Below are positions 1-64,000 of a DNA stretch of 64,000 bases, piece after piece. The translations under genes and the position numbers were made by a program. The notes below the pieces were generated by a model. That model searched no databases and was not told where the DNA came from. It saw nothing but the letters and a program-made list of their open reading frames with translations. The number at the start of each line of letters is the position of its first letter. The stretch's first letter is position 1. This DNA is from Bryoerythrophyllum caledonicum (lineage: Eukaryota; Streptophyta; Bryopsida; Pottiales; Pottiaceae), in NCBI GenBank assembly GCA_963971425.1, contig OZ020514.1, positions 45,041,527 to 45,105,526 of the forward strand, in the 5' to 3' direction.

Positions 1-252
1 CCTCCGACACGATCCGGGCCTCATCCAGGCATGACTACGGTGTCACTCACCCCGGATGGCCCGGATTCCTCCTTGCCTTCAAGGGAAACCGTGTTGAGGG
101 CAACGACTGGCCAACCCACGCCTTCCACCGATGTGTTTGGGCCATTGGTGGCACTTGCAGTAGCCGCGCCCACTTCAACTTCAAGCCGAAGTTCCAAGAA
201 GCGCAAGAGGAGGGAGGAGCGGAAGAGACTCGAGGAGTTGGCCCAGAAGTAG
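1..252 (+). pseudogene. C-terminal end of a gag-like retroelement protein (partial, open at window start)
   Basis: The reading frame is open from the first base and stops at 250-252. The visible residues are Ser/Thr/Pro-rich and end in a strongly basic tail (SRSSKKRKRREERKRLEEL). The same tail, read from the minus strand, closes the larger gag-like protein at 45.3-47.3 kb, and the DNA that follows the stop is also shared by both copies. I infer that this is the end of a structural (gag-like) protein of the same LTR-type element. The basic tail could bind nucleic acid. No zinc knuckle, protease or polymerase is visible. The upstream part lies outside the window, so intactness cannot be judged. 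Confidence 0.6.
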
Positions 253-905
253 GCCAAGATCTTAATTAATAGGTAACTGTTCAGTCCAGGATTTGGCCCC
301 CGGCTGACTTTGGTTTTGACTTGGTTTTGCCTTGGATTTTGTGTAATAAGTGACCTCTGACGGTGCACGTCGTGTGGAGTGGCAGAACCGCCGCCAAAAG
401 TAGCTAATGTCACCGTTTTTAGTTGAAAGGTATCGTTTGAGTTTGGACTCTTGTGTGAGTTCTTGGCAGTATAAGAGAGGAGTCTCGAGGCCTCTCTCTT
501 CACTGCTTGATGTGTGTACTTGCTTTCAGTTTAATTCTAAACTTACGCTCTCAGAAAACCTTCGACGGTTGAGAGCTCGGATTCTATATGACTGTGAGTA
601 CCATCTCAAGTAGTCCACTCCTCAAGTCCATACTAACCGTTGAGTCATTGTTTCCTTGTTCTATCAAGTAGAGTTAGTCCGGGTGGATGGGAATAACAGG
701 TGAGATGGTTAGGTGGTTAGTTGGGCGTGACTCTAACTCTGACCCCTTGTGATTGTTTCCTTGTTCCATCAAGTAGAGTTAGTCCGGGTGGATGGGAATA
801 ACAAGTGAGATTATAAGTGGCTAGGGGAGGACGAGGGGGGAGTGACGGGTGCGGACGGAGTCTTGATATGTCTTGTGTGACCGGTCGGCGGCAAGATGTC
901 ATCGA
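253..905 (+). mobile_element. 3' non-coding/LTR-like part of the gag-like retroelement, copy 1
   Basis: This stretch follows the gag-like stop and matches, in the same order, the minus strand of 44.6-45.3 kb. Shared landmarks are a TATA-like TATAAGAGAGG (470-480), a pyrimidine-rich leader just after it, and two 60-bp direct repeats (647-706 and 752-811, period 105 bp) containing GTTAGTCCGGGTGGATGGGA. A TATA box lying downstream of the coding end is what a 3' LTR would show, but I could not fix TG..CA ends. Confidence is high for a repeat family and moderate for an LTR. Confidence 0.65.
470..480 (+). promoter_or_regulatory. TATA-like box of the retroelement LTR
   Basis: TATAAGAGAGG is followed within 10-30 bases by CT-rich sequence. 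The same motif with the same surroundings occurs on the minus strand at 45067-45077 in the other copy, which supports a conserved core promoter. Confidence 0.5.
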
Positions 906-1275
906 TTGTGAAGATGTACTCTGGATCCCGGATGCATCAACCTTTGGTCAGATAGGTTGATCCATAGGAGCATTACACACCATCAACCCTTCGTATTGAG
1001 GACGGAGTAGACTGGCTTGACCCAAGGGCAGTAAGCCCAGACCGACTCTAACAGCTCGGATTATCTTGAGAGAAGAAAAGAGATCCAACTAACTCTCTTT
1101 GCGCGGTGACCATCGGAGTAATAGGAGGAGGACTTTGTTCCCTAAAGAAAAGGAGTAGGAATAGGGTATCTCCGGGGCTAATAGCTAGGCGAGCCCACGA
1201 CGTACTACTCCTTTAGCTGATTCTGAGGTTAAAGAAGGTCCTACAGCTCGAATGGTAGGTAAACTGCATACTTGC

Positions 1276-1332
1276 CACCAGAGTATCTTGCAAGTATCCC
1301 GGATGGTGGGATGGTTGCAAGATACTCTGGTG
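1276..1332. repeat. 18-bp perfect inverted repeat (hairpin)
   Basis: CACCAGAGTATCTTGCAA (1276-1293) is the exact reverse complement of 1315-1332, with a 21-base loop. The right arm is followed by a TGAGTCCTTAAGGCC motif that recurs about 35 bases later. No gene is visible in 905-1590, so the role is unknown. Confidence 0.7.
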
Positions 1333-1592
1333 AGTCCTTAAGGCCGTCTGGGATACTTGCATATGTGAGTCCTTAAGGCCCATGCCTTATACCCTCTTAC
1401 GGGGGGGAACCCAGTGACACCACAACCATCCCAAGTTAGTGAGTAGGAGTGATTGGAGAAACTGTGAGGAAGAAGTGACGTTTACTAAAACTTGTTTGAG
1501 TTCGTGAACCGTCGTTCATGGTGATAAAACACTCTCCGGATACGCAAGTATCCCGAATGTCTATAATGTATATAGTTGTAAAGTCCCTGTGG

Positions 1593-1704
1593 GATCCGGG
1601 CCATGTATGATCCGGGCCATGTAGGATCCGGGCCATGTAGGATCCGGGCCATGTACGATCCGGGCCATGTGGAATCCGGGCCATGTACAAGCCCGGCCAT
1701 GCAA
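1593..1704 (+). repeat. 16-bp tandem repeat, 7 units
   Basis: Seven consecutive 16-bp units of GATCCGGGCCATGTAG (slightly varied) start at 1593, 1609, 1625, 1641, 1657, 1673 and 1689. Because 16 is not a multiple of 3, all three frames read through the repeat and give meaningless periodic peptides on the minus strand. Confidence 0.9.
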
Positions 1705-1945
1705 AGTACTTGGGTGGGGCGGTTGGTGTAATAAACGCTCACCCCTTGTGATCTAAACCTTTCTCTCCTTTCTTTTGATGTATATATTGTGTAGTTGACA
1801 TTGTACAGATCTTGGTTTGTTGTTAGTCGTTGTAGTTCTCGGTGACTCTCTGTGGGAACGATTACCTTAAGGGTATCTTTGTGTTAAGATGTGAATACTT
1901 GCCAACGCGTACTACGACACCGTGACAGCCACCTCCACCAACCAT

Positions 1946-2311
1946 GTTGAATTACTTGCGTTCCACGAAGCGTCCACGGAGGCCGTGTGGTTGAGGACGA
2001 TGCAACAGGCTATTTTTCAATAGTGAGGGATCGCCAACTCGGACAAGCCGACAACAATCTTTGAGGACAACACCGCGTGTGTGGAACAAGTCACCTCGGG
2101 CTTCATCAAAGCTGATAGAATAAAATACATCAGCCCTCATATCTTTGGATACACACAGGACTTGACGGATACAAACCAGATTCAAGTAAAGAAGATTGCT
2201 TCAGCGGAGAACATAGCCGACGTACTTACAAAGGCACTTCTGGCACATCAACATCGAAAACTCATCAGGGCAGCCGGAATGCGAACCCTGGAAGAATTAG
2301 GTAAACGGTGA
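1946..2311 (+). pseudogene. Ty1/copia-type Pol, C-terminal RNase H relic
   Basis: The frame reads a copia RNase H end. It begins with an EYLALHEA-like stretch (VELLAFHEAST-EAVWLR), continues with IFEDNTACVEQVTSG, and then has the diagnostic tail ENIADVLTKAL followed by an AGM-like end. This is the last part of the RNase H domain that degrades the RNA strand during reverse transcription of copia elements. Two consecutive stop codons (2021-2026) interrupt the frame and nothing of RT or integrase is seen upstream, so it is a truncated dead copy. A polypurine tract and LTR follow directly, as expected for the 3' end of such an element. Confidence 0.85.
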
Positions 2312-2363
2312 ATTCACTATTTTTCCTAATGTTTAAGTTTTTTTAATGAGGAAGTTCATCGTT

Positions 2364-2373
2364 CGAGGAGGAG
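2364..2373 (+). promoter_or_regulatory. Polypurine tract of the copia element
   Basis: CGAGGAGGAG sits immediately before the TGTTGAGA start of the LTR, the place where plus-strand DNA synthesis is primed in LTR retrotransposons. Confidence 0.7.
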
Positions 2374-2684
2374 TGTTGAGATAGGATGATAGCACATCCA
2401 TCCACTCCAGGGTCCTCCACTAACTAGGACCTAGTCTAGACCTACTCTAGACCTAGAACGGTTCACCTAACCGTATCGTAGTGGGATTACCATATCGTAG
2501 TGGGATTACCACCTGATCGTGACACTTAATACTAGATTAACTACCACTAATGGTACGACACTAGGATCCTATCACCAGTGAACGGACTCTAATGTACCAA
2601 CCCCCAGGGATTAAACCCTGGATCTTAAGAGGAGCTCTTGCTCTTTTGCTCGTCTCTTTCCTCTCTCACCTTCGTCTCTCAACA
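2374..2684 (+). mobile_element. 3' LTR of the copia element (311 bp)
   Basis: The LTR starts TGTTGAGATAGG and ends TCTCTCAACA, so its termini are the inverted repeat TGTTGAGA / TCTCAACA with canonical TG..CA ends. It follows the polypurine tract and the RNase H relic. The matching 5' LTR is not visible, so the insertion age cannot be estimated from LTR divergence. Confidence 0.8.
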
Positions 2685-2861
2685 AATCTCAACTTGTTAT
2701 TCTTGTGCACGCTGCAAAGCTCCGCCATTTGCACCATATGACAAAGAAGCATGAGAATTCTTGAGACACACCAACAAACCAGGTATTTTGGGGGCAATTT
2801 CAATGGCGTTTGGGGGCGTTGCCCTTTAATGCACCAGCTCCCAGCTAGTGGCCCCTTGCTA

Positions 2862-2990
2862 AACCAATAACATTGTCCGCTTGTTCTCCATTGCCCCAGC
2901 CCCCAAAGTTCATTACAAGGGAACCAATAACATCGTACGCTTGTTCTCCATGACCTCAGCTCCCAAAGTTCATTACTAGGGAACCAATTG
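2862..2990. repeat. ~60-bp tandem repeat, about 2 copies
   Basis: AACCAATAACAT..CGCTTGTTCTCCAT..CCCAGC..CCCAAAGTTCATTAC occurs twice head to tail, and a partial third copy starts with GGGAACCAATTGCAATG. The repeat creates an apparent open frame on the minus strand, which I do not regard as a gene. 2990-3860 holds nothing else I recognise. Confidence 0.7.
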
Positions 2991-3863
2991 CAATGCATTA
3001 TTTCCTAGGTGAATAGTGGTGTCTACATATATTTTACCACCGTGCAAGTACAATTGCTTTTTCGTTCTAGGTGTCAAATAGAGAACTTACTCGACAAGAA
3101 TCGCTGATGGATGCTTCATTTTCTTATCATGGGCAGGGTTTGCTTTGACAAAGTTACTCGTCCTACATCACATTTTCTCTCACTTTATATAATCGGTACA
3201 ACATTCTTGGTCATTGCCTCTATTGAAAATCTTTGAGAATATTCAAGATATTATTCTAAATCTAACCAAATGGAAATTACTCACTAATTTAAGTTCTGTC
3301 GCTTTCCCTCTGTTGTCCGCATTACTCTTGCCACGCTGTGCATAGCACTTTCATAATTGCTCCCTCTGCTCCTTTTAAGCTTATTTATGAAGCTAACCTA
3401 AGTAAGCCAGTTCTTCAAGTGGGACATTCTGTAGCTTTTGTCAATAAAGTCCTAGCAGAGCTTAGATGTGTTTCTCAACGAGATTGTTCCCGTTGTAGCT
3501 GTGAAGCACCGTAACTTCGCAAAACTGAAAGGATGATGTAGTTGTAAAGACCATCGCCTCTTGGTGCACGAATTTGTCGAAGTGGGTGATTTGGAGCAGA
3601 TAACACCATATTCATTAAAATGAGACAAAATGTGAGATTTGAGACTAAAAGCCTATTACTTCGGAAAGAAATATCGTGAAAAGTTGTTGCAAACGGAGGC
3701 ATACATCATACAACATACAAGGAACATCCCAAATCCAACAATAAATCATTGCGACTCATGATCATACAATAATACGAAAATCATTGATCATTGCGGCTCT
3801 CCATAATTGCATTACACAAGACATACTATTCATAGATTGTCATAGAGAATATGCGTTGGATTA

Positions 3864-4394
3864 CTAACTCCTATAATACCTTCTTATCGTGATAGGAAGC
3901 AGCCTCCGCTTAGCAGGGGTAGGAGAATGCTGGACAAGAAAAAACAAAGGCGGAATTATCAAATTGAAAGAGATAGGCTGAAACTCCTTCACCTCGTTTA
4001 CAGCATTTGCACCATTAACATAGAGCTGCCGCTTAGGAGTGCAATCGCCAACAGGCTCTATAGAAGCACACATCCGCTTGAGTGGTGAAGGAGATGCCAC
4101 ACAAGAAATTTCAGCCCTCCGCTCAAGAGGGCTATCAACAACACCATCATCAACCTTCTGTGTAGAAAAGTCCATGATAGCAGAGAGAGCATCGGTTGCA
4201 GTACAAACAAGAAACGGCTTTGAATGGTGGGATTGGGAAAAACCTCCAGGAAGAGACCCATAGTACTTAGAAAACGAGCCACAATTGGTGAGCGGTTTAC
4301 TACGATCACTTCTACATAAAGGAGGGATGGTAGCCTTTACAACTTGCAAAAGACACACGTGATAAAAAAAGCCATGAATAAGACATAACAACAT
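3864..4394 (-). CDS. Possible exon, hypothetical protein (3' side of element C)
   Basis: This is a 176-codon open frame on the same strand as the phosphatase relic and element C gene just upstream of it. The middle part has ordinary protein-like composition (charged, with short Lys/Arg patches such as LYVNGAN and TPKRQ) and the end is basic. It resembles no family I know and has no recognisable domain. It could be a downstream exon of the preceding minus-strand gene or a chance frame. Confidence 0.25.
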   Translation of the reverse strand: MLLCLIHGFFYHVCLLQVVKATIPPLCRSDRSKPLTNCGSFSKYYGSLPGGFSQSHHSKPFLVCTATDALSAIMDFSTQKVDDGVVDSPLERRAEISCVASPSPLKRMCASIEPVGDCTPKRQLYVNGANAVNEVKEFQPISFNLIIPPLFFLVQHSPTPAKRRLLPITIRRYYRS

Positions 4395-4702
4395 TCACAG
4401 CAATCCAACGCATACTCGACCCAAAGATAAATATGAAACCAGGCCTGAAGAAAATACAGTTTAGCTTGTCTCCACAATAAAATCAATAAGCTTGACTAGA
4501 GAATACAATAATACTGAAAACAAAGATAGATCCTAGAACCGACCGAAAGATAAATAGGAGCACATAGGAAATGAAAAGCACGAGCCAATAGATTACAAAA
4601 AAACTTGTTGTAGTTGTAAAATATTTTTATATTCAGAATGTAATAGGGTGTATACAATGTCGATACTAAATGCTTGCTATAGTACAAAAAAGCCCCTTGA
4701 AA

Positions 4703-5455
4703 CTATGAAGCCGATGAAGTAGAACCATGTGGAATTTCATAGACAAAACCAACGTTCTTGTTTGAGAGCGCCATCCCATCTATAATATATTTCATAAAAG
4801 GACTATAAGGCGCCAGCGATGGAACTCATATGCAATTGTTATTAACATAATCATGTAATTGCCCAACATGGCATTTGGAAACCAAACGTTGCAGCCAAGG
4901 TACAAGTTCCTGAGTAGAGAACTCGTCATCACAAGCCACATATTTCCAAGGACAAAGAAAAATGGCATTTCTGGCATGATTACAGACTCTCTTCTCTGGG
5001 CTGTCGTCGATGAGAAGGGTGTTGTCCAAATCTAGGACCATTGACTCAAGTCAGCGCCTTAATAAAGTTGATGATAGGGTTTTCAAAAAGATCATCTTCT
5101 TCGAATTATTTTGATCCATTAAGAACTTATTGGGCAAGGTTTCAATTCTCTCAAAACTCTCCTGACCAAGAACCAAAGCCGGAGAAGGCATGTCCAAAAA
5201 AAGATACTTCGAGATTTCAACTACATTGCACTTCTTCATCGAGCTCCAGACGGCAATAGAGTTCGTAATGTTTCGGATGTCCGCTAGAAACGTACGAGCT
5301 CCAGGGCGGGAATATACAGCTTTGGGACCTATGTACGCACGAAGGGTGCAAGAATACGCTGCCGACTTCCTAAGCCTCTAGACAACCTAGGGGCATGCTC
5401 TATCTTGCATAAGATGCCATTAATATCCAGAACATATTAAGCCACTTATGTGGCC
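4703..5455 (-). pseudogene. FCP1/NIF-type HAD phosphatase domain, frameshifted
   Basis: Read from the minus strand, the order is that of an FCP1-homology (NLI-interacting-factor-like) domain. HAD motif I VLDINGILC lies near 5415. SRPGARTFLADIRN and AVWSSMKKCNV-EISKYLF follow, and then NTLLIDDSPEKR with HARNAIFL at 5020-4960, which carries the motif-III Asp pair. These enzymes dephosphorylate serine/threonine, for example in RNA polymerase II CTD-like substrates. The pieces lie in three frames, with shifts near 5330 and 5051, and a stop precedes NTLL. The second motif-I Asp is Asn (DIN). A likely last exon, 4800-4703, ends in GSTSSAS-stop. I infer a decayed or captured host-like gene associated with element C. 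Confidence 0.7.
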
Positions 5456-5535
5456 GCCGGTTGAGGACAATGGACAAACTCCTCCGCAGACAGTCCTAGG
5501 ACAGGACGAACAGACACTAAAGTCAATGGAATTAC

Positions 5536-5676
5536 CTGATGAAATGCACATTGAGCAATATGCAAAGGAACTATCACAGATTGCATGATTTTTCCTCCAC
5601 ATAGCGACTTCTGTATATCATTTCCAATCCGAGGCTTCAATGCAAGAGGTCGATGATCAATATCATCCATTCTCAT
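5536..5676 (-). CDS. Exon upstream of the FCP1-like domain
   Basis: A 141-bp exon on the minus strand starts after a good acceptor (TTTTCTCAG, AG at 5677-5678) and ends before a good donor (CATCAG|GTAATT, at 5534-5535). It encodes 47 residues in one frame: MRMDDIDHRPLALKPRIGND, then a stretch ending AHIAQ-like..CAFHQ. I infer that it belongs to the same transcript as the phosphatase domain. The peptide itself matches no domain I can name. Confidence 0.45.
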
Positions 5677-5920
5677 CTGAGAAAACAATTGAAGAAAATT
5701 GAATTGTTAAACAATTCGATAAATTATGAGCAATGTGTTTTTACAAATATGTACACTTCGCCTAATGTACATTAAAACTCATATGGATCCGATGCCTACA
5801 ATCCAACACACCCATATAGGACCTACAGGAGACTAAAAGTAGGCATTCAAAAAATACATGGCTGCAGCTCGTAAAATAGCCTGAAATTTTTTGAAAAAAA
5901 GAGCTAGCCAACCTTATCTG

Positions 5921-6062
5921 AATCAGATGCTTTGTTTCCAGATCCATCAGGTGACGGCTCGTAATCCACTCGATCATCCTCCATCGTACAGACATCCTCA
6001 CCCACCACATGAACGTCGACAACGCGGGCCTCTACGTCGCACTCCTCAGACTATTGAAGGGG
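5921..6062 (-). CDS. Acidic exon of the element C gene
   Basis: On the minus strand the frame reads SEECDVEARVVDVHVVGED, continues through an acidic Asp/Glu-rich stretch, and ends in KASDSDK at a GT donor (AAG|GTTGGC, near 5921). The acidic composition resembles that of the next upstream coding block (6423-7223), so I take it as another exon of the same gene. No domain is recognised and the 5' boundary is uncertain. Confidence 0.3.
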
Positions 6063-6106
6063 AGGAGGGAGTGGATGCAGGTTCTGGTATAGGCAGACAC
6101 CCGGCG

Positions 6107-6323
6107 TATCCTCGGGTCAAGGATACTCCATAGAAGGGCTTTTGCTTGGAGTGGGCACCTCAATCACATCTGCGTACGCATGTGCTTCCCCCGGAATTGA
6201 TTGTTGGTGATCTATAGAGGAAGGTTCAAGAATAGGAACAGACGGCGAACTCTGAGGTAATACAACCGAAGGCTGCAAGGGAGTAGAGAGCCTTGAACAT
6301 GAGATATCTTTGACACGAGGATA
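6107..6323. repeat. Two degenerate copies of the element C palindrome
   Basis: TATCCTCGGGTCAAGGATA (6107-6125) and TATCTTTGACACGAGGATA (6305-6323) are diverged copies of the 19-bp palindrome found in perfect form at 10.66-10.74 kb. A half copy is at 6384-6391. Read in one minus-strand frame they give a repeated SYPRVKD peptide, which is a by-product of the repeat. Confidence 0.6.
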
Positions 6324-6422
6324 ACTGGTGTTCACAGGCACCTGAGAGGGAGGAGGACCAGATGATGTTGCCCCTGTATTCACAGGTATCCTCAAATACA
6401 TCTAGGCCACGTCTACCTTCAT

Positions 6423-7560
6423 TTATAGCTGAAGCTCAGCCCTGATAGTCGTCTCGATCCGCTCCTTCTTGAAAGAAAACTCCACCCTCAACTTTTCAAG
6501 AGTGGCCTCCATCTCTGCCTGCCTGCGCTTGGACTCTTCCAAGCGGTCCAACATATCTTGTTTGTCCTTATCTTCCATTAGGCGTTTGTACGCCAGATGC
6601 TGATAAAAATCACCACCACGTTCGTACTTCACAACCTCTCCAGGGGGCAAGGCTTCACAAGCACCATTGATAAAGAAGTCGAAAGCGTCAATCAAAACCT
6701 GTCGCAAAGGAGCTTCATCTCCGGGAATAAGAACATCCCATCGGCCAGTCACAGGAGGTCTCAGGCCTTCGTCTTCACTGGAATCTGAAAGCAAGAGGAT
6801 GGCATCATCCTGCTTCATGTCCCCATCAACTTGTGGTGCCTCTTGAGATGGAGGTTCCAATATAGTAGAGGCGCCCCCTTGTAGACTAGGAATATCTGAG
6901 GAAGGAACCTCACGAGGGATCACCTCAACGTCGTCTTCAGAGGATGATGATACCACTGATTCTCCTTCATCATCAGCATATCGAGAAGATGGCCCAGCGG
7001 CATCTGGCCCAAGGGACAAGAGGTTCACACCCATATTACTCCCATAAGTATCCAATTCCTGGGTATCTTCGTCGAAATCTTCCGGGGGATTCGGCGGAGG
7101 AGGAGATCGGCGCGAGAGTGGAGGGTCGGCATCCACCATAGGCACTTCGTTAATGCGGACTGAATCTAGAAGTCTCTCTAGTGCGAGAGAGATCGCTTCG
7201 TTCGCGGCTTGACGGACGAACACCAGAAGCTGCCCTGGCTTTAGGCCGATGAATGGGAGCTTCAGTTAAAGAGGTTGAGGCTGTTGTAGCTGAAGCCTCC
7301 GAAGTCCTTTGTGCAATCCTCTGTGCGAGCAACAACGGTCCTTGAGGGCCTACGGTCTAAAGTATTGAGGGATGTTGCTGATTTCGGAGCATCAAAATCC
7401 GGTGGAAGGGAGCCAGCAGACGCACAATTCTTATGGAGGAAGTCATTTGTGTCATACTTATCAATTTTTTTGTATTGTGTTTGTATAACATGCGATAGTC
7501 TTTGTCCACCAGACCGTAAAATGATGTTCCGAACATTTGCGAAAGACAAGACAAAACAAA
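6423..7560 (-). pseudogene. Element C gene, C-terminal acidic and coiled-coil part
   Basis: The longest open part (7223-6423, 266 codons) begins FVRQAANEAISLALERLLDS. It passes through a Pro-rich and Asp/Glu/Ser-rich acidic region with several SSEDD / SDSSEDEG clusters and ends in a charged helix (MEDKDKQDMLDRLEESKRRQ, then further K/E/R heptads) typical of a coiled coil. Upstream, 7560-7260 continues in other frames (GTSFYGLVDKDYRMLYKHNT; SMTQMTSS), so indels or splice junctions separate the pieces. I do not recognise the family. The order fits the end of the long minus-strand gene that starts near 10.6 kb. Confidence 0.5.
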
Positions 7561-7617
7561 ATTTGAGTTAAACACGACAACTAAAGCAATCAGAAATCGC
7601 GAGCCTAGCATGAGAGT

Positions 7618-7737
7618 TATCCTCGACACGAGGATAAACAAACACTATTGGATACATGAAGAGGCAAGATACAGAACAACCTAGTACAGAATAATGTGAA
7701 TGGGAGATTCATCGAGTTTATCCTCGACCCGAGGATA
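7618..7737. repeat. Two element C palindromes inside a putative intron
   Basis: TATCCTCGACACGAGGATA (7618-7636) and TATCCTCGACCCGAGGATA (7719-7737) lie between a good donor at the end of the preceding coding block (LASK|GTAATT, near 7763) and the next coding block, so they sit in an intron. Both differ from the consensus only in the central three bases, so the arms remain complementary. Confidence 0.75.
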
Positions 7738-7740
7738 AAT

Positions 7741-9111
7741 TTAGTAATGAAGGGGGTCAATTACCTTACTTGCCAGCACCAGCTTGGAGCCACAATAAAC
7801 TCCGAAAACTCTGCTCGCGGGCTTGTAGAAGGCTGATAGGAGCTCAAGGTAGAACTCCATCCGCAACTCGTAGCCATGAACTGCGAAGCATGCTTCCAAA
7901 TACTTATTTTTTTTGGTGTAGTATGGAGAATCCACGGCAGAGTAATTTTGATTAACCATCTTTAGTAGCGAAGGAGACTCGGGATGGTCGTCCCTTATGA
8001 GGAATAGAAGGTAAACCTCATAACACTTCGACCTTGATGTCCCTAAATTGAGCCTCTCGTATGCGGAAGGCATGTACCTTGACTGAAGGCACACATATTT
8101 GGACATCCTTCTCTCCGCATTCTTTTCAGCTTGCACCACTCGCTGCTCAGAAGAGGTTATCCACACCCAAACAGTGGGAGAGTTTAGGGTGGATTTGCTT
8201 CTCTGCGTCTTCAAGGTCTTTGAGAAACCCCGAGAAGTAGGGCTCTTCGGATGAGTCCTCCTTGGAAGACCACCCGGGGACCTGTCGAAGGTTAAGGAGA
8301 CCAACGGACCACTCTCTGTCCTCCGCAGGCGGATCAAAATATTCGGAGAACTCCATTTTCTCCCCATCAAAATTGCAAAGCTTTGATGGTCCAACAATCG
8401 GGTCGATGTGGCTCTTCACGTACAAAAACTTCCGAAAGAATAGAAACACGTTTGGAAACGTCTCCACCAACTGAGATGCTCGTTTAAGCTTCCCAGCATT
8501 TGTCAGCCTCATGGAGAAGAACTCCTTGTTGGGCTAGACAAAGAGCATATTGTACGTCGCAAAAGACACACAGTGTTCTTGCTTCCACGCTTTCCACACC
8601 TTGTTGTTTGTGGACCTGTCTCGCATCGAAAACTTCAAGGAATGATCAATTGCGATCAATTCCTGAAGGACAATGTGCTTCCTCTTTCCGCGATCTGCCC
8701 ACTCCTCGTAGTGATAGCAAGACCCGTGAACAACACTTGTCCGCCGGAGCGTGACTTTTGGGTATCCATTTGGGCCTTCACTATCAACCAAGTAGGTGAA
8801 CAAGTCCCGTAAGTCCTTATCGGAAAGGTGGCCCAACCTCTTGAAAAATTCACGATGGATGGGAGAGGCTCTGAAACCTCTAGCCTCACTATACATGACC
8901 ATCCTGTCCAGGTTGATGATCTCGCCTTTTGTGTATTTTCGAGAAAATCTTTCCACAGCTTGAAAACTTCACCAGGCAATGAGATCACCTTGATCTTGTT
9001 CGTGATGTCTGACCACTTGTCCACCTGCTTCCCTTCCTTTGTGGGGTCGATGTTTTGGAAGCGGTTCAGGATAAGTTTGGAGAACAAGTGCAATACAGGA
9101 AACCCACACAT
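7741..9111 (-). pseudogene. Element C gene, central conserved part (unknown family)
   Basis: One frame is open from 8956 to 8147, interrupted only by a TAG at 8534-8536. It reads EARGFRASPIHREFF, LSDKDLRDLFTYLVD, then FPNVFLFFRKFLYVKSHID and SVGLLNLRQVPGWSSK. Near 8150 the coding signal moves to another frame: AEKNAERRMSKYVCLQ, NQNYSAVDSPYYTKKNKYLE, GVYCGSKLVLASK, ending at a donor near 7763. The upstream piece (9111-8957: KQVDKWSDITNKIKVISL) is again in another frame. The composition is that of a folded, charged protein without transmembrane segments. I recognise no domain. The lesions imply a pseudogene of a repeated element-borne gene. Confidence 0.5.
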
Positions 9112-9120
9112 GTCAAATGT

Positions 9121-10593
9121 TTAAACATCAACAATCAAAATGAAGAAGACATGCAGGAGGGTTGTAATGGAAGTTATTTTGTTTACCGTATATTTCTCCT
9201 GGTGGAAAATGCTTACCGTGTACTTCTCCTGGTCGAAAACTGCAGCATTGCCGCGAGTTGCGCCCTCTCCTTGATGGTAACTCGGTCGTCCCGAGTTGAG
9301 CCAAATTCTTTGGCAACTTGAGATGTGGTTCCCCCATGTCGGTTGAACATGGTCTTGGTAGTTGGTGTCGTTGTAGAATTTGGAAATCCTCTGCAACTTC
9401 AGAGGATCTGTTGACCAAAGTACATACGCACCCAAACGCTGCAAAACATTCTTCCGGTTCGCCCCGCACTTTTCGATGTGTTTCAGACGCCTGGAGGCCT
9501 CCACGCTATGATTAGCATTGATTGTCCATTGATTAGCTTGAACTTGCCGTTTTTAATATCGTTCCACGAGGTTGGCTTCCGCTAAAGAGGCTCACCATTC
9601 GCATCGACTGGGCAAACATAGATCTTCTTGCGTTGATTAATTTTGCCCAAGTTGCACAAGGAAGTCCATGGTGTTTAATACAATGGCCTCCTCCATTCCC
9701 CAAATGACGTACTGGGCTTTTGCAACAACGCACTGCTCGATTCCAACCGAATATGTTGAAGAATCAAACGAGAAGCACCCCTTTCATTCCTCCCAAAACA
9801 AGCTCTGCGATTCGGTGACTGCCTCATAATCCACCTGCGGATTGTTTCGGGCTGTGTTCAGAGTCGCAACCCACGATACGGTTGAGGTGGAGCTTCCACC
9901 AGTAGTGGACTTCCTCTTCTTTGAGAAGGGCTCTCCAACCGTTGCAGTCGTTGTTGACGGTTTTCTTGGCGGAGCACGGTAGGAAGTTCGAGGTGCAGAT
10001 GAACCTGATGGATTGGTTCCATCAACACCAAGTTTGCAAGGTCAATGACGTGTAGTGGCTTCAACAGGAACCGGCCGAGTTTCACATGCTGAAAGGAGTT
10101 GATGAATTCGAACTAATCGCCTATTCACCTTTACAGCATCGTTGTTTGTCCAGGGCAAGTACTTCTCAAACGCCTCCTTTAGCGATCTCTGCCCGTTTCG
10201 AACAACACATTCGAGCAACTCCGAGAAGTCGAACTGCCCGTGATATGAACCCACTTTGACGACAATCGAGTGGCAGTGGAAAAGATCAACTCGTGCATCA
10301 TCGAAAGCTTGAATTCCGAGCATGATATACTCCCTCTATTGCTCTTCGACAAAAGTCACTCTCTCGTTTTGGTTCAGAAGCACATACGAGACTTTGTCAC
10401 TGACTTTGATCGTTATCTGCACAAACTTCCCGGATTTTGATAACGACCAAGTATGCACTACATCCCAAAACGCCAACAGTGTGCCATAGTTTTCCACCAC
10501 GTCGTCGATGAAGGGGGACGGTTCGAACGGATTTTCAAACCTCTCCATAAAGAACTCCTCCAATGTATAGTCGTAGTCGTCCACAATATCCAT
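9121..10593 (-). pseudogene. Element C gene, N-terminal part (unknown family)
   Basis: The start is plausibly the ATG at 10593 (MDIVDDYDYTLEEFFMERF). The frame then runs to 10042 with one TAG (10336-10338), through VVKVGSYHGQFDFSELLECV and GQRSLKEAFEKYLPWTNND, a helical, Lys-rich region. From 10041 to 9121 the coding potential is scattered over frames: a Thr/Ser/Pro-rich linker with KKRKSTTGG, then GAYVLWSTDPLKLQRISKFY and TNYQDHVQPTWGNHIS. A 30-bp tandem duplication (9183-9212, 9213-9242) lies near the end. Function is unknown. It is clearly protein-derived but broken. Confidence 0.5.
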
Positions 10594-10658
10594 TGGGTCA
10601 TTAATGGGCCATCTCTAGAATGCAGGACCACAGGGATATTAAAAATCAATTTATGGCC

Positions 10659-11190
10659 TATCCTCGAGTCGAGGATACGTATTCTTCTTCATGACAAATG
10701 ACATTAGACTGTGAGTCCTGGTATCCTCGAGTCGAGGATAACTAAACATGTATATGCTTGGAATTTATGGAATCATTAATTTTTTATCCTTGAGTCGAGT
10801 ATACATGTTCCTTAAGTCGTTGAATGTTTTGTGATTTGGAAGCCAGTTATCCTCAACTCGAGGATAAACAAGGAATCATTTTTTCAATCATGGTTTTATT
10901 TGTGATGCCAGGTTTCGTCGTGTAACGGACAAATATACATTTCACATGTATAATTTCTGTGACTGCTTTACATTAAACATGATTTTGGGACCTTGGTGCT
11001 TTTTATCAACGAATTCCAGGTCAATCTATCCTCGGCTCGAGGATACTTTACTACTTGTCACGGTTTTCTTCTTCTAAATATTCTCGGGTCGAGGATAAAT
11101 TGGTTGGAATTCTTGCAAAAATGAGTGAATCAAACGTCTTTTACATGACCAGTGAACCATGACAACAAGTTTATCCTCGACTGGAGAATA
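10659..11190. repeat. Array of seven 19-bp palindromes upstream of the element C gene
   Basis: Copies of TATCCTCGAGTCGAGGATA start at 10659, 10722, 10785, 10848, 11027, 11079 and 11172; the first two are perfect. The first four are spaced exactly 63 bp apart, yet the 44-bp spacers are unrelated in sequence. The array begins 66 bp upstream of the likely start codon at 10593. An isolated diverged copy is at 13553-13571. The layout suggests binding sites for a dimeric protein, either promoter elements or subterminal transposase sites. Confidence 0.85.
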
Positions 11191-11689
11191 AACGGTTCCC
11201 AGATATGATTGTTTTTGATCCATCTACAAAGAATTGCATACAAAAACACAGACAAACTAGCATACACACAAACAATTTATCAATACAAACTCACTAACAA
11301 TGGTTTCAGGCACTTCTCCGCTCACGCACATACACAATGTTATAATACAAATTCAGATGCAGTTTGAAAATGGAATGCAAAATTGAGAAAGGTGTCATGA
11401 ACTTATTTGGGGTGTATCGAAAAAAATCCAAGAGTAAGCTCTAAATTTGATTGAAGCCGCCGTGCACAATCGATGTGTCGGGAAGCTTAATGAAATTAGA
11501 ATTTCGTTCACGACACAGCCTCAGAAAACCCTCCCACATCAACAATCGAAACCCTAGCTGAGACAGTCTAAACCTCCAAAACCTAAACAGTTGAACAACT
11601 TTGCAAATCACTACCAAAACCCTCGCTTAAGTGAATCTAAATCCAGAAACTTTCAAACCCTAAGTGCTGACAATCACGAACTCACCCAC

Positions 11690-11972
11690 ACATACACACA
11701 CCTAATGCTCACACTCACCTATACCCACATACACACCTCAAGCACCTCACACAAACACTCACATACACACCTCATACACACGTGCACACACACCGCACAC
11801 ACATCGCACACACCTCGCACACACTTGCACACACTCGCACACACACGCTCACACACCGCACACACACCTCACACACATTCGCACACACTCGCACGCACAC
11901 ACCGCTCACACACACCTCACATACACACACGCGCTCATTTACCGCACACACTCCCAGACACACCTCACACTA
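11690..11972. repeat. CA-rich microsatellite/minisatellite
   Basis: Irregular CACACA runs are interrupted by CTCG, CTCA and TCGC. Open frames rich in His/Thr or Cys/Val here are composition artefacts. A short (GA)n run follows at 12066-12082. Confidence 0.9.
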
Positions 11973-12099
11973 ACAAACACAATGAGAGAGCCTAACGAGC
12001 ACAGGGGAAGCGAGCAAAGAGAGAGGAGGGAGAAAAGAGGAAGGAAATGACTTGGAAAAGAGCACGAGAGAGAGAGAGAGAGGTGTCACGCCCTCATTC

Positions 12100-14780
12100 A
12101 CTCTTGGAAAAAGTCAAGGGATTGGCGGCTATTGAACTTTTTTGCCTTCTTTCGCAAGCAAATTAAACCTAATTTTAAAGCGACGCGATGGATGAATGTG
12201 CAATCATTTCCAATTTAGAGACTACACCAAAATCACGTGTTGCTTCATTTTACTTTTTGGTTAATGAATGTTTGTGAATTTGAATGAATATGGAACGTTT
12301 TCATCCGTCAATTTGATTGTACCTAGAATGATTTGAAAACAACCAACTTTGGCATACTCTTGCATGATGAAGAGTTTTTCTAAATTAGTTTCTTTGGGTA
12401 GTTCTTAAAATTTTACTTGATATAAATGTATCTGGAATTTTTTAATTTTTGAAATCAATGTAAATCATATTAAATTTTCATTACTATTGTATTGTAAATT
12501 GTAAATTCAAATTATTTTTAAGCCGTAACATTGTAAACAGCTATTAGAGACATTGTTCATCAAATTAGGACTCTTTGAGTGGATCTATATTATCTTTGAT
12601 TTTATATGTCTTTCTTTGTTTTTTATATGTGTTAATTTCTTGTTGAAAACTGTCAGTTTGTAATTTGTTATCATGGACTATGACCATTTATAGCATGGAT
12701 TGCAAATCGTATTAAGTATGAAAATATGTTCATCAATTGTAAAGACTATTGATTCAATGAATTTTTTGTAATTCATTCAAAATTTATTGTATTACATTGA
12801 AAATTTGTAAAGTGTATATATGATGAGAACTGTTTATTATTTGTTTTACACTGTAAGTTTATTGTATCACATTCAAAATTTATTTTATTACTTAGTAAAT
12901 TTAGAAAAATAAGATTGCTATTATCAATGTGAAATAACTTTTTCTTCTTCTAATCATGTGTGAATTATAGTTTAGGTGTATATTGGTAAATTCTTACAAA
13001 TGACGTGAATCATTTCTATTCTCTTTTGTAATGCTTGGATTATGAATTATATGTTGCAATACACTATATAAAAAAACCTTATGTATGACTCATTAAATTG
13101 AATTATAATATACTTAACTTATACAATTTTTTAAAATTGTACATATTTCACGACAAATGTTTTTCTTGAACTTGACATTGCACTTGAGTTTTCAAAGTGG
13201 TCCACAAGTTGCTTTTCAAATTTAAAGTTGCAATTGTCAATTAACATTTTCTTACAACTTATGATACACAATACAAACATACCAAACCAATGAAATTTTA
13301 TTTCAGCCGTTCTTGAAAAAAACTACATGTATTTGATTTACTATAGTTTTATATTAGCAATCATAAGAAACACAATTAGACTTAAGTCACAACTTGATAG
13401 AAAAGACATAAAGAATTACAGACACCATGATCCATGAATAGTTTTCAAATTCACATCATATTATACTATACAATTTAGTGATTATAACAATTTTATACCA
13501 TTTTCTAATTTTCAATACATTGCAATTGACTATTAATTATAATTGAAAAATTTATCCTCGAACCAAGAATAACCTATAATTAGAAATTCATTGAATTGCA
13601 TGAATTAGCTCAAAATAGCTGCTGAAATTATTGCCAAAAAGTCCCAAAATTCTAAAATTGTCTCAATATAATAAATATGATCAATTTAAAATATTTGATT
13701 CACATCATTAGAACTAGTTTACAAATATATTGTTTGTTACTAAATATTTTCATTATACAAACCTCTCCCTCCCAAAAAATAGAGCAAAATGAAGATATAT
13801 TATTTCAACAAGAGTAGTAATATTCAAAAAAATTGTTATTTTAGAGAGCTAAAATGGCTATTACGACGGCAATATTTTGGATAAATCATGAGTATTGAAA
13901 TCAATATGATCCAATTAAATTTGATATTGTTATTCATAATTTGAGTTCCTAAAATATATCTTCTGAATACAATTTTTGTTTAAATCCTATCTTATAAACG
14001 ATTATATAATTTATTTCTTTAAAACTGAACATCTCTCTTACCAATTTATCATAAATACTTAAACTCTTAATATGAATTTTTATTAGTGATTATAAATGGA
14101 TAAATGAATTTAATGATTAAACATATAGTAAGTGAATTAAATGAATTAGATGAATTGTATAAGTTCAACTAATTATAGGTTTTCCTTGAATCCTCGATAA
14201 CAAGGTTTTAGTCCAAGATTACTTTCATGAATTTCTTAAATAACACGTTTAAATGGAATAGCTGATATTCATGAAGCTACAGGTATTTTATTATTGATAG
14301 ATTGAGTAAGCATAATCATATGTTATGCTTAATTTCATTCAATAAATTTAGAAATATAAAATTATTTAAAAAGTAACATATTTTACATTTATGAATATTC
14401 ATTTAAGTATAATCTTTTTGATTCAGGTTAAGTTTGTTTGCGTTATATACTTTAGAAGAGGTTTACATTTCCTTAATTTTTTTCTATTTTAGGCCTCTTT
14501 GAGATGAATATTCTATGTTTTAAAGTTTAAATGAATGGAAAGTTAAAGAATTATAAATATAGTTCAAAGATTCCGAGATAATTTTTACATACTCTCTTCA
14601 AAAACTCTTTTTTAACGCAAACTTGTTAAGATTTTACAGTGTCTGCATTGTTTGAGATTGATTAAGCATTCAACATCTATACTTTGATGACTCTCACTTA
14701 CTTGAAGTAAGTTTTAATGTCAACTATCTCCTGGCTTATCTACCTTTGTAGAACCACTTAACGTGTTCAAAATACTTCTA
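12100..14780. other. AT-rich intergenic DNA, no gene seen
   Basis: Very AT-rich sequence with poly-A/T runs and no open frame of protein-like composition. One diverged element C palindrome (13553-13571) is the only recognisable motif. Confidence 0.7.
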
Positions 14781-14789
14781 TATTACTTA

Positions 14790-15335
14790 ACTCCAATATA
14801 AGTTCCTGGTCAATTTCACACCAAAATTGCTTCTAAACTGTTGATTCTAGTGCAATGAGTAATGAAGGAAATAAATACTTGTATTTCTAAATTTTACCGT
14901 AGGATCTTAAAAATTACTTACCAAAAAATCTACTTACAAAACTTCATTGACATTGACCGCATGGATGAAAAGATTTCTTCTCTGCGTTGGGTGGATCAAC
15001 AAACTTTGACTTCACTTGTTGTTAAATACTTGCACTATTTATGGGATTCTAAATGCAATACCATTATGTGTGAATAATCTAAAAGTCAATAGAAACTTCT
15101 ATGTAGAATTTGGAGCTGCGCGGAGTCTATATTTTTTACTTTGAGTGGTACTAACTTTTGAACCACAAATCCAAGAAACATAATAAAAACACCTCCACAA
15201 AGCTTTGACCAAGGAAAATGGAGTATAAAAGTTTAAGACATAAATATAGTTTTTTTGAATCATAGGTAATTGTCCAAACTCAAGAAATCTCCTCCAAGGA
15301 GATTTTGGCCTTTAGGAGTTAAGTATAGATTTTCC
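14790..15335 (+). repeat. Dispersed non-coding repeat R1, copy 1
   Basis: GATTCTAGTGCAATGA..GAAGGAAA, then CCGTAGGATCT..AA, then TTTGACTT..TTGCACTA recur in the same order at 19.18-19.43 kb. Further on, TGAGTGGTACTAAC..TTGAACCACAAATCC matches the minus strand near 24.5 kb. The copies are diverged and lack long open frames, so this is an old non-coding repeat. The copy near 24.4-24.98 kb is inverted relative to this one. Confidence 0.6.
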
Positions 15336-15954
15336 TCAAGAGCTAGAACAAGCTACAAAGTTTAATTTCATCTATTAAAACATTTTATTAAAACATTTTA
15401 TTATAGTTTTTATAAAAGTATTATGAAATATACATTTTCAAAAACATAGAATTATTTTTTATAACAATTGGTTGTTTTTAATATCATGTTTATAACAATA
15501 TGATATTTAGAAATATTGATATCATTTTATTGTTTTCTATCTTGGTATAGAAAAGAGTACAATGTAAGTTTGTGTTTGTAATAACTTTATTTGTTTTAAA
15601 AATTTGCATGTGATATTTTGCTTCTCTATAATTTCTCTTTGTCTTACGTTTAATTTTTCCATTGATTGGTAATTTGATTTATCCAATTGTTTGGAGTTCT
15701 TTTATACCATTCTTCTGAAGATATATTGTAGAGGCTTGGTTTAGATTCTACAACAATTTCAACCTTGAACATTTAAAAAATATTTTAAGTTTTATTCAAG
15801 ATTGATTTTTGTTTAAAAATAAATATATATTATTTTGAACTTTTCTTGTTATCTAATTTAAGGTTCGACTTGTTTTTAAAGATTGTGAACAAGACTACTC
15901 TTATTTCCTCTTCTTCGTCAACTTTGAAAAACAAATATGTGTGTGACTTAAGTC

Positions 15955-16047
15955 CGGTGGACATGGACTTAGTGGTGGTACAAACAATTGAAACACTTTA
16001 TTCACGCCGGACCTTTGAAGTGGAATTCTTCTTCTTCTTGTGTGTGA
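15955..16047 (+). mobile_element. Very short LINE 3' end (copy 3)
   Basis: CTTTATTCACGCCGG is followed by ACCTTTG..AATTCTTCTTCTTCTTG. This is the same 3' terminus as the LINE at 30.4 kb (minus) and the truncated copy ending near 22.4 kb, so it is a severely 5'-truncated insertion with a TTC-repeat tail. Confidence 0.7.
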
Positions 16048-16228
16048 CATAGAATATCTATCATCTTACTTAAAAGTAATTAAAACTTGATAAAAAATTG
16101 ATCTTTTATTAATGAAACATAGAAAGCTTTAATGAATATACAATTTTTTTTAAGACAAAATTAAACTTTCTTATTTGAAAACAATACGAAAAAAATTATA
16201 TGGGTTAAAATTTTGTATATTCTAAGCA

Positions 16229-16765
16229 GGGTCACCAATCCGACATCCTTGGAAGTCTGTGAGCGTTTTGAGACGTCGTCCACACGAGGACGTCCGGACG
16301 TCTTGTCAAACTCAGCATCCGGGGGATAAAAACCATTTACGGAAGGCCGTGGTAAGTTTTCTGGACAATTGGATTCGCCAAAGTGCCACGCGACCGGATT
16401 GCAGCCGTCAAATACTAATCGGCCGTTCGATCAACCACTNNNNNNNNNNNNNNNNNNNNNNNNNNNNNNNNNNNNNNNNNNNNNNNNNNNNNNNNNNNNN
16501 NNNNNNNNNNNNNNNNNNNNNNNNNNNNNNNNNNNNNNNNNNNNNNNNNNNNNNNNNNNNNNNNNNNNNNNNNNNNNNNNNNNNNNNNNNNNNNNNNNNN
16601 NNNNNNNNNNNNNNNNNNNNNNNNNNNNNNNNNNNNNNNCGCCCGATCGGACGGCCGGCGGACCAATTCGACGGCCGCGATCCAATCGCGCAAGCGCCCG
16701 ACGGCCAATTGATCAGGCGGCCGTGGTGGCGGTCGGCCTCATGGCCGTCCGCCACCTTATAAAAG
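16229..16765 (+). promoter_or_regulatory. GC-rich repeat block and promoter of the kinase-like gene
   Basis: After AT-rich DNA the sequence becomes GC-rich. It contains a perfect 14-bp palindrome GACGTCCGGACGTC (16289-16302), repeated CGACGGCC / GGCCGTTCGATC motifs on both sides of the N gap, then GGCCGTCCGCC and a TATA box TATAAAAG (16758-16765) followed by a CT-rich initiator-like leader. A matching GGCCGTCCGCC..TTAAAAGG block lies, inverted, at 23.93-23.99 kb upstream of the convergent minus-strand gene. Confidence 0.55.
16440..16639. other. Assembly gap (200 N)
   Basis: Exactly 200 Ns, probably a scaffolding gap of arbitrary size. It falls in the GC-rich repeated block at the left side of element D, a place prone to assembly collapse. 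Apparent open frames across it are meaningless. Confidence 1.
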
Positions 16766-16981
16766 ACCGTTTGCCCTCTTTCCTCTCTCACTTTTTTCGT
16801 TCCCTCTCAAGAATATATTTTTGAGTGGATGTGGAGTGGCTTTGGCTGGCAATTTTCCATCCGATAGCTCCTCATCTTTGGGAGGAAAAAAATGATTCAC
16901 ATTGGGGAGGACGTTTTGTTGTTTTTTTTTAAGTTTTTCGAAAAACTTGTACCATTCTTTTAGGGCATACGCTTAAGGAAG

Positions 16982-18454
16982 ATGCCAAAGGACAAGAAGA
17001 AACAGAAGGTTGCGAACATTGATCCAAAGCTTCATCTCATCCGCAACATTTCATCAGGGTCTTGCAAGATTTTTCTCATAGAATTGATTGTCAAATTCTA
17101 TGAGGAAAATACTTGGAGAGCATGTACGTCAGATATCGGGATGAGGGCCTCGTGAAGTTTCGGAGGGACATGTGGCAGCACATGATGGACGCGCTTCAAG
17201 CCCTGGTGTGGAATACGAGGACCCACAAGCGGGGATTTTTGAAGTTTGTGGATGACAGAGTGTACGATGCACTATGAAATGCCAAGAACTTATTGAACAA
17301 GTTTGGGAGATTTAATCGCGCAGCTAATGGGGATTTCAATGACGTGCTGTTGAAGGTTGATTTATTTCTTGCCCCATGATGCTGTTTGCCAAGAATCAAA
17401 ATACGCGTGGCTCCGTGGGATGATGAAACTCGACGGAGGGGCACCAAGAGGACCTGTTGGGGAAAGCTCATTTGATTGCCATTCCGCCAACAGCCACGGT
17501 TATACGGATTGACAATGTTAACCGGAGAGGTGCATACGCCACCATTTGCAAAGTGTGCATTGAAGGTGCTCCGGGCATTGAACCATTCTGGGAATTTGCC
17601 GCCAAATTTTCGAACCAATCAGAGACACGGCCAGACTTGGCAAAAGTAGAGCATCAGAATGAGTCGATGGCGGTGAGGATTCCACATCCGGGTGTCACCT
17701 GATTCGAGGCCATTCATCCGGACAAGTACGAAGGCTATGCGTATTGGTGGAATGGCGGGACAATTCGAAAGATGCTGAACTGGGATTTCGAGTATGGTGA
17801 CTATGTCCATGCACATTTGAACTATGGGAGATTCCCCGAGGATGAGGTTATTTAAGCTCATGAGTTGGTTCGTTTTCGCCAAAAATGGACCGAGCTAGAT
17901 TGGGCGTTGTTGCGCATCATGAACGAGGTCCACAAGAGCAACAATCTCTACAACTTGTCTTCGGACAATATCCTCATCCACTTCCCACTAGATGAATCGC
18001 AAGTATATATTGGAATATGCGATTGGGGCATGACCTCAAAGGTTACCAAACCAATGCAGTCTATTTATACGTTCACGAATCGTGAAGACATGGCCGAGAC
18101 TTTGCAAAGGCGATGGTGGGTGGATCCGCGGGTTGCGTACTGGCACAAACTAGATGTGGATGTGCAAATGATTCCAAAGTTATCGATGGCTTTGGAGAAG
18201 TACGCTACGGCCCGGATAGCGCAATGATCAACGGGAGGACAATGTCCATGGACTACGAGAAATTGCAACGCGAATCTCGGAGTTTCGTAGTATACGCAAA
18301 TCAGGAATTTGCGAATACATTTCATATGAACATGGACAAAGTCTCCAACGAAAAGCGAGAGGGCGCTAGAGGGTTGTTCCATATCATTACATGTTTCAGC
18401 AACACATACAATTGGCCCACGCCTCATGAGCATTTTCGGTCCACGTATAAGTAA
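16982..18454 (+). pseudogene. Protein-kinase-like domain protein, decayed
   Basis: The likely start is the ATG at 16982 (MPKDKKKQKVANIDPK), about 220 bases after a TATA box. From 17457 to 18227 one frame, with stops at 17700 and about 17853, reads a divergent kinase fold. VNRRGAYATICKVCI resembles the glycine loop. HKSNNLYNLSSDNILIHF stands at the catalytic loop, but the catalytic Asp of HxD is missing. VYIGICDWGM stands at the DFG position (DWG). A frameshift near 18220 leads to a final segment ending at 18454 (ENREGARGLFHIIT-like, then HEHFRSTYK). I infer a pseudokinase-like or once-active kinase gene of a mobile element, now broken. Confidence 0.6.
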
Positions 18455-18764
18455 TATATAGGTTTTATTTTATTCCTTCCGGCATTATTAGACTGTATTA
18501 GATAGCATGCACGTTTTAAAGTGACTATATTAATAGTCTTAGATTAATATGTACTGCATGCCTTTGAAATTTGGGCACGACAAGTAAAAAAACTTTTTTT
18601 CATGTAGTTGTGCAAAGACCGACATTTATTGTATTTATATGGTTTTGCTTGTGGCATAGTTCCAATTTTTTAACTTATCAATGTGTTCTATTTCAAAATT
18701 ATTGTAGAATTTTTTTTAAAAGAAATCCACCTCAAAATATCCAAATCCAACCTTATGATGATAT

Positions 18765-19720
18765 TGCCCTACCCACCAATTTTTAGAGGTAGAGAAGAAC
18801 TGTAGCATATTCAAAACAAGTGCCCAAATACTAGAGTTTAAAAAATGCCATTCCTTGTTTCATTTTTTTGTGAGCTAAATTTTTTTCCAAATGATAATCA
18901 AAACTATGAGTAAGAAAGTTTTCACTACATGTTGTTGAAAAAGAAAAATGTGTAAAATATGACGATCTCTAGGTTTTATGTAGAGAAGACGTATTTCAAA
19001 TTTTACGAGTTTGGGTTTGAAATTTTTTGATAGTGCACATGGCACTAAATCATACATAACCTCAACCATTTTATGCTTTTTGAATATAATTTAGCATTTC
19101 TAGAAATTACCCCCATTCGAAACGCCTCCTCAGTCCCTACTCATACAACCGTGACAGTTTTGCACCGAAAACACTTCAAAATTGTTGGATTCTAGTGCAA
19201 TGAACAAAGAAGGAAACCAGAAGTTTGATTTCTAGTTCTGACCGTAGGATCTCAATTAAGACTTATTAAAAAATATGTTTACAAAATTTCATAAACTTTC
19301 ACCGCACAGATTGAAAGATTATAGTGTTTAAAGTGAAGCAAATGGTTCATTTTCTACACTGCGTTTAGTGGACAAGCAGACTTTGACTTTACCTGGTGCC
19401 AAGTTTTTGCACTACACAAGGTCTAAATCCATTACCATCTTGTTAAGCATGATGTTAGTTCCTTATACACAAATTTTTAGAGGTAGAGGACAGGTGTAGC
19501 ATATTCAAAACGACTGTGCAAGGAGTCGAGGTTCTAAATTTGCCAATTCAAACTTTTATTTTTTGTGAACTTAATATGTTTTAGATTGATAATCCGAATG
19601 GTCATAGAAGGTTCACACCACATATTAATGTGGTGTGAACCTAAAAAGTAAAAAATATAAAGACATTTAGGTTTTATGTGGACATGAATTAGTTTTTTTG
19701 GTACCTGGCCCGACAACGAG
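18765..19720 (+). repeat. Dispersed non-coding repeat R1, copies 2a/2b
   Basis: TTTTTAGAGGTAGAG..GTAGCATATTCAAAAC occurs at 18779 and again at 19478. The same motif appears in reverse complement at about 24917-24965 (CTAGAGGTAAAAG..GTGTAGCATCTTC). Between them, GGATTCTAGTGCAATGAAC.. (19186 on) matches copy 1 at 14841. No protein-like frame is present in 18.46-20.99 kb. Confidence 0.6.
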
Positions 19721-20992
19721 TGACAATAAGTGAAAATGTTTGACTTGGGTTGGTATGCTATTTTTCACCAAAGACAAGAGTTTTTTTTGGACAATATCAA
19801 GGGAAACAATATTACTTGCAAGTATTGAAATTCTCACTTTCAATAGAGCGTCCTAGTAAAAGTTTTTGGAGGTGCCCGAGGTGCCCGCTCTCCTTATTTG
19901 AAATTCAAAACCCTATAACTTTCTCATCAAATGTCCAATTTAAGAAAATTTGTTTTCCCACTAAGGTATCGGTAATGCCTTTCTATAGTAAAAATTTCAA
20001 AGAGGAATGTTGTAAATTGACACCATGGGATCCTGACCAAACTTTCAAAAAGCCCATTTTTGACACTTGGTCCTTTAGGGGATATACTTACTTGCCTTAG
20101 AAGTTAAATATTCGTACTTCAACATTTTTACTCTGTCAAAATATACTATTTTTTTTATCTCTTTATATACTTTTCGATACATGTCTAATTGTACGAGAAT
20201 TTGGTCTATTCCATGGAGTAACTTCCACACCCATTTGCATCTATAGAAGTTTAGTAGCAGTTTACGCTTGCTTTGCAACGCATAAGAACAACCATTTTAA
20301 TGCGTTTCCTATATTACAAAATCTTTTTTAAATTATTCATTTGAAAATTTTATAGAAATTAGAAGAGTAGAGAAGGAGCGGGTAACAAATATTAAGTGTT
20401 AGTTAATAGTGTTGGTGATGATTCTTAACACTTAGCCATAGTCATCTGCGGACGATTTTTCATCCGGAGACTATTTTTCGTCCACAGACTGTTTTTTCAA
20501 CCACGGACTGCTTTTCCATTGGCAGACTATTTTCATCCGCAGTGGATGAAACTGTAATTTGGCCAGATTATATCAATAATGAGTCAATATCTCCTAAAAT
20601 AATCATTATTTTTGAATTCCAACTTTGGATATTGGCTCTCTAGGGGGGTTTTCATTTAGTAGAAAAAAAAAATTGCGTAGAAGGTTTTTCAAAAACCTCA
20701 TTCTTATGAGTGTTTATAAACCATTTTAAGGAAGTTCAATGCCTAACTTTATTCGTAGATTGCTAGGGCATATTTACTCGGTTTTAAATATCCATAACAA
20801 TTTAAAGCAATGAAGTATATGCAATGATTAATACAAACATGCATATATTAAAATGCAGAGGCATCCAAATATGAATAGCAAAAATGCTTATAGGAGGATT
20901 TTGTTGTATCCATTGATATTGTATAATGTATTTGGTCTACTATTTGGTGTACTCTATGGAGTAATTTCCACACTAAAATATCCGTACAGCAT

Positions 20993-22410
20993 AACTTATG
21001 GCCATTCACAAAACACTACAAATCATCACAACAAAATACAACAATGAACCCGCACATATTCACTAGTTGTATCAATGCACTTAATCTACTAAACACCCAA
21101 ATAACACACCCTACCCTCTACAATAGCCACCCCGGCCAAACTGTTTTAATGTCAATGGTCCACATCTTACAACACCGAACGCAGATAACAACCCTTCACA
21201 AAGTTAGAGCCCATGCAAATATTGATGGAAACGATCAAACAGATAAACTTGCAAAAGAGGGTCGCGAAAAATCGCATAAAAATGCCAAAGACACGTACAA
21301 ACATGCACATGCTACCCCATCCTACTTCCAAAAAGAAGATTGGCCTTCTAAAGAAGATACCTCCGATAAAGGCCCGGTCTTATTCTTGAATAAATATCTC
21401 AAGAAACAAGATCTCTATAACAGCCTTGACACAATCGCATAAAACTTTTCTAATATAGAGTAATGGGTTGGCAACAACAAAATAGACAATGATCTCTCTA
21501 CGAATTTTTGGAAGAATCCCATCATCTCTAACTCACAAATTACATGCCTCATCAAATTCCGTACCGGTGGGTATATGGAAAACGACCGAAAACAACTATT
21601 ATTTTGATTAGAAAGATTCCCATCTATAACATGCCCCATATGCACTTCCACAGACCCCGACACATGGCTCCATGTTCTACTCAAAATGCCAAAACCATCC
21701 CATACACTCTTTAATTGTCAAAAGACATTACAAAGCAGTATGGGAAATTCGAAAACTAATTATCTCCCATAACAAATCACGATGCTTTATCCTCATGAAT
21801 GCCGACACCTTTAATAACAACCCACAAGGAAATACGGTCCTCCCTTGGCTACTCCCATGTACATGCGCAACTTAGCGGTGTCACCGTAACGTTAGACTCA
21901 AAGCAGACATACTTTGCATTCAAGGCCTACCATACAATGACCCCGCACCCGACCACATTAACCAAGACTATAACATTCAATTCATCGAATTCACATATTA
22001 TAATGATAGATTCTCCCAAGAAACAATTGAAAACAAAATGAAAAAATACCAACCCCTTATTGATGACATCATTGCCCTAGGATGGAAAGTGGACCCCCTT
22101 AATGTAATCACAGCCAGTGCTTGTGCCACCACCTTTATCCCATCTATAAAAAACCTTGAAGATACCTTTAAAATCTCCATCGAAACAATTTGACACACTT
22201 TCAACAACATTAACACCATTGCCATTCAATATGCCATGTCCATTCTACTACACAAACGCAAAATTGAAAACAACCAAGCCCTCCCCGATACGGTGTCTCG
22301 TGGGCATGGTCTTGGTGGTGGAACATGCCATGTCCATTCTACTACACAAACAAACCCTTTATTCACGCCGGCCCCTTTGAGGACCGGCGTTCTTCTTCTT
22401 GCTTTAACTT
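20993..22410 (+). mobile_element. 5'-truncated LINE copy 2 (RNase H to 3' end)
   Basis: It starts inside the RNase H coding part (equivalent of LMAIHKTLQ) and follows the 30.4-kb LINE collinearly: TSCINALNLLNTQITHPTL, VRAHANIDGNDQTDKLAKEG, the CPICTST..C zinc-knuckle-like region, then the PCPFYYTNAK end. It finishes with CTTTATTCACGCCGGCCCC and TTCTTCTTCTTG. Several stops and shifts show that it is dead. A 27-bp segment (ATGCCATGTCCATTCTACTA..) is duplicated at 22231 and 22324. The DNA copy lies in opposite orientation to the main LINE, inside element D. Confidence 0.85.
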
Positions 22411-22758
22411 TTTGGTGAGAAATACTCAAGGAATTTTAGGGGTACATGTTGTAAAAAGGAATTTGTTGAAAATGTAATGATTCAAAATTTGAGGTGAATG
22501 AAAAGTTGAAATGTATAAAAATTTCTCATTCCACACATCCACTTATACTAAAAAACCATCAATAAAATTCATTTGGGAACCCGTAACATGCATTGTACAT
22601 TCATCGTTCACATTGACATGGCCGTAACATAGAAATATTTAATAAACATCCATTTGAAGATCTTAGAAAGTGACCTTCTAAATTTACAAAATAGCCAATA
22701 TTGTTCTCGCACGAAGACATTATCCACATGGATTACATTACAACGTGCCCATGTATGA

Positions 22759-23788
22759 TTAATCTGAATCTGAGTCAGTATCACGTCTTTGACTTGGCCT
22801 AGCGCCACTTAAGTACGGCCCGCTTGAATAAACATCATACAAGTTATTGTACTGTCTATTTATGTTGCAGGATTCATCTTCGAGCCTGCGGATGTACTCT
22901 TCTTGGCTCTGTATTGTGGCTTCACGCCTTTGTCTCTCAAACTCCGCATCTTTATCCTCACAAGGTCGAAACGTTGGTGGAGGTGTGTTGTCACTCTAAT
23001 ATGTGCTCCGGCCATATCCATCGTACGAGACGGGTGCATACTTTAGGGTGTGGTGTTCTTCCTCTTTTCCCGGAGGAATTACGACCACACTCGTACGTAT
23101 CCCTTGGATGCATTGGCGTATAGCTCTAAGGAGTGGTGGTTCTTGTACCACATTGGCCGCCTTTGTAGTAATGGCTGCCACTTCCCCCACCAAATGATAC
23201 TGGCGCGGAACCCGTATCATTGCCATAGTTGTAGTCGTAGTAGTTATGGCCCTTGTACTCCTGTGGAGGTGTCCGCCGTTGTTGGTGGGCATCGAGATCG
23301 TCTCCGGATCTTCGGTTTGACTAACGTGGCCAACAATCACTCGGTTGATTCCATGTGGTTGGTATAAAATGTTGGCTTCGATCCATAAGGCTGACATTAC
23401 GACCCGCCACGGTGCGCCAATCCACATCCTTGTGTAGGACAATTTCCGCCCAAACCATCTCCATGTTCGAGTACAACATGATCTCCGGCCTCGACTTGCG
23501 CACGCCCACCGCAAGAGTGACTTCATGATATTGATGCAGGAAATGGTAGATCTGACATCTGCTCGATAGACCTTCGCGCCACGGCCCCGATATCCTCACT
23601 TGTGCCCTCGACCACAACTTCATGAGGTGCTTCATCTTCATGTACCTCTTGCACATGGTGCAAGTCTAGAGCCTCTCTTCCTCATCCTGCCATCCATATT
23701 CTGCGACAACATTTGGATCGTCCTTTGCGTCCCAATCCATCTTGGGGTTTTTCCCTTTTGAAGCAACGGGCCGGTTAGACCATGACAT
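22759..23788 (-). pseudogene. Coiled-coil hypothetical protein of element D, two lesions
   Basis: The ATG at 23788 opens MSWSNRPVASKGKNPKMDWD and continues to 23321 with a single in-frame TAG near 23667. It includes MCKRYMKMKHLMKLWSRAQV, QIYHFLHQYHEVTLAVGV and VWAEIVLHKDVDWRTVAGRN. A frameshift near 23330 leads to a second frame that reads a Tyr/Pro-rich region and then a charged helix (CEDKDAEFERQRREATIQSQ) and ends DTDSDSD-stop at 22759-22761, again with one TAG. I do not recognise the family. The C-terminal helix suggests oligomerisation. It converges on the kinase-like gene and has a related promoter block, so both probably belonged to one element. Confidence 0.5.
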
Positions 23789-23929
23789 CTTCCCTAATTA
23801 GTACAAACAAATAAATGAATTGAAGAAAATTAAATGAATTAAAAATAAATGAGTGCACTCGAGGAGGCGCAAGCAATTCGGCAGAAAATACCAAAGCGAC
23901 AAGCTCGCCTACTAAAGTGTGGGAGAATG

Positions 23930-23990
23930 GTCGGCCGTCCGCCTTTTAAGCCGACCGCGGATGGCGGACGGCCTCCCCTCTACGCTTCCT
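23930..23990 (-). promoter_or_regulatory. GC-rich palindromic promoter-like block
   Basis: On the minus strand GGCCGTCCGCCATCC is followed by GCGGTCGGCTTAAAAGGCGG and then another inverted GGCCGACC. Its arms GGCCGTCCGCC / GGCGGACGGCC form an imperfect palindrome. The same core precedes the TATA box of the plus-strand kinase-like gene at 16.74 kb. It lies about 150 bases upstream of the ATG at 23788. Confidence 0.45.
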
Positions 23991-24399
23991 CTCCTCTCAA
24001 CTCTCTCCCCTCCCAACTCCCTTCCCTTGTCCTCCGCTTCCTTTTCTCGGACGGTTGACATTGCACGTGCACTCCAAATCAAGAGATCGAGTCACGTGCA
24101 TTAATGGTCGGAGGAATGTCGGGAAGATTTTATGCGCATTTATGAGGATATTCCATTGAGCGTGTGGAAGCACAAAATTATATAGTTTCTTACTATTATA
24201 ATGGTTCCACTTAAAATATCCTACATAACATATAGGAGATGCTTGTATCCTTTTCTTATCTTTGACGAACTAGGAGGAAATTGGAATGGCCCACGGGCAC
24301 AATGTTCCAAGATCCAAGGGTACATTGCCCATTGCGTAGGCATAACTTTGTATGGGAGGATTGTTGGCCTCTACATGACTAAATTTCCTTCGCGGCGAG

Positions 24400-24980
24400 T
24401 TTTCAATTTTGATCACGTTTTCCAGAACTAAAAAAAAAACAACTTTTGAAAATTTTATTTTAGATTGTCCCTGGGAAGAGCTTTTTGAATGTATTAATTT
24501 TATTTTTTTTTGGATTTGTGGTTCCAAATTTAGTACTACTCATAGTGAAAAATGGGGAGCCCGGGCATCTAAAAACTTTTCCTAGAATTTTCTAATGACA
24601 TTGAGGTTTTTCATACTCATGAAGAATATTTCTTTCTTTGAAGATTTTTCAATAAAAGATTGACTTCATTGTAAAATTGCATTTTATTCCAAGTAAAATA
24701 TTTTTACCATTTTTCAGGCAATGTGCAATAAAACTTCTTCTTTTCCTCAATAAAATTTACAAATTTTTATATTTTTCACTTCTTCTTTTGTTCTCCTAAA
24801 AGATGTGTTGTACACCCTTTTATTGACCAATTGGATAAGTATTCTAAAAGATATTTAGTTCACAAGTAATTGTAATGTGATTTTGCCATTCTTGAACCTC
24901 TACTTGTTGCTCAATTTTTTTGAAGATGCTACACCCCTCTTTTACCTCTAGAAATTGGTGTATTGGGAATGAACATGATG
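24400..24980 (-). repeat. Dispersed non-coding repeat R1, copy 3 (inverted)
   Basis: On the minus strand CTAGAGGTAAAAGAGGGGTG..CATCTTCAAAA (about 24965-24917) matches the copies at 18.78 and 19.48 kb. TGAGTAGTACTAAATTTGGAACCACAAATCC (about 24545-24510) matches 15140-15170. Copies 1 and 3 therefore flank the kinase-like element in inverted orientation. Confidence 0.55.
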
Positions 24981-25429
24981 CTTAAGACAATGGTTACAGA
25001 TTTAACACCATATTCGTTATATTGGGAGATTTAGCGACTCCCAAATTAACACATATAGAACATAAGAGCTAAAGTGCACATCTAAACTCTACACCATGGA
25101 GGGATATGAGTTTCCATTAAATTGGGAGGTAATGTTCATTACAAAAATCCCTACGAAAATAAGAACTACGGATAACATTACATTACAAATCTAACTATAA
25201 TATTGAAAAGAAGAACACATTAGTCAACACTTCTTTTATACCACATGTCTTCATTGAATATGAATAGCTAAATATTCACACTGAAGCCTTAGAAGTTACA
25301 AAAATCTCTCCAACCTACTAACTCGGATTAACACCAATGTGCTCCAAGTTAGCTAAAAGTGAGCTAAATGACAAACATATAGCCACTTGTAAGAGAATTA
25401 GCTAATCATATTTTGATGAGCCTTTTTTG

Positions 25430-25710
25430 AATTCAAAAGAATTTCAGTTCACCTTGTGGAGTACACATTGGCTAAAAAATAAGTAACGAGTTTCAAATGA
25501 TGGTGTTCAGAAGTGGAAAAAAAGTTGCACACACATTAGATCTCTTTGAACTAAAGTGATCCCATCCTTTAGAGGTGCAATGAACTCAAAGAAGCAATTC
25601 CATACACTTTAGCTCCATTTGACCTAAATTGCGCACCATTACTAAGTGCAGTGAACTAAAAAGAAGATTTGCTCACACTTTAGCTCCATTAGAGCTAAAG
25701 TGCGAACCAA
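25430..25710. repeat. Palindromic 71-bp tandem repeats, left side of element A
   Basis: Units containing CACTTTAGCTCC..GAGCTAAAGTGCG start near 25537, 25608 and 25679. The flanking part (AATTCAAAAGAATTT..TTCACCTTGT..AGAAGTGGAA..CACACACAT) and the repeats match 49.10-49.45 kb in the same orientation, where the period is 69 bp. This shared block sits downstream of the minus-strand gene in both element A and element B and is probably a subterminal region of related transposons. Confidence 0.75.
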
Positions 25711-26011
25711 CATTTACTTTCTATCATTTACCATCAAGGCAATTATTGGTATTTTTGGTTTCAAGATAAGAAGAAATTTACCACGTTGTTATTTAAAAAA
25801 AGAAACAAAAACATACTGCAAATTATCACTGATACGCAAAAACAATGGAGAAAATATTCCATAGCAATCATTGGCATCAGATAGTCATACAGAGTGTAAT
25901 CGAATACAAATATCTATAATCTCAGCACCAATGGATCTAACCATACTACATGAAGTATCACGCATCAAAATCCAAAATCTAGGAAAAGGAAAGTCCGTTT
26001 ATTTAAGTCTA

Positions 26012-28740
26012 TTATAATTCGAACCTGGCAAGTGCTTCCAAGGAGGCCTTGATAATCGCTACTTGACCCTTTGGAATTTTTGTAGTTGATTCTTGTACAT
26101 GACCTCCATCCCTCTTTGAAGACCTAGGTTTCCATGCTGTCAAGATTGAATCGGTACTCTTCCAAGTTATGGCTATCCCCATTTCAACTACCCAGCAAAG
26201 ATTGCAATTTGTATCCCAATCTTTATAGAACTTCAGAACATCCCGATTGCACGATATAGGGCGGAAGAATTGGATACGGACGGTGTTTGGCATATCTGGG
26301 TTAGAGTTAGGATCTGAAACTGCTTGAGCAATCCAAAATGGGCGCTCGTCTCCATCACAAGGCCGCAATGCAACTAAATAGCCAGCAAAAAGATCACGAC
26401 CAACTCTAAAAGAAGGAGGTGGATGATCGCGTCTCTGGCCAACAAAATATTCATCTTCAGAATATTCCTCGCGAACCTCACCCTTTGCTAAGAACTCATC
26501 TTCAATGGCATGGGCAATTCGCGTCGTTGGCCAAAAGCCGTCTTTTAATGATATCGGCGTATCCATTGGAAGAGTCAAAGCATCTCTATCGTTGCGCCAA
26601 CAGTAGGATAGCGGCTCAAAACGTGATCTCGCTTCAACAGACTCCCGCGATGATTGTTCCCAGTAATCGATGAATCCTGAAAGTCCCTTCACCCCTGAGG
26701 AAGATGCCGCATCATAGAAGGCTTCAATGCATTAGGTTCTCCGCGAGGCCATAAAGTTCTTCCTTCAAAATCCTCCTTCCACAATTTGTTGCCACTACCT
26801 TCTCTTCCCTTAGGAAGCCAATCTTCATCATGACAAAGGATTTTATACTTCATTACCGGATAACCACTTGAGTCCACATAAAACTTGAACTGATGAGCCT
26901 TTGTATGACCCTGCAAAGCTTCATCATCGTCTGCAATCATATCTCCAATGAACTTCTTAAAGTCAGGAACCTCTTGGATGAAATGCGGGATTGTGGGAAC
27001 ACTCTCATTTTTCAAGAATGACCTCATGAGCAAAGGAATGGTTGGAAAACTCTCCTTCCTCAGTGTCGTACTCCAACGTCCAAATAATGCATCTATATCA
27101 TCATGTGTATGACCAACTAGCATGAAATTAACATCTACCTCACGAAAGATGCGTTTTGCAACAAGGAGAGACCAATAACAGAAAACAAATCTAATTTTGT
27201 TATCACCAACAACATTGTCCATTTGCACTTTCAATATTAGAGGCAAAGGCTTCTTGGAACTGGGATACCTGGAATCGGCCTTAATGGATCCAAACACATC
27301 TCCGCACCCTGTAATACCGCCGCATACAATGGATGAGAACTAGATTCTAGAAAGAGTTGCCAGGACAATGATTTCAGAGGCGCCTCCAGGTCAAGCAATA
27401 GTTTTGCGAGCAACCCGACCATGTACTTGGCATCATGGGAGTATAAATCAAGGCCGTACTGGGCATAACACTGGTCCACATAACCATAGGCAAGCATGCC
27501 TATGACTGCAAGAGACAACTTGAGAAGCCCATCTAAGTGCTTTGTTTTATGTGAAAAAACCGGGGAGGCGGTCTTTGAGTGATCCATCTTATCATGCATG
27601 ATGGTTAGAACCTCCTAGGGCGACGACTTTGATCGAAATCAGTTCAGGTAGTACAATTCCCGATGTACAAAAGCAAAATCGATGTAGAACTGCATCTTCT
27701 TTTGCCTTAGCAAGGATGCTTGTGTTCCACGTTGAGTAGGCTTCTTGTGATCTTAGTATTTGTCACACGTAGAACAACGGGCAAAGTTGTCTTCTTCGCA
27801 GACTGTGGGTTGCCGCCAATCTCAACCTCAAACTACGGGCAAAGATCATCAAGAAGAGGTATCTGATTCTTCCACTTAAAACTTGCAAGGAGGACCTTTG
27901 CCACAGCCTTCTCGCCAGATGGGAGAACTCGAGACTTGTGAGGCATGTGGTTCGCATGTCTATCGAGGATGGCTCCAAGCGCGGCAGTAGCCACAACCGT
28001 TTGACCTCTTGGCTTACGCAAATCGGTATTCCCGTGGTGTTAAGCGGCAGCGTCCTTCACATTCCGACAGAAAGTACTCAAACTTACACCCATGATTTTC
28101 ATCCAGGCATGGGCACAAACGTCCACACCCTCTAGAGTCACAACCTTCCTACCCGCAGCGTTTCTATGAAACTGTCTGTGAACGTCGAGTTTGATATGAT
28201 TTTGAAACTGCACGATGGTCTCACTGTACAAGTGCGTCCGGAGGACTTTTATTTTATCTCTAAGGTAGTGTTGAACACAATTTTGAATGCAACAACTATT
28301 GCTCGCAACTGCATTAATGGAATGAGGGGTCATGAGGAATTCAACATTCCTAGACATTGTTGGACGTGTATTCCTTGAGGAATTGTCGTACAAACGGGAG
28401 CTCCCACCTAGAGGTTTGTTACGTTCAACCAACCAGACATTGTAAACGTCCCAAAGGCAACGATGGAAGAGACTCACACCGTTTAAAAAGACTTGTTGAA
28501 TTGGTCAGGACTTAAACGAGAACCTCCATTCATCAGGATCTTCCTCCTCAACAAAAGTACTGGACACCTGTACTACAATATTAGAATCCCCAAGAGGACT
28601 TGAGGAACCTAGAATTTGCATTGGACCTGACATTGCGAACGAACCCATCTGCAATGCAAACACCCAAACCATTGTGAAGCGAAACAACCATCCCGACCCA
28701 GAGACGACGAGGAATAACATCAAAGTCAGAATGGTTTGGG
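26012..28740 (-). pseudogene. DUF7869-type protein of element A, frameshifted
   Basis: Minus-strand pieces run in family order. An N-terminal piece is WVGMVVSLHNGLGVCIADGF (about 28690-28630). Then come GRKVVTLEGVDVCAHAWMKI (28170-28110), HDKMDHSKTASPVFSHKTKH (from 27597), and ILKVQMDNVVGDNKIRFVFC followed by VNFMLVGHTHDDIDALFGRW (27240-27080). The C-terminal part is RPFWIAQAVSDPNSNPDMPN (26370-26310). The QMDN and GHTHDDID signatures identify the DUF7869 domain, found in repeated, probably element-encoded proteins; its biochemical role is not known to me. Lesions include an in-frame TAG at 27615-27617 and shifts near 28480, 27290 and 26690. The upstream palindrome array lies at 28.89-29.29 kb. 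Confidence 0.8.
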
Positions 28741-28888
28741 TTCATGGGAGCGTCAACCTAAACATCGTCATCATCCGAGGAGGACATCCTGCATTCCAGT
28801 AAGAAAAATATGAGATAATTTTTCCAATAAGTATGGGTGAATACCTTGTAGGAATGGAAATCAATGCAGAAGCATTTGAAGTGCGAAA

Positions 28889-29285
28889 TCTAGCTCGAAT
28901 CGGGGTAAGGTCTGGCGCTTGGAATAAGGACTTGCATTTAATTGAATAGACATTGTAGAACATGTAAATTTAGCTCGACTTGAGGTAAACTCAAATGGTA
29001 TTATATGAGAAGAATACAATTTCATGTCAACGCTTTTGATGCGATTATGAAATAATCACCCCCTTAACAATTCCATTTTAATTCGACCCACACTGAAATG
29101 TTGAATATTTAACAGTATGACTATTTAGCTTGAATCGAGCTAAACTGTTGTAGGAAATAAGGTATGACAGTTTAGCTCGAGTGGATCAAAACTGTGGTTG
29201 GTAATAAGGTATGTCAGTTTAGCTCGAGTCGAGCTAATCTGCCGTTCTAAATAAGGTTTGGCAGTTTAGCTCGATTTGAGCTAAA
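28889..29285. repeat. Palindrome array upstream of the DUF7869 gene
   Basis: TTAGCTCGAGTCGAGCTAA-type palindromes start at 29124, 29171, 29218 and 29265, exactly 47 bp apart. Weaker forms are at 28891 and 28971. Here the spacers (AAATAAGGT..GGCAG) are also conserved, so the last four are a true 47-bp tandem repeat. The CTCGAGTCGAG centre is shared with the element C palindromes, while the outer bases (AGCTAA instead of GATA) differ. Confidence 0.8.
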
Positions 29286-29459
29286 ATGTCCTTCCGTGAT
29301 TATCGTCGTCATTTTCGGGCATAATATGAACAATCTCTTCAGCTTATGAATCTGCCTTTCTGTATACTAGAACCCAAATCTTTGCGTTGGTTATCAAAGA
29401 ACTCACACTGACGCTTCAAAATCACAGTAGCAACTAGAACTAGAGCAATAAGCATCACT

Positions 29460-29870
29460 GTTACATCCTAATTGCTAGAATACACGGAGAATGCAAGAAG
29501 TATATTTTGTATACCTTATGAAGTAGACAACCGGTGCGTTGTTGCCTCGCGCAAGCGCCTTGCTCAATTGTGCCCAACCTATAAATGCTGCCCTCCTCAA
29601 CCTCCCACAGTCGTACCACCTCCAAGCTTTCCACCCACTAGACTTGCACAACAACCAAACTGAGAAGGAAAAAAATGAAGAAACTGGGCGAGGTTCGCCG
29701 AGGTCAGTCACGGACAGACGACCGTTTCAATTGCGGGCTACAAATTCAGTATTGGCGGGAGGAAACTTTTCCACAACCCCTTAAAAAGTGCAAATTTGAA
29801 AACTCGGCGGGAAACAAAATCCACTCTTTCCCAGTCGATTAAATTAGGAAGTGTACATACCTCAAATATA
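29460..29870. other. No gene recognised; right flank of element A
   Basis: Open frames on either strand here have low-information composition. The sequence separates the palindrome array from telomere-like repeats and may contain the terminus of element A, which I could not define. Confidence 0.4.
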
Positions 29871-29921
29871 CTCGCACATGCAACCAGTAATTGTGGGATT
29901 GAGGATTACGGTAACGCTTAG

Positions 29922-30015
29922 TCTTAGGGTTAGGGTTTAGGGTTTAGGATTTAGGATTTAGGGTTTAAGATTTAGGTTCAGGTTTAGGCCTTAGGGTTTA
30001 GGGCCCTTGGTTTAG
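29922..30015 (+). repeat. Interstitial telomere-like (TTTAGGG)n array
   Basis: About a dozen degenerate units of TTTAGGG (TTAGGGTTTAGGGTTTAGGA..) run in one direction. TTTAGGG is the plant-type telomere unit. The divergence and the internal position point to an old interstitial array rather than a chromosome end. Confidence 0.85.
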
Positions 30016-30410
30016 GTATTATCCTTCTGATGGTATTTTATTTCAATATTCTAATACTTTGAATATACCGGATATTGAAAATTCAACTAAGGTATAGGGA
30101 AATGTAGAGAAGATATTGAGATGATTAGAATGAATTTGTATTACAATCCAAATAGGACTTATCTATAAAGCTGAAAGCAAAGACGTTAATAAACGAGTAG
30201 CATTAAAAAGACAAAAAACAAATTATACGTGCATATGTATTTTGAGCAAAAAAAAAAATATTCAAACATGCTTTCGATATCGTTTTTTTGGGGTTTTTGA
30301 AAAGTGAATAATGTTACTATTTTGTAATCATTATAGAATGTTCATTCTTTTGCAAGAATCCCTAGTATCCCCATGGACTGGATTTGGAATTGAAATTGGT
30401 TACTATCTAA

Positions 30411-30675
30411 GAAGAAGAAAAAGAAGAAGAAGAAGAAGAATAACGCCCGCATCTAGAGGGGCCGGCGTGAATAAAGTGTCTGTTCGTTCCACTTACTAAG
30501 ACCATGCCCACTAGACAAGGAAAAGTAAGCTGGAACTACTCCCCTCTCTCGAGGGTAGACACTATGTGACAAGTAGCCAAAGAACCACAGACCAACCAAC
30601 CGACCAACCAATCTCAACAAAACAACTAACCAACTACCGATCAAGCAAGCAATCACAAACCTTAAGACCAACAAG
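30411..30675 (-). mobile_element. LINE copy 1, 3' UTR and (TTC)n tail
   Basis: On the minus strand the element ends CTTTATTCACGCCGGCCCC, ten or so further bases, then CTTCTT repeats (plus-strand GAAGAAGAA at 30411-30441). Two other copies of this terminus (15.99 and 22.35 kb) end in the same place with TTC repeats, which defines the 3' end of the family. The tail is a trinucleotide repeat and not poly(A). Confidence 0.8.
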
Positions 30676-32421
30676 TCAAGATAAATCAAGGTGGGGGAAG
30701 AATTTAAAGGGGGTCTTGTGTATCGGGGAGGATTTGGTTGTTTTCGATTTTGCGTTTATGTAGAAGAATGGACATGGCATGTTGAATAGCAATGGTGTTA
30801 ATGTTTTAAAGGTGGTTTTAATTGTTTCAATGGGAATTTTGAAGACATTTTCAAGAATATTCATAGAGAGGATAAAGGAGGTAGCACGAGCGCCAGATGT
30901 TATTACAATAAGGGGGTCCACATTCCACCCGAGAGCCATGATGTTGTCAATAAGGGGTTGGTATTTATCAATTTTATTTTGGATTGTTTCCGGGGAAAAT
31001 CTATCGTTGCAATATGTGAATTCAATGAATTGAATGGTGTAATCTTGGTTGATGTTATCGGGTGGTGGGTCGTTATATGGTAAACCTTTAACACAAAGAA
31101 TGTCCGGTTTGAGCCGAGCGTTGCAATGACATCTTTGGGTCATACATGAGCATGGGAGTAGCCAAGCGGGGACTGTATTTTCTTGTTGTTTGTTATTGAA
31201 AGTGCATGTGTTCATTAGTATAAAACATCTCGATTTTTTGTACGAGGTGATTAGTTTTCGGATTTCCCATACCGCTTTATTATGTCTTTTAACAATAAGA
31301 GAATGTATGTGATGGTTTTGGCATTTGAGTAGAACATGAAGCCATGTGTCGGGGTTCGTTGAGGGGCATATGGGGCATGTTATGGATGGGAATCTTTCTA
31401 TTCCAAAGAAGAGTTGTTTGCGAGCGTTTCCCATATACTGACCAGTACGGAATTTGATGAGGCATGTTATTTGCGAGTCTGAGATGTTGGGGTTTTTCCA
31501 AAAGTTTGTAGAGAGTTCATTGTCTATGTCGTTATTGTTAGTCCATTTTCCTATGTTAGGAATATTTTCTGAGATTGTATCAAGGTTGTTGTATAGGTCT
31601 TGTTTTTTCAGATATTTGCCCAAAAATCTAATTGGGCCTTTGTCAGGGGTATCTTCTTTGGAAGGCCATTCTTCTTTTTGAAAGTAGTATGGGGTAGCAT
31701 GGGCATGCTCGTGTGGGTCTTTGGCATTTTTGTGTGATTTTTCTCGGCCTTCTTTTGCTAATTTGTCTGCTTGTTCGTTGCCCTCAATGTTGGCATGAGC
31801 TCTCACTTCATGGAGGGTTGTGATTTGTGTACGGTTTTGTAACATTTGGACCATTGATGTTAATATAATTTGATCGGGGTGGCTATTATGAAGGGTAGGG
31901 TGAGTTATTTGAGTGTTTAGTAGGTAAAGTGCATTTATACAATCGGTGAATATATGTGCAGGTTCATTTTTGTATTCTGTTGTGATGATTTGTAGTGTTT
32001 TGTGAATGGCCATGAGTTCAGCTCTGAGGATATTTTGTAGTCCATGGAGTCTTTTGGCTAGTTTAATTTCCTTGGTAGAGTTATATATGCCATAGCTAGC
32101 TTTTTCTCTGCGCCAGGAGCCCGGGCTAATTTGTTCGGGTGGTATAAAGGAGCCATCAGTGTAATAGCTGTGTGCGGGATTAAATTTTGGTGTGGTATGA
32201 GTGGGGTAGTCTGGAAGATGGGGAGGTGTAACGGAGTAGTTTATTGTGTTGTTGACATAATTTAGTTTTAACCGGTTTTTACTTTTGTTTACAGGGGTTT
32301 GTGTGGGTTTGGTGGGGCCAGTTTTGTGTATGGTCGCTGTATGTCTAGATTGTCTGTTATAGAGTTGAGTTCCGCAATTTGTTCGAGGGAGCCAAGGGTT
32401 TGATTTTGATGATGGACGCAT
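30676..32421 (-). CDS. LINE ORF2 C-terminal part: RNase H domain and Cys-rich tail
   Basis: A 581-codon frame carries a complete RNase HI signature: YTDGSF (first Asp), ILRAELMAI (Glu), IFTDCINAL (Asp), and VRAHANIEGNEQADKLAK (final His/Asp segment). RNase H removes the RNA template after first-strand synthesis. After it comes a C-terminal region with CPICPSTNPDTWLHVLLKC, a C-x2-C..H..C knuckle typical of LINE polymerase tails. The frame differs from that of the RT block upstream (overlap 32289-32421), so either a mutation or a programmed shift separates them. I favour one ancestral ORF2. Its coding strand is strongly depleted in G. Confidence 0.85.
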   Translation of the reverse strand: MRPSSKSNPWLPRTNCGTQLYNRQSRHTATIHKTGPTKPTQTPVNKSKNRLKLNYVNNTINYSVTPPHLPDYPTHTTPKFNPAHSYYTDGSFIPPEQISPGSWRREKASYGIYNSTKEIKLAKRLHGLQNILRAELMAIHKTLQIITTEYKNEPAHIFTDCINALYLLNTQITHPTLHNSHPDQIILTSMVQMLQNRTQITTLHEVRAHANIEGNEQADKLAKEGREKSHKNAKDPHEHAHATPYYFQKEEWPSKEDTPDKGPIRFLGKYLKKQDLYNNLDTISENIPNIGKWTNNNDIDNELSTNFWKNPNISDSQITCLIKFRTGQYMGNARKQLFFGIERFPSITCPICPSTNPDTWLHVLLKCQNHHIHSLIVKRHNKAVWEIRKLITSYKKSRCFILMNTCTFNNKQQENTVPAWLLPCSCMTQRCHCNARLKPDILCVKGLPYNDPPPDNINQDYTIQFIEFTYCNDRFSPETIQNKIDKYQPLIDNIMALGWNVDPLIVITSGARATSFILSMNILENVFKIPIETIKTTFKTLTPLLFNMPCPFFYINAKSKTTKSSPIHKTPFKFFPHLDLS

Positions 32422-35333
32422 AGTATTTGTAATGTAGATGGCTCGATTTGGGGTTTTCTTAGCTTAGGTGGAATAGTAGGTTCTTCGTATGGTATTGTGT
32501 CTGCTTCAAATAATGTAATGATATGGGAATCTTGAAATGGGTTTGAGTGTGGGTTGTTGTTTTGGTACCAGTTGTTGTTCGGTGTGATGATGATTGTATT
32601 TGTGTTATTTGGATCATGTTTGGCGGCAAGTCTAGCCCAATGTATTGCTTGTTCCATATCTTTCTCGTTGTGGGGGTGAGCTATACCATTGCCGATCCAT
32701 TTATAGTCAAAGGCCTTTCCTAGGGATCCGAATATTTTGTCTCTTTCATAAGGTGAGTAGAATTTTTTTAGTTTAGTAGAACATGTGACCGGGGAAGAAA
32801 AATATGATTGTTCAATGTTAAAGGATGAGATTAATGAGTCTAAAATGGAAGTGGGTATTGTATATTGTGCATTTTTTAGGGGGTCAGTTTTCAGTATTCG
32901 GTATTTATACCTTTGGTATAACCAGATTAGTTCGGTTTCAAAAGGTTGGGTCGTTGGTTCAATGTTAGTGGGGGTTTGTAATTTTGTATTGTATTGATTC
33001 CATAACCATTGGAGTCGAGTAATGGGGATGGTGTGTAAGTGTCGGCCATTTTCTTCATATAGATGTGCTTGATCGTTATCTATTATAATTGTGTTTGAGG
33101 GTGTAAGGATATCTTTTTTGGGGTTGCATTCTGTTGTGTAAATGTTTAAGAGTGGAATAATTATGGGTGGTGTTACAGATCTTGAGTCTGAAAGTTGTTC
33201 TTGTGGGTGGTGTGCTTGGATGATTTCTGAGCATGTTTTGTTTTGGGTTTTTTGGTAGTATTGTTTTAATTTTTGGGTGTTGAGTGTAGAGGTATTAGTG
33301 TCGTGTCTTGGAAATAGGTCTCTTTGGTGGAGCCATTTATTGTATGTGTTATCATTGTATTGCCATTGGCATAAATATTTTGTGTAGGTGTTTTGTATGT
33401 TATTTGTGTCTATGTGTTGGATATGTTTATGGCGTATGATGTTATTAATGGGATATATGGTAGGGTTTTTGGAGATGTATGTTGGAGGGCGGGGATGGCA
33501 TGTATGTGGGGGATTAGGGGGATTGATTGGTGTGAAAATATTTCTTGGGATGATGCTATTGTTGGGGGTGATGAATGGATCCTTAAGTATTTGCGAGTAT
33601 GGGTGTATGTTACAATTAGTATGACATGTGGTGGGGCATGTTGGGTGGCAAAATATTTGTTTAGCAACATTCAAGGCACTTTTTATTAGTTTAGTTGGAG
33701 TGAAGTGGTAGATTTTGAAGTCTACATAGTTCATGATGTGTGTGCCGTTAGGTAGAGTAATTTGGGTTAGTTCGAAAATATTTTTTGAGAGGAGTTTTTG
33801 TAGAAGCTTTTGGGAGAGTTGGGCATTGAGTGTGTTGTGGTTTAGTGTTTCTTGCCGCCATAGTGTTTCAAGTGTTGTAGGGTTAATGAGGAAGTTTGGG
33901 AGTGTGCTTTTAAGGTGGACTTTAGCTATATGTTTTAATAAGAAGAATGTTTGTGTTATTGGTGACCTTATACAGTCGGCTTTTTTAATTCTGGGTATGT
34001 TTTCAGCACCACCATATTGGGCAAGTATGTAATGAGTTAGTCCATTATAAATTTTTCCAAGTCTACCTTTATCGTTTAAGGCATTTTGTAGTTGTTCGCC
34101 TATACATCGAAGATATGCATTTTTTAGGGAGAAAGCTTCAAGTCCAAATAGGTTATGTGGGAGTTGTGTTATTGCATTTGACATACATTTTGGTACTCCA
34201 CATATGGTTTTTTGTATGGCGATTATTTTTTGATCAAGTTTTTTGATGGCTGGCATAAAGTATGGTACACCATAAAAACTGTATGCCACACCTGGGCGTA
34301 GTACGGTATCAACCATTTTTATTTTTTGTTTCATGGTGGCTGGACATGTTGTTAGTTCTTTGCATTGTTTGATGAGCTTTGTGGTTGTAGTGTGAATTTG
34401 GATTTTCCATTTTAGTGAGGGAACAAGATTTGTACCTAGGTATGTGTATGGTTTGTTTTGGTGTAGTATAGGGATTGGTTGGTTGCGGTAGTTGATGTTA
34501 GAGGTTTGCATTAGGGCTTTGAAAGTAGTAGGGTTCAATTTAGATTTGTTTGGGCATCCGGTAGCGGCACATTTTGGGACTCCCACATCCATGCCAGTCC
34601 ATTTACAATATCTATCAATTTTATTGAGTTGTATTTGGATTGATTTAATTTTGTTAGTTATGGTGGCTAGGTCATCCGCATATGCAGCGGAATTTATTGT
34701 GACTTGTGATGTGCCGAAAGTATATCCGTTATTGCCTCTTTCTAGCCATCTAAGTAGTGGTTCTAAAAATATAATGAATAGGTATGGGCTGAGGGTGTCC
34801 CCTTGTATGCTTCCCCTTTGGATGGGTATAGGTTTTGTTTTTCCAAAGTGTTCCCCGGTGTAGCAAGTAGATGATTGAGAATAGATGTTTCCAACAAGTG
34901 TAGTTGCCTCTTTTGGGTAGCCAAGGTCTGTCATTGTTGCTAGAAGTCGGGCGTGGTCAATTGAGCCAAAGGCATTTTTGAAGTCCACGTATAGTATGTA
35001 TATATCTTGGTTTGTAAATTTTGCGTCTTCTAGTGCGGCTATTATAGTTTGTATTTGTTGTGCGGTACTTCTCTCTGTTCTAAATCCTTCTTGACTATCA
35101 TGTAGGATTTTGAATTTTTCGCCGTATGAGGATAGTATGGAGGTGAGTGTACTGGTAAAGAGTTTATATATTGTGTTAGCTAGTGCAATTGGCCTATGAT
35201 TGGGTAGCATGGACGGGTTGCCTTTTTTGTATAATAAAATTGTTGTACTCGATTTCCATGAGTTTGGTATTTGTTTTTGTTTATAGCAGTGAGAGAAGAA
35301 TAGGAATAGTAGTTTATGAAATCTTGGAGGCAT
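32289..35333 (-). CDS. LINE ORF2: reverse transcriptase domain
   Basis: A 1014-codon frame contains the non-LTR reverse transcriptase: SWKSSTTILLYKKGN, HRPIALANTIYKLF, QEGFRTERSTAQQI, ILYVDFKNAFGSIDH, IQRGSIQGDTLSPYLF and the catalytic AAYADDLA. This enzyme copies the element's RNA at the nicked target. Downstream of RT is a long region (about 650 residues) rich in Asn, Thr, Pro and Ile that links to RNase H. The N-terminal RT motif (NNKAPGPDRIPNSIL) lies in another frame upstream, so a frameshift exists near 35330. All main catalytic residues are visible. Confidence 0.92.
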   Translation of the reverse strand: MPPRFHKLLFLFFSHCYKQKQIPNSWKSSTTILLYKKGNPSMLPNHRPIALANTIYKLFTSTLTSILSSYGEKFKILHDSQEGFRTERSTAQQIQTIIAALEDAKFTNQDIYILYVDFKNAFGSIDHARLLATMTDLGYPKEATTLVGNIYSQSSTCYTGEHFGKTKPIPIQRGSIQGDTLSPYLFIIFLEPLLRWLERGNNGYTFGTSQVTINSAAYADDLATITNKIKSIQIQLNKIDRYCKWTGMDVGVPKCAATGCPNKSKLNPTTFKALMQTSNINYRNQPIPILHQNKPYTYLGTNLVPSLKWKIQIHTTTTKLIKQCKELTTCPATMKQKIKMVDTVLRPGVAYSFYGVPYFMPAIKKLDQKIIAIQKTICGVPKCMSNAITQLPHNLFGLEAFSLKNAYLRCIGEQLQNALNDKGRLGKIYNGLTHYILAQYGGAENIPRIKKADCIRSPITQTFFLLKHIAKVHLKSTLPNFLINPTTLETLWRQETLNHNTLNAQLSQKLLQKLLSKNIFELTQITLPNGTHIMNYVDFKIYHFTPTKLIKSALNVAKQIFCHPTCPTTCHTNCNIHPYSQILKDPFITPNNSIIPRNIFTPINPPNPPHTCHPRPPTYISKNPTIYPINNIIRHKHIQHIDTNNIQNTYTKYLCQWQYNDNTYNKWLHQRDLFPRHDTNTSTLNTQKLKQYYQKTQNKTCSEIIQAHHPQEQLSDSRSVTPPIIIPLLNIYTTECNPKKDILTPSNTIIIDNDQAHLYEENGRHLHTIPITRLQWLWNQYNTKLQTPTNIEPTTQPFETELIWLYQRYKYRILKTDPLKNAQYTIPTSILDSLISSFNIEQSYFSSPVTCSTKLKKFYSPYERDKIFGSLGKAFDYKWIGNGIAHPHNEKDMEQAIHWARLAAKHDPNNTNTIIITPNNNWYQNNNPHSNPFQDSHIITLFEADTIPYEEPTIPPKLRKPQIEPSTLQILCVHHQNQTLGSLEQIAELNSITDNLDIQRPYTKLAPPNPHKPL

Positions 35334-36046
35334 GTTTTGAGTATTGAGTTTGGTATGCGGTCTGGGCCTGGGGCTTTGTTATTACCAAGATTTTGAAGGC
35401 ATGTGTCGTATGTGGCTCTATTGAGGTATTTATGAAGTGGAATATCTGGTTCGCCCCGTTTGTCAAGGGTATATCCGTCCAGGTCATGCCATGGGTATTG
35501 GCGTACTGCACATGTACATTCTATTGTATGTTGTGGTTGGTAATTACATGTTGGTACTATTGGTCTATTGATTTTTGTTTGTTGGTTAAATATTTCATTT
35601 GCAATGTCTTCGGGGCTAGTTAAAATATTATTGTATTGATCTGTGATACAGTCCATTGGCGGGGATTCAAGGTTTTTAAAGACTTTTTTGTTAATTTTTT
35701 TGGGGCTGATTTCGTATAGTTGTCTATATTTTGAGATGGCTTTTTTAAGGTTTTCTTTGTTGAATTTTGTGATTACTTTTTGGGCTTGTATGTTGGCATT
35801 TTTTGCAATTAGCGCGATGTCTTTTATCCATGTATCGTGGGGAAGGTCCGGAGGCGGCGGGGTAGGGATTTGGATGTGTTGTATATTTAGTAGTTCATTG
35901 TATATAGGGTGGTTACGCCATTGGGGGTTGTTTTTTACAATTCTAATGGTTTTGCGTATGGTATGGTATGTGGTTAAGTGTTGTTTCCAAGTTTTAGATA
36001 GTTTGCGGGGTAGGTACCCGCCTTGTTGAGAAGTTCTATTTGTCAT
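35180..36046 (-). CDS. LINE ORF2: linker and start of RT (RT-0/1 region)
   Basis: This frame is the continuation of the endonuclease frame (the stop at 36128-36130 separates them) and joins by a frameshift near 35330 to the main RT frame. It contains Lys-rich helical sequence and then CLQNLGNNKAPGPDRIPNSI, a conserved segment in front of LINE RT domains. It overlaps the RT frame by 150 bases because the frame stays open after the shift point. Confidence 0.8.
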   Translation of the reverse strand: MTNRTSQQGGYLPRKLSKTWKQHLTTYHTIRKTIRIVKNNPQWRNHPIYNELLNIQHIQIPTPPPPDLPHDTWIKDIALIAKNANIQAQKVITKFNKENLKKAISKYRQLYEISPKKINKKVFKNLESPPMDCITDQYNNILTSPEDIANEIFNQQTKINRPIVPTCNYQPQHTIECTCAVRQYPWHDLDGYTLDKRGEPDIPLHKYLNRATYDTCLQNLGNNKAPGPDRIPNSILKTCLQDFINYYSYSSLTAINKNKYQTHGNRVQQFYYTKKATRPCYPIIGQLH

Positions 36047-36127
36047 TTGAGGTATTGGGTGTGCTCTACAAGTTTGTTCTAGTGTATCAGAGATTTTATT
36101 GATGAGTTTGTCTAGAGTATGGCATGC

Positions 36128-37082
36128 TTATTGCCACTGTGTTTGTGTTTGTTGATTATTATCTTCAAGAGTGTTTGTGAGGGAATCTATTTGTACGGAG
36201 TTTTCTTCGAAGAATTTTGTGTTGAATTTGTCTATGTTGGTTTTTGGGATGGGGTTGAGTATGCGTATATTGTCTTTGTTTAGGATTATAGGAGTTCTAC
36301 TAATTAGTGTGTTATTTGGGATGTGCAATTGTACGGGTGAGTGGTCCGAGTTGAGAATAATATCTTTGTTTGTTGTGGAGGTGTATTGTGTATTGTTGTT
36401 TGTATTTATATAAAATCCATCTATTAGACTCCAATCCCTATAATTATAGCCACCTTGTCTAGAGAATTGTGTATCGGTATTGATGTAAGTGAAGTTTAAG
36501 TTTTCTGTGAAGCGATGCCATTGATAATCAATGTTTTGAGGGGGGGTGTGATGGTTTCCATTTTGACGGCCAATTAGCGCTATGTCTCTGTTGAAGTCTC
36601 CACATAATAGGTATGTATGATTGGGATTATTATTAATTTGGGATGTAATGGTGTTTTGTATGTCTAAGAGAAATCTAGTATCTTCGGGATGGGATGGCAT
36701 ATACATGTGAAAGATTAACCATGGTCGTAGTGGGTGATTAGTGATTTTAATTATTTGAATGTATGGTGATATGTGCATTGGGGTAGGGATTTTGTTGATG
36801 TTACCTGGGAATGTATATTTTTTGTGTATTAATGTAAGGAGGCCACCCCGGCCTGGTGTGTATGATCTCCGTTGTTGCATGCATCTTGTAAGTGCATGTG
36901 TATTGTTAAAGATGAGTTTATAGTTTTGAAATATATTTTGAATATATTTTGTAGATTTTGTGGCGGTTAGTTTTGTTTCTTGTATAACTATGAGGGTCGG
37001 TGGTGTGTGTGTTTGTGACTAAATTTTGTAAGCTAGGAAGGGCAGTGTTTAGTGAGGAGGCATTCCATGTGATTATGTATGT
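36128..37082 (-). CDS. LINE ORF2: apurinic/apyrimidinic-like endonuclease domain
   Basis: The domain starts with IITWNASSLN (about 37076) and, after a small frameshift near 37015, continues IVIQETKL (catalytic Glu). YLLCGDFNRDI lies near 36600 and NSDHSPVQLHI near 36340. These are the EEP endonuclease motifs that nick the genomic target to prime reverse transcription. The frame is the same as that of the linker/RT block downstream, broken by a TAA at 36128-36130. The position ahead of RT is that of APE-type LINEs (I, R1, Tad, L1 groups), and the RNase H downstream favours an I/Tad/R1-like group. Confidence 0.88.
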
Positions 37083-37718
37083 TTATTCTTGGTTTGATCT
37101 TATGTTTTGATTTTGAGGAAGGATGTAGGGAAGAGGTGGGGGTGGGTGGATGTATTCTGGTATAGGGTCTAGGCATTTAAGTGATTCATTTATGAGGTTG
37201 TTAGAGAGGTAAGGGAATTTTAGTTTTATTGAATCATTTGAGGGTGGTATGTCTTGACTATGTAAGAAGTCGTATAGTCTTTTATGTATTGAATTCTCAT
37301 GGTTTATAATATTTTGGTTGTCTACTAGGAATTTAGTGTAAGGGTGTGGAGTGTGAATGTGTCGTTCTGGTGGATTTTGTAAGTTTAGTAAAGTTTGTAG
37401 TAGTGTATTGATCCATGTAATTGTGTTCAAATTTTGTGGATTTAGGAGATGGTTACATTCATCTATGTTAGGATTAGTGATTATTAGTGCATATAGAATG
37501 TGGGGTGGTGGGTGCATATTTCTTTGTTGTATGTATTGGGCAATATTTGGGTGTGTAGTGTTGAGTATATGGTGCAATGTATGGGTGCTTTTTAGAAAAG
37601 GTGCAAAGGATTTTGCGATGTGTTCATATTTCGATTGTAATTTTATGGTATTAGGTATGAAGTATATTTTGGCATTTTTCTTATGTGATGTAGGGTGTAT
37701 TTTTAGTATGTTAGGCAT
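37083..37718 (-). CDS. LINE ORF2: extra N-terminal domain following a 2A-like peptide
   Basis: 211 codons in the same frame as the start of the endonuclease (only a TAA at 37083-37085 between) begin at the Met right after the 2A-like motif. The protein is rich in Asn, His, Ile and Pro (MPNILKIHPTSHKKN; LYALIITNPNIDECNHLLNP) and contains no motif I know. By position, it would be the first mature segment of the ORF2 polyprotein if the 2A motif causes ribosomal skipping. Confidence 0.6.
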   Translation of the reverse strand: MPNILKIHPTSHKKNAKIYFIPNTIKLQSKYEHIAKSFAPFLKSTHTLHHILNTTHPNIAQYIQQRNMHPPPHILYALIITNPNIDECNHLLNPQNLNTITWINTLLQTLLNLQNPPERHIHTPHPYTKFLVDNQNIINHENSIHKRLYDFLHSQDIPPSNDSIKLKFPYLSNNLINESLKCLDPIPEYIHPPPPLPYILPQNQNIRSNQE

Positions 37719-37763
37719 AGGTCCAGGGTTTGTTTCTATGTCCCCTCGTAGGAGTAGAAGGAG
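37719..37763 (-). other. 2A-like ribosome-skipping peptide in LINE ORF2
   Basis: On the minus strand the codons read LLLLLRGDIETNPGP, immediately followed by Met at 37718. This matches the D-[IV]-E-x-N-P-G-P 2A consensus with the usual hydrophobic lead-in. Such motifs make the ribosome release the upstream product at the final Gly-Pro bond. 2A-like motifs are known near the N terminus of some non-LTR retrotransposon proteins. The frame is shared with both neighbours. Confidence 0.8.
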
Positions 37764-37808
37764 TTTGTGATATGTATATTTAGTGATAGGTTTTAATATT
37801 TTCGTTTT

Positions 37809-38953
37809 TCATATGGTTTTTTGGAGTTTTATTGTGTTATTAGAGTTTTTTTGTTGGGGGGGAGGCGGGTTTTTGGTATATTGGATATGATGATTTTTTT
37901 TGTTGTTCATTTTTATGATGGGTGTGGTTGTATTTGTTACACTAATAATAATAATTTTCTTTTGTGTCCATGTATTAATTTGCATAGGTGTTTTTGTGTT
38001 CTTAGTGGTGTATTGGTGAGTGTATGTTTGTTTGTATATTTTTGTGTTCATGTTTGGCCATGAGTGTGTGGGGTATGTAAGAATATTTGTATATGTGTTT
38101 ATGTTGGTATTTGGGGGGGTGTTTAGTTCTTGTTTATATGTAGTTGTGTTATTATGTATGTTGGAATTTATTTTAGTATTTGTTTTGTTGTTTGTGTTAG
38201 TATAAATTTTATTGTTTATACTGGTGTTTATACTCGTATTTGTATGTATATGTGTGATTTTTTTGGGTTTATGTTTGTTTGAGGGTGTGTGTGTGTTGTT
38301 ATTTGGGGTTTTTTTTGTTTGTAGTTGTTTTTGTGGTGTATGTATGTTTAGTTGATTTATAGTTTGTATTGGGCGTTTTTGTTTTTTGGTGTGCGTGTGG
38401 GATTGTATTTTTTTTTGTGGATATGGTGTTGATTTTGTTTTTGTTTTTTTTGCATTTTTTTGTGTAATTTTATTTTGTTTTTGTATGTTTTTGTGTCTAT
38501 GTTTTTGCTTATTTGTATGTATACTTTTGTGTGTATTTTTGGATATGTATGGTCCTTTTTGCTTGGTTCTTTTTTGGTTTTTTGGTGTGTTAATGGGTTT
38601 AAGTTTGTGTATGTGTTTTTGTATATGGTTTTATGTTTAGTGTATTGGTGTGTGTAGTTGATGTTGTGTGTATTTGTGTATTTTTTAATGTAATTTTTGT
38701 TTGTTTGTCTATGTGAGTTGGGTTTTGTGTGTGTTTGGATGTGTTGGTTTTTTTTCGGATTTTGGGTGTTTATGAGAAGATAGATTTTTGTGTGTTCTTT
38801 TTTATATAGTTTTGCGTGTGTGTGTTTTTTATATATAGTCGTCTTTTTTGTGTGTATGTTTTTTGTATGTAGTTGTCTATTTTGTGTGTGTGTCTTTGTG
38901 TCTATGTATGGGTGTGTATATATATTTTTTGTTTTTTGTGAGCATATGTACAC
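37809..38953 (-). CDS. LINE ORF2 leader: low-complexity Lys/Thr/Asn/Ile-rich region
   Basis: 38051-37809 (80 codons) is in the same frame as the 2A-like peptide and the next domain, with a TGA at 37809-37811 between. Further upstream, 38953-38357 is open in a different frame and is of the same composition (IYTHPYIDTKTHTQN, KNIYTHP). The plus strand here is almost pure G/T, so open frames arise easily on the minus strand. I regard this as a degenerate, possibly coding leader. The true ORF2 start cannot be fixed. Confidence 0.35.
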
Positions 38954-39396
38954 TTTGTTTTTGTGTTGTTGTGTACATGTATTTTTGTTTGTCTTTTGTT
39001 TGTTTATGTATTTGTGTTTTGTGTATATATTTTCGTATATAGCACGTATTTTTGTGTGTACTTTATTTTTATGTTTTTGTGTACGATATTTATATTGTGT
39101 ATTTAGTATGTATGTAATTCCCTCTTTCTTTTTCCGTATTGTCTTTAGTATAATTTTTTATTTTTGTACTGTATTTATTTTGAGTATCGTATATATATAA
39201 AAACTTTTTTTTGGTATTTCCATTTTCTCCGGTGTACGGTCAAATACATTTTTTGGTTTTATGTATTTGTACGGGTATTCTACTGTATTTTCAGATCTGC
39301 ATACGCTCCTTGGTATCCAGTATATAATACTATACCGTATTTTATATGTATGATATACTGTATCTAAGTACGTGTTTGCCTTGTGGTCTTGTACCA

Positions 39397-41838
39397 CTAC
39401 ATGTTTGATGGTTCTTTGTCTTCAATTGTCAAGTTTTTCTTCCCCGTGATAGCCGACATGCATTTCAATACTCCTACTAGGGCATCTTGGAGGTTCTCCA
39501 TCTCTCCCTTGAGCTCGTTGTGCATTTTGTTGGTGTACTCTCGAGTTTCTCTTCTAATCTTCTTGTTGTTCTCCTCCAAGATCTCCACCATGTCCTTCTT
39601 GGTGAGGGTCTCGTTCTTGTCTTGCATTTTGAAGGTGGTGATGGTGTTGACAATAGCCTTGTTAATGTCATCAAAGCCAAAGCTTTTAACTTGTTCCTCG
39701 GTGGGGCGGTTGTCTCCTTCCAAGCTTCTTCGATGTGGGGCAAAATCCACATAGTTCTCATTCATAACGAAGGTTTTGTGCACAAAGGTCCTGTAGACAA
39801 TGGGGTTAGCACAAAGTACATTTGCATTGCCATTGTGATGGTTAGCCTCTTCTTTGTGGAAGTAGACATTCCTCACATTGGCTCCTCCCATTATCTTATA
39901 AATTTCGTGTGTTGTATGCATGACATCAAGATGGATAGGGAGTGGTGAGAGGGTAAGGGTTAGAGCTTCTTTCCTTGCTTTGGATTCCACCACACCATTG
40001 GGTCCTTTGGTGTCCCCCACTTGTCTTGCTTGTATCACTTCGTCTCTCACGGTGATATGGTGAGCAAGTATCTTCTTTGTTTGGAGAGGCGTTGTGGAGA
40101 TAATAAATGCGTGGGCATCTCCATGTCCTTTTTGCACACCGTAGACTTCATAGTCATGTCCTCGGTGAAAACTACTCTCAAGGATTTCCTTGAAGAGAGT
40201 TTGGGCTGAAAAATCCATTAGGCTATCACTTTTGACCTTCACAGAAAGGCTAGTACCTTTTGCAATCCCGAGGTAGGATTTGCATACTTTGCCAACAACA
40301 AATTCATCATCAATATTAAGGATAAATGGTCTAATGCCTTTTAGGAGCATCAAGCCGTCTAGTTCGGGTTTAAGTAGATGGGTTTTAATATTTCCAGCCC
40401 ATACTCCTTTAGTCCCACCATGTTTGATACTTAAACATTGGATTAAATGAGGGTCCACCATGTTTTTTCCAAGAGCAATATTCATCTTTTTGAGTCTAGC
40501 AAGGGTCATCTTTTTAATCTCATTATGCATAATTGGGTTTTTAGGGAGCTCAAAGTGGATGGCTACATGGTAGCTAAATAATAATCCAGAATTCTCATGG
40601 GTCTTGATATCAAAAGGGATTTGTGTTAGGTTGTAATGTTGCCCATCTGTTCCTTTCTTAGACTTGGGGTAGAAATTTTGTGGGATTCTAGGGAATGCTA
40701 CTCTTGCGTTACTTTCCTCTTCCACTTCTCCTTTCTTCATGCCTCTAGCCATTATGTCAAGTGTTGTTTCTTCCCTGAAGAGCTCCTCATCTCCATTCTC
40801 CATTGCAAATGCCTCCATTGCCTGGAACCCCATCCAGAACTTAAACTTGGTTAGTTCGGGTGTTTGTATGGACGTACCTTTTACCGTTGTAGAAGCCTTG
40901 CTTTTCTTGCTGGTGCTAGGTATTTCTTCTCTTTTCCTAGTTGCCTTTGTGCTCTGAGCTTGGGTGGGGCTCTGTACGGGGGACTCCATCTCCATGTCCA
41001 TGTTCAGGGTCCTTTTTGTACCTTCTGCCATGTCCACTAATGCAGGGAGGTTAGTTCTGTAGTACGGGCTAGAGCAACACAGGCACGATGAATTTTCACA
41101 GTATGCGTAGAGAGGGTTAGAGTGTACGGCTCTCAGTCTCTGAGTTGTCTCCGTTGCTTTCGCTTTTGCTCGTTGTAGATTTGTTGGTGCCTCGGCGCAC
41201 CCCAGTGTTCGAGATCCTATGGCGCTTCTCGTCTCTCTAGTGGGGCGTCTATTCCAAGCTGTGCTTGGCTCCTCGTCTCCTTCCTGTGTCCAGAGTTCAG
41301 GGTCTCTGTTCTTCTTCTTGTAATGGCGTCTTTCATGTGTTCTCCTAGTGCTTGGCTCCTCGTCTCCTCTGGGTGTTTGCGATTCAGTGTCGCTGCATGT
41401 CTTTCCGGGCGGTCGTCTACTTTGTGTTCGTTCGGTGCTAGACTCTACGTCTCCCGCTGAGATTCTGTGCGTGGTGTCTTTGCCCGGCTCCTTGTGAGGA
41501 TGTCTTTGCTGTGGCTCTACGTCCCCTGATGGAATTCGGTGCTCGGCGTTACTGCCCGGTTCCTTTTGAAGGTGTCTTCTCTGTGACTCCGCGTTCCTTA
41601 TTGGTAACCTATGCTCGGCGTCTCTGTCCGGCTCTACGTGAAGGCGTCTCCTCTGTACTTGTCTGGAGCTTGGCTCCGCTCCACTTCTCAAGGTTTGGTC
41701 TGCAGCACTACGGCGCTCTCCCCGGAGGAGGTTCCTGATCTGGTTCTGCGTGTTTCGTGGCTTCTTGGCGCACCTCGTTGCTGGGGGTCCTGCTTCACTA
41801 CTTACATCTTGGGGAGGGCGACGTCGACTTATCTTCAC
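39397..41838 (-). CDS. LINE ORF1-like protein
   Basis: An 813-codon frame lies upstream of ORF2 on the same strand, where ORF1 of a LINE is expected. The N-terminal third consists of about six imperfect 24-29-residue repeats (for example KEPGSNAEHRIPSGDVEPQQ), Arg/Glu/Pro-rich. The central part (AFPRIPQNFYPKSKKGTDGQ, LLFSYHVAIHFELPKNP, GVWAGNIKTHLLKPELDG) looks like a folded domain, not one I can name. The C-terminal 80 residues (KKDMVEILEENNKKIRRETR on) form a coiled coil, as in many ORF1 proteins that trimerise and bind RNA. Base composition is ordinary, unlike ORF2. An Asp/Cys-rich patch (CENSSCLCCSSPYYRTN) is near the middle. Confidence 0.65.
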   Translation of the reverse strand: MKISRRRPPQDVSSEAGPPATRCAKKPRNTQNQIRNLLRGERRSAADQTLRSGAEPSSRQVQRRRLHVEPDRDAEHRLPIRNAESQRRHLQKEPGSNAEHRIPSGDVEPQQRHPHKEPGKDTTHRISAGDVESSTERTQSRRPPGKTCSDTESQTPRGDEEPSTRRTHERRHYKKKNRDPELWTQEGDEEPSTAWNRRPTRETRSAIGSRTLGCAEAPTNLQRAKAKATETTQRLRAVHSNPLYAYCENSSCLCCSSPYYRTNLPALVDMAEGTKRTLNMDMEMESPVQSPTQAQSTKATRKREEIPSTSKKSKASTTVKGTSIQTPELTKFKFWMGFQAMEAFAMENGDEELFREETTLDIMARGMKKGEVEEESNARVAFPRIPQNFYPKSKKGTDGQHYNLTQIPFDIKTHENSGLLFSYHVAIHFELPKNPIMHNEIKKMTLARLKKMNIALGKNMVDPHLIQCLSIKHGGTKGVWAGNIKTHLLKPELDGLMLLKGIRPFILNIDDEFVVGKVCKSYLGIAKGTSLSVKVKSDSLMDFSAQTLFKEILESSFHRGHDYEVYGVQKGHGDAHAFIISTTPLQTKKILAHHITVRDEVIQARQVGDTKGPNGVVESKARKEALTLTLSPLPIHLDVMHTTHEIYKIMGGANVRNVYFHKEEANHHNGNANVLCANPIVYRTFVHKTFVMNENYVDFAPHRRSLEGDNRPTEEQVKSFGFDDINKAIVNTITTFKMQDKNETLTKKDMVEILEENNKKIRRETREYTNKMHNELKGEMENLQDALVGVLKCMSAITGKKNLTIEDKEPSNM

Positions 41839-42972
41839 GGCGTACTTCGGTGCTTGCAGGTCTTCTTTTCTGTCCTCTGTACTGGGGGGGCGTCTTTGTG
41901 GGTCTTGAGTGTTCCTCCAGGCTGTGTCGCTTCTCTTGTGCTCGTATTTGTGGTTGCTTGTTGCTCTTGAGTCTTGCTGGGACTGGGTCTTGTTTGTTGA
42001 TAGGTGGGGATGGGATGTGGTAGAGTACTTTGGCCTGCGGTGGTCGCCTCGTGCTGTCGAGGCAGGTTGGGCGTAGGGGCGATTTCTTCTCCAAGTCTCT
42101 GGCTCCCCGTCACACCTCGAAATTTGGCATTTTGCGTCGCTGCTCGTTTCCCAGGGGAGGTGTACGCACTAGTGCCGAGTGTTGTTTGGCTCTTCGACGC
42201 TCCTGGCTACTTGAATTTCTTCGTCTCTATTCTCCTCCCAGGTAGAGCTAGTTCTGCGACCTTGTGTGTTGCTGAGTTTGTGGGCGCATCTTGATGTACT
42301 GCTACTGTTGTGCTCGTTTCTATGTTCTCTTGTTGTTCTTGAGTCGTGTGATGTGGGAGGCGATTCCGGTTTGCAGGGGTCTCTCAGCGGGGTAGAGACA
42401 GTTCTGGGAAGATTCCTTCTCTTGTGAGGTACGGTGCAGTCCTCCTGGTGCTGGATGTTGTCTTTGTCGTGATGTGTCTGTAGCTTTCTTCTTGAGTTGT
42501 CTTGTGTGTTGGTGGTCGTCGCTTCAGCTGCTGCCTTCTCCTGAATCACTTGCGTTCTTGTCTCTCCGTTGTCTTGTGATCTGTAGATGTTAGGGTGGTG
42601 GCTCTTTTCTTGGTAGTGTTTTTGTGAGGTGCTGTTGTGTATTATGTTTTTGGTACTGAATCTAGTGCGTGCTGTTGTTCTAGTTTTGGTTGGATTTACA
42701 GGTCTATTCTCATTTGTGTTTGAGTTACTAATTAGGGTTTTACCTATTGTACTAAGTTTTAGGTATAGCAGTGATCTTACACAATGTCTCTTCTGTGATT
42801 TCAAGAGGTTGCTGCTGCCCTTCGGCAGGTGTGTTTTGTGCTTTAGTCTGAGCTGTGGATTACATGTAGAACTTGTATTGAACATACTATGCCTGGGTAG
42901 CCCTACTTGGAATTTATGTGTACTTTTTATTGGATATCTAGTATATTGGTAGGCGAACACAACATATGGCAA
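41839..42972 (-). other. Upstream part of LINE ORF1 or its leader
   Basis: 42972-42169 is open in the same frame as ORF1 (267 codons, Thr/Ser/Arg/His-rich, e.g. KHKTHLPKGSSNLLKSQKRH), followed by stops before the ORF1 ATG at 41838. Overlapping minus-strand frames at 42113-41798 are also Thr/Arg-rich. It may be 5' UTR with low coding constraint or a decayed extension of ORF1. Confidence 0.3.
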
Positions 42973-43264
42973 AAAATGAACTAATCTAATATAGAGGTGA
43001 GAGATACTTATCGCTGTGGTAGTTGATGTTGTGTATGATGGTGGGGTCGCTATGTCACTCTCGTCCAGATCTTGAGTCGTCTATGTGCTTGAATCGTCTT
43101 TTTCCAGCTTGTGTGATGTGTGGCTTTCTGGATCTGGGCTGCTGAAAGAATTGCGTGTGTGCTATGGGCATGAGCTATCCTATGTCATTTAGATCTAGCT
43201 TGTGTGACACACTCTGGGATGGGTACTAGATCTATCGATCTAGTGCACTAGAACCAGCACTACA

Positions 43265-43525
43265 GGTTTGCACGCAGATGTTTCGCAGGTGACCTCCGTT
43301 CCAACACTCGAGCTCCAGCTCTGCAGATCAGCTCTCCGGTGATCACCTTTCTAGCTCTCAGGCCTCCTCACTACAGATCAGCACCCGAGTGATCTCTCTT
43401 CCCAGCAGGCAAGCTCCCAGCTCTTCAGATCAGCTTCCCTCTAGCACTCACGCCTCGTCACTGCAGATCAGCACCCGAGTGAACTCTCTGCCTATCAATC
43501 GAGCCCCCAACTCTTCGGATCCGCT
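43265..43525. repeat. 90-bp tandem repeat, nearly 3 copies, near LINE 5' region
   Basis: TCTAGC(T/A)CTCA.GCCTC.TCACT.CAGATCAGCACCCGAGTGA starts at 43350 and 43440, and a diverged upstream copy starts near 43262. Tandem repeats of this kind are common in 5' UTRs of LINEs, but the LINE 5' end could not be located with certainty. Confidence 0.6.
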
Positions 43526-43899
43526 CTCAGTGCTCTTCTATGTGTGTCCACAAGTAGATCTAAGGACAAAAAACCCCTTTCCAACATAACACGCCTCTCC
43601 CCAAGCAAGCAACAAGTCCAGATCTAAGGTTAAGGTGGGGTAAGAGCAAGCCCAGCACCTCTTGCTGCCCTAGACGACAGATTTGAGACTAACTCTTTGC
43701 AACAGCCCTCACCAGAAATTACAGAGCTCTCAGTAGGCCATCTCTCTTCCTCAATAATCGTGAAGAAAAGGATACTATCCACTAAGTACTCAAAGATTGA
43801 AAATATGTAGAAACTAATAGTTGGATAAAAACATCTTATTCTTGAATTCACATTGTATTATCATGAGTTTAGGGTGTGACAATCTAAGCATGACACGAA

Positions 43900-44340
43900 A
43901 GATGGAGGAATTCTTGACAATACAAAGTTTATTTTATGTTTTGACCTGAAATTAAAGACTCTGTCATTTGTAAAACATAGAGAGTGGAACAATATTAAAA
44001 GACTTAAACAAGAAATGGAATGACCTCATGACAAAAAAAGGACAATCAAAATATAAAATATAACTAATACAAAGAAGAAACATATACTTAGTGCATCAAG
44101 CATAATTTAATGTTCATAATGTTAGTAATTTTGGATTTATTTATACATGCAATAAAAGAATAATTAGTTCTTGAGCACGTTCCAGTGGTCTCAAATTATA
44201 TTTTAAATTCTCAAAATTTTGTAGAAGGATGATAGAAGACATGGGACTTTTATTACTCAAACTTTAGATTAGAGCTAGGGCTTATAGTTACACCTATGCA
44301 CAATATGGACATCCAGAGTACATGCGTATCTGGCAGAGGT
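43900..44340. other. AT-rich spacer, no gene seen
   Basis: AT-rich DNA between the LINE 5' region and the second gag-like element. No open frame with protein-like composition and no recognisable repeat. Confidence 0.6.
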
Positions 44341-44599
44341 TTTTTTATCACCACGGACGATGATCCGCGGACTCACAGAGATTTTAGTGTTTGACACAAG
44401 TAACACAGACTCTTCCTCCCATTCTCGCCTTCTAACTCTACTCACTCACTTAGATGGTTATGGCGTCACTAAGATCCCCCCGAAGGAGGGGTTAGACCCG
44501 TGTTTCCGAGACTATGAGTGGCGTAATGTAATTGAACAAGGGGCCTACCCGCCCACTATCCGTCCTCCTCTCAGTCTCCCTCCACATCCGATGCGGCTG

Positions 44600-45317
44600 G
44601 AGGTAGGGTGCTTCAGGGAATGATACGAGTCTTCACAACCGACACCAACCGGTACGCCGGAAGGTCACTCAAGACTCACTATGACCCTTACACATCCGTC
44701 ACTCCCCCCTCGTCCTTCCCTAGACACGTACAATCTCACCTGTTATTCCCATCCACCCGGACTAATCTACTTGATGGAACAAGGAAACAACTGTAACGGT
44801 TTAGAGTTAGAGTCACGCCCCTACTAACTATCCTCTCACCTCACGTGTTATTCCCATCCACCCGGACTAATCTACTTGATGGAACAAGGAAACAATGATT
44901 AGACAATTAGTATAGACTTGAGGAGTGGACTACTTGAAATGGCACTCACAGTCATGTATGCAATTTGAGCTCTCCAACCTTCGAAGGTCTTCTCAGAGCG
45001 TAGGTTTAGAATTCAAACTGAAAGCAAATACACACATCAAGCAGTGAAGAGAGAGGCCACGAGGCTCCTCTCTTATACTACCAAGGACTCACACGAGAGT
45101 CCAAACTCAAAAGATACCTTCTAACTAAAACGGCGCATTAACTACTCTTGGCGGCGTTGGCTGCCACTCCTCACGACGTGCACGGAGAGAAGGTCACTTA
45201 TTACACAAAACCCAAGGCAAAACCAAATGAAAACCAAAGTCAACCGGGGGCCAAATCCCGGAATGAACAGTGACCTACGAACCAAGATCCTTATCCTACA
45301 AACATAGGGCCCTACCT
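44600..45317 (-). mobile_element. 3' non-coding/LTR-like part of the gag-like retroelement, copy 2
   Basis: On the minus strand it follows the gag-like stop and matches 253-905 of the window: the TATA-like TATAAGAGAGG (plus coordinates 45067-45077), the CT-rich leader, and two direct repeats with TTAGTCCGGGTGGATGGGAA (about 44894-44843 and 44790-44740). Similarity fades below 44.6 kb. Confidence 0.65.
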
Positions 45318-45383
45318 ACCCTGCGCCAACTCCTCGAGCCTCTTCTTCTCCTCCTTCCTTCTACGCTTCTTGAAGCTTCGACT

Positions 45384-47281
45384 CTAGGAAGGGGTGGGCG
45401 CGGCCGTAGCAAGTGTCATCAAGGGTGCCAAAGTGGCATCCGTGGGATGAGTCGGGGTGGCAAATGAACGGGACACGGTTTCTCCTATGGAGAAAGTGGT
45501 GCCCATCCCGGTGGAGGTAACGAGTAAGGAGACAGGAACTGGAGGAAACTCGGACCAAGCTGGAGGAATCGGTACCTGGTTCGGAGTCGTCATGATATCC
45601 GGGCCGGATATAAGGACCGGGAGGTGCCAGGGAGAAGAACTCTCACTGGTAGTCTTTCCTAGGGGAAAGACACTCGATGATGGGACCGTAATTGGTGCAG
45701 ATCGAATGGTGTCGCTACGAGGTGGCTGGTGATGACGGATCAAGGGTGGGGGTTCCACACCTGCATCTGAGCTCTCCTTCCAACCACTCTGCGTCTGGGT
45801 GGTGATTTCTGAAGGAGATGGTCTCGCAGGAACACTCGGAGGTCGTACAAGAGGAGTTGGACTGTCAAGGTCCACCACCGCCTTCCCTTTGTTGTTGCCG
45901 GTGCCGCAATCTTCCGTGTCAGATTCCGAATCTCCATCCTTGCTTGAGCTGTCGGAGTCATCCACGAACTTGGATAAGATGTGTGTGAGGTTGCTTACCA
46001 ATAATCTCATGCTGGCATAGGCCTCCTCAACCTTCACGGTTTGCTCCATCATGAATGCGATCACCCTCTTGCTTGAAACGTGGTCATCTCTCTCCAACCT
46101 CGCATCGAACATCCGGGCCTTGAGTACAACATCTGCAGGTAGGTGCAAAGCATCTTCCACTCGTTGTAATGCCTCCGCAGAGGCATTAGCTTGGAGAAGA
46201 GCCTCCTTTTGCCTCTTCTCTGCCTCCAAGGCTCGACTCTTCATCTTAGTCATCTCAAGGGTGAGTTGGTGGACCTTCTGCTCCATACTACGAAGGTCAC
46301 TCGCTCCCCCTATACTTTCCTTGACCGCCGCCACTAGTCCTTGGATGGGTGGCTTGCCCACCAAGCTGCTCACATGTGCCAATGTCTTGTCCTTGTCTTC
46401 TACATACACACGAAGGGCCTCAATTAGCTCGGATGCTCGGTAGGTCTTGTCTCCAAGGTGTGCGGGTCCGGTTACTGCTGCGCGGAGGGCGGCTCGGGTC
46501 CGAGTAGAAGGGGCTCCTCCTTCTCTCCTTCTCTGGCGCTTGGGGGTGGAGATACCTTTTCTACTGATGGGGAGGAAGTGCTTCCTCCTTCAGAGCCTGA
46601 CTCGAACTCCGATTCGGTCCCTTGGAACTTCTTCATCATCAAATGAGTCCCGTACGCCGTTGTCTGCCGCGGCGTTGTTTCCTTGAAGTGATGGTATAGG
46701 TGGATTCAGAAGGGGCAAAGAGGAGAACGCTTGGCATTGCTAACACTCTTTGTCAACCGGAGTACTACGTCCTTCACGATGATGGCCCAATTCACCATCC
46801 TCTCCCCTAGATATGATCCGTACACGGTGTTGGCAAGGGTTACGGTGACTCGTGTAGGTTTTTCAAGGTGTAGAATAGGTACCAGGAATGCAAAGACACG
46901 TCGTGCTCGAGGGTCTATGCAATCCTTTAACCCGTAACCATTCTTGGAGTCCTTGGAGCTAAATCGTCCCTTGGCGTACTCCTCCTTCTTCAAACTCGTC
47001 CATCCTGCACCTTGCCGGGGAAATTCGTACACCTCCTGCCATTTTCCCATGGTCCACCGACTTGGGCAAGCACGGATACTATCTCATGCAGGTTCCGGCA
47101 ACGAGTCTTGCCTTAACTCCTGCACCGTGGACTCAATGCAAAAACTCCAACAACGTTCAAGGAGGGAGAGACATCCCATGCGCAAAAGATCCTCTATGAG
47201 TTCGGTAAGCTCAAGAGGATCCTTGGAAATGGTAGGGAAAATGACTTTAACCGTGGCCATTACCAGATTGGAAGAGGCCAT
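45384..47281 (-). pseudogene. Gag-like protein of the retroelement, copy 2 (frameshifted)
   Basis: The ATG at 47281 opens MASSNLVMATVKVIFPTISK. After one stop (near 47084) the same frame continues through GKWQEVYEFPRQGAGWTSLK and FAFLVPILHLEKPTRVTVTL to 46706 and beyond in an acidic Ser/Glu linker. A frameshift near 46560 leads to KRQRRREGGAPSTRTRAALR, then a coiled coil (MEQKVHQLTLEMTKMKSRAL), an acidic Ser/Asp stretch and a long Pro/Ser/Thr tail. The final basic tail (to 45318) is identical in kind to that at the window start. The order of an N-terminal domain, a coiled coil and a basic tail is compatible with a capsid-like structural protein, but no canonical gag motif or zinc knuckle is seen. 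Confidence 0.5.
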
Positions 47282-47469
47282 GACCCCCCCCCTTTTCTTC
47301 CTTCTTTATTCTACTTCCTTCCCTCTTGCTGGGAAGTTGGTTGATACCAGTTCCTCCCTTGTAAACCTCAGGTCCCGGGTTCCGGGCTAGACAAGGTACC
47401 GGGCTGGACAGGGTCGTCCTTACTCGTACTGGTTCGTCCTCGTCTTGATTCGCCCGACTTAGCTACTTG

Positions 47470-47880
47470 CTGGTTTCTGCTCCGGGCTTGACTTGTACGC
47501 TGGGTTCGACAAAGTCGTCCTGTCTTAACCTCCGTGCTTGGCTGCTGCTGGGCCTCTACTTAGGGCTTGACTTGTGTGCCGGGTTCGACAAGGTCGTCCT
47601 GGTCTTTGACAAGGTACCGAGCTGGAAAGGAGGTCGGGCTTACCTTAACTTAGGCTGCACAAGTTCGTCCTTGTCTTGACATCACCTCAGTCGGCTACCT
47701 GTTGGACCTCTGCTCCGGGCTTGACAAGGTGCTGGTCCTAGTCTTGACCTCCGTGCTTGGCTGCTGCTGGACCTCTACTCCGGGCTTGACTTGTGTGCCA
47801 GGTTCGACAAGGTCGTCCTGGTCTTTGACAAGGTACCGGGCTGGAAAGGAGGTCGGGCTTACCTTAACTCGCACTGGTTC
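47470..47880. repeat. 117-bp direct repeats in the leader of the gag-like element
   Basis: GCTTGGCTGCTGCTGG.CCTCTACT.. through GGTCGGGCTTACCTTAACT is present at about 47547-47660 and about 47755-47865. Shorter GGGCTTGAC / TTCGACAAGGTCGTCCTG pieces recur around them. Open plus-strand frames here are repeat artefacts. Confidence 0.7.
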
Positions 47881-47919
47881 GTCCTCGTCTTGATTCTCCT
47901 AGCTCCACCTTCCACCTTC

Positions 47920-48185
47920 AACTTCCATCCTTTCGCAGCTCAAAGCTCCAGCTTCCACCTTCAGCTGTCACCTCGACAAGGCTCGATGCTCTAGCTTCCA
48001 CTTTCAGCTCTCACCTTCTCGCAGCTGGATGCTCCAGCTTTCACCTTCAGCTCCCACCTTCTTGCAGCTTGAAGCTCCAGCTTCCACCTTCAGTTGTCAA
48101 CTTGACGACGCTCGATGCTCCAGCTTCCACCTTCAGCTCCCACCTTCTCGCAGCTCGATGCTCCAGCTTCCACCTTCCAGATTGT
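47920..48185. repeat. ~44-bp tandem repeat (CAGCTC..GCTCCAGCTTCCACCTT)
   Basis: About six head-to-tail units of GATGCTCCAGCTTCCACCTT with CAGCTCCCACCTTCTCGCAG between them. The strong CT asymmetry makes frames Leu/Ser/Pro-rich, but nothing suggests a gene. Confidence 0.8.
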
Positions 48186-48301
48186 TGCTCTTGACTCCAA
48201 GTAATGCTGTGAGGAAGAGCAGCCTGGCCGGTTGTTTAAGTAGAAAACCCGTAGAGAGGGTTCCCTCGGGGTGTAGCCGAAGGCTGTGATCTTGTTCCTT
48301 C

Positions 48302-48479
48302 CCGCTCGTCCGGGCTTTATAGCTTGTCCTCCGGGCTTTACAGTCGTACTCCGGGCTTTTACAGTCATGCTCTGGGCTTCACAGCCATGCTCCAGGCTTT
48401 ACAGTCGTCCTCCGGGATTTACAATTGCCCTCCGGACTTTACAGTCATCCTCCGGGCTTTACAGTTGGCCTCCGGGCTG
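48302..48479. repeat. 20-bp tandem repeat, about 9 units
   Basis: Nine units of TCGTCCTCCGGGCTTTACAG follow one another with one to four changes each. Together with the two preceding minisatellites this makes a 1-kb repeat-rich leader in front of the gag-like ORF (reading toward lower coordinates). Confidence 0.85.
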
Positions 48480-49099
48480 ACTGGGTGATCGAGGTTGGCT
48501 GGCCCGGGATAAGATGGGCTGGCCCGGGTATAAGGTTCCGGCTCCGGGCTTGGGGTCCGGGCTTGGGGTCCTGGGTCCGTCCTTCGTGGTTTTAGGATAT
48601 CCAAGCAATCCCCCTAAATCGATTTTCCCAACCTATCTACTAAACTGTACTAAAGTAGTGTTAACCCCAAAAACTGAACTAAGTAGTCTAAGATTATTAT
48701 AGTTAGCCTCCTAACTAAAAAAATTAAAAATTCGTGGTACGACAGGCATATTACTAAGTAATTTATTTTCTCATTGAACGTCTTCAATAAAAGATAACTA
48801 GCCAAAAGAGAAACTTTTTGATTGCCTGCACATCGAGCAATCTATAAACCTTTTGCTTTGATACGCTATGGAATGTGATATTTTCAATACATAGAAGTAA
48901 TATTAGAACGTTTGATATTGTGGAAAAACATGTTATTTTTCTAGTGAAAAATAACATTATATCCCAATTCATACATTTTCACACATTGTCACATATCTTT
49001 GGTTTAGGGTACCAAGAATACTTAGACTTCATATTCACTGAAGACTAAGAGATCGTCATATTTTTTTGCTTTTTACTGTTATTATTGGAGATTTAGGTC

Positions 49100-49450
49100 T
49101 ACATATTTTGAAAATCCTTTTAAAATTCAAAAGAATTTTATTTCACCTTGTAAAATACTTAACCACCAAGAGAAGTAGGGAGTCTAAAATGATTGTTTGA
49201 AGAAGTGGAAATACTCATTGCACACACATCAACTCGATTTTTAGCAGAGGTGTGCCCCATCACTACGTGCAATGAAGTAAAAGGAGTTTGTGCACACACT
49301 TTAGCTCTAATAGTGCTAAAGTGTGCCCCATCACTAGGTGTAGTGAAACAAAAAGAAAATACGCACAATTTAGCTCCACTTGAGCTAATTTGTGCACCAT
49401 CACTAAATGTAGTGGATTAGAAAGCAAAAATGCACTATGTAGCTCCACGG
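49100..49450. repeat. Palindromic 69-bp tandem repeats, left side of element B
   Basis: Units with TTTAGCTC..TGTGC.CCATCACTA start near 49300, 49369 and 49438 (69 bp apart). The block starting AATTCAAAAGAATTTTATTTCA matches the 25.43-25.71 kb block next to the DUF7869 gene in sequence, order and orientation. This places the two genes in related elements or in elements sharing a target or end sequence. Confidence 0.75.
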
Positions 49451-49465
49451 GGAATGCTATTTTGT

Positions 49466-49514
49466 GAGCAATGAGCAGTGAGCGGTGAGCAGTGAGCGGT
49501 GAGCAGTGAGCTGA
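49466..49514 (+). repeat. 7-bp tandem repeat GAGCRGT, 7 units
   Basis: GAGCAAT, GAGCAGT, GAGCGGT, GAGCAGT, GAGCGGT, GAGCAGT, GAGCTGA directly follow the 69-bp palindromic repeats and may be derived from their GAGCTAA arm. Confidence 0.85.
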
Positions 49515-50592
49515 AATATCTTCCTTTGTGAGCAGAAATAAGTGAGTTTAAAAACAAGTTTGTGTGCTTAAGACATTTTTTTTAGCTCACAAGAGGGCCT
49601 ATGGCCGTGGATTATTTTACACTATAATGATAGTGTTGGATTAAAAAAAAGGATAACTTGCTCTAGTTTCAGAAAATATCCTATGGCCGTGGATGAAAGG
49701 CCTCGCATTCTCATTATTATAGAAATCTCAGATTTTGTGTGTTAGCATGATGTATAGTGTACTTGAACGTTGATTTACAGACTTGGAATTTTGGATTTAG
49801 AGTTTAGGGTTTACAAAATCAAGATTGTATCTACCCTATGCTATGGTCAGTTTCGTACATAATTAATTCAAAATGGGGACTTGTCCAAAATTTTGGAAAT
49901 TTCAAGAGGTTTGGCTAGGCGATATCTATGTAATACCAAGGTGACACCCGTGCAAGATCTAGGTGATACTCGTGCAATAACTATGTGATATCCATTGTGT
50001 CGAATCAATGTAACAAAAATAAATAAATGCTTTGGCACTTGCCTGCCGAAACTGACCGTAGCGTACGGTATATTGTTCATTTTTTACTTAGCCCTACAAA
50101 AACTACGTCTTCATTGTGGAGTATAGATAAATATATCTATAGATTTTTAATATTGAAAAAGTCATGTATGTATTTGCTCATTATAAAACAACTCATTTAT
50201 TTGTTTTGAATGTATTTTTGTATGTACGATTTACGATACAAGCAATATAGTATATGTTGTTCAGTGCACATTTTATAATCCAGCCTTGCCTTGTATATGC
50301 TACTAAATTCAGATCCATTACTCAATGACAGACTAGTAGACTAATCAATCTGATAGATTTGCACGAAGTTACAAATTGGAATATTAAGTTTAAAGTTGTG
50401 ATTCATGTGGTACATTATTCCGTGTCCAAATAGCTTATAAGAGGGTAGCAAACTAAAGGGCATGTTCCAATTTAAATTTGAATGGGTACAATGAAAGCGT
50501 TTACAAGATGAGCATCCATTTTGGGTTGGCTTTAGCTGGACTGGCAAATAAGATTTTACTCAATCAGAAATGAAAATGAGTACACAAAACAA

Positions 50593-52799
50593 CTACTCCG
50601 TGTCATCTGAACTACCCTCGCTTTCATTACCAACCTCTGCCTCTACCTCCACATAACGGAGTACGTTTTTGTGATACCTCTGCCGCTGACGTGTTGGTGG
50701 AGGAGATTTCATAGTTGATTGTATCTCCACAGGTATCTTAGCCCAGATAGGTAAAGAAAAGGAAGAATCTGGAGATGACAGTAGCGGCAGAGCTCTGCAA
50801 ATAAACAGAGACACAATGAGGTTTAGGGTTGAAATTGATAACGTACTAAGATTTTAATAACAACGATGAAAAAAAAATTTGGGTTGAACTTACGTACAAG
50901 AAGGAATACGACTGCTTTTTTGCTCTTCTGTGGTGGTCCTCCTTGAGTACGCCGCAAGTTCTTCCTCCTCTCCACTACCAATTCCGTAGCTGTCTTTGGA
51001 ATTAGCAGTGCGAGCAATGACTGAAAAATATCTGAGTCTTCTTCGAAAGCCAATACATGTCTGCCCATTGATTGACACACCTGAATAGTTGGACCTAGAT
51101 AATACATATCAATACAAAAGATAAATCAGAAGTGAAAAAAATAAAGAAATAAAGTATTGAGCATATATATAGGAATGCTTACCCGTAGAGGCATTCCAAT
51201 CTAAGACAATATCCCCAACTTCTGTGAGGGATTCAAGAATGGTTTTCATGAGATCAACCGCTTTCTCACGAGCCCCTCGCCATGGTGTGTCGCCATGCGT
51301 AAGCTTTGAAGCAACGTTCACCAAATTGAACAAGATATCGAGCTCAACAAGTGGAGAGCGAACAAAGAATTTTGAGATGATGGGAGAGTCACGAACAAGA
51401 TATCAAGCTCAACAAGTGGAGAGCGAACAAAGAATTTTGAGACGATGGGAGAGTCACGAACAAATAGTTGAACACAGAATCGCGTCCCCTGAGAAAGAAA
51501 CAATATACAAAATTATGGATTAGATATAGTATGGAGAAGCTTAAGACTATAGCTAAAAAATATCAAAAAATTGTTTATAATACTTATTGTTGCAGAAGGA
51601 TCTCGAGGCAATGCTAGAGGAAGCTCATTCAATGCCCACCAATCGATGAGTAGCTTGAAGTCGTATGTGGAAGCACATTCATCAATTTCAAGTTGTAGAT
51701 CTCTATCATTCGGATGAAGCAGAAGCAAAGCAGCGTTGTCGTGAAGATAATTGTCAGCGAACTCAAAAATAGTATCAATATTATTTTGTGGCCTTGAATT
51801 CCACAAAGGAATGGCATCAATGGATTGAGAGATCCCACGCACTGGTAAATTCTCTGGAATGTCAGCCACAATAAGATCCAATCTAGTGTGCTTGCAATTG
51901 TCATTTGAAACTTTCCACGTTCTACCTGCACCAACCTGGAAGCAAAGAATCCAATGGATGTAAAAAAATCCGGTTCAGTGTAATTTAGAGAATTCAAAAT
52001 CAAATGAGGATAACAAAGACTGACCTTTGAAATGAACTGATGTAGCTGCTTCCATAATTGCGGTGGGCCTCCTGTCTCCGAGAGAGACTGCATGATAGAG
52101 AAGAGTGATATATTTTTTATGAAACACTCTGATGAGACAACTGGCAACGGAACAATGGAGGACTCAGAAAACTGAAACTGGCGTTGCTTGCGTTGTTGGA
52201 CTTCCAACCTTGTAATTTCAACAAGGCTTGAACCAGCGGCTTGAGAGGATGTCACGACTGGAGGAGAGTTCCATGCCAAGACCTCGTTCCTAGTCATATT
52301 TGTAGGATCAAGCATCAAGGAAAAATTCAAGGTGTCTCTCTCAGCAAGGGCGGCTGCAACTGCTGCTTGAATCTCAGCCTTCTTCGCAGTCTCCGCATCC
52401 CTGACAAGCTTTTCCTTGTCAGCTTTCGAAAGCCGCTTCTTCTTACCAGAGGTCTCCTCTTGAGCTAAAACTGGTGGGGACGACGACTGCTCTACAATTT
52501 CAACCTCCGACTCCCCTAGTGGAGATGAAACAGGCAATACTGAAACCTCTGTTTGACCTTGGAAAAGGTCTTTCTCTGCATCAGGAACAAAATTGGCTGA
52601 GCATTCCAAATACCATCCACCACCATGTAAAACTTGAACGGAATACTTCTTCTGAACCTCTGTAAAGACGCACAAGTCTGATGAAGGTTGAATCCACGGC
52701 GACATGAAAGAAGGACATACGGATGATTGAAGAGCATTCTTGGGCAACAACTCTCTAACAATATACCTGCACACATCATTTTTAATTGGATTATAAACC
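50593..52799 (-). pseudogene. Element B gene, 3' half: basic coiled coil plus beta-class DNA methyltransferase domain
   Basis: Exons are defined by GT..AG ends and matching phases: 52799-52025, 51935-51584, 51488-51183, 51094-50894 and 50792-50593. The first encodes VYNPIKNDVCRYIVRELLPK, then a Lys/Glu/Ala-rich helix (SGKKKRLSKADKEKLVRDAE). The next reads LDLIVADIPENLPVRG, which stands where motif IV (DPPY) is expected but has DIPE, then ALLLLHPNDRDLQLEIDECA and LIDWWALNE. The following exon has TPWRGAREKAVDLMKTILES and VGDIVLDWNASTG (motif I, normally DxFxGSG), and after splicing MGRHVLAFEEDSDIFQSLLA (motif II). The order IV then I is that of beta-class adenine-N6/cytosine-N4 DNA methyltransferases. 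The last exon ends SEGSSDDTE-stop. A 65-bp duplication (51332-51461) breaks the frame. Catalysis is doubtful without DPPY. Confidence 0.65.
51332..51461. repeat. 65-bp tandem duplication inside the methyltransferase exon
   Basis: 51332-51396 and 51397-51461 are near-identical 65-bp copies. Removing one copy restores the coding frame between VRSPLVELDIL and FNLVNVASKLTHGD on the minus strand, so the duplication is a recent lesion (or an assembly error) and not part of the protein. Confidence 0.85.
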
Positions 52800-52858
52800 C
52801 TGAAGATACAATAATCCTTTGAATGTAGACAAAATTGGAAATTAAATAGATAACACAC

Positions 52859-53825
52859 CTATATAAGAGCCGTTTAATGGCAAGATCACCACCCATCAAC
52901 TCATTCAGCTTTGAATTCTTTTGAAAGAGCGATTTTAAACCCGACTAAACAAAGATCATATATCCTTTCTCCCAAAAAATCATGCCCCATTTCTCAACAT
53001 AATCAGACGGCTTTTCAATTCCAGGGGAAGCCTCCCAATTAACTAAGATTGTACTTGTTGCACAAATATCTTCAAAACAGCAATGAATTTTGCCTCTAGC
53101 TGAAACCAATCAATATATGAAGTTAGATGACATTCTTAACCAATATGATAATTACTACTACCAAATATCAAGTAATGAGCAGGAAGTGAGATATATTACT
53201 TGTGCCCAGAATGTAGCGCGATTAAGAAACGAATCAAGAGCGCCATCTCTGAACTGGGAAGGTGGAAAGCGGAAAGCAGAACGAACAACTAATGGCGAGT
53301 TCCACAAATGAAGCCACATTGCTTTGAAATGGGGCTCAACTGCAGATGTTGGAATTTTTTGAAGTTTCTCAATTGTCATTTCAGTCTTCTTAAAATGTTT
53401 GAAATGAAAATTGATCTGCAAAATATGAATCCGAAATTTAACTATTAGAAAATAGAGTTGAAATATTATTGGCCAAATAATGTAGTGAAACTAAGATTAA
53501 TGAGAATAATGTACAAAGAATATACCTCATCAAAGAACTCGTCGCCATTACTGGGATTTGCAACAGCAAGGTATTTTTGAAAGTCCTTGCTTTTTATGGA
53601 CTTCACAGTGCTAGCCACATCATCGCTCATGACCTTCCACACGCCTGTTGCACTTCTCTCCTCTTTAGGTGTTTTTTTTTCATAATCCATGGCAGCCTCA
53701 TCTGAAGCGCGAGCAATGTCTTACTGCAAGACAAATGAAATTAGTAATACGAAGTTAAAAAAAAAAAAATAAAAAGACATAGTTCATAAAAATCATGAAC
53801 ATAAAAGGAGTTTGTATATCATACC
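52859..53825 (-). pseudogene. Element B gene, middle exons
   Basis: Three exon-like blocks have good splice ends: 53723-53526 (MDYEKKTPKEERSATGVWKV on, ending FFDE before GTATAT), 53415-53200 (INFHFKHFKKTEMTIEKLQK on, ending FWAQ before GTAATA), and 53099-52859 (ICATSTILVNWEASPGIEKP on, with one TAG before SGLKSLFQKN, ending LLYR). They link the ParB-like part to the methyltransferase part. The first starts with an in-frame TAA and the third needs a frame change relative to the second, so the copy is damaged. I recognise no domain in this section. Confidence 0.5.
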
Positions 53826-55134
53826 CGATACAAGAACGAAATGAAAACATCAACTGTCAACGGAAACCAAGCAGCCCGTGACCGTCGAACTTTTGTGCAT
53901 GTATTGTAGTCTTCAGATGTCAAGAGGTCCTTGAAATCTTCCAATTTCAATCCACCATAATATCGTATGCGTTGTAGTTTTGCTGGTAAGCTAGTCTTCA
54001 CAAAATCATTCTGTGTAGACCTACATGATCATACATAAAGAGATAGATTAATCCAAAATTACTACACTTATAGAAAGAGTCATAGAAAAATAGGAAGAAA
54101 GATCAAAAGTTGAAATAATTACCAATTGACATCGTGCATACAATTAAGTAATACTGAAATCTGGCCTATTGGATTTAGCACGATGCTCCGGACGGCATAA
54201 TGCCAATCAAGGTCATCTGAATGTCGCTCAAAAATATAACGCCACCATGCATTGAACCTATGATTTCCGTCCCAGACAAAAAACATTTTGCCACTGAGGA
54301 CGGCTAACTCTGGAGTCGCCTTTAAGAACTCTTCAAACTTCTCATTTGCTGCTATCCAATGTGAGCTCCAAGAAGACATTATGTCAGGTGTAACCTCACG
54401 CGACATCTCACGGTCATCAAAAATTAAAAGGTAGAATGCGCAATCTCCATCAATATAGCCCCCTTCAAAACGTTTCTGCAATGCACAAACGTCAACTTCT
54501 TGAATTGGCCGGACTCGAGGAAGGGCAATCATCCTACAAAGAGGCACATGAATGGGTCCCTTCGTAACACGCATGCTTTCAAGAACGGTCACAAAATTAG
54601 ACTTCTGATGAAGTTGTCTTGCTTTTTCACCCTCATGAGAACTAATCAGTCCTTCAGGGCATTTTGGTGACGAATCCTCGGAGTCTATTGAGGGCACGTT
54701 CTACAAAATCCAACCATAAACATTAAGACAATAATAACATAGAGTGATAAATCCAAATAACTGATTGCAAGAATAGTTTGAGAGTTACAAACCTGAGTGT
54801 TGGGAATGTCATCAAGAGCCTCGTCATCCTGAGTGTTAACCTCTTCCTCCTAAGAACAAACAAAAAATAAGGAATTTAGAACAATTTTTTTTTTTGAAAT
54901 ACACATATATATACAAAATAAAACCTTCTACCTCTCGTACTTTCACAATTCAAGAATGACAATGTAGTGAACCAACATCTTTTAGTGCAAATAGGCAGTT
55001 CAATAATGAGAAAGAGTATAATATAAAAAACTAGCTTCCTGCAAGACCACCTCATCACTTGAAGCGCTTGCTATGGGTTGTGATTCCTGGATCGCGTTCT
55101 CCTGTACAGCTCCGCTTCCTTGGCCAAGTTCATC
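53825..55134 (-). pseudogene. Element B gene, 5' half with ParB-like domain
   Basis: Four exons join in phase: 55134-55051 (DELGQGSGAVQENAIQESQP), 54849-54793 (EEEVNTQDDEALDDIPNTQ), 54700-54123 and 54020-53825. The acidic start is followed by a domain beginning IHVPLCRMIALPRVRPIQEV, then YLLIFDDREMSR and KMFFVWDGNHRFNAWWRYI. The spacing of RVRPIQEVD and the GNHR-x2-AW motif fits the N-terminal ParB/sulfiredoxin-like fold, in which the GxHR motif binds nucleotide. ParB-like domains fused or adjacent to DNA methyltransferases are familiar in bacterial phages and mobile islands. Here the gene is intron-rich and eukaryotic in structure. The gene's 5' end is not certain. Confidence 0.55.
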
Positions 55135-55190
55135 CTACCAAAAACACAAAATAAAGTGGGCAGATCATGCACACAATCATCATTAAAGAT

Positions 55191-58100
55191 GGCCTCGTGT
55201 ACGAGGCCTTAAAAACGTTCACCTATTGAACCAGGATTCAATCTAGGTGGTTTAGGGTGCCACGCCTACGAGGCATGGTTGTTAAGCTGAATCGAAATTC
55301 CTGCAGGGGCCAACCAAAACAATACACTCATCCGAGGACTCATGTCCCACCACGTGGTGCCCCCATCATGTTCTCGCGACACACAATCGTTCCCACCTTA
55401 AAAGATATAATAAATCACTCACTTTCCCGTTCAGTTGCTTCGAGGAGGATATAACCGGTTTCAGGTGTATGCAATGTGATACTACACCGCTGGAGGAACC
55501 ACATCCAGGACTTTCACCGAAGTCAGCTGCTTCGAGTTTAGAGTTCATAAATGAGGCCTCGTATACGAGGTTTTATTTTTACTTACGAACATTCTTCCTG
55601 CAGGGGCCAACCCGAACAACACATCCATCCCAGGACTTAAGATCCACCAGGTGGCTTCCTAATCATGTTCACACAACACACAAAAATTTCCTCCTTCAGC
55701 CCCAAAAAACACTCACATTCCCGGTCAGCTGCTTCGAGGATGACATCACCGGTTTCAGGTGTGTGCAATGTGATACTACACCGCTCGAGGACCCACATCC
55801 AGGACTTTCACCAAAGTCAGCTGCTTCGAGTTTAGAGTTCATAAATGAGGCCTCGTATACGAGGTCTTACTATTACTTACGAACATTCTTCCTGCAGGGG
55901 CCAACCCGAACAACACATCCATCCGAGGACTCAAGACCCACCAGGTGGCTTCCCCATCATGTTCACACGACAAACAATAGTTTCCTCCTTCAGCCCCCAA
56001 AAAACACTCACATTCCCGGTCAGCTGCTTCGAAGATGACATCACTGGTTTCAGGTGTGTGCAATGTGATATTACACCGCTGGAGGACCCACATCCAGGAA
56101 TTTCACCGAAGTCAAAGCAACCCATAGACACCGACACCCTGTTTTAGTGTCCCTCCATGACCTCACGTCACTCAACACTACCCATCTTTAGCCCCAAGAA
56201 ATTTAGACTTTCTTGATTAGCTGCTTCGAGATGCATAAAGACCACACTTAGGTGTGTGCAATGTGATACTATTCCGCTGGAGGACCCACAGTGAAGGATT
56301 TACACTAGTACCATAGATTCGGTTAAGGAATATGTGAAGAAGGCCTCGTATACAAGGTCTTCTTTTTTCTCACGTCAACACATCCTGCAGAGGCCAACTT
56401 AAACACGCTACCCCATCCGAGGACTCTTGTTCCACCACGTCGCGCCCCCGTTCATGACCTCACGTCACTCAAGCATACCCACCTTTAGCCCCCACAAATA
56501 CTGACTTTTCCGGTCAGCTGCTTCAAGGAGGAAATAGACCACATTCAGGTGTGTGCAATGTGATACTATTTTGCTAGAGGATCCACAATGACGGATTTAC
56601 ACCAGTAGCACAATTAAGGTTACGGAGTATGTGAAGGAGGCCTCGTATACGAGGTCTCCTTTTTACTCACTTCAACACATCCTGCACGGGCCAACATACC
56701 CTTCCAAGGACTCATATTCAACCACCTGATTGCACTGTCGTCGTTCATAAATGCCCAAAGATGCCACATCATGGGTCACACGATTCTCATGCACCATTAA
56801 ATTCAAGTCGATATTGATACAGGTCCTTCAAATACTGTTCATATGATCATGTGATTTCAGCTCCACTACCCCACTCAAACAAGTCCGTGAAGGAGACCTC
56901 GTATACGAGGTCTCTATTTCTCACGTCGACATCTACTCATAACGCCCAAAATTCAAGGTTCCTCTAGATGCCGCGAAGTACTCACCAAAAATACCCGGCT
57001 CGTTAAGAATGTAGATCAGGTGCTCGAACGGATCATCGTCAAGGGATATAGATTGTACTCAATCCAATTTCCAGACTTGTTCAAGCCTCAAGTTGTCCAC
57101 AAAGTTGTCCACAACACTGGACACGAAGGGTCGCAAAGCTGTCCACAAAGCTGTCCACAAAGCTGTCCACGAACTAACCAACTCGTTACGAATGTAGACC
57201 AGGTGCTCGAACGGATCATCGTCAAGGGATTTAGATTGTACTCAATCCAATTACCAGACTTGTTCAAGCCTCGAGTTGTCCACAAAGTTGTCCACAACAC
57301 TGGACACGAAAGGTCGCAAAGCTGTCCACAAAGATGTCCACGAACTAACCAACTGATTTTCCCTTCCAGCTGCCTCGAGGAGGATATAAACACTGATTTT
57401 TCCATCCAACTGCCTCGAGGACGATAAATATCGAGTGCAATGAAATACTACTCCGCTGGAATACCAAGATGGATCACTGACACCAATGTCAGTGATCACG
57501 ATGTTGGATTCAGAATATGCCGCCCATCTGAGATCATATCCACCAGCATGATCACGATGATGGAATCTGCATGATCCCTCGGCTCCGTCAACCACCTCTA
57601 GACATTTTCATAAGTGACGTGTATGTGATGTCATACACTAGCAGAGCCCCCACGGCTCGTCAGTAATACGCACTGGTCAGTAATACGTCACAAGTCGATG
57701 ATACGTCACAAGTCGATGAAGGAAGCCTCGTATACGAGGTCTCTACTCACTCCTGTCGATGTCGACATCTACAAATAGGTACGACCCTAAACTTGTTCCT
57801 CTAGTTGCTGCGAAGTACTCTCCAACCATCCGGTTTATGTCTCACCATTCAACCATTTACGGTGCTCGCCGACCTACGGAGAGGCTTACGGTGCTGGCGA
57901 GCACAACCTCTAAACACGGCATCCACGTCCCAGCACCAGAAACCAAGTGCTCCATCTTTCAGTGACAGTTCGGCACCAAGTGACAATTGTTCTCAGTGAG
58001 GAAGTCCACGCTATCAGAACCGTCATAGAGGTTGTCCACGCAATCGGCACCAAGTGCCAATCCAACAAGTCGGTGAAGGAGGCCTCCTACACGAGGTCTT
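55191..58100. repeat. CCTCGTATACGAGG palindrome array, ~295-bp repeats upstream of the element B gene
   Basis: Copies of (G)GCCTCGTATACGAGGT start near 55191, 55555, 55849, 56342, 56639, 56895, 57724 and 58081. The 55555-55849 and 56342-56639 units are 294-297 bp. Within units TCCTGCAGGGGCCAACCCGA, CCGGTCAGCTGCTTCGAGGA and GTGTGCAATGTGATACTAC recur in the same order. The 14-bp core is a perfect palindrome in most copies. Plus- and minus-strand open frames here are repeat artefacts. Confidence 0.85.
57002..57353. repeat. 183-bp tandem duplication within the palindrome region
   Basis: GTTA.GAATGTAGA.CAGGTGC through GTCCACGAACTAACCAACT occurs twice (57002 and 57185). It contains the 12-bp subrepeat AAAGCTGTCCAC (three copies in the first unit, fewer in the second). 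Confidence 0.85.
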
Positions 58101-59399
58101 CTACTTACTCTCATTGAAACCAGACCACCACTACAACAATAGAGAGGTCGACTAAAGTCGACACAAGTATTCGACACAAGTATTCCAGGTTACTCTCGTA
58201 GGCTACATGTGCTCGTATGTAAGATCCGTCTCCACATGGCCGTTAGATCCGGCTCCACAAGGCAACACGAGACTACCACCACAACAAGAGAGAGGTTCGA
58301 TATCCATCACCACCAGAAACAACCCTAATCAACATGACACTCATTCCACGGACCAAGAAGCTTACCAGAATGGTTGATGCGGGTGTCGATGAAGCCATTT
58401 GATCGCTCTCGCCTCCCACACCCTACCACACCACAAAGTTTCGTTAGATCTAATGAAGTGTAGTGCATTCACAAACCCTGGTTGTCTTGTGGCCTTCTTA
58501 GTGACTTGCAAGTACAGGTTCGACTTCAGGGTTTGAATTCGAGGGTTTCGGTGGTGGCTAGACATGAGTCTGACCAACTCATTCCCAACCAAACTCATTC
58601 GCAGACCAACTCAATCGTAGAATCATTCGTACTAGAAGTCTAACAAACATCATCCAGTACCGTTTTCATCCATGCCAATTGAACTCTCAACGACCTATGT
58701 TGTTCTCTTTAGTAATTTAATTTGAACAATTTCACATTAAACATAAAAATCATCGTATTTTTTATTTTTTATTTTTTTTACAGCCTTACGATTCACATTT
58801 TGGAACATATGAATTTCAAATAAAATAAAATTGTGAATTCATAAATTTTGAACCTCTACCTCAAAATTTAAGTGTATAAGGAACTAGTTTTAGCCTTATC
58901 AAAATGGAAATAAATTCAGACATGGTGAATTCAGACATTGTATATTTGACACCAAGTGATGTCATAGTCTGTTGATCCACAAAACCCCAGGGTAGAAAAT
59001 CAACCTATTTTCTAATTCAAACACTATAATCGTACAATTCAAGTAGACAATGTTTATGAAATTATGTGAGTACGATATTTAGTAAGTCATTATTGAGATC
59101 CTATAATTTAAAGTAGAAAAATAAGTTTCTCGATTCTTCCTTATTCATAGCACAAGAACTTTAGGAGTTAATGTGTGATCAAAGTAGTTGTAGTACTTTC
59201 TGTGATTTGTTCACAAGTATCTATTTTGCACACTCAACTTGCTTAGATATACTCGCTTTAATATGCTCTCACTAGACACAGTGTTAATGATTGACTGGTT
59301 CATTTTGTATGATAAAAACCCTACACCCTTGATGCAAAATTAAGCCCCATCAAAATTTTCATAGCTAAAATGACAAATTCCCGCTATAAATCTCACCTC

Positions 59400-59917
59400 T
59401 TCTCTTGTTTGTGAAGGTGGTGTAGTATCCGATATGTTGTCACAATGTGCTCCGCTTCTTTCTCCAACTTTTGTCTGCGAGACACATATTGGACAAATTC
59501 AAATGAAAAGTATATAAGAACCGCGGTACTACAAAGTATGAAGGCACTGACATAAAATAAGTGGAAGAGACATCGACTTAAACAATTACATGTAACCCGA
59601 CCAAATATACAGATAACCATGAAAACTGCTCATACCAATATTACAGGAGATGATGATTCTTCTTTGTTCTCTTCAATGTTTTGAAGTTTGCAATCACTAT
59701 CACGCTCGGAGGAGTTAAAGGACAACACCTTTGCCGTCTCTGAAATGTCTGAATGACTAACACATGCCTTTCGCTTGCCCATCCTAGACCTCTGCAATTG
59801 CCTTTGACTAGAAAACAAAATACCTCGCCTCCTCCGTTTCTTCTTTCTCTCACAAGAATGAACAAGGGGATCCTTACTACTCTTCCCAGTCATTAGAGAA
59901 ATGCAAGTTCTACCCAC
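59400..59917 (-). CDS. Two-exon fragment, small basic protein (hypothetical)
   Basis: Exon 1 (59917-59637) starts MGRTCISLMTGKSSKDPLVH, carries the basic run ERKKKRRRRG and a Ser/Asp/Glu-rich end, and stops at a donor (ATATTG|GTATGA). Exon 2 (59474-59400) follows an acceptor (GTCTCGCAG) and encodes RQKLEKEAEHIVTTYRILHH..KQEKR up to a donor (AGAG|GTGAG). The basic run could be a nuclear localisation signal and the second exon a helix. Further exons toward lower coordinates are not found, so it may be a fragment. No family is recognised. Confidence 0.4.
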
Positions 59918-60660
59918 CCATTCCTCTTATCAAAGGAGACAGAACGTATTTTGAAGATGCTAGACATTAGTATGTAAGGAACTCCAATGATTCATCCTAA
60001 TTCTTTTATTTAAATCACCCTGATTTTTATATTTAAAAGAGCATACATAGGCATGATTTATAATAGCTATATAGCTGTCTTTTGCCGTCACTTACAATAT
60101 ATTACTAAATATTACCTTTATGACCTGTAAAACCACTATTAGATGCGCTGATTATATTGTGTACACTCTCTCTTTTCAACACGTTTATTTTAAATTGCAA
60201 GCCAACGGAAACAACCTCAACTAACAAATGAAAACCCATGTGCACTAATGTATATTCTAATGTACGATTTATACATTATATTTTATACTTAAAATACTTC
60301 ACTTAATTTATTCTCCTACTTCTAGTATAATACATTTTGAGTTCAATAATTTTTATGGACGTTGTTTTAATTAGCACACAAGCGTTCCTCGCATAGTCAA
60401 TGATTAATATAGGTTTTGTGACAATTCACATTTTAAATGCTGACTCTGACACGGACACTCCAATTACGTGGCATCTAGATATACCACGCTCTACTCAATC
60501 TTTTGTCGATCTAGAATCTCCAGTATGTCAATCCTTTACAAGCCTGATATTATCTTAAGACAGGTGGTTCCCAAATATTGCAACGAGACAATCGATTGGA
60601 TTCCACGTCGTGCTGAGCTATTACTGCTTCATATAATCTCGGATACATTCCAAACTGTAT
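59918..60660. other. AT-rich intergenic DNA
   Basis: No protein-like frame or repeat recognised between the small minus-strand gene and the transposase gene. Confidence 0.5.
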
Positions 60661-60678
60661 TATTGTGCATTTGCTATA

Positions 60679-60687
60679 AACACAGAC
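60679..60687 (+). promoter_or_regulatory. TATA-like box before the MULE-type transposase gene
   Basis: TGCTATAAACACAG lies about 110 bases upstream of the preferred start codon at 60791, with CT-rich sequence following. Confidence 0.35.
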
Positions 60688-60790
60688 GCCGCCTTTCAAT
60701 GAGGTCCCTTTTTTTACTCACTGGTTGTTCTTCATAATCCCTGCCCCTCTCCGTATTCCATCACTCTTGCAACCCAATCTTGATATCTCC

Positions 60791-63700
60791 ATGGCTTTTT
60801 CTATTCCATCGGCATTGTCTTCCATGGCCATTCTACGTGCCGTTGGAACTGGCTGTTCTATTGCCTATCCTTTGAACGAGGAGGGTTTTGCTACTGTTAC
60901 CAGTGCTGCGTTAAGTATTCGATTTTGTTTTCAGAAGAGTATTTGTGTCGAGGAGGAGGTCTATGACGATGATTGTTTGTCTCTGCTTTACACCATACCA
61001 AATCCGCCCATAGTGAAGGATATATTTGAGAAGGAATGGAAACTTGGCAAGGGTCGGTATAGAGTATATGGTTGCATAGATTTACAGATTAATTTGTCAT
61101 CGGTTGATCTTACCCCTCGTCAGTCCACAACGTGTAGTATGCAGACTCCTCCTCAACTTGGAGTGGAGGTCAAGATTGAGCCCGGCACTGAGTCAGTCAT
61201 CAATCTCTCTTCAGACGACGAGGACACTGCGCCTCCTTTGTACCCCCTGAAGTTAAGTGTCCCTATGTCGTGTCGTCGTCGTCCCGTTACGCCAACTTAT
61301 CAACCACCCAAGTCTTGTCTCCCAAAAGAGCAAATGATTTCTGGTATTGTCAGTGTTATCGCCGGTCTGAAGAGGCTGTCCACCCATGCCGGCGGCAAGA
61401 ATCCGCTGAAGACACTGATCTTCAACGCCATTCTACACCGGCAAGTGAGCTGTCTTCCCGCCGAGTTCAACCATGATGCAATATTCGAACTGCCGCCCGC
61501 CCCACTAACGGAGTCATCTACTCAAGCACGTAACATGTATGGGATGGACAAGCGATATGATGGACACGTCTCGACAAAGACGATCACGACAAACATCATC
61601 AACGACGACGGCCTGCACTTTCGGACTTCGAAGTGTGTCGGTCATCTGCAATGCGACAACGTCGACTGCATGTACCTTGAGCAAGTTAATCGAATATCGG
61701 ACGTGAACGAGAGAAAGTTTGAAGGAACGATTGCGATGACTTTAGAGGCCGGTCAGAGAGCCCCTAAAATCACGCTACTTTGCAAGATCTGAGGAGTTCC
61801 ACCAACATGTATTGCCACGTGTGATGCTGTGGTGTACTACGTTTTTGGTAAGCGCAACTGCACCCGTGCATGTATTCACTTAGGCGTACACGACCATCCC
61901 GTTGAAATAGATGATTACACTGATGTAAAGGAGAAGATCACTAGTCTAATTAGTGAGCAGGTAGAAAAAACTCCGTGTGCAACCAAAAGTGCCATCATAT
62001 TGGAGGCGAGGAAGGAGCTCCTTGGATAGTTCTTGCTCCGCGAAGAAGGCGACCCCCGGAAGATCTTGACTGTGGAGGAGTTAGCTCCCTTCTTAGACAA
62101 ATGCAAAGACATGGGTTCTCCAAGCATCCGAAACAAGGTGGTTACATTCCGGTACCTAAAGAGGTACGGTGTCATGGACGCCAAATTGAAACTTCGCTCG
62201 GTGAGTACCTGGGCATTTGTGCAGAACAGCAAATTCCCAAGTCAAGGTTCGGAACATGCTGTGGGAGAAGAATACAAGGTCTTCATCTTCAAGATGTCAG
62301 AGGTCGGGCCGGGATCTGACGTTGACCTTGTGAAGCGGATGCAACCGGGCAATGATCTGGATAATGCGTGGATGATGTTCGATCACGTCAAGCGCCTGAC
62401 GGACTGGACAACAATAGGATGTCACGTCTACGACGCTACGTACTACAGGGTGATGACCATCGCTATCAGTGACTTGATGTCGGAGGATAAGGATGCTCAG
62501 ATGCTTTTCTGGAATAACCTCAATGATGTCATGCGTCGACACGGAGTGAAGAAGCCGGACTTCAAGGGATTCATGGCGGACGGTGCTCAGGCCAATAGGA
62601 ATGCGGTAAGAGCTGTCTACGGGGGTGGCGACGTCATGGCGGACAAGGAGCGTACATGCCTATTTCACTATATGTAGAGTATGATCAAGTACACAGAAAA
62701 ATGGATTGTTGAGGAATTTCAAGAGCAGCACAAGAGCCTCGGTAAACAATATAGGGAAGCAACAACTATGGAGGACGCTGACCGATTGTATGACGCGCTT
62801 CAGGCATGGTACATGATATCAGGAGCTGTGTCTGAAAAGGGGCTTGAGGCCATGTCAAACTGGATTGCATGGTGGCACTTTAGGTACCGTCAATGGGGCG
62901 GGTTCATGACCTTGGTATGGCATGCGCACTCTTTCTCTCAATATTGATCACTCTTACTCCATTTCTTTCTTCGTCCTTGGTTCCTGACATTATCGTTCAA
63001 CTTTTGCAGAATATTTCCATTGACGAACTAGCCGAGATGCCTTCTTGCAACCTAGCGGAGACCGTGCACAACAAGTGGAAGCAAGCCTCTGGGGACCAAG
63101 GGGCAGACCCATACGTCGCCACTGTAGACGACTACATCCACAGATTCTTGCAAGTTGTTAACTACCACCAATTCCTGAAAGGCGATGTTGGTGGGACCGG
63201 ACCTAGCAAAGAAGAAGTGAAGCTTAGGGTGGCCAAGAGAAAAGCTCAAAGGACAGGCGACACCAGTGTCCTGAAGGAGTCCATGTTGCAAATGCCCGAG
63301 GCAGAGGAATTCTGTACCCGCACAACAAACAAGGCTGGGGAAGAGGTGTTTGGTTCACGGAAGCGTAAGCCAAACATGCCAATTGGTGCCGATGACGAGT
63401 CACATCAACCGGATAAGGTGAATTTTTCTCGCCCTCGACATTCTGTAGGACCCTTGGGAACTTCTTCAGATCCACTGCCCATTATCAATGAAGACGGTGG
63501 CATTGGTGATGACGACGGTGTCTATGCCGACGACGACGTCCTTAAATATGATGTCTATTATGTACGACCGGCACATGTGTCACCAATGGCGACTCTGGCT
63601 CGAAGAGCTGGTTTGCGGCGCGTCACAGCGGTGGAAGAGACTCATGCTGAATTGACAGAGTGGCATATCGCCCACTTGTCAAAGAATTCTGCCAAGAAAT

Positions 63701-64000
63701 GTTTTGAGCAACGCACAAAAACAAGGACAAAATGTGAAGAGAGGATTGTGAGAGGTGGAAAGGCAACCCTGGCACCAACATACACAGGTTTTTACCATCA
63801 CCCGAAGAAGAATGTCTTGGAAACCATGGATTTCTACTTCTGCAATGATGACATCGAAAGGATACGAGGCGTGTGTGGGTGGTTCAATACAAGAAGGGCG
63901 TCGATAGGCCTCCGATCCCGGACGTATGGCCTGTCATAGTGGGTACTAATCTGACCCGTGGGGAGATTGAGGATCTGGAAGCGACTGGATTTCAACTCCC
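60791..64000 (+). pseudogene. MULE-type transposase with Cys/His zinc-binding N-terminal domain (runs off window)
   Basis: One frame runs from 60725 to 62947, broken by stops at 61790, 62027 and 62675. I prefer the ATG at 60791 (CCATGG context). After an acidic/Ser-rich N-terminus comes a zinc-finger-like segment (CVGHLQCDNVDCMYL, then RNCTRACIHLGVHDHPVEID), as in FLYWCH/GCM1-WRKY fingers of MULE transposases. Next is the DDE domain: IGCHVYDATYYRVMTIAISD (first Asp), FKGFMADGAQANRNAVRAVY (second Asp) and TCLFHYM (C-x2-H before the helical insert). A new frame after an acceptor-like TTTTGCAG (63009) reads DELAEMPSCNLAETVHNKWK and an acidic C-terminal region. Near 63900 another shift leads to PPIPDVWPVIVGTNLTRGEI at the edge. 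It moves DNA elements by cut-and-paste. This copy is inactive. Confidence 0.75.

Follow-up and report, generated by a model that had tools for sequence, protein, structure and literature searches.

We modestly favour the reading that the ParB-like/methyltransferase gene in the 64,000-nucleotide stretch of Bryoerythrophyllum caledonicum DNA analysed here (the window) is an accessory gene of a family of 15.8-kb DNA transposons, seen here in one decayed copy, and that the intact protein would couple a DNA-binding ParB-like part to a non-catalytic part with a methyltransferase fold.

A giant DNA transposon carries the gene

A single 15.76-kb element extends from 49449 to 65210 in window numbering, its right end lying 1210 bp (~1.2 kb) past the end of the window (Table 1). 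It is bounded by a 10-bp target-site duplication, perfect in the window copy and matching at 9/10 positions in copy L255 (TGTACACTAT / TGTATACTAT), these being the two copies examined and the two in which right ends were read. The element terminus is present in 18 of the 20 fetched copies and absent from the fetched stretch of the other two (L256 and L264), the left flanks of the copies are dissimilar by eye, and the reversed terminal 21 bp, used as a control, has 0 copies genome-wide. As inverted repeats the two ends are weak, agreeing at 29/42 positions (left against inverted right) and at 13/21 of the outermost. Across the 437-Mb genome we scored 40 places for the gene, its own included (40 of 97 candidates scored; 20 of the 40 fetched at length). 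Together the ends, the target-site duplication and the copies bear out the proposal of the sequence-only reading that a eukaryotic transposon harbours, in a spliced gene, a modification module of bacterial type.

Two further repeats lie within the element. The ~235-bp insertion is aligned through in 4/20 copies (L254-L257), skipped in 13 and uninformative in 3. With up to 3 mismatches allowed, the palindrome has 9 matches, against an expected mean of 0.07, and the internal repeats align in L254-L264 and not in L265-L273. The palindromes had been described as flanking the gene; they lie on one side of it and inside the element and are therefore not its flanks, and on the same grounds we rejected them as terminal repeats.

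Mutator-like (MULE) transposons produce target-site duplications of about 8-11 bp, a range that the 10-bp duplication fits. The second gene of the element is presumably its transposase. In the window copy it is broken by in-frame stops; its C-terminus is SWIM-like at E 0.3, below the Pfam cut-off, and searches returned no other Pfam match, no MULE transposase domain and no match among PDB sequences. The element would thus carry the accessory gene and, divergently, a presumed transposase.

Table 1. Features of the element in window coordinates
Feature	Position	Strand	Remark
Left target-site duplication GTAGCTCCAC	49439..49448		identical 10 bp at 65211-65220
Transposon	49449..64000 (right end at window-frame 65210)		94-95% match to L255+L274+L277 over 49449-65210
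Left terminal repeat GGGGAATGCTATTTTGTGAGC...	49449..49490		first 21 bp: 63 exact copies genome-wide
Nested ~235-bp insertion, ends inverted	49834..50068		from comparison of 20 copies
Exon 12, acidic tail	50593..50794	-	
Exon 11, end of methyltransferase region	50893..51094	-	
Exon 10, motif I (DWNASTG)	51183..51488	-	interrupted by duplication
65-bp tandem duplication in exon 10	51328..51463	-	frame-shifting; 20 fetched copies align as single unit
Exon 9, methyltransferase motif IV (DIPE)	51584..51935	-	donor lost in window copy
Exon 8, basic coiled-coil-like stretch (by eye)	52025..52765	-	
Exon 7	52859..53095	-	in-frame stop
Exon 6	53200..53415	-	
Exon 5	53526..53723	-	stop at its opening in window copy
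Exon 4	53825..54020	-	
Exon 3, ParB-like segment with DGNHR	54123..54700	-	dN/dS 0.08-0.11 in 8 between-subfamily pairs
Exon 2, acidic	54793..54849	-	
Exon 1 as modelled, acidic	55051..55134	-	
Internal repeats: 294/297-bp units and GCCTCGTATACGAGGC-type palindromes	55192..58097		between two divergent genes
Second gene, presumed Mutator-like transposase	60680..63936 (to about 64511)	+	strand opposite to ParB-like/methyltransferase gene

The window copy is decayed and the protein is conserved

Between 55134 and 50593 we find 12 exon-like minus-strand pieces, most of them with GT/AG borders, and with them the acidic start, the GNHR-containing segment (DGNHR), the basic stretch (by eye) and the acidic C-terminus. 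The intact exon-joined protein of the earlier description does not hold for this copy, which carries two in-frame stops, the 65-bp duplication and a lost splice donor, AT at the end of exon 9 against GT in the 19 other readable copies. No start codon was found, no join was found across the frames of exons 6/7 and 11/12 in the window copy, and a tblastn search for a second, paralogous copy in the window gave no similarity. In-frame stops occur within exon matches in 16/21 copies, a point against the favoured reading. The protein of an intact copy would, as modelled, have ~1,100 residues.

We estimated dN/dS by the Nei-Gojobori method in 11 pairs hand-chosen from the 210 possible among 21 copies. 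The 8 pairs between subfamilies gave pooled values of 0.11-0.14 over 943-977 codons each, and the 3 closer pairs gave 0.55, 0.65 and 0.29, which likewise speaks against that reading; for exon 4, two values were not computable. Across these pairs exons 3-7 often show dS >1 and exons 8-11 values of about 0.2-0.9; pooling therefore combines regions that differ in age, for which recombination is a possible cause. Identity to L265 and L272 is 84.1% and 80.8% in exons versus 61.4% and 54.9% in introns. These substitution patterns show selection on the protein between subfamilies.

A permuted methyltransferase fold with altered motifs

The methyltransferase region matches PF01555 at 31.5 bits (cut-off 26.7), and it matches a phage methyltransferase profile end to end (HMMER 36.9 bits, E 7.2e-11, where the highest score among 500 shuffles was 2.5 bits). 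Motif IV precedes motif I, so that at the level of sequence profiles the permuted beta-class fold of the earlier description is confirmed. Matches of a phage methyltransferase profile to single, unjoined open frames in the window were weak (exon 10 best at E 0.0025, exon 11 at 0.14, exon 9 at 3.5). With the joined region, tblastn against phages returned 195 records at E up to 1, and among the matches listed those covering motif IV to motif I had E values of 0.004 to 0.2; scans of viruses and prokaryotes yielded no close relatives.

The active site had been read as DIPE in place of DPPY, and this proves to be family-wide: the fourth position of motif IV is Glu in all 20 readable of 21 copies (16 DIPE, 2 DILE, 2 NIPE), and the catalytic [DNS]-P-P-aromatic pattern is absent from these copies of the window gene (family 1). 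The D and the P are each kept in 18/20. In the motif I loop the first Gly is replaced by S, Y or T in 21/21 copies, leaving no G-x-G. Phage relatives retain both residues, with the loop Gly in 50/50 and the motif IV Tyr in 50/50, the latter by construction because the filter demanded AD[IPV]PY. That set derives from 80 viral loci, of which 51 open frames were read and 50 kept by the filter; the loci were also found in part with an ADIP pattern, so the frequency of DIPY and the count of Tyr in the set both depend on how it was assembled.

An ordinary decaying pseudogene, its odd motifs being mutations of the window copy, would fit the broken state of that copy, and is very improbable given motifs that recur throughout the family and a protein selected between subfamilies. 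We rejected DIPE as decay private to this copy since the Glu at the end of motif IV is family-wide; the pseudogene account is refuted for the motifs and is true only for the stops, the duplication and the donor.

A second family in the same genome shares about 35-43% identity in the methyltransferase exons. A search of paralogues for DPPY, proposed earlier as a check, found no aromatic residue at the fourth position of motif IV in the readable copies of the first family and DQPF in 7/7 readable of the 8 sister-family copies. Segments encoded by separate paralogous genes were not seen: the one sister-family copy that we read upstream holds the ParB-like, middle and methyltransferase parts together and in the same order. 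A sister-family protein, with its two methyltransferase pieces joined by guess, matches PF01555 over positions 2-219 of 221 (E 2.8e-8). The NASTG loop is present there too, so the loop may bind AdoMet in another way, and, judging from its aromatic motif IV, the sister family may still methylate.

These data also bear on whether the first family is a still-active methyltransferase with a non-canonical site (D-x-P-E, NASTG) that marks element DNA. The altered motifs are no proof of lost catalysis, and the loop shared with the DQPF family, the retained D and P of motif IV and the purifying selection seen in exon 9 (dN/dS 0.08-0.27 for the 8 pairs between subfamilies) are in keeping with activity. 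We nevertheless regard an active enzyme as improbable: the loop Gly is invariant in the 50 phage relatives, the exons around motif I are less constrained in the same 8 pairs (0.15-0.34 in exon 10, 0.17-0.51 in exon 11), and the stacking of an aromatic residue on the flipped base is the known mechanism. The lower constraint on these exons also weighs against the favoured reading. With DIPE present family-wide, a non-catalytic role is plausible. In the accessory-gene reading that we favour, the methyltransferase-like part would have kept its fold and lost canonical catalysis (motif IV aromatic to E, motif I G to S), and would serve as a DNA- or partner-binding module regulating transposition or shielding the element from silencing.

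The ParB-like segment

In the favoured reading the protein would bind DNA, most likely that of the element itself, via its ParB-like part. Of the ParB/Srx-like domain claimed earlier, the motif stands and the ParB fold was not established by Pfam, profile or structure tests. DGNHR occurs in 14/20 readable copies and one-residue variants in 6/20, a motif of the D-G-x-H-R type of the ParB/sulfiredoxin superfamily, and ParB identity is accordingly at motif level only.

A rather doubtful alternative, one we hold slightly likelier than an active enzyme, is that the N-terminus is not ParB and DGNHR is convergent, the product being a DNA-binding protein with a methyltransferase fold and an unrelated N-terminus. 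Searches of Pfam, PHROGs, NCBIfam and PDB sequences with the segment gave nothing above cut-off, and two single-sequence structure models reached pLDDT 34.2 and 31.1. Profile comparisons lie at or near the shuffled controls: by hhalign a 20-sequence ParB profile scored 21.6 and 20.9 against the family (shuffle maxima 18.9 of 60 and 19.4 of 100), the reverse set-up, run without a control, gave 18.7, and a single sequence gave 18.7 (maximum of 60 shuffles 20.5). A YbdM-only profile scored 15.6, under a 40-shuffle maximum of 22.4, and 15.5 with the family. Searched against the window's open reading frames, the 20-sequence profile did not list exon 3, while 4/4 known ParBs withheld from it reached 76-258. 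By tblastn the exon found 4 phage records (best E 0.05) and 1 plasmid record (E 8), which is chance level. Against convergence, the best hhalign register falls on DGxHR, ~2.7 and ~1.5 points above all 60 and 100 column shuffles; the motif is retained in the sister-family copy at 40% identity; and a similar algal protein has been called ParB-like in the literature.

Comparison with known systems

Phage beta-class methyltransferases with DIPY (Javan1, GMA4, Lrm1 and IMG/VR relatives) share the order of motif IV before I, the ADIP-N context and the end-to-end profile match; they differ as stand-alone genes that retain Tyr and the loop Gly. To our knowledge, the bacterial ParB-methylase Bce_0392 has neither introns nor a long middle region. 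As cited in PMC5512222, it likewise fuses ParB to an adenine methylase, and differs in being bacterial. Bdelloid N4CMT (PMC8885841) is also a PF01555 domain captured by a eukaryote in an intron-containing gene, and differs in keeping SPPY, in its fused chromodomain and in belonging to the host, where it marks transposons.

Algal transposons with ParB-methyltransferase proteins have been published before (PMC12477816). There, Sola1-1_Ec32 of Ectocarpus is a 21.5-kb giant DNA transposon of the Sola type with a ParB plus N4/N6-methyltransferase accessory protein of 1104 aa. Our element resembles it in being a giant DNA transposon and in encoding, opposite to its transposase (here presumed), one ~1,100-residue protein that joins a tentatively ParB-like part to an amino-methyltransferase part. 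It differs in its 15.8-kb length, its 10-bp target-site duplication and its presumed Mutator-like class, and in the family-wide loss of the motif IV aromatic, the Ectocarpus protein being compared by its description. The novelty lies in a conserved variant that lacks the canonical catalytic motifs, found alongside a sister family that has the aromatic.

Implications

By carrying DNA-modifying enzymes, transposons become candidates to evade or redirect silencing by the host. Here the critical residues are substituted throughout the family and selection on the protein persists, so catalysis is separable from whatever keeps the gene. We tentatively suggest, as a possibility held with less confidence than the accessory-gene reading, that a captured phage-type methyltransferase became a conserved pseudo-enzyme that binds rather than modifies the element and is kept for transposition or anti-silencing, and that the sister family may still write the mark. 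If this is true, the genome could hold both a reader and a writer from a single lineage. Because the sister family keeps its motif IV aromatic in that same genome, the question of mark versus binding is directly testable.

A repeated transposon carries the gene

In the assembly holding the window (437 Mb, 894 contigs), a query from positions 52000-53000 matched at least 40 places, the window's own included (40 of 97 candidates scored), with the others 77-97% identical. We fetched 20 copies at length (L254-L273). Eighteen of these carry the terminus GGGGAATGCTATTTTGTGAGC at the end of similarity to window position 49449, preceded by unlike flanks; the stretches fetched for L256 and L264 showed no such terminus. 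Genome-wide, GGGGAATGCTATTTTGTGAGC has 63 exact copies and its reversed control none. One copy matches the element throughout, from 49449 to 65210. The target-site duplication, GTAGCTCCAC, is 10 bp long and perfect at the window copy; at the second copy examined, the two flanking 10-bp stretches agree with each other at 9 of 10 positions. The right end, read inverted, has 29 of 42 positions in common with the left end, including 13 of the outer 21.

Based on the duplication length, a SWIM-like C-terminus scoring below cut-off, and motifs resembling those of Mutator-like transposases, we take the product of the element's second gene for a putative enzyme of this type; searches of Pfam and PDB sequences did not confirm this assignment. 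Separately, an insertion of about 235 bp with inverted ends is nested in the element; L254-L257 align across it, and the alignments of 13 of the 20 copies skip it. It is a small element now travelling inside the larger one.

Features in the window, in window coordinates
Feature	Position	Strand
Transposon (right end 1210 bp past the window end)	49449 to 65210	
ParB-like and methyltransferase-like gene	55134-50593	-
Putative Mutator-like transposase gene	60680 to ~64511	+
Nested insertion	49834-50068	
LINE-like ORF	32289-35333	-
DUF7869 match	26689-27297	-
Open pieces resembling another spliced gene	6423-8533	-
TTTAGGG-type repeat	29924-30003	

A fused gene with non-canonical motifs

The gene consists of 12 open exon-like pieces, most with GT/AG borders, which together give an acidic start, a DGNHR segment, a long middle that includes a basic stretch, then a methyltransferase-like region, and finally an acidic tail. 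The window copy could not encode the full protein because exon 5 has a stop at its opening, exon 7 contains a stop, exon 10 holds a 65-bp tandem duplication and exon 9 has lost its splice donor; the frames of exons 6/7 and 11/12 did not join, and a start codon was looked for and not found. Among readable copies the exon 5 stop is private to the window and the exon 7 stop is common to the window and L254 only, and 5 of 21 copies are stop-free in every exon match.

The Pfam N6_N4_Mtase family matched the region covering the motif I end (E 2.1e-7, 31.5 bits; cut-off 26.7), and by tblastn some phage methyltransferases aligned from motif IV to motif I (E 0.004 to 0.2). A profile built from 50 phage relatives aligned over the full length of the joined region (HMMER 36.9 bits, E 7.2e-11); the best of 500 shuffles scored 2.5 bits, and hhalign returned a probability of 97.4 for the same comparison. 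The window keeps 33 of the 102 columns conserved at 90% or more in the phages, and the first loop glycine of motif I, present in 50 of 50 phages, is serine in the window. Most of the phage relatives, selected by an AD[IPV]PY filter and thus not independent in their motif IV residue frequencies, read ADIPYN; DIP is therefore usual there and the window motif departs at its last residue only.

The sequence-only reading had proposed checking whether paralogues have a DPPY motif. Motif IV was readable in 20 of 21 copies, window included (16 DIPE, 2 DILE and 2 NIPE), and an aromatic was absent from all 20. Motif I reads DWNASTG in 16 of 21 copies, with three one-residue variants and two cut short, and the first glycine occurs in none. 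DGNHR is present in 14 of 20 readable copies, with one-residue variants in the other six. These substitutions are family-wide and therefore older than the decay of the window copy.

We class the N-terminal segment as ParB-like by motif only. It had no above-cut-off match in any library searched, and two single-sequence structure models were meaningless (pLDDT 34.2 and 31.1). A narrow YbdM profile scored 15.6; the highest score among 40 shuffles was 22.4. The best register of a 20-sequence ParB profile fell on the DGxHR motif, with scores hardly above shuffles: 18.7 for one sequence (maximum of 60 shuffles, 20.5), and 21.6 and 20.9 for families (maxima 18.9 of 60 and 19.4 of 100). Exon 3 was absent from this profile's matches to the window's open frames; all four known ParBs that had been withheld from the profile scored 76-258.

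Selective constraint and a sister family

We estimated dN/dS by the Nei-Gojobori method for 11 chosen pairs. The eight between-subfamily pairs gave pooled values of 0.11-0.14 over 943-977 codons (dS 0.63-0.85), with 0.08-0.11 in exon 3, 0.08-0.27 in exon 9, 0.15-0.34 in exon 10 and 0.17-0.51 in exon 11; the three closer pairs gave 0.55, 0.65 and 0.29. Identity of the window copy to L265 and L272 is 84.1% and 80.8% in exons and 61.4% and 54.9% in introns. Between L265-L273 and the window copy, dS in the same pairs often exceeds 1 across exons 3-7 and lies at about 0.2-0.9 in exons 8-11; the gene looks mosaic, which may reflect recombination between subfamilies.

With 150 of 235 candidates scored, a PF01555 search found at least eight further places, which form a sister family. 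Over matched methyltransferase exons they share 35-43% identity with the window gene. Their motif IV is DQPF in seven of seven readable copies, and motif I is NASTG in seven of eight and NASIG in one. The methyltransferase pieces of one copy matched positions 2-219 of 221 in PF01555 (E 2.8e-8). Upstream in this copy, the one of eight in which upstream architecture was read, lies the same ParB-like exon, with VWDGNHR (40% identity, E 1.6e-38). Exons 5 and 6 also have homologues there (E 4.5e-10 and 1.5e-11), and no significant match was obtained for exons 4, 7 and 8. The fused architecture is thus common to two diverged families that differ in the motif IV aromatic.

Other features in the window

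The LINE-like ORF combines, within a single frame, matches to reverse transcriptase (E 9.9e-29) and PCIF1_WW (PF12237, 45.6 bits; cut-off 31.1), and is a predicted retrotransposon with a PCIF1-like adenine-methyltransferase domain; among the papers listed, none deals with such an element by its title and abstract start. The DUF7869 match (E 1.6e-34) may mark another mobile element. Three of the open pieces of the possible spliced gene had no Pfam match above cut-off, and one stretch there resembles, by eye only, a degenerate methyltransferase motif I. The TTTAGGG-type repeat has about 12 internal copies.

Implications

Transposon proteins combining ParB and methyltransferase parts are an already known category, described from algae (PMC12477816). 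A bdelloid PF01555 enzyme is stated to have no eukaryotic homologues (PMC8885841). Among the titles and abstract starts listed by broader literature searches, with most subscription papers outside reach, none reports a family with lost catalytic motifs. The main rival reading is that the methyltransferase-like part is still catalytic, via a non-canonical active site; we favour a putative binding role for it. What this analysis adds is a variant that is under selection and has lost the canonical motifs family-wide, with a DQPF sister family in the same genome.
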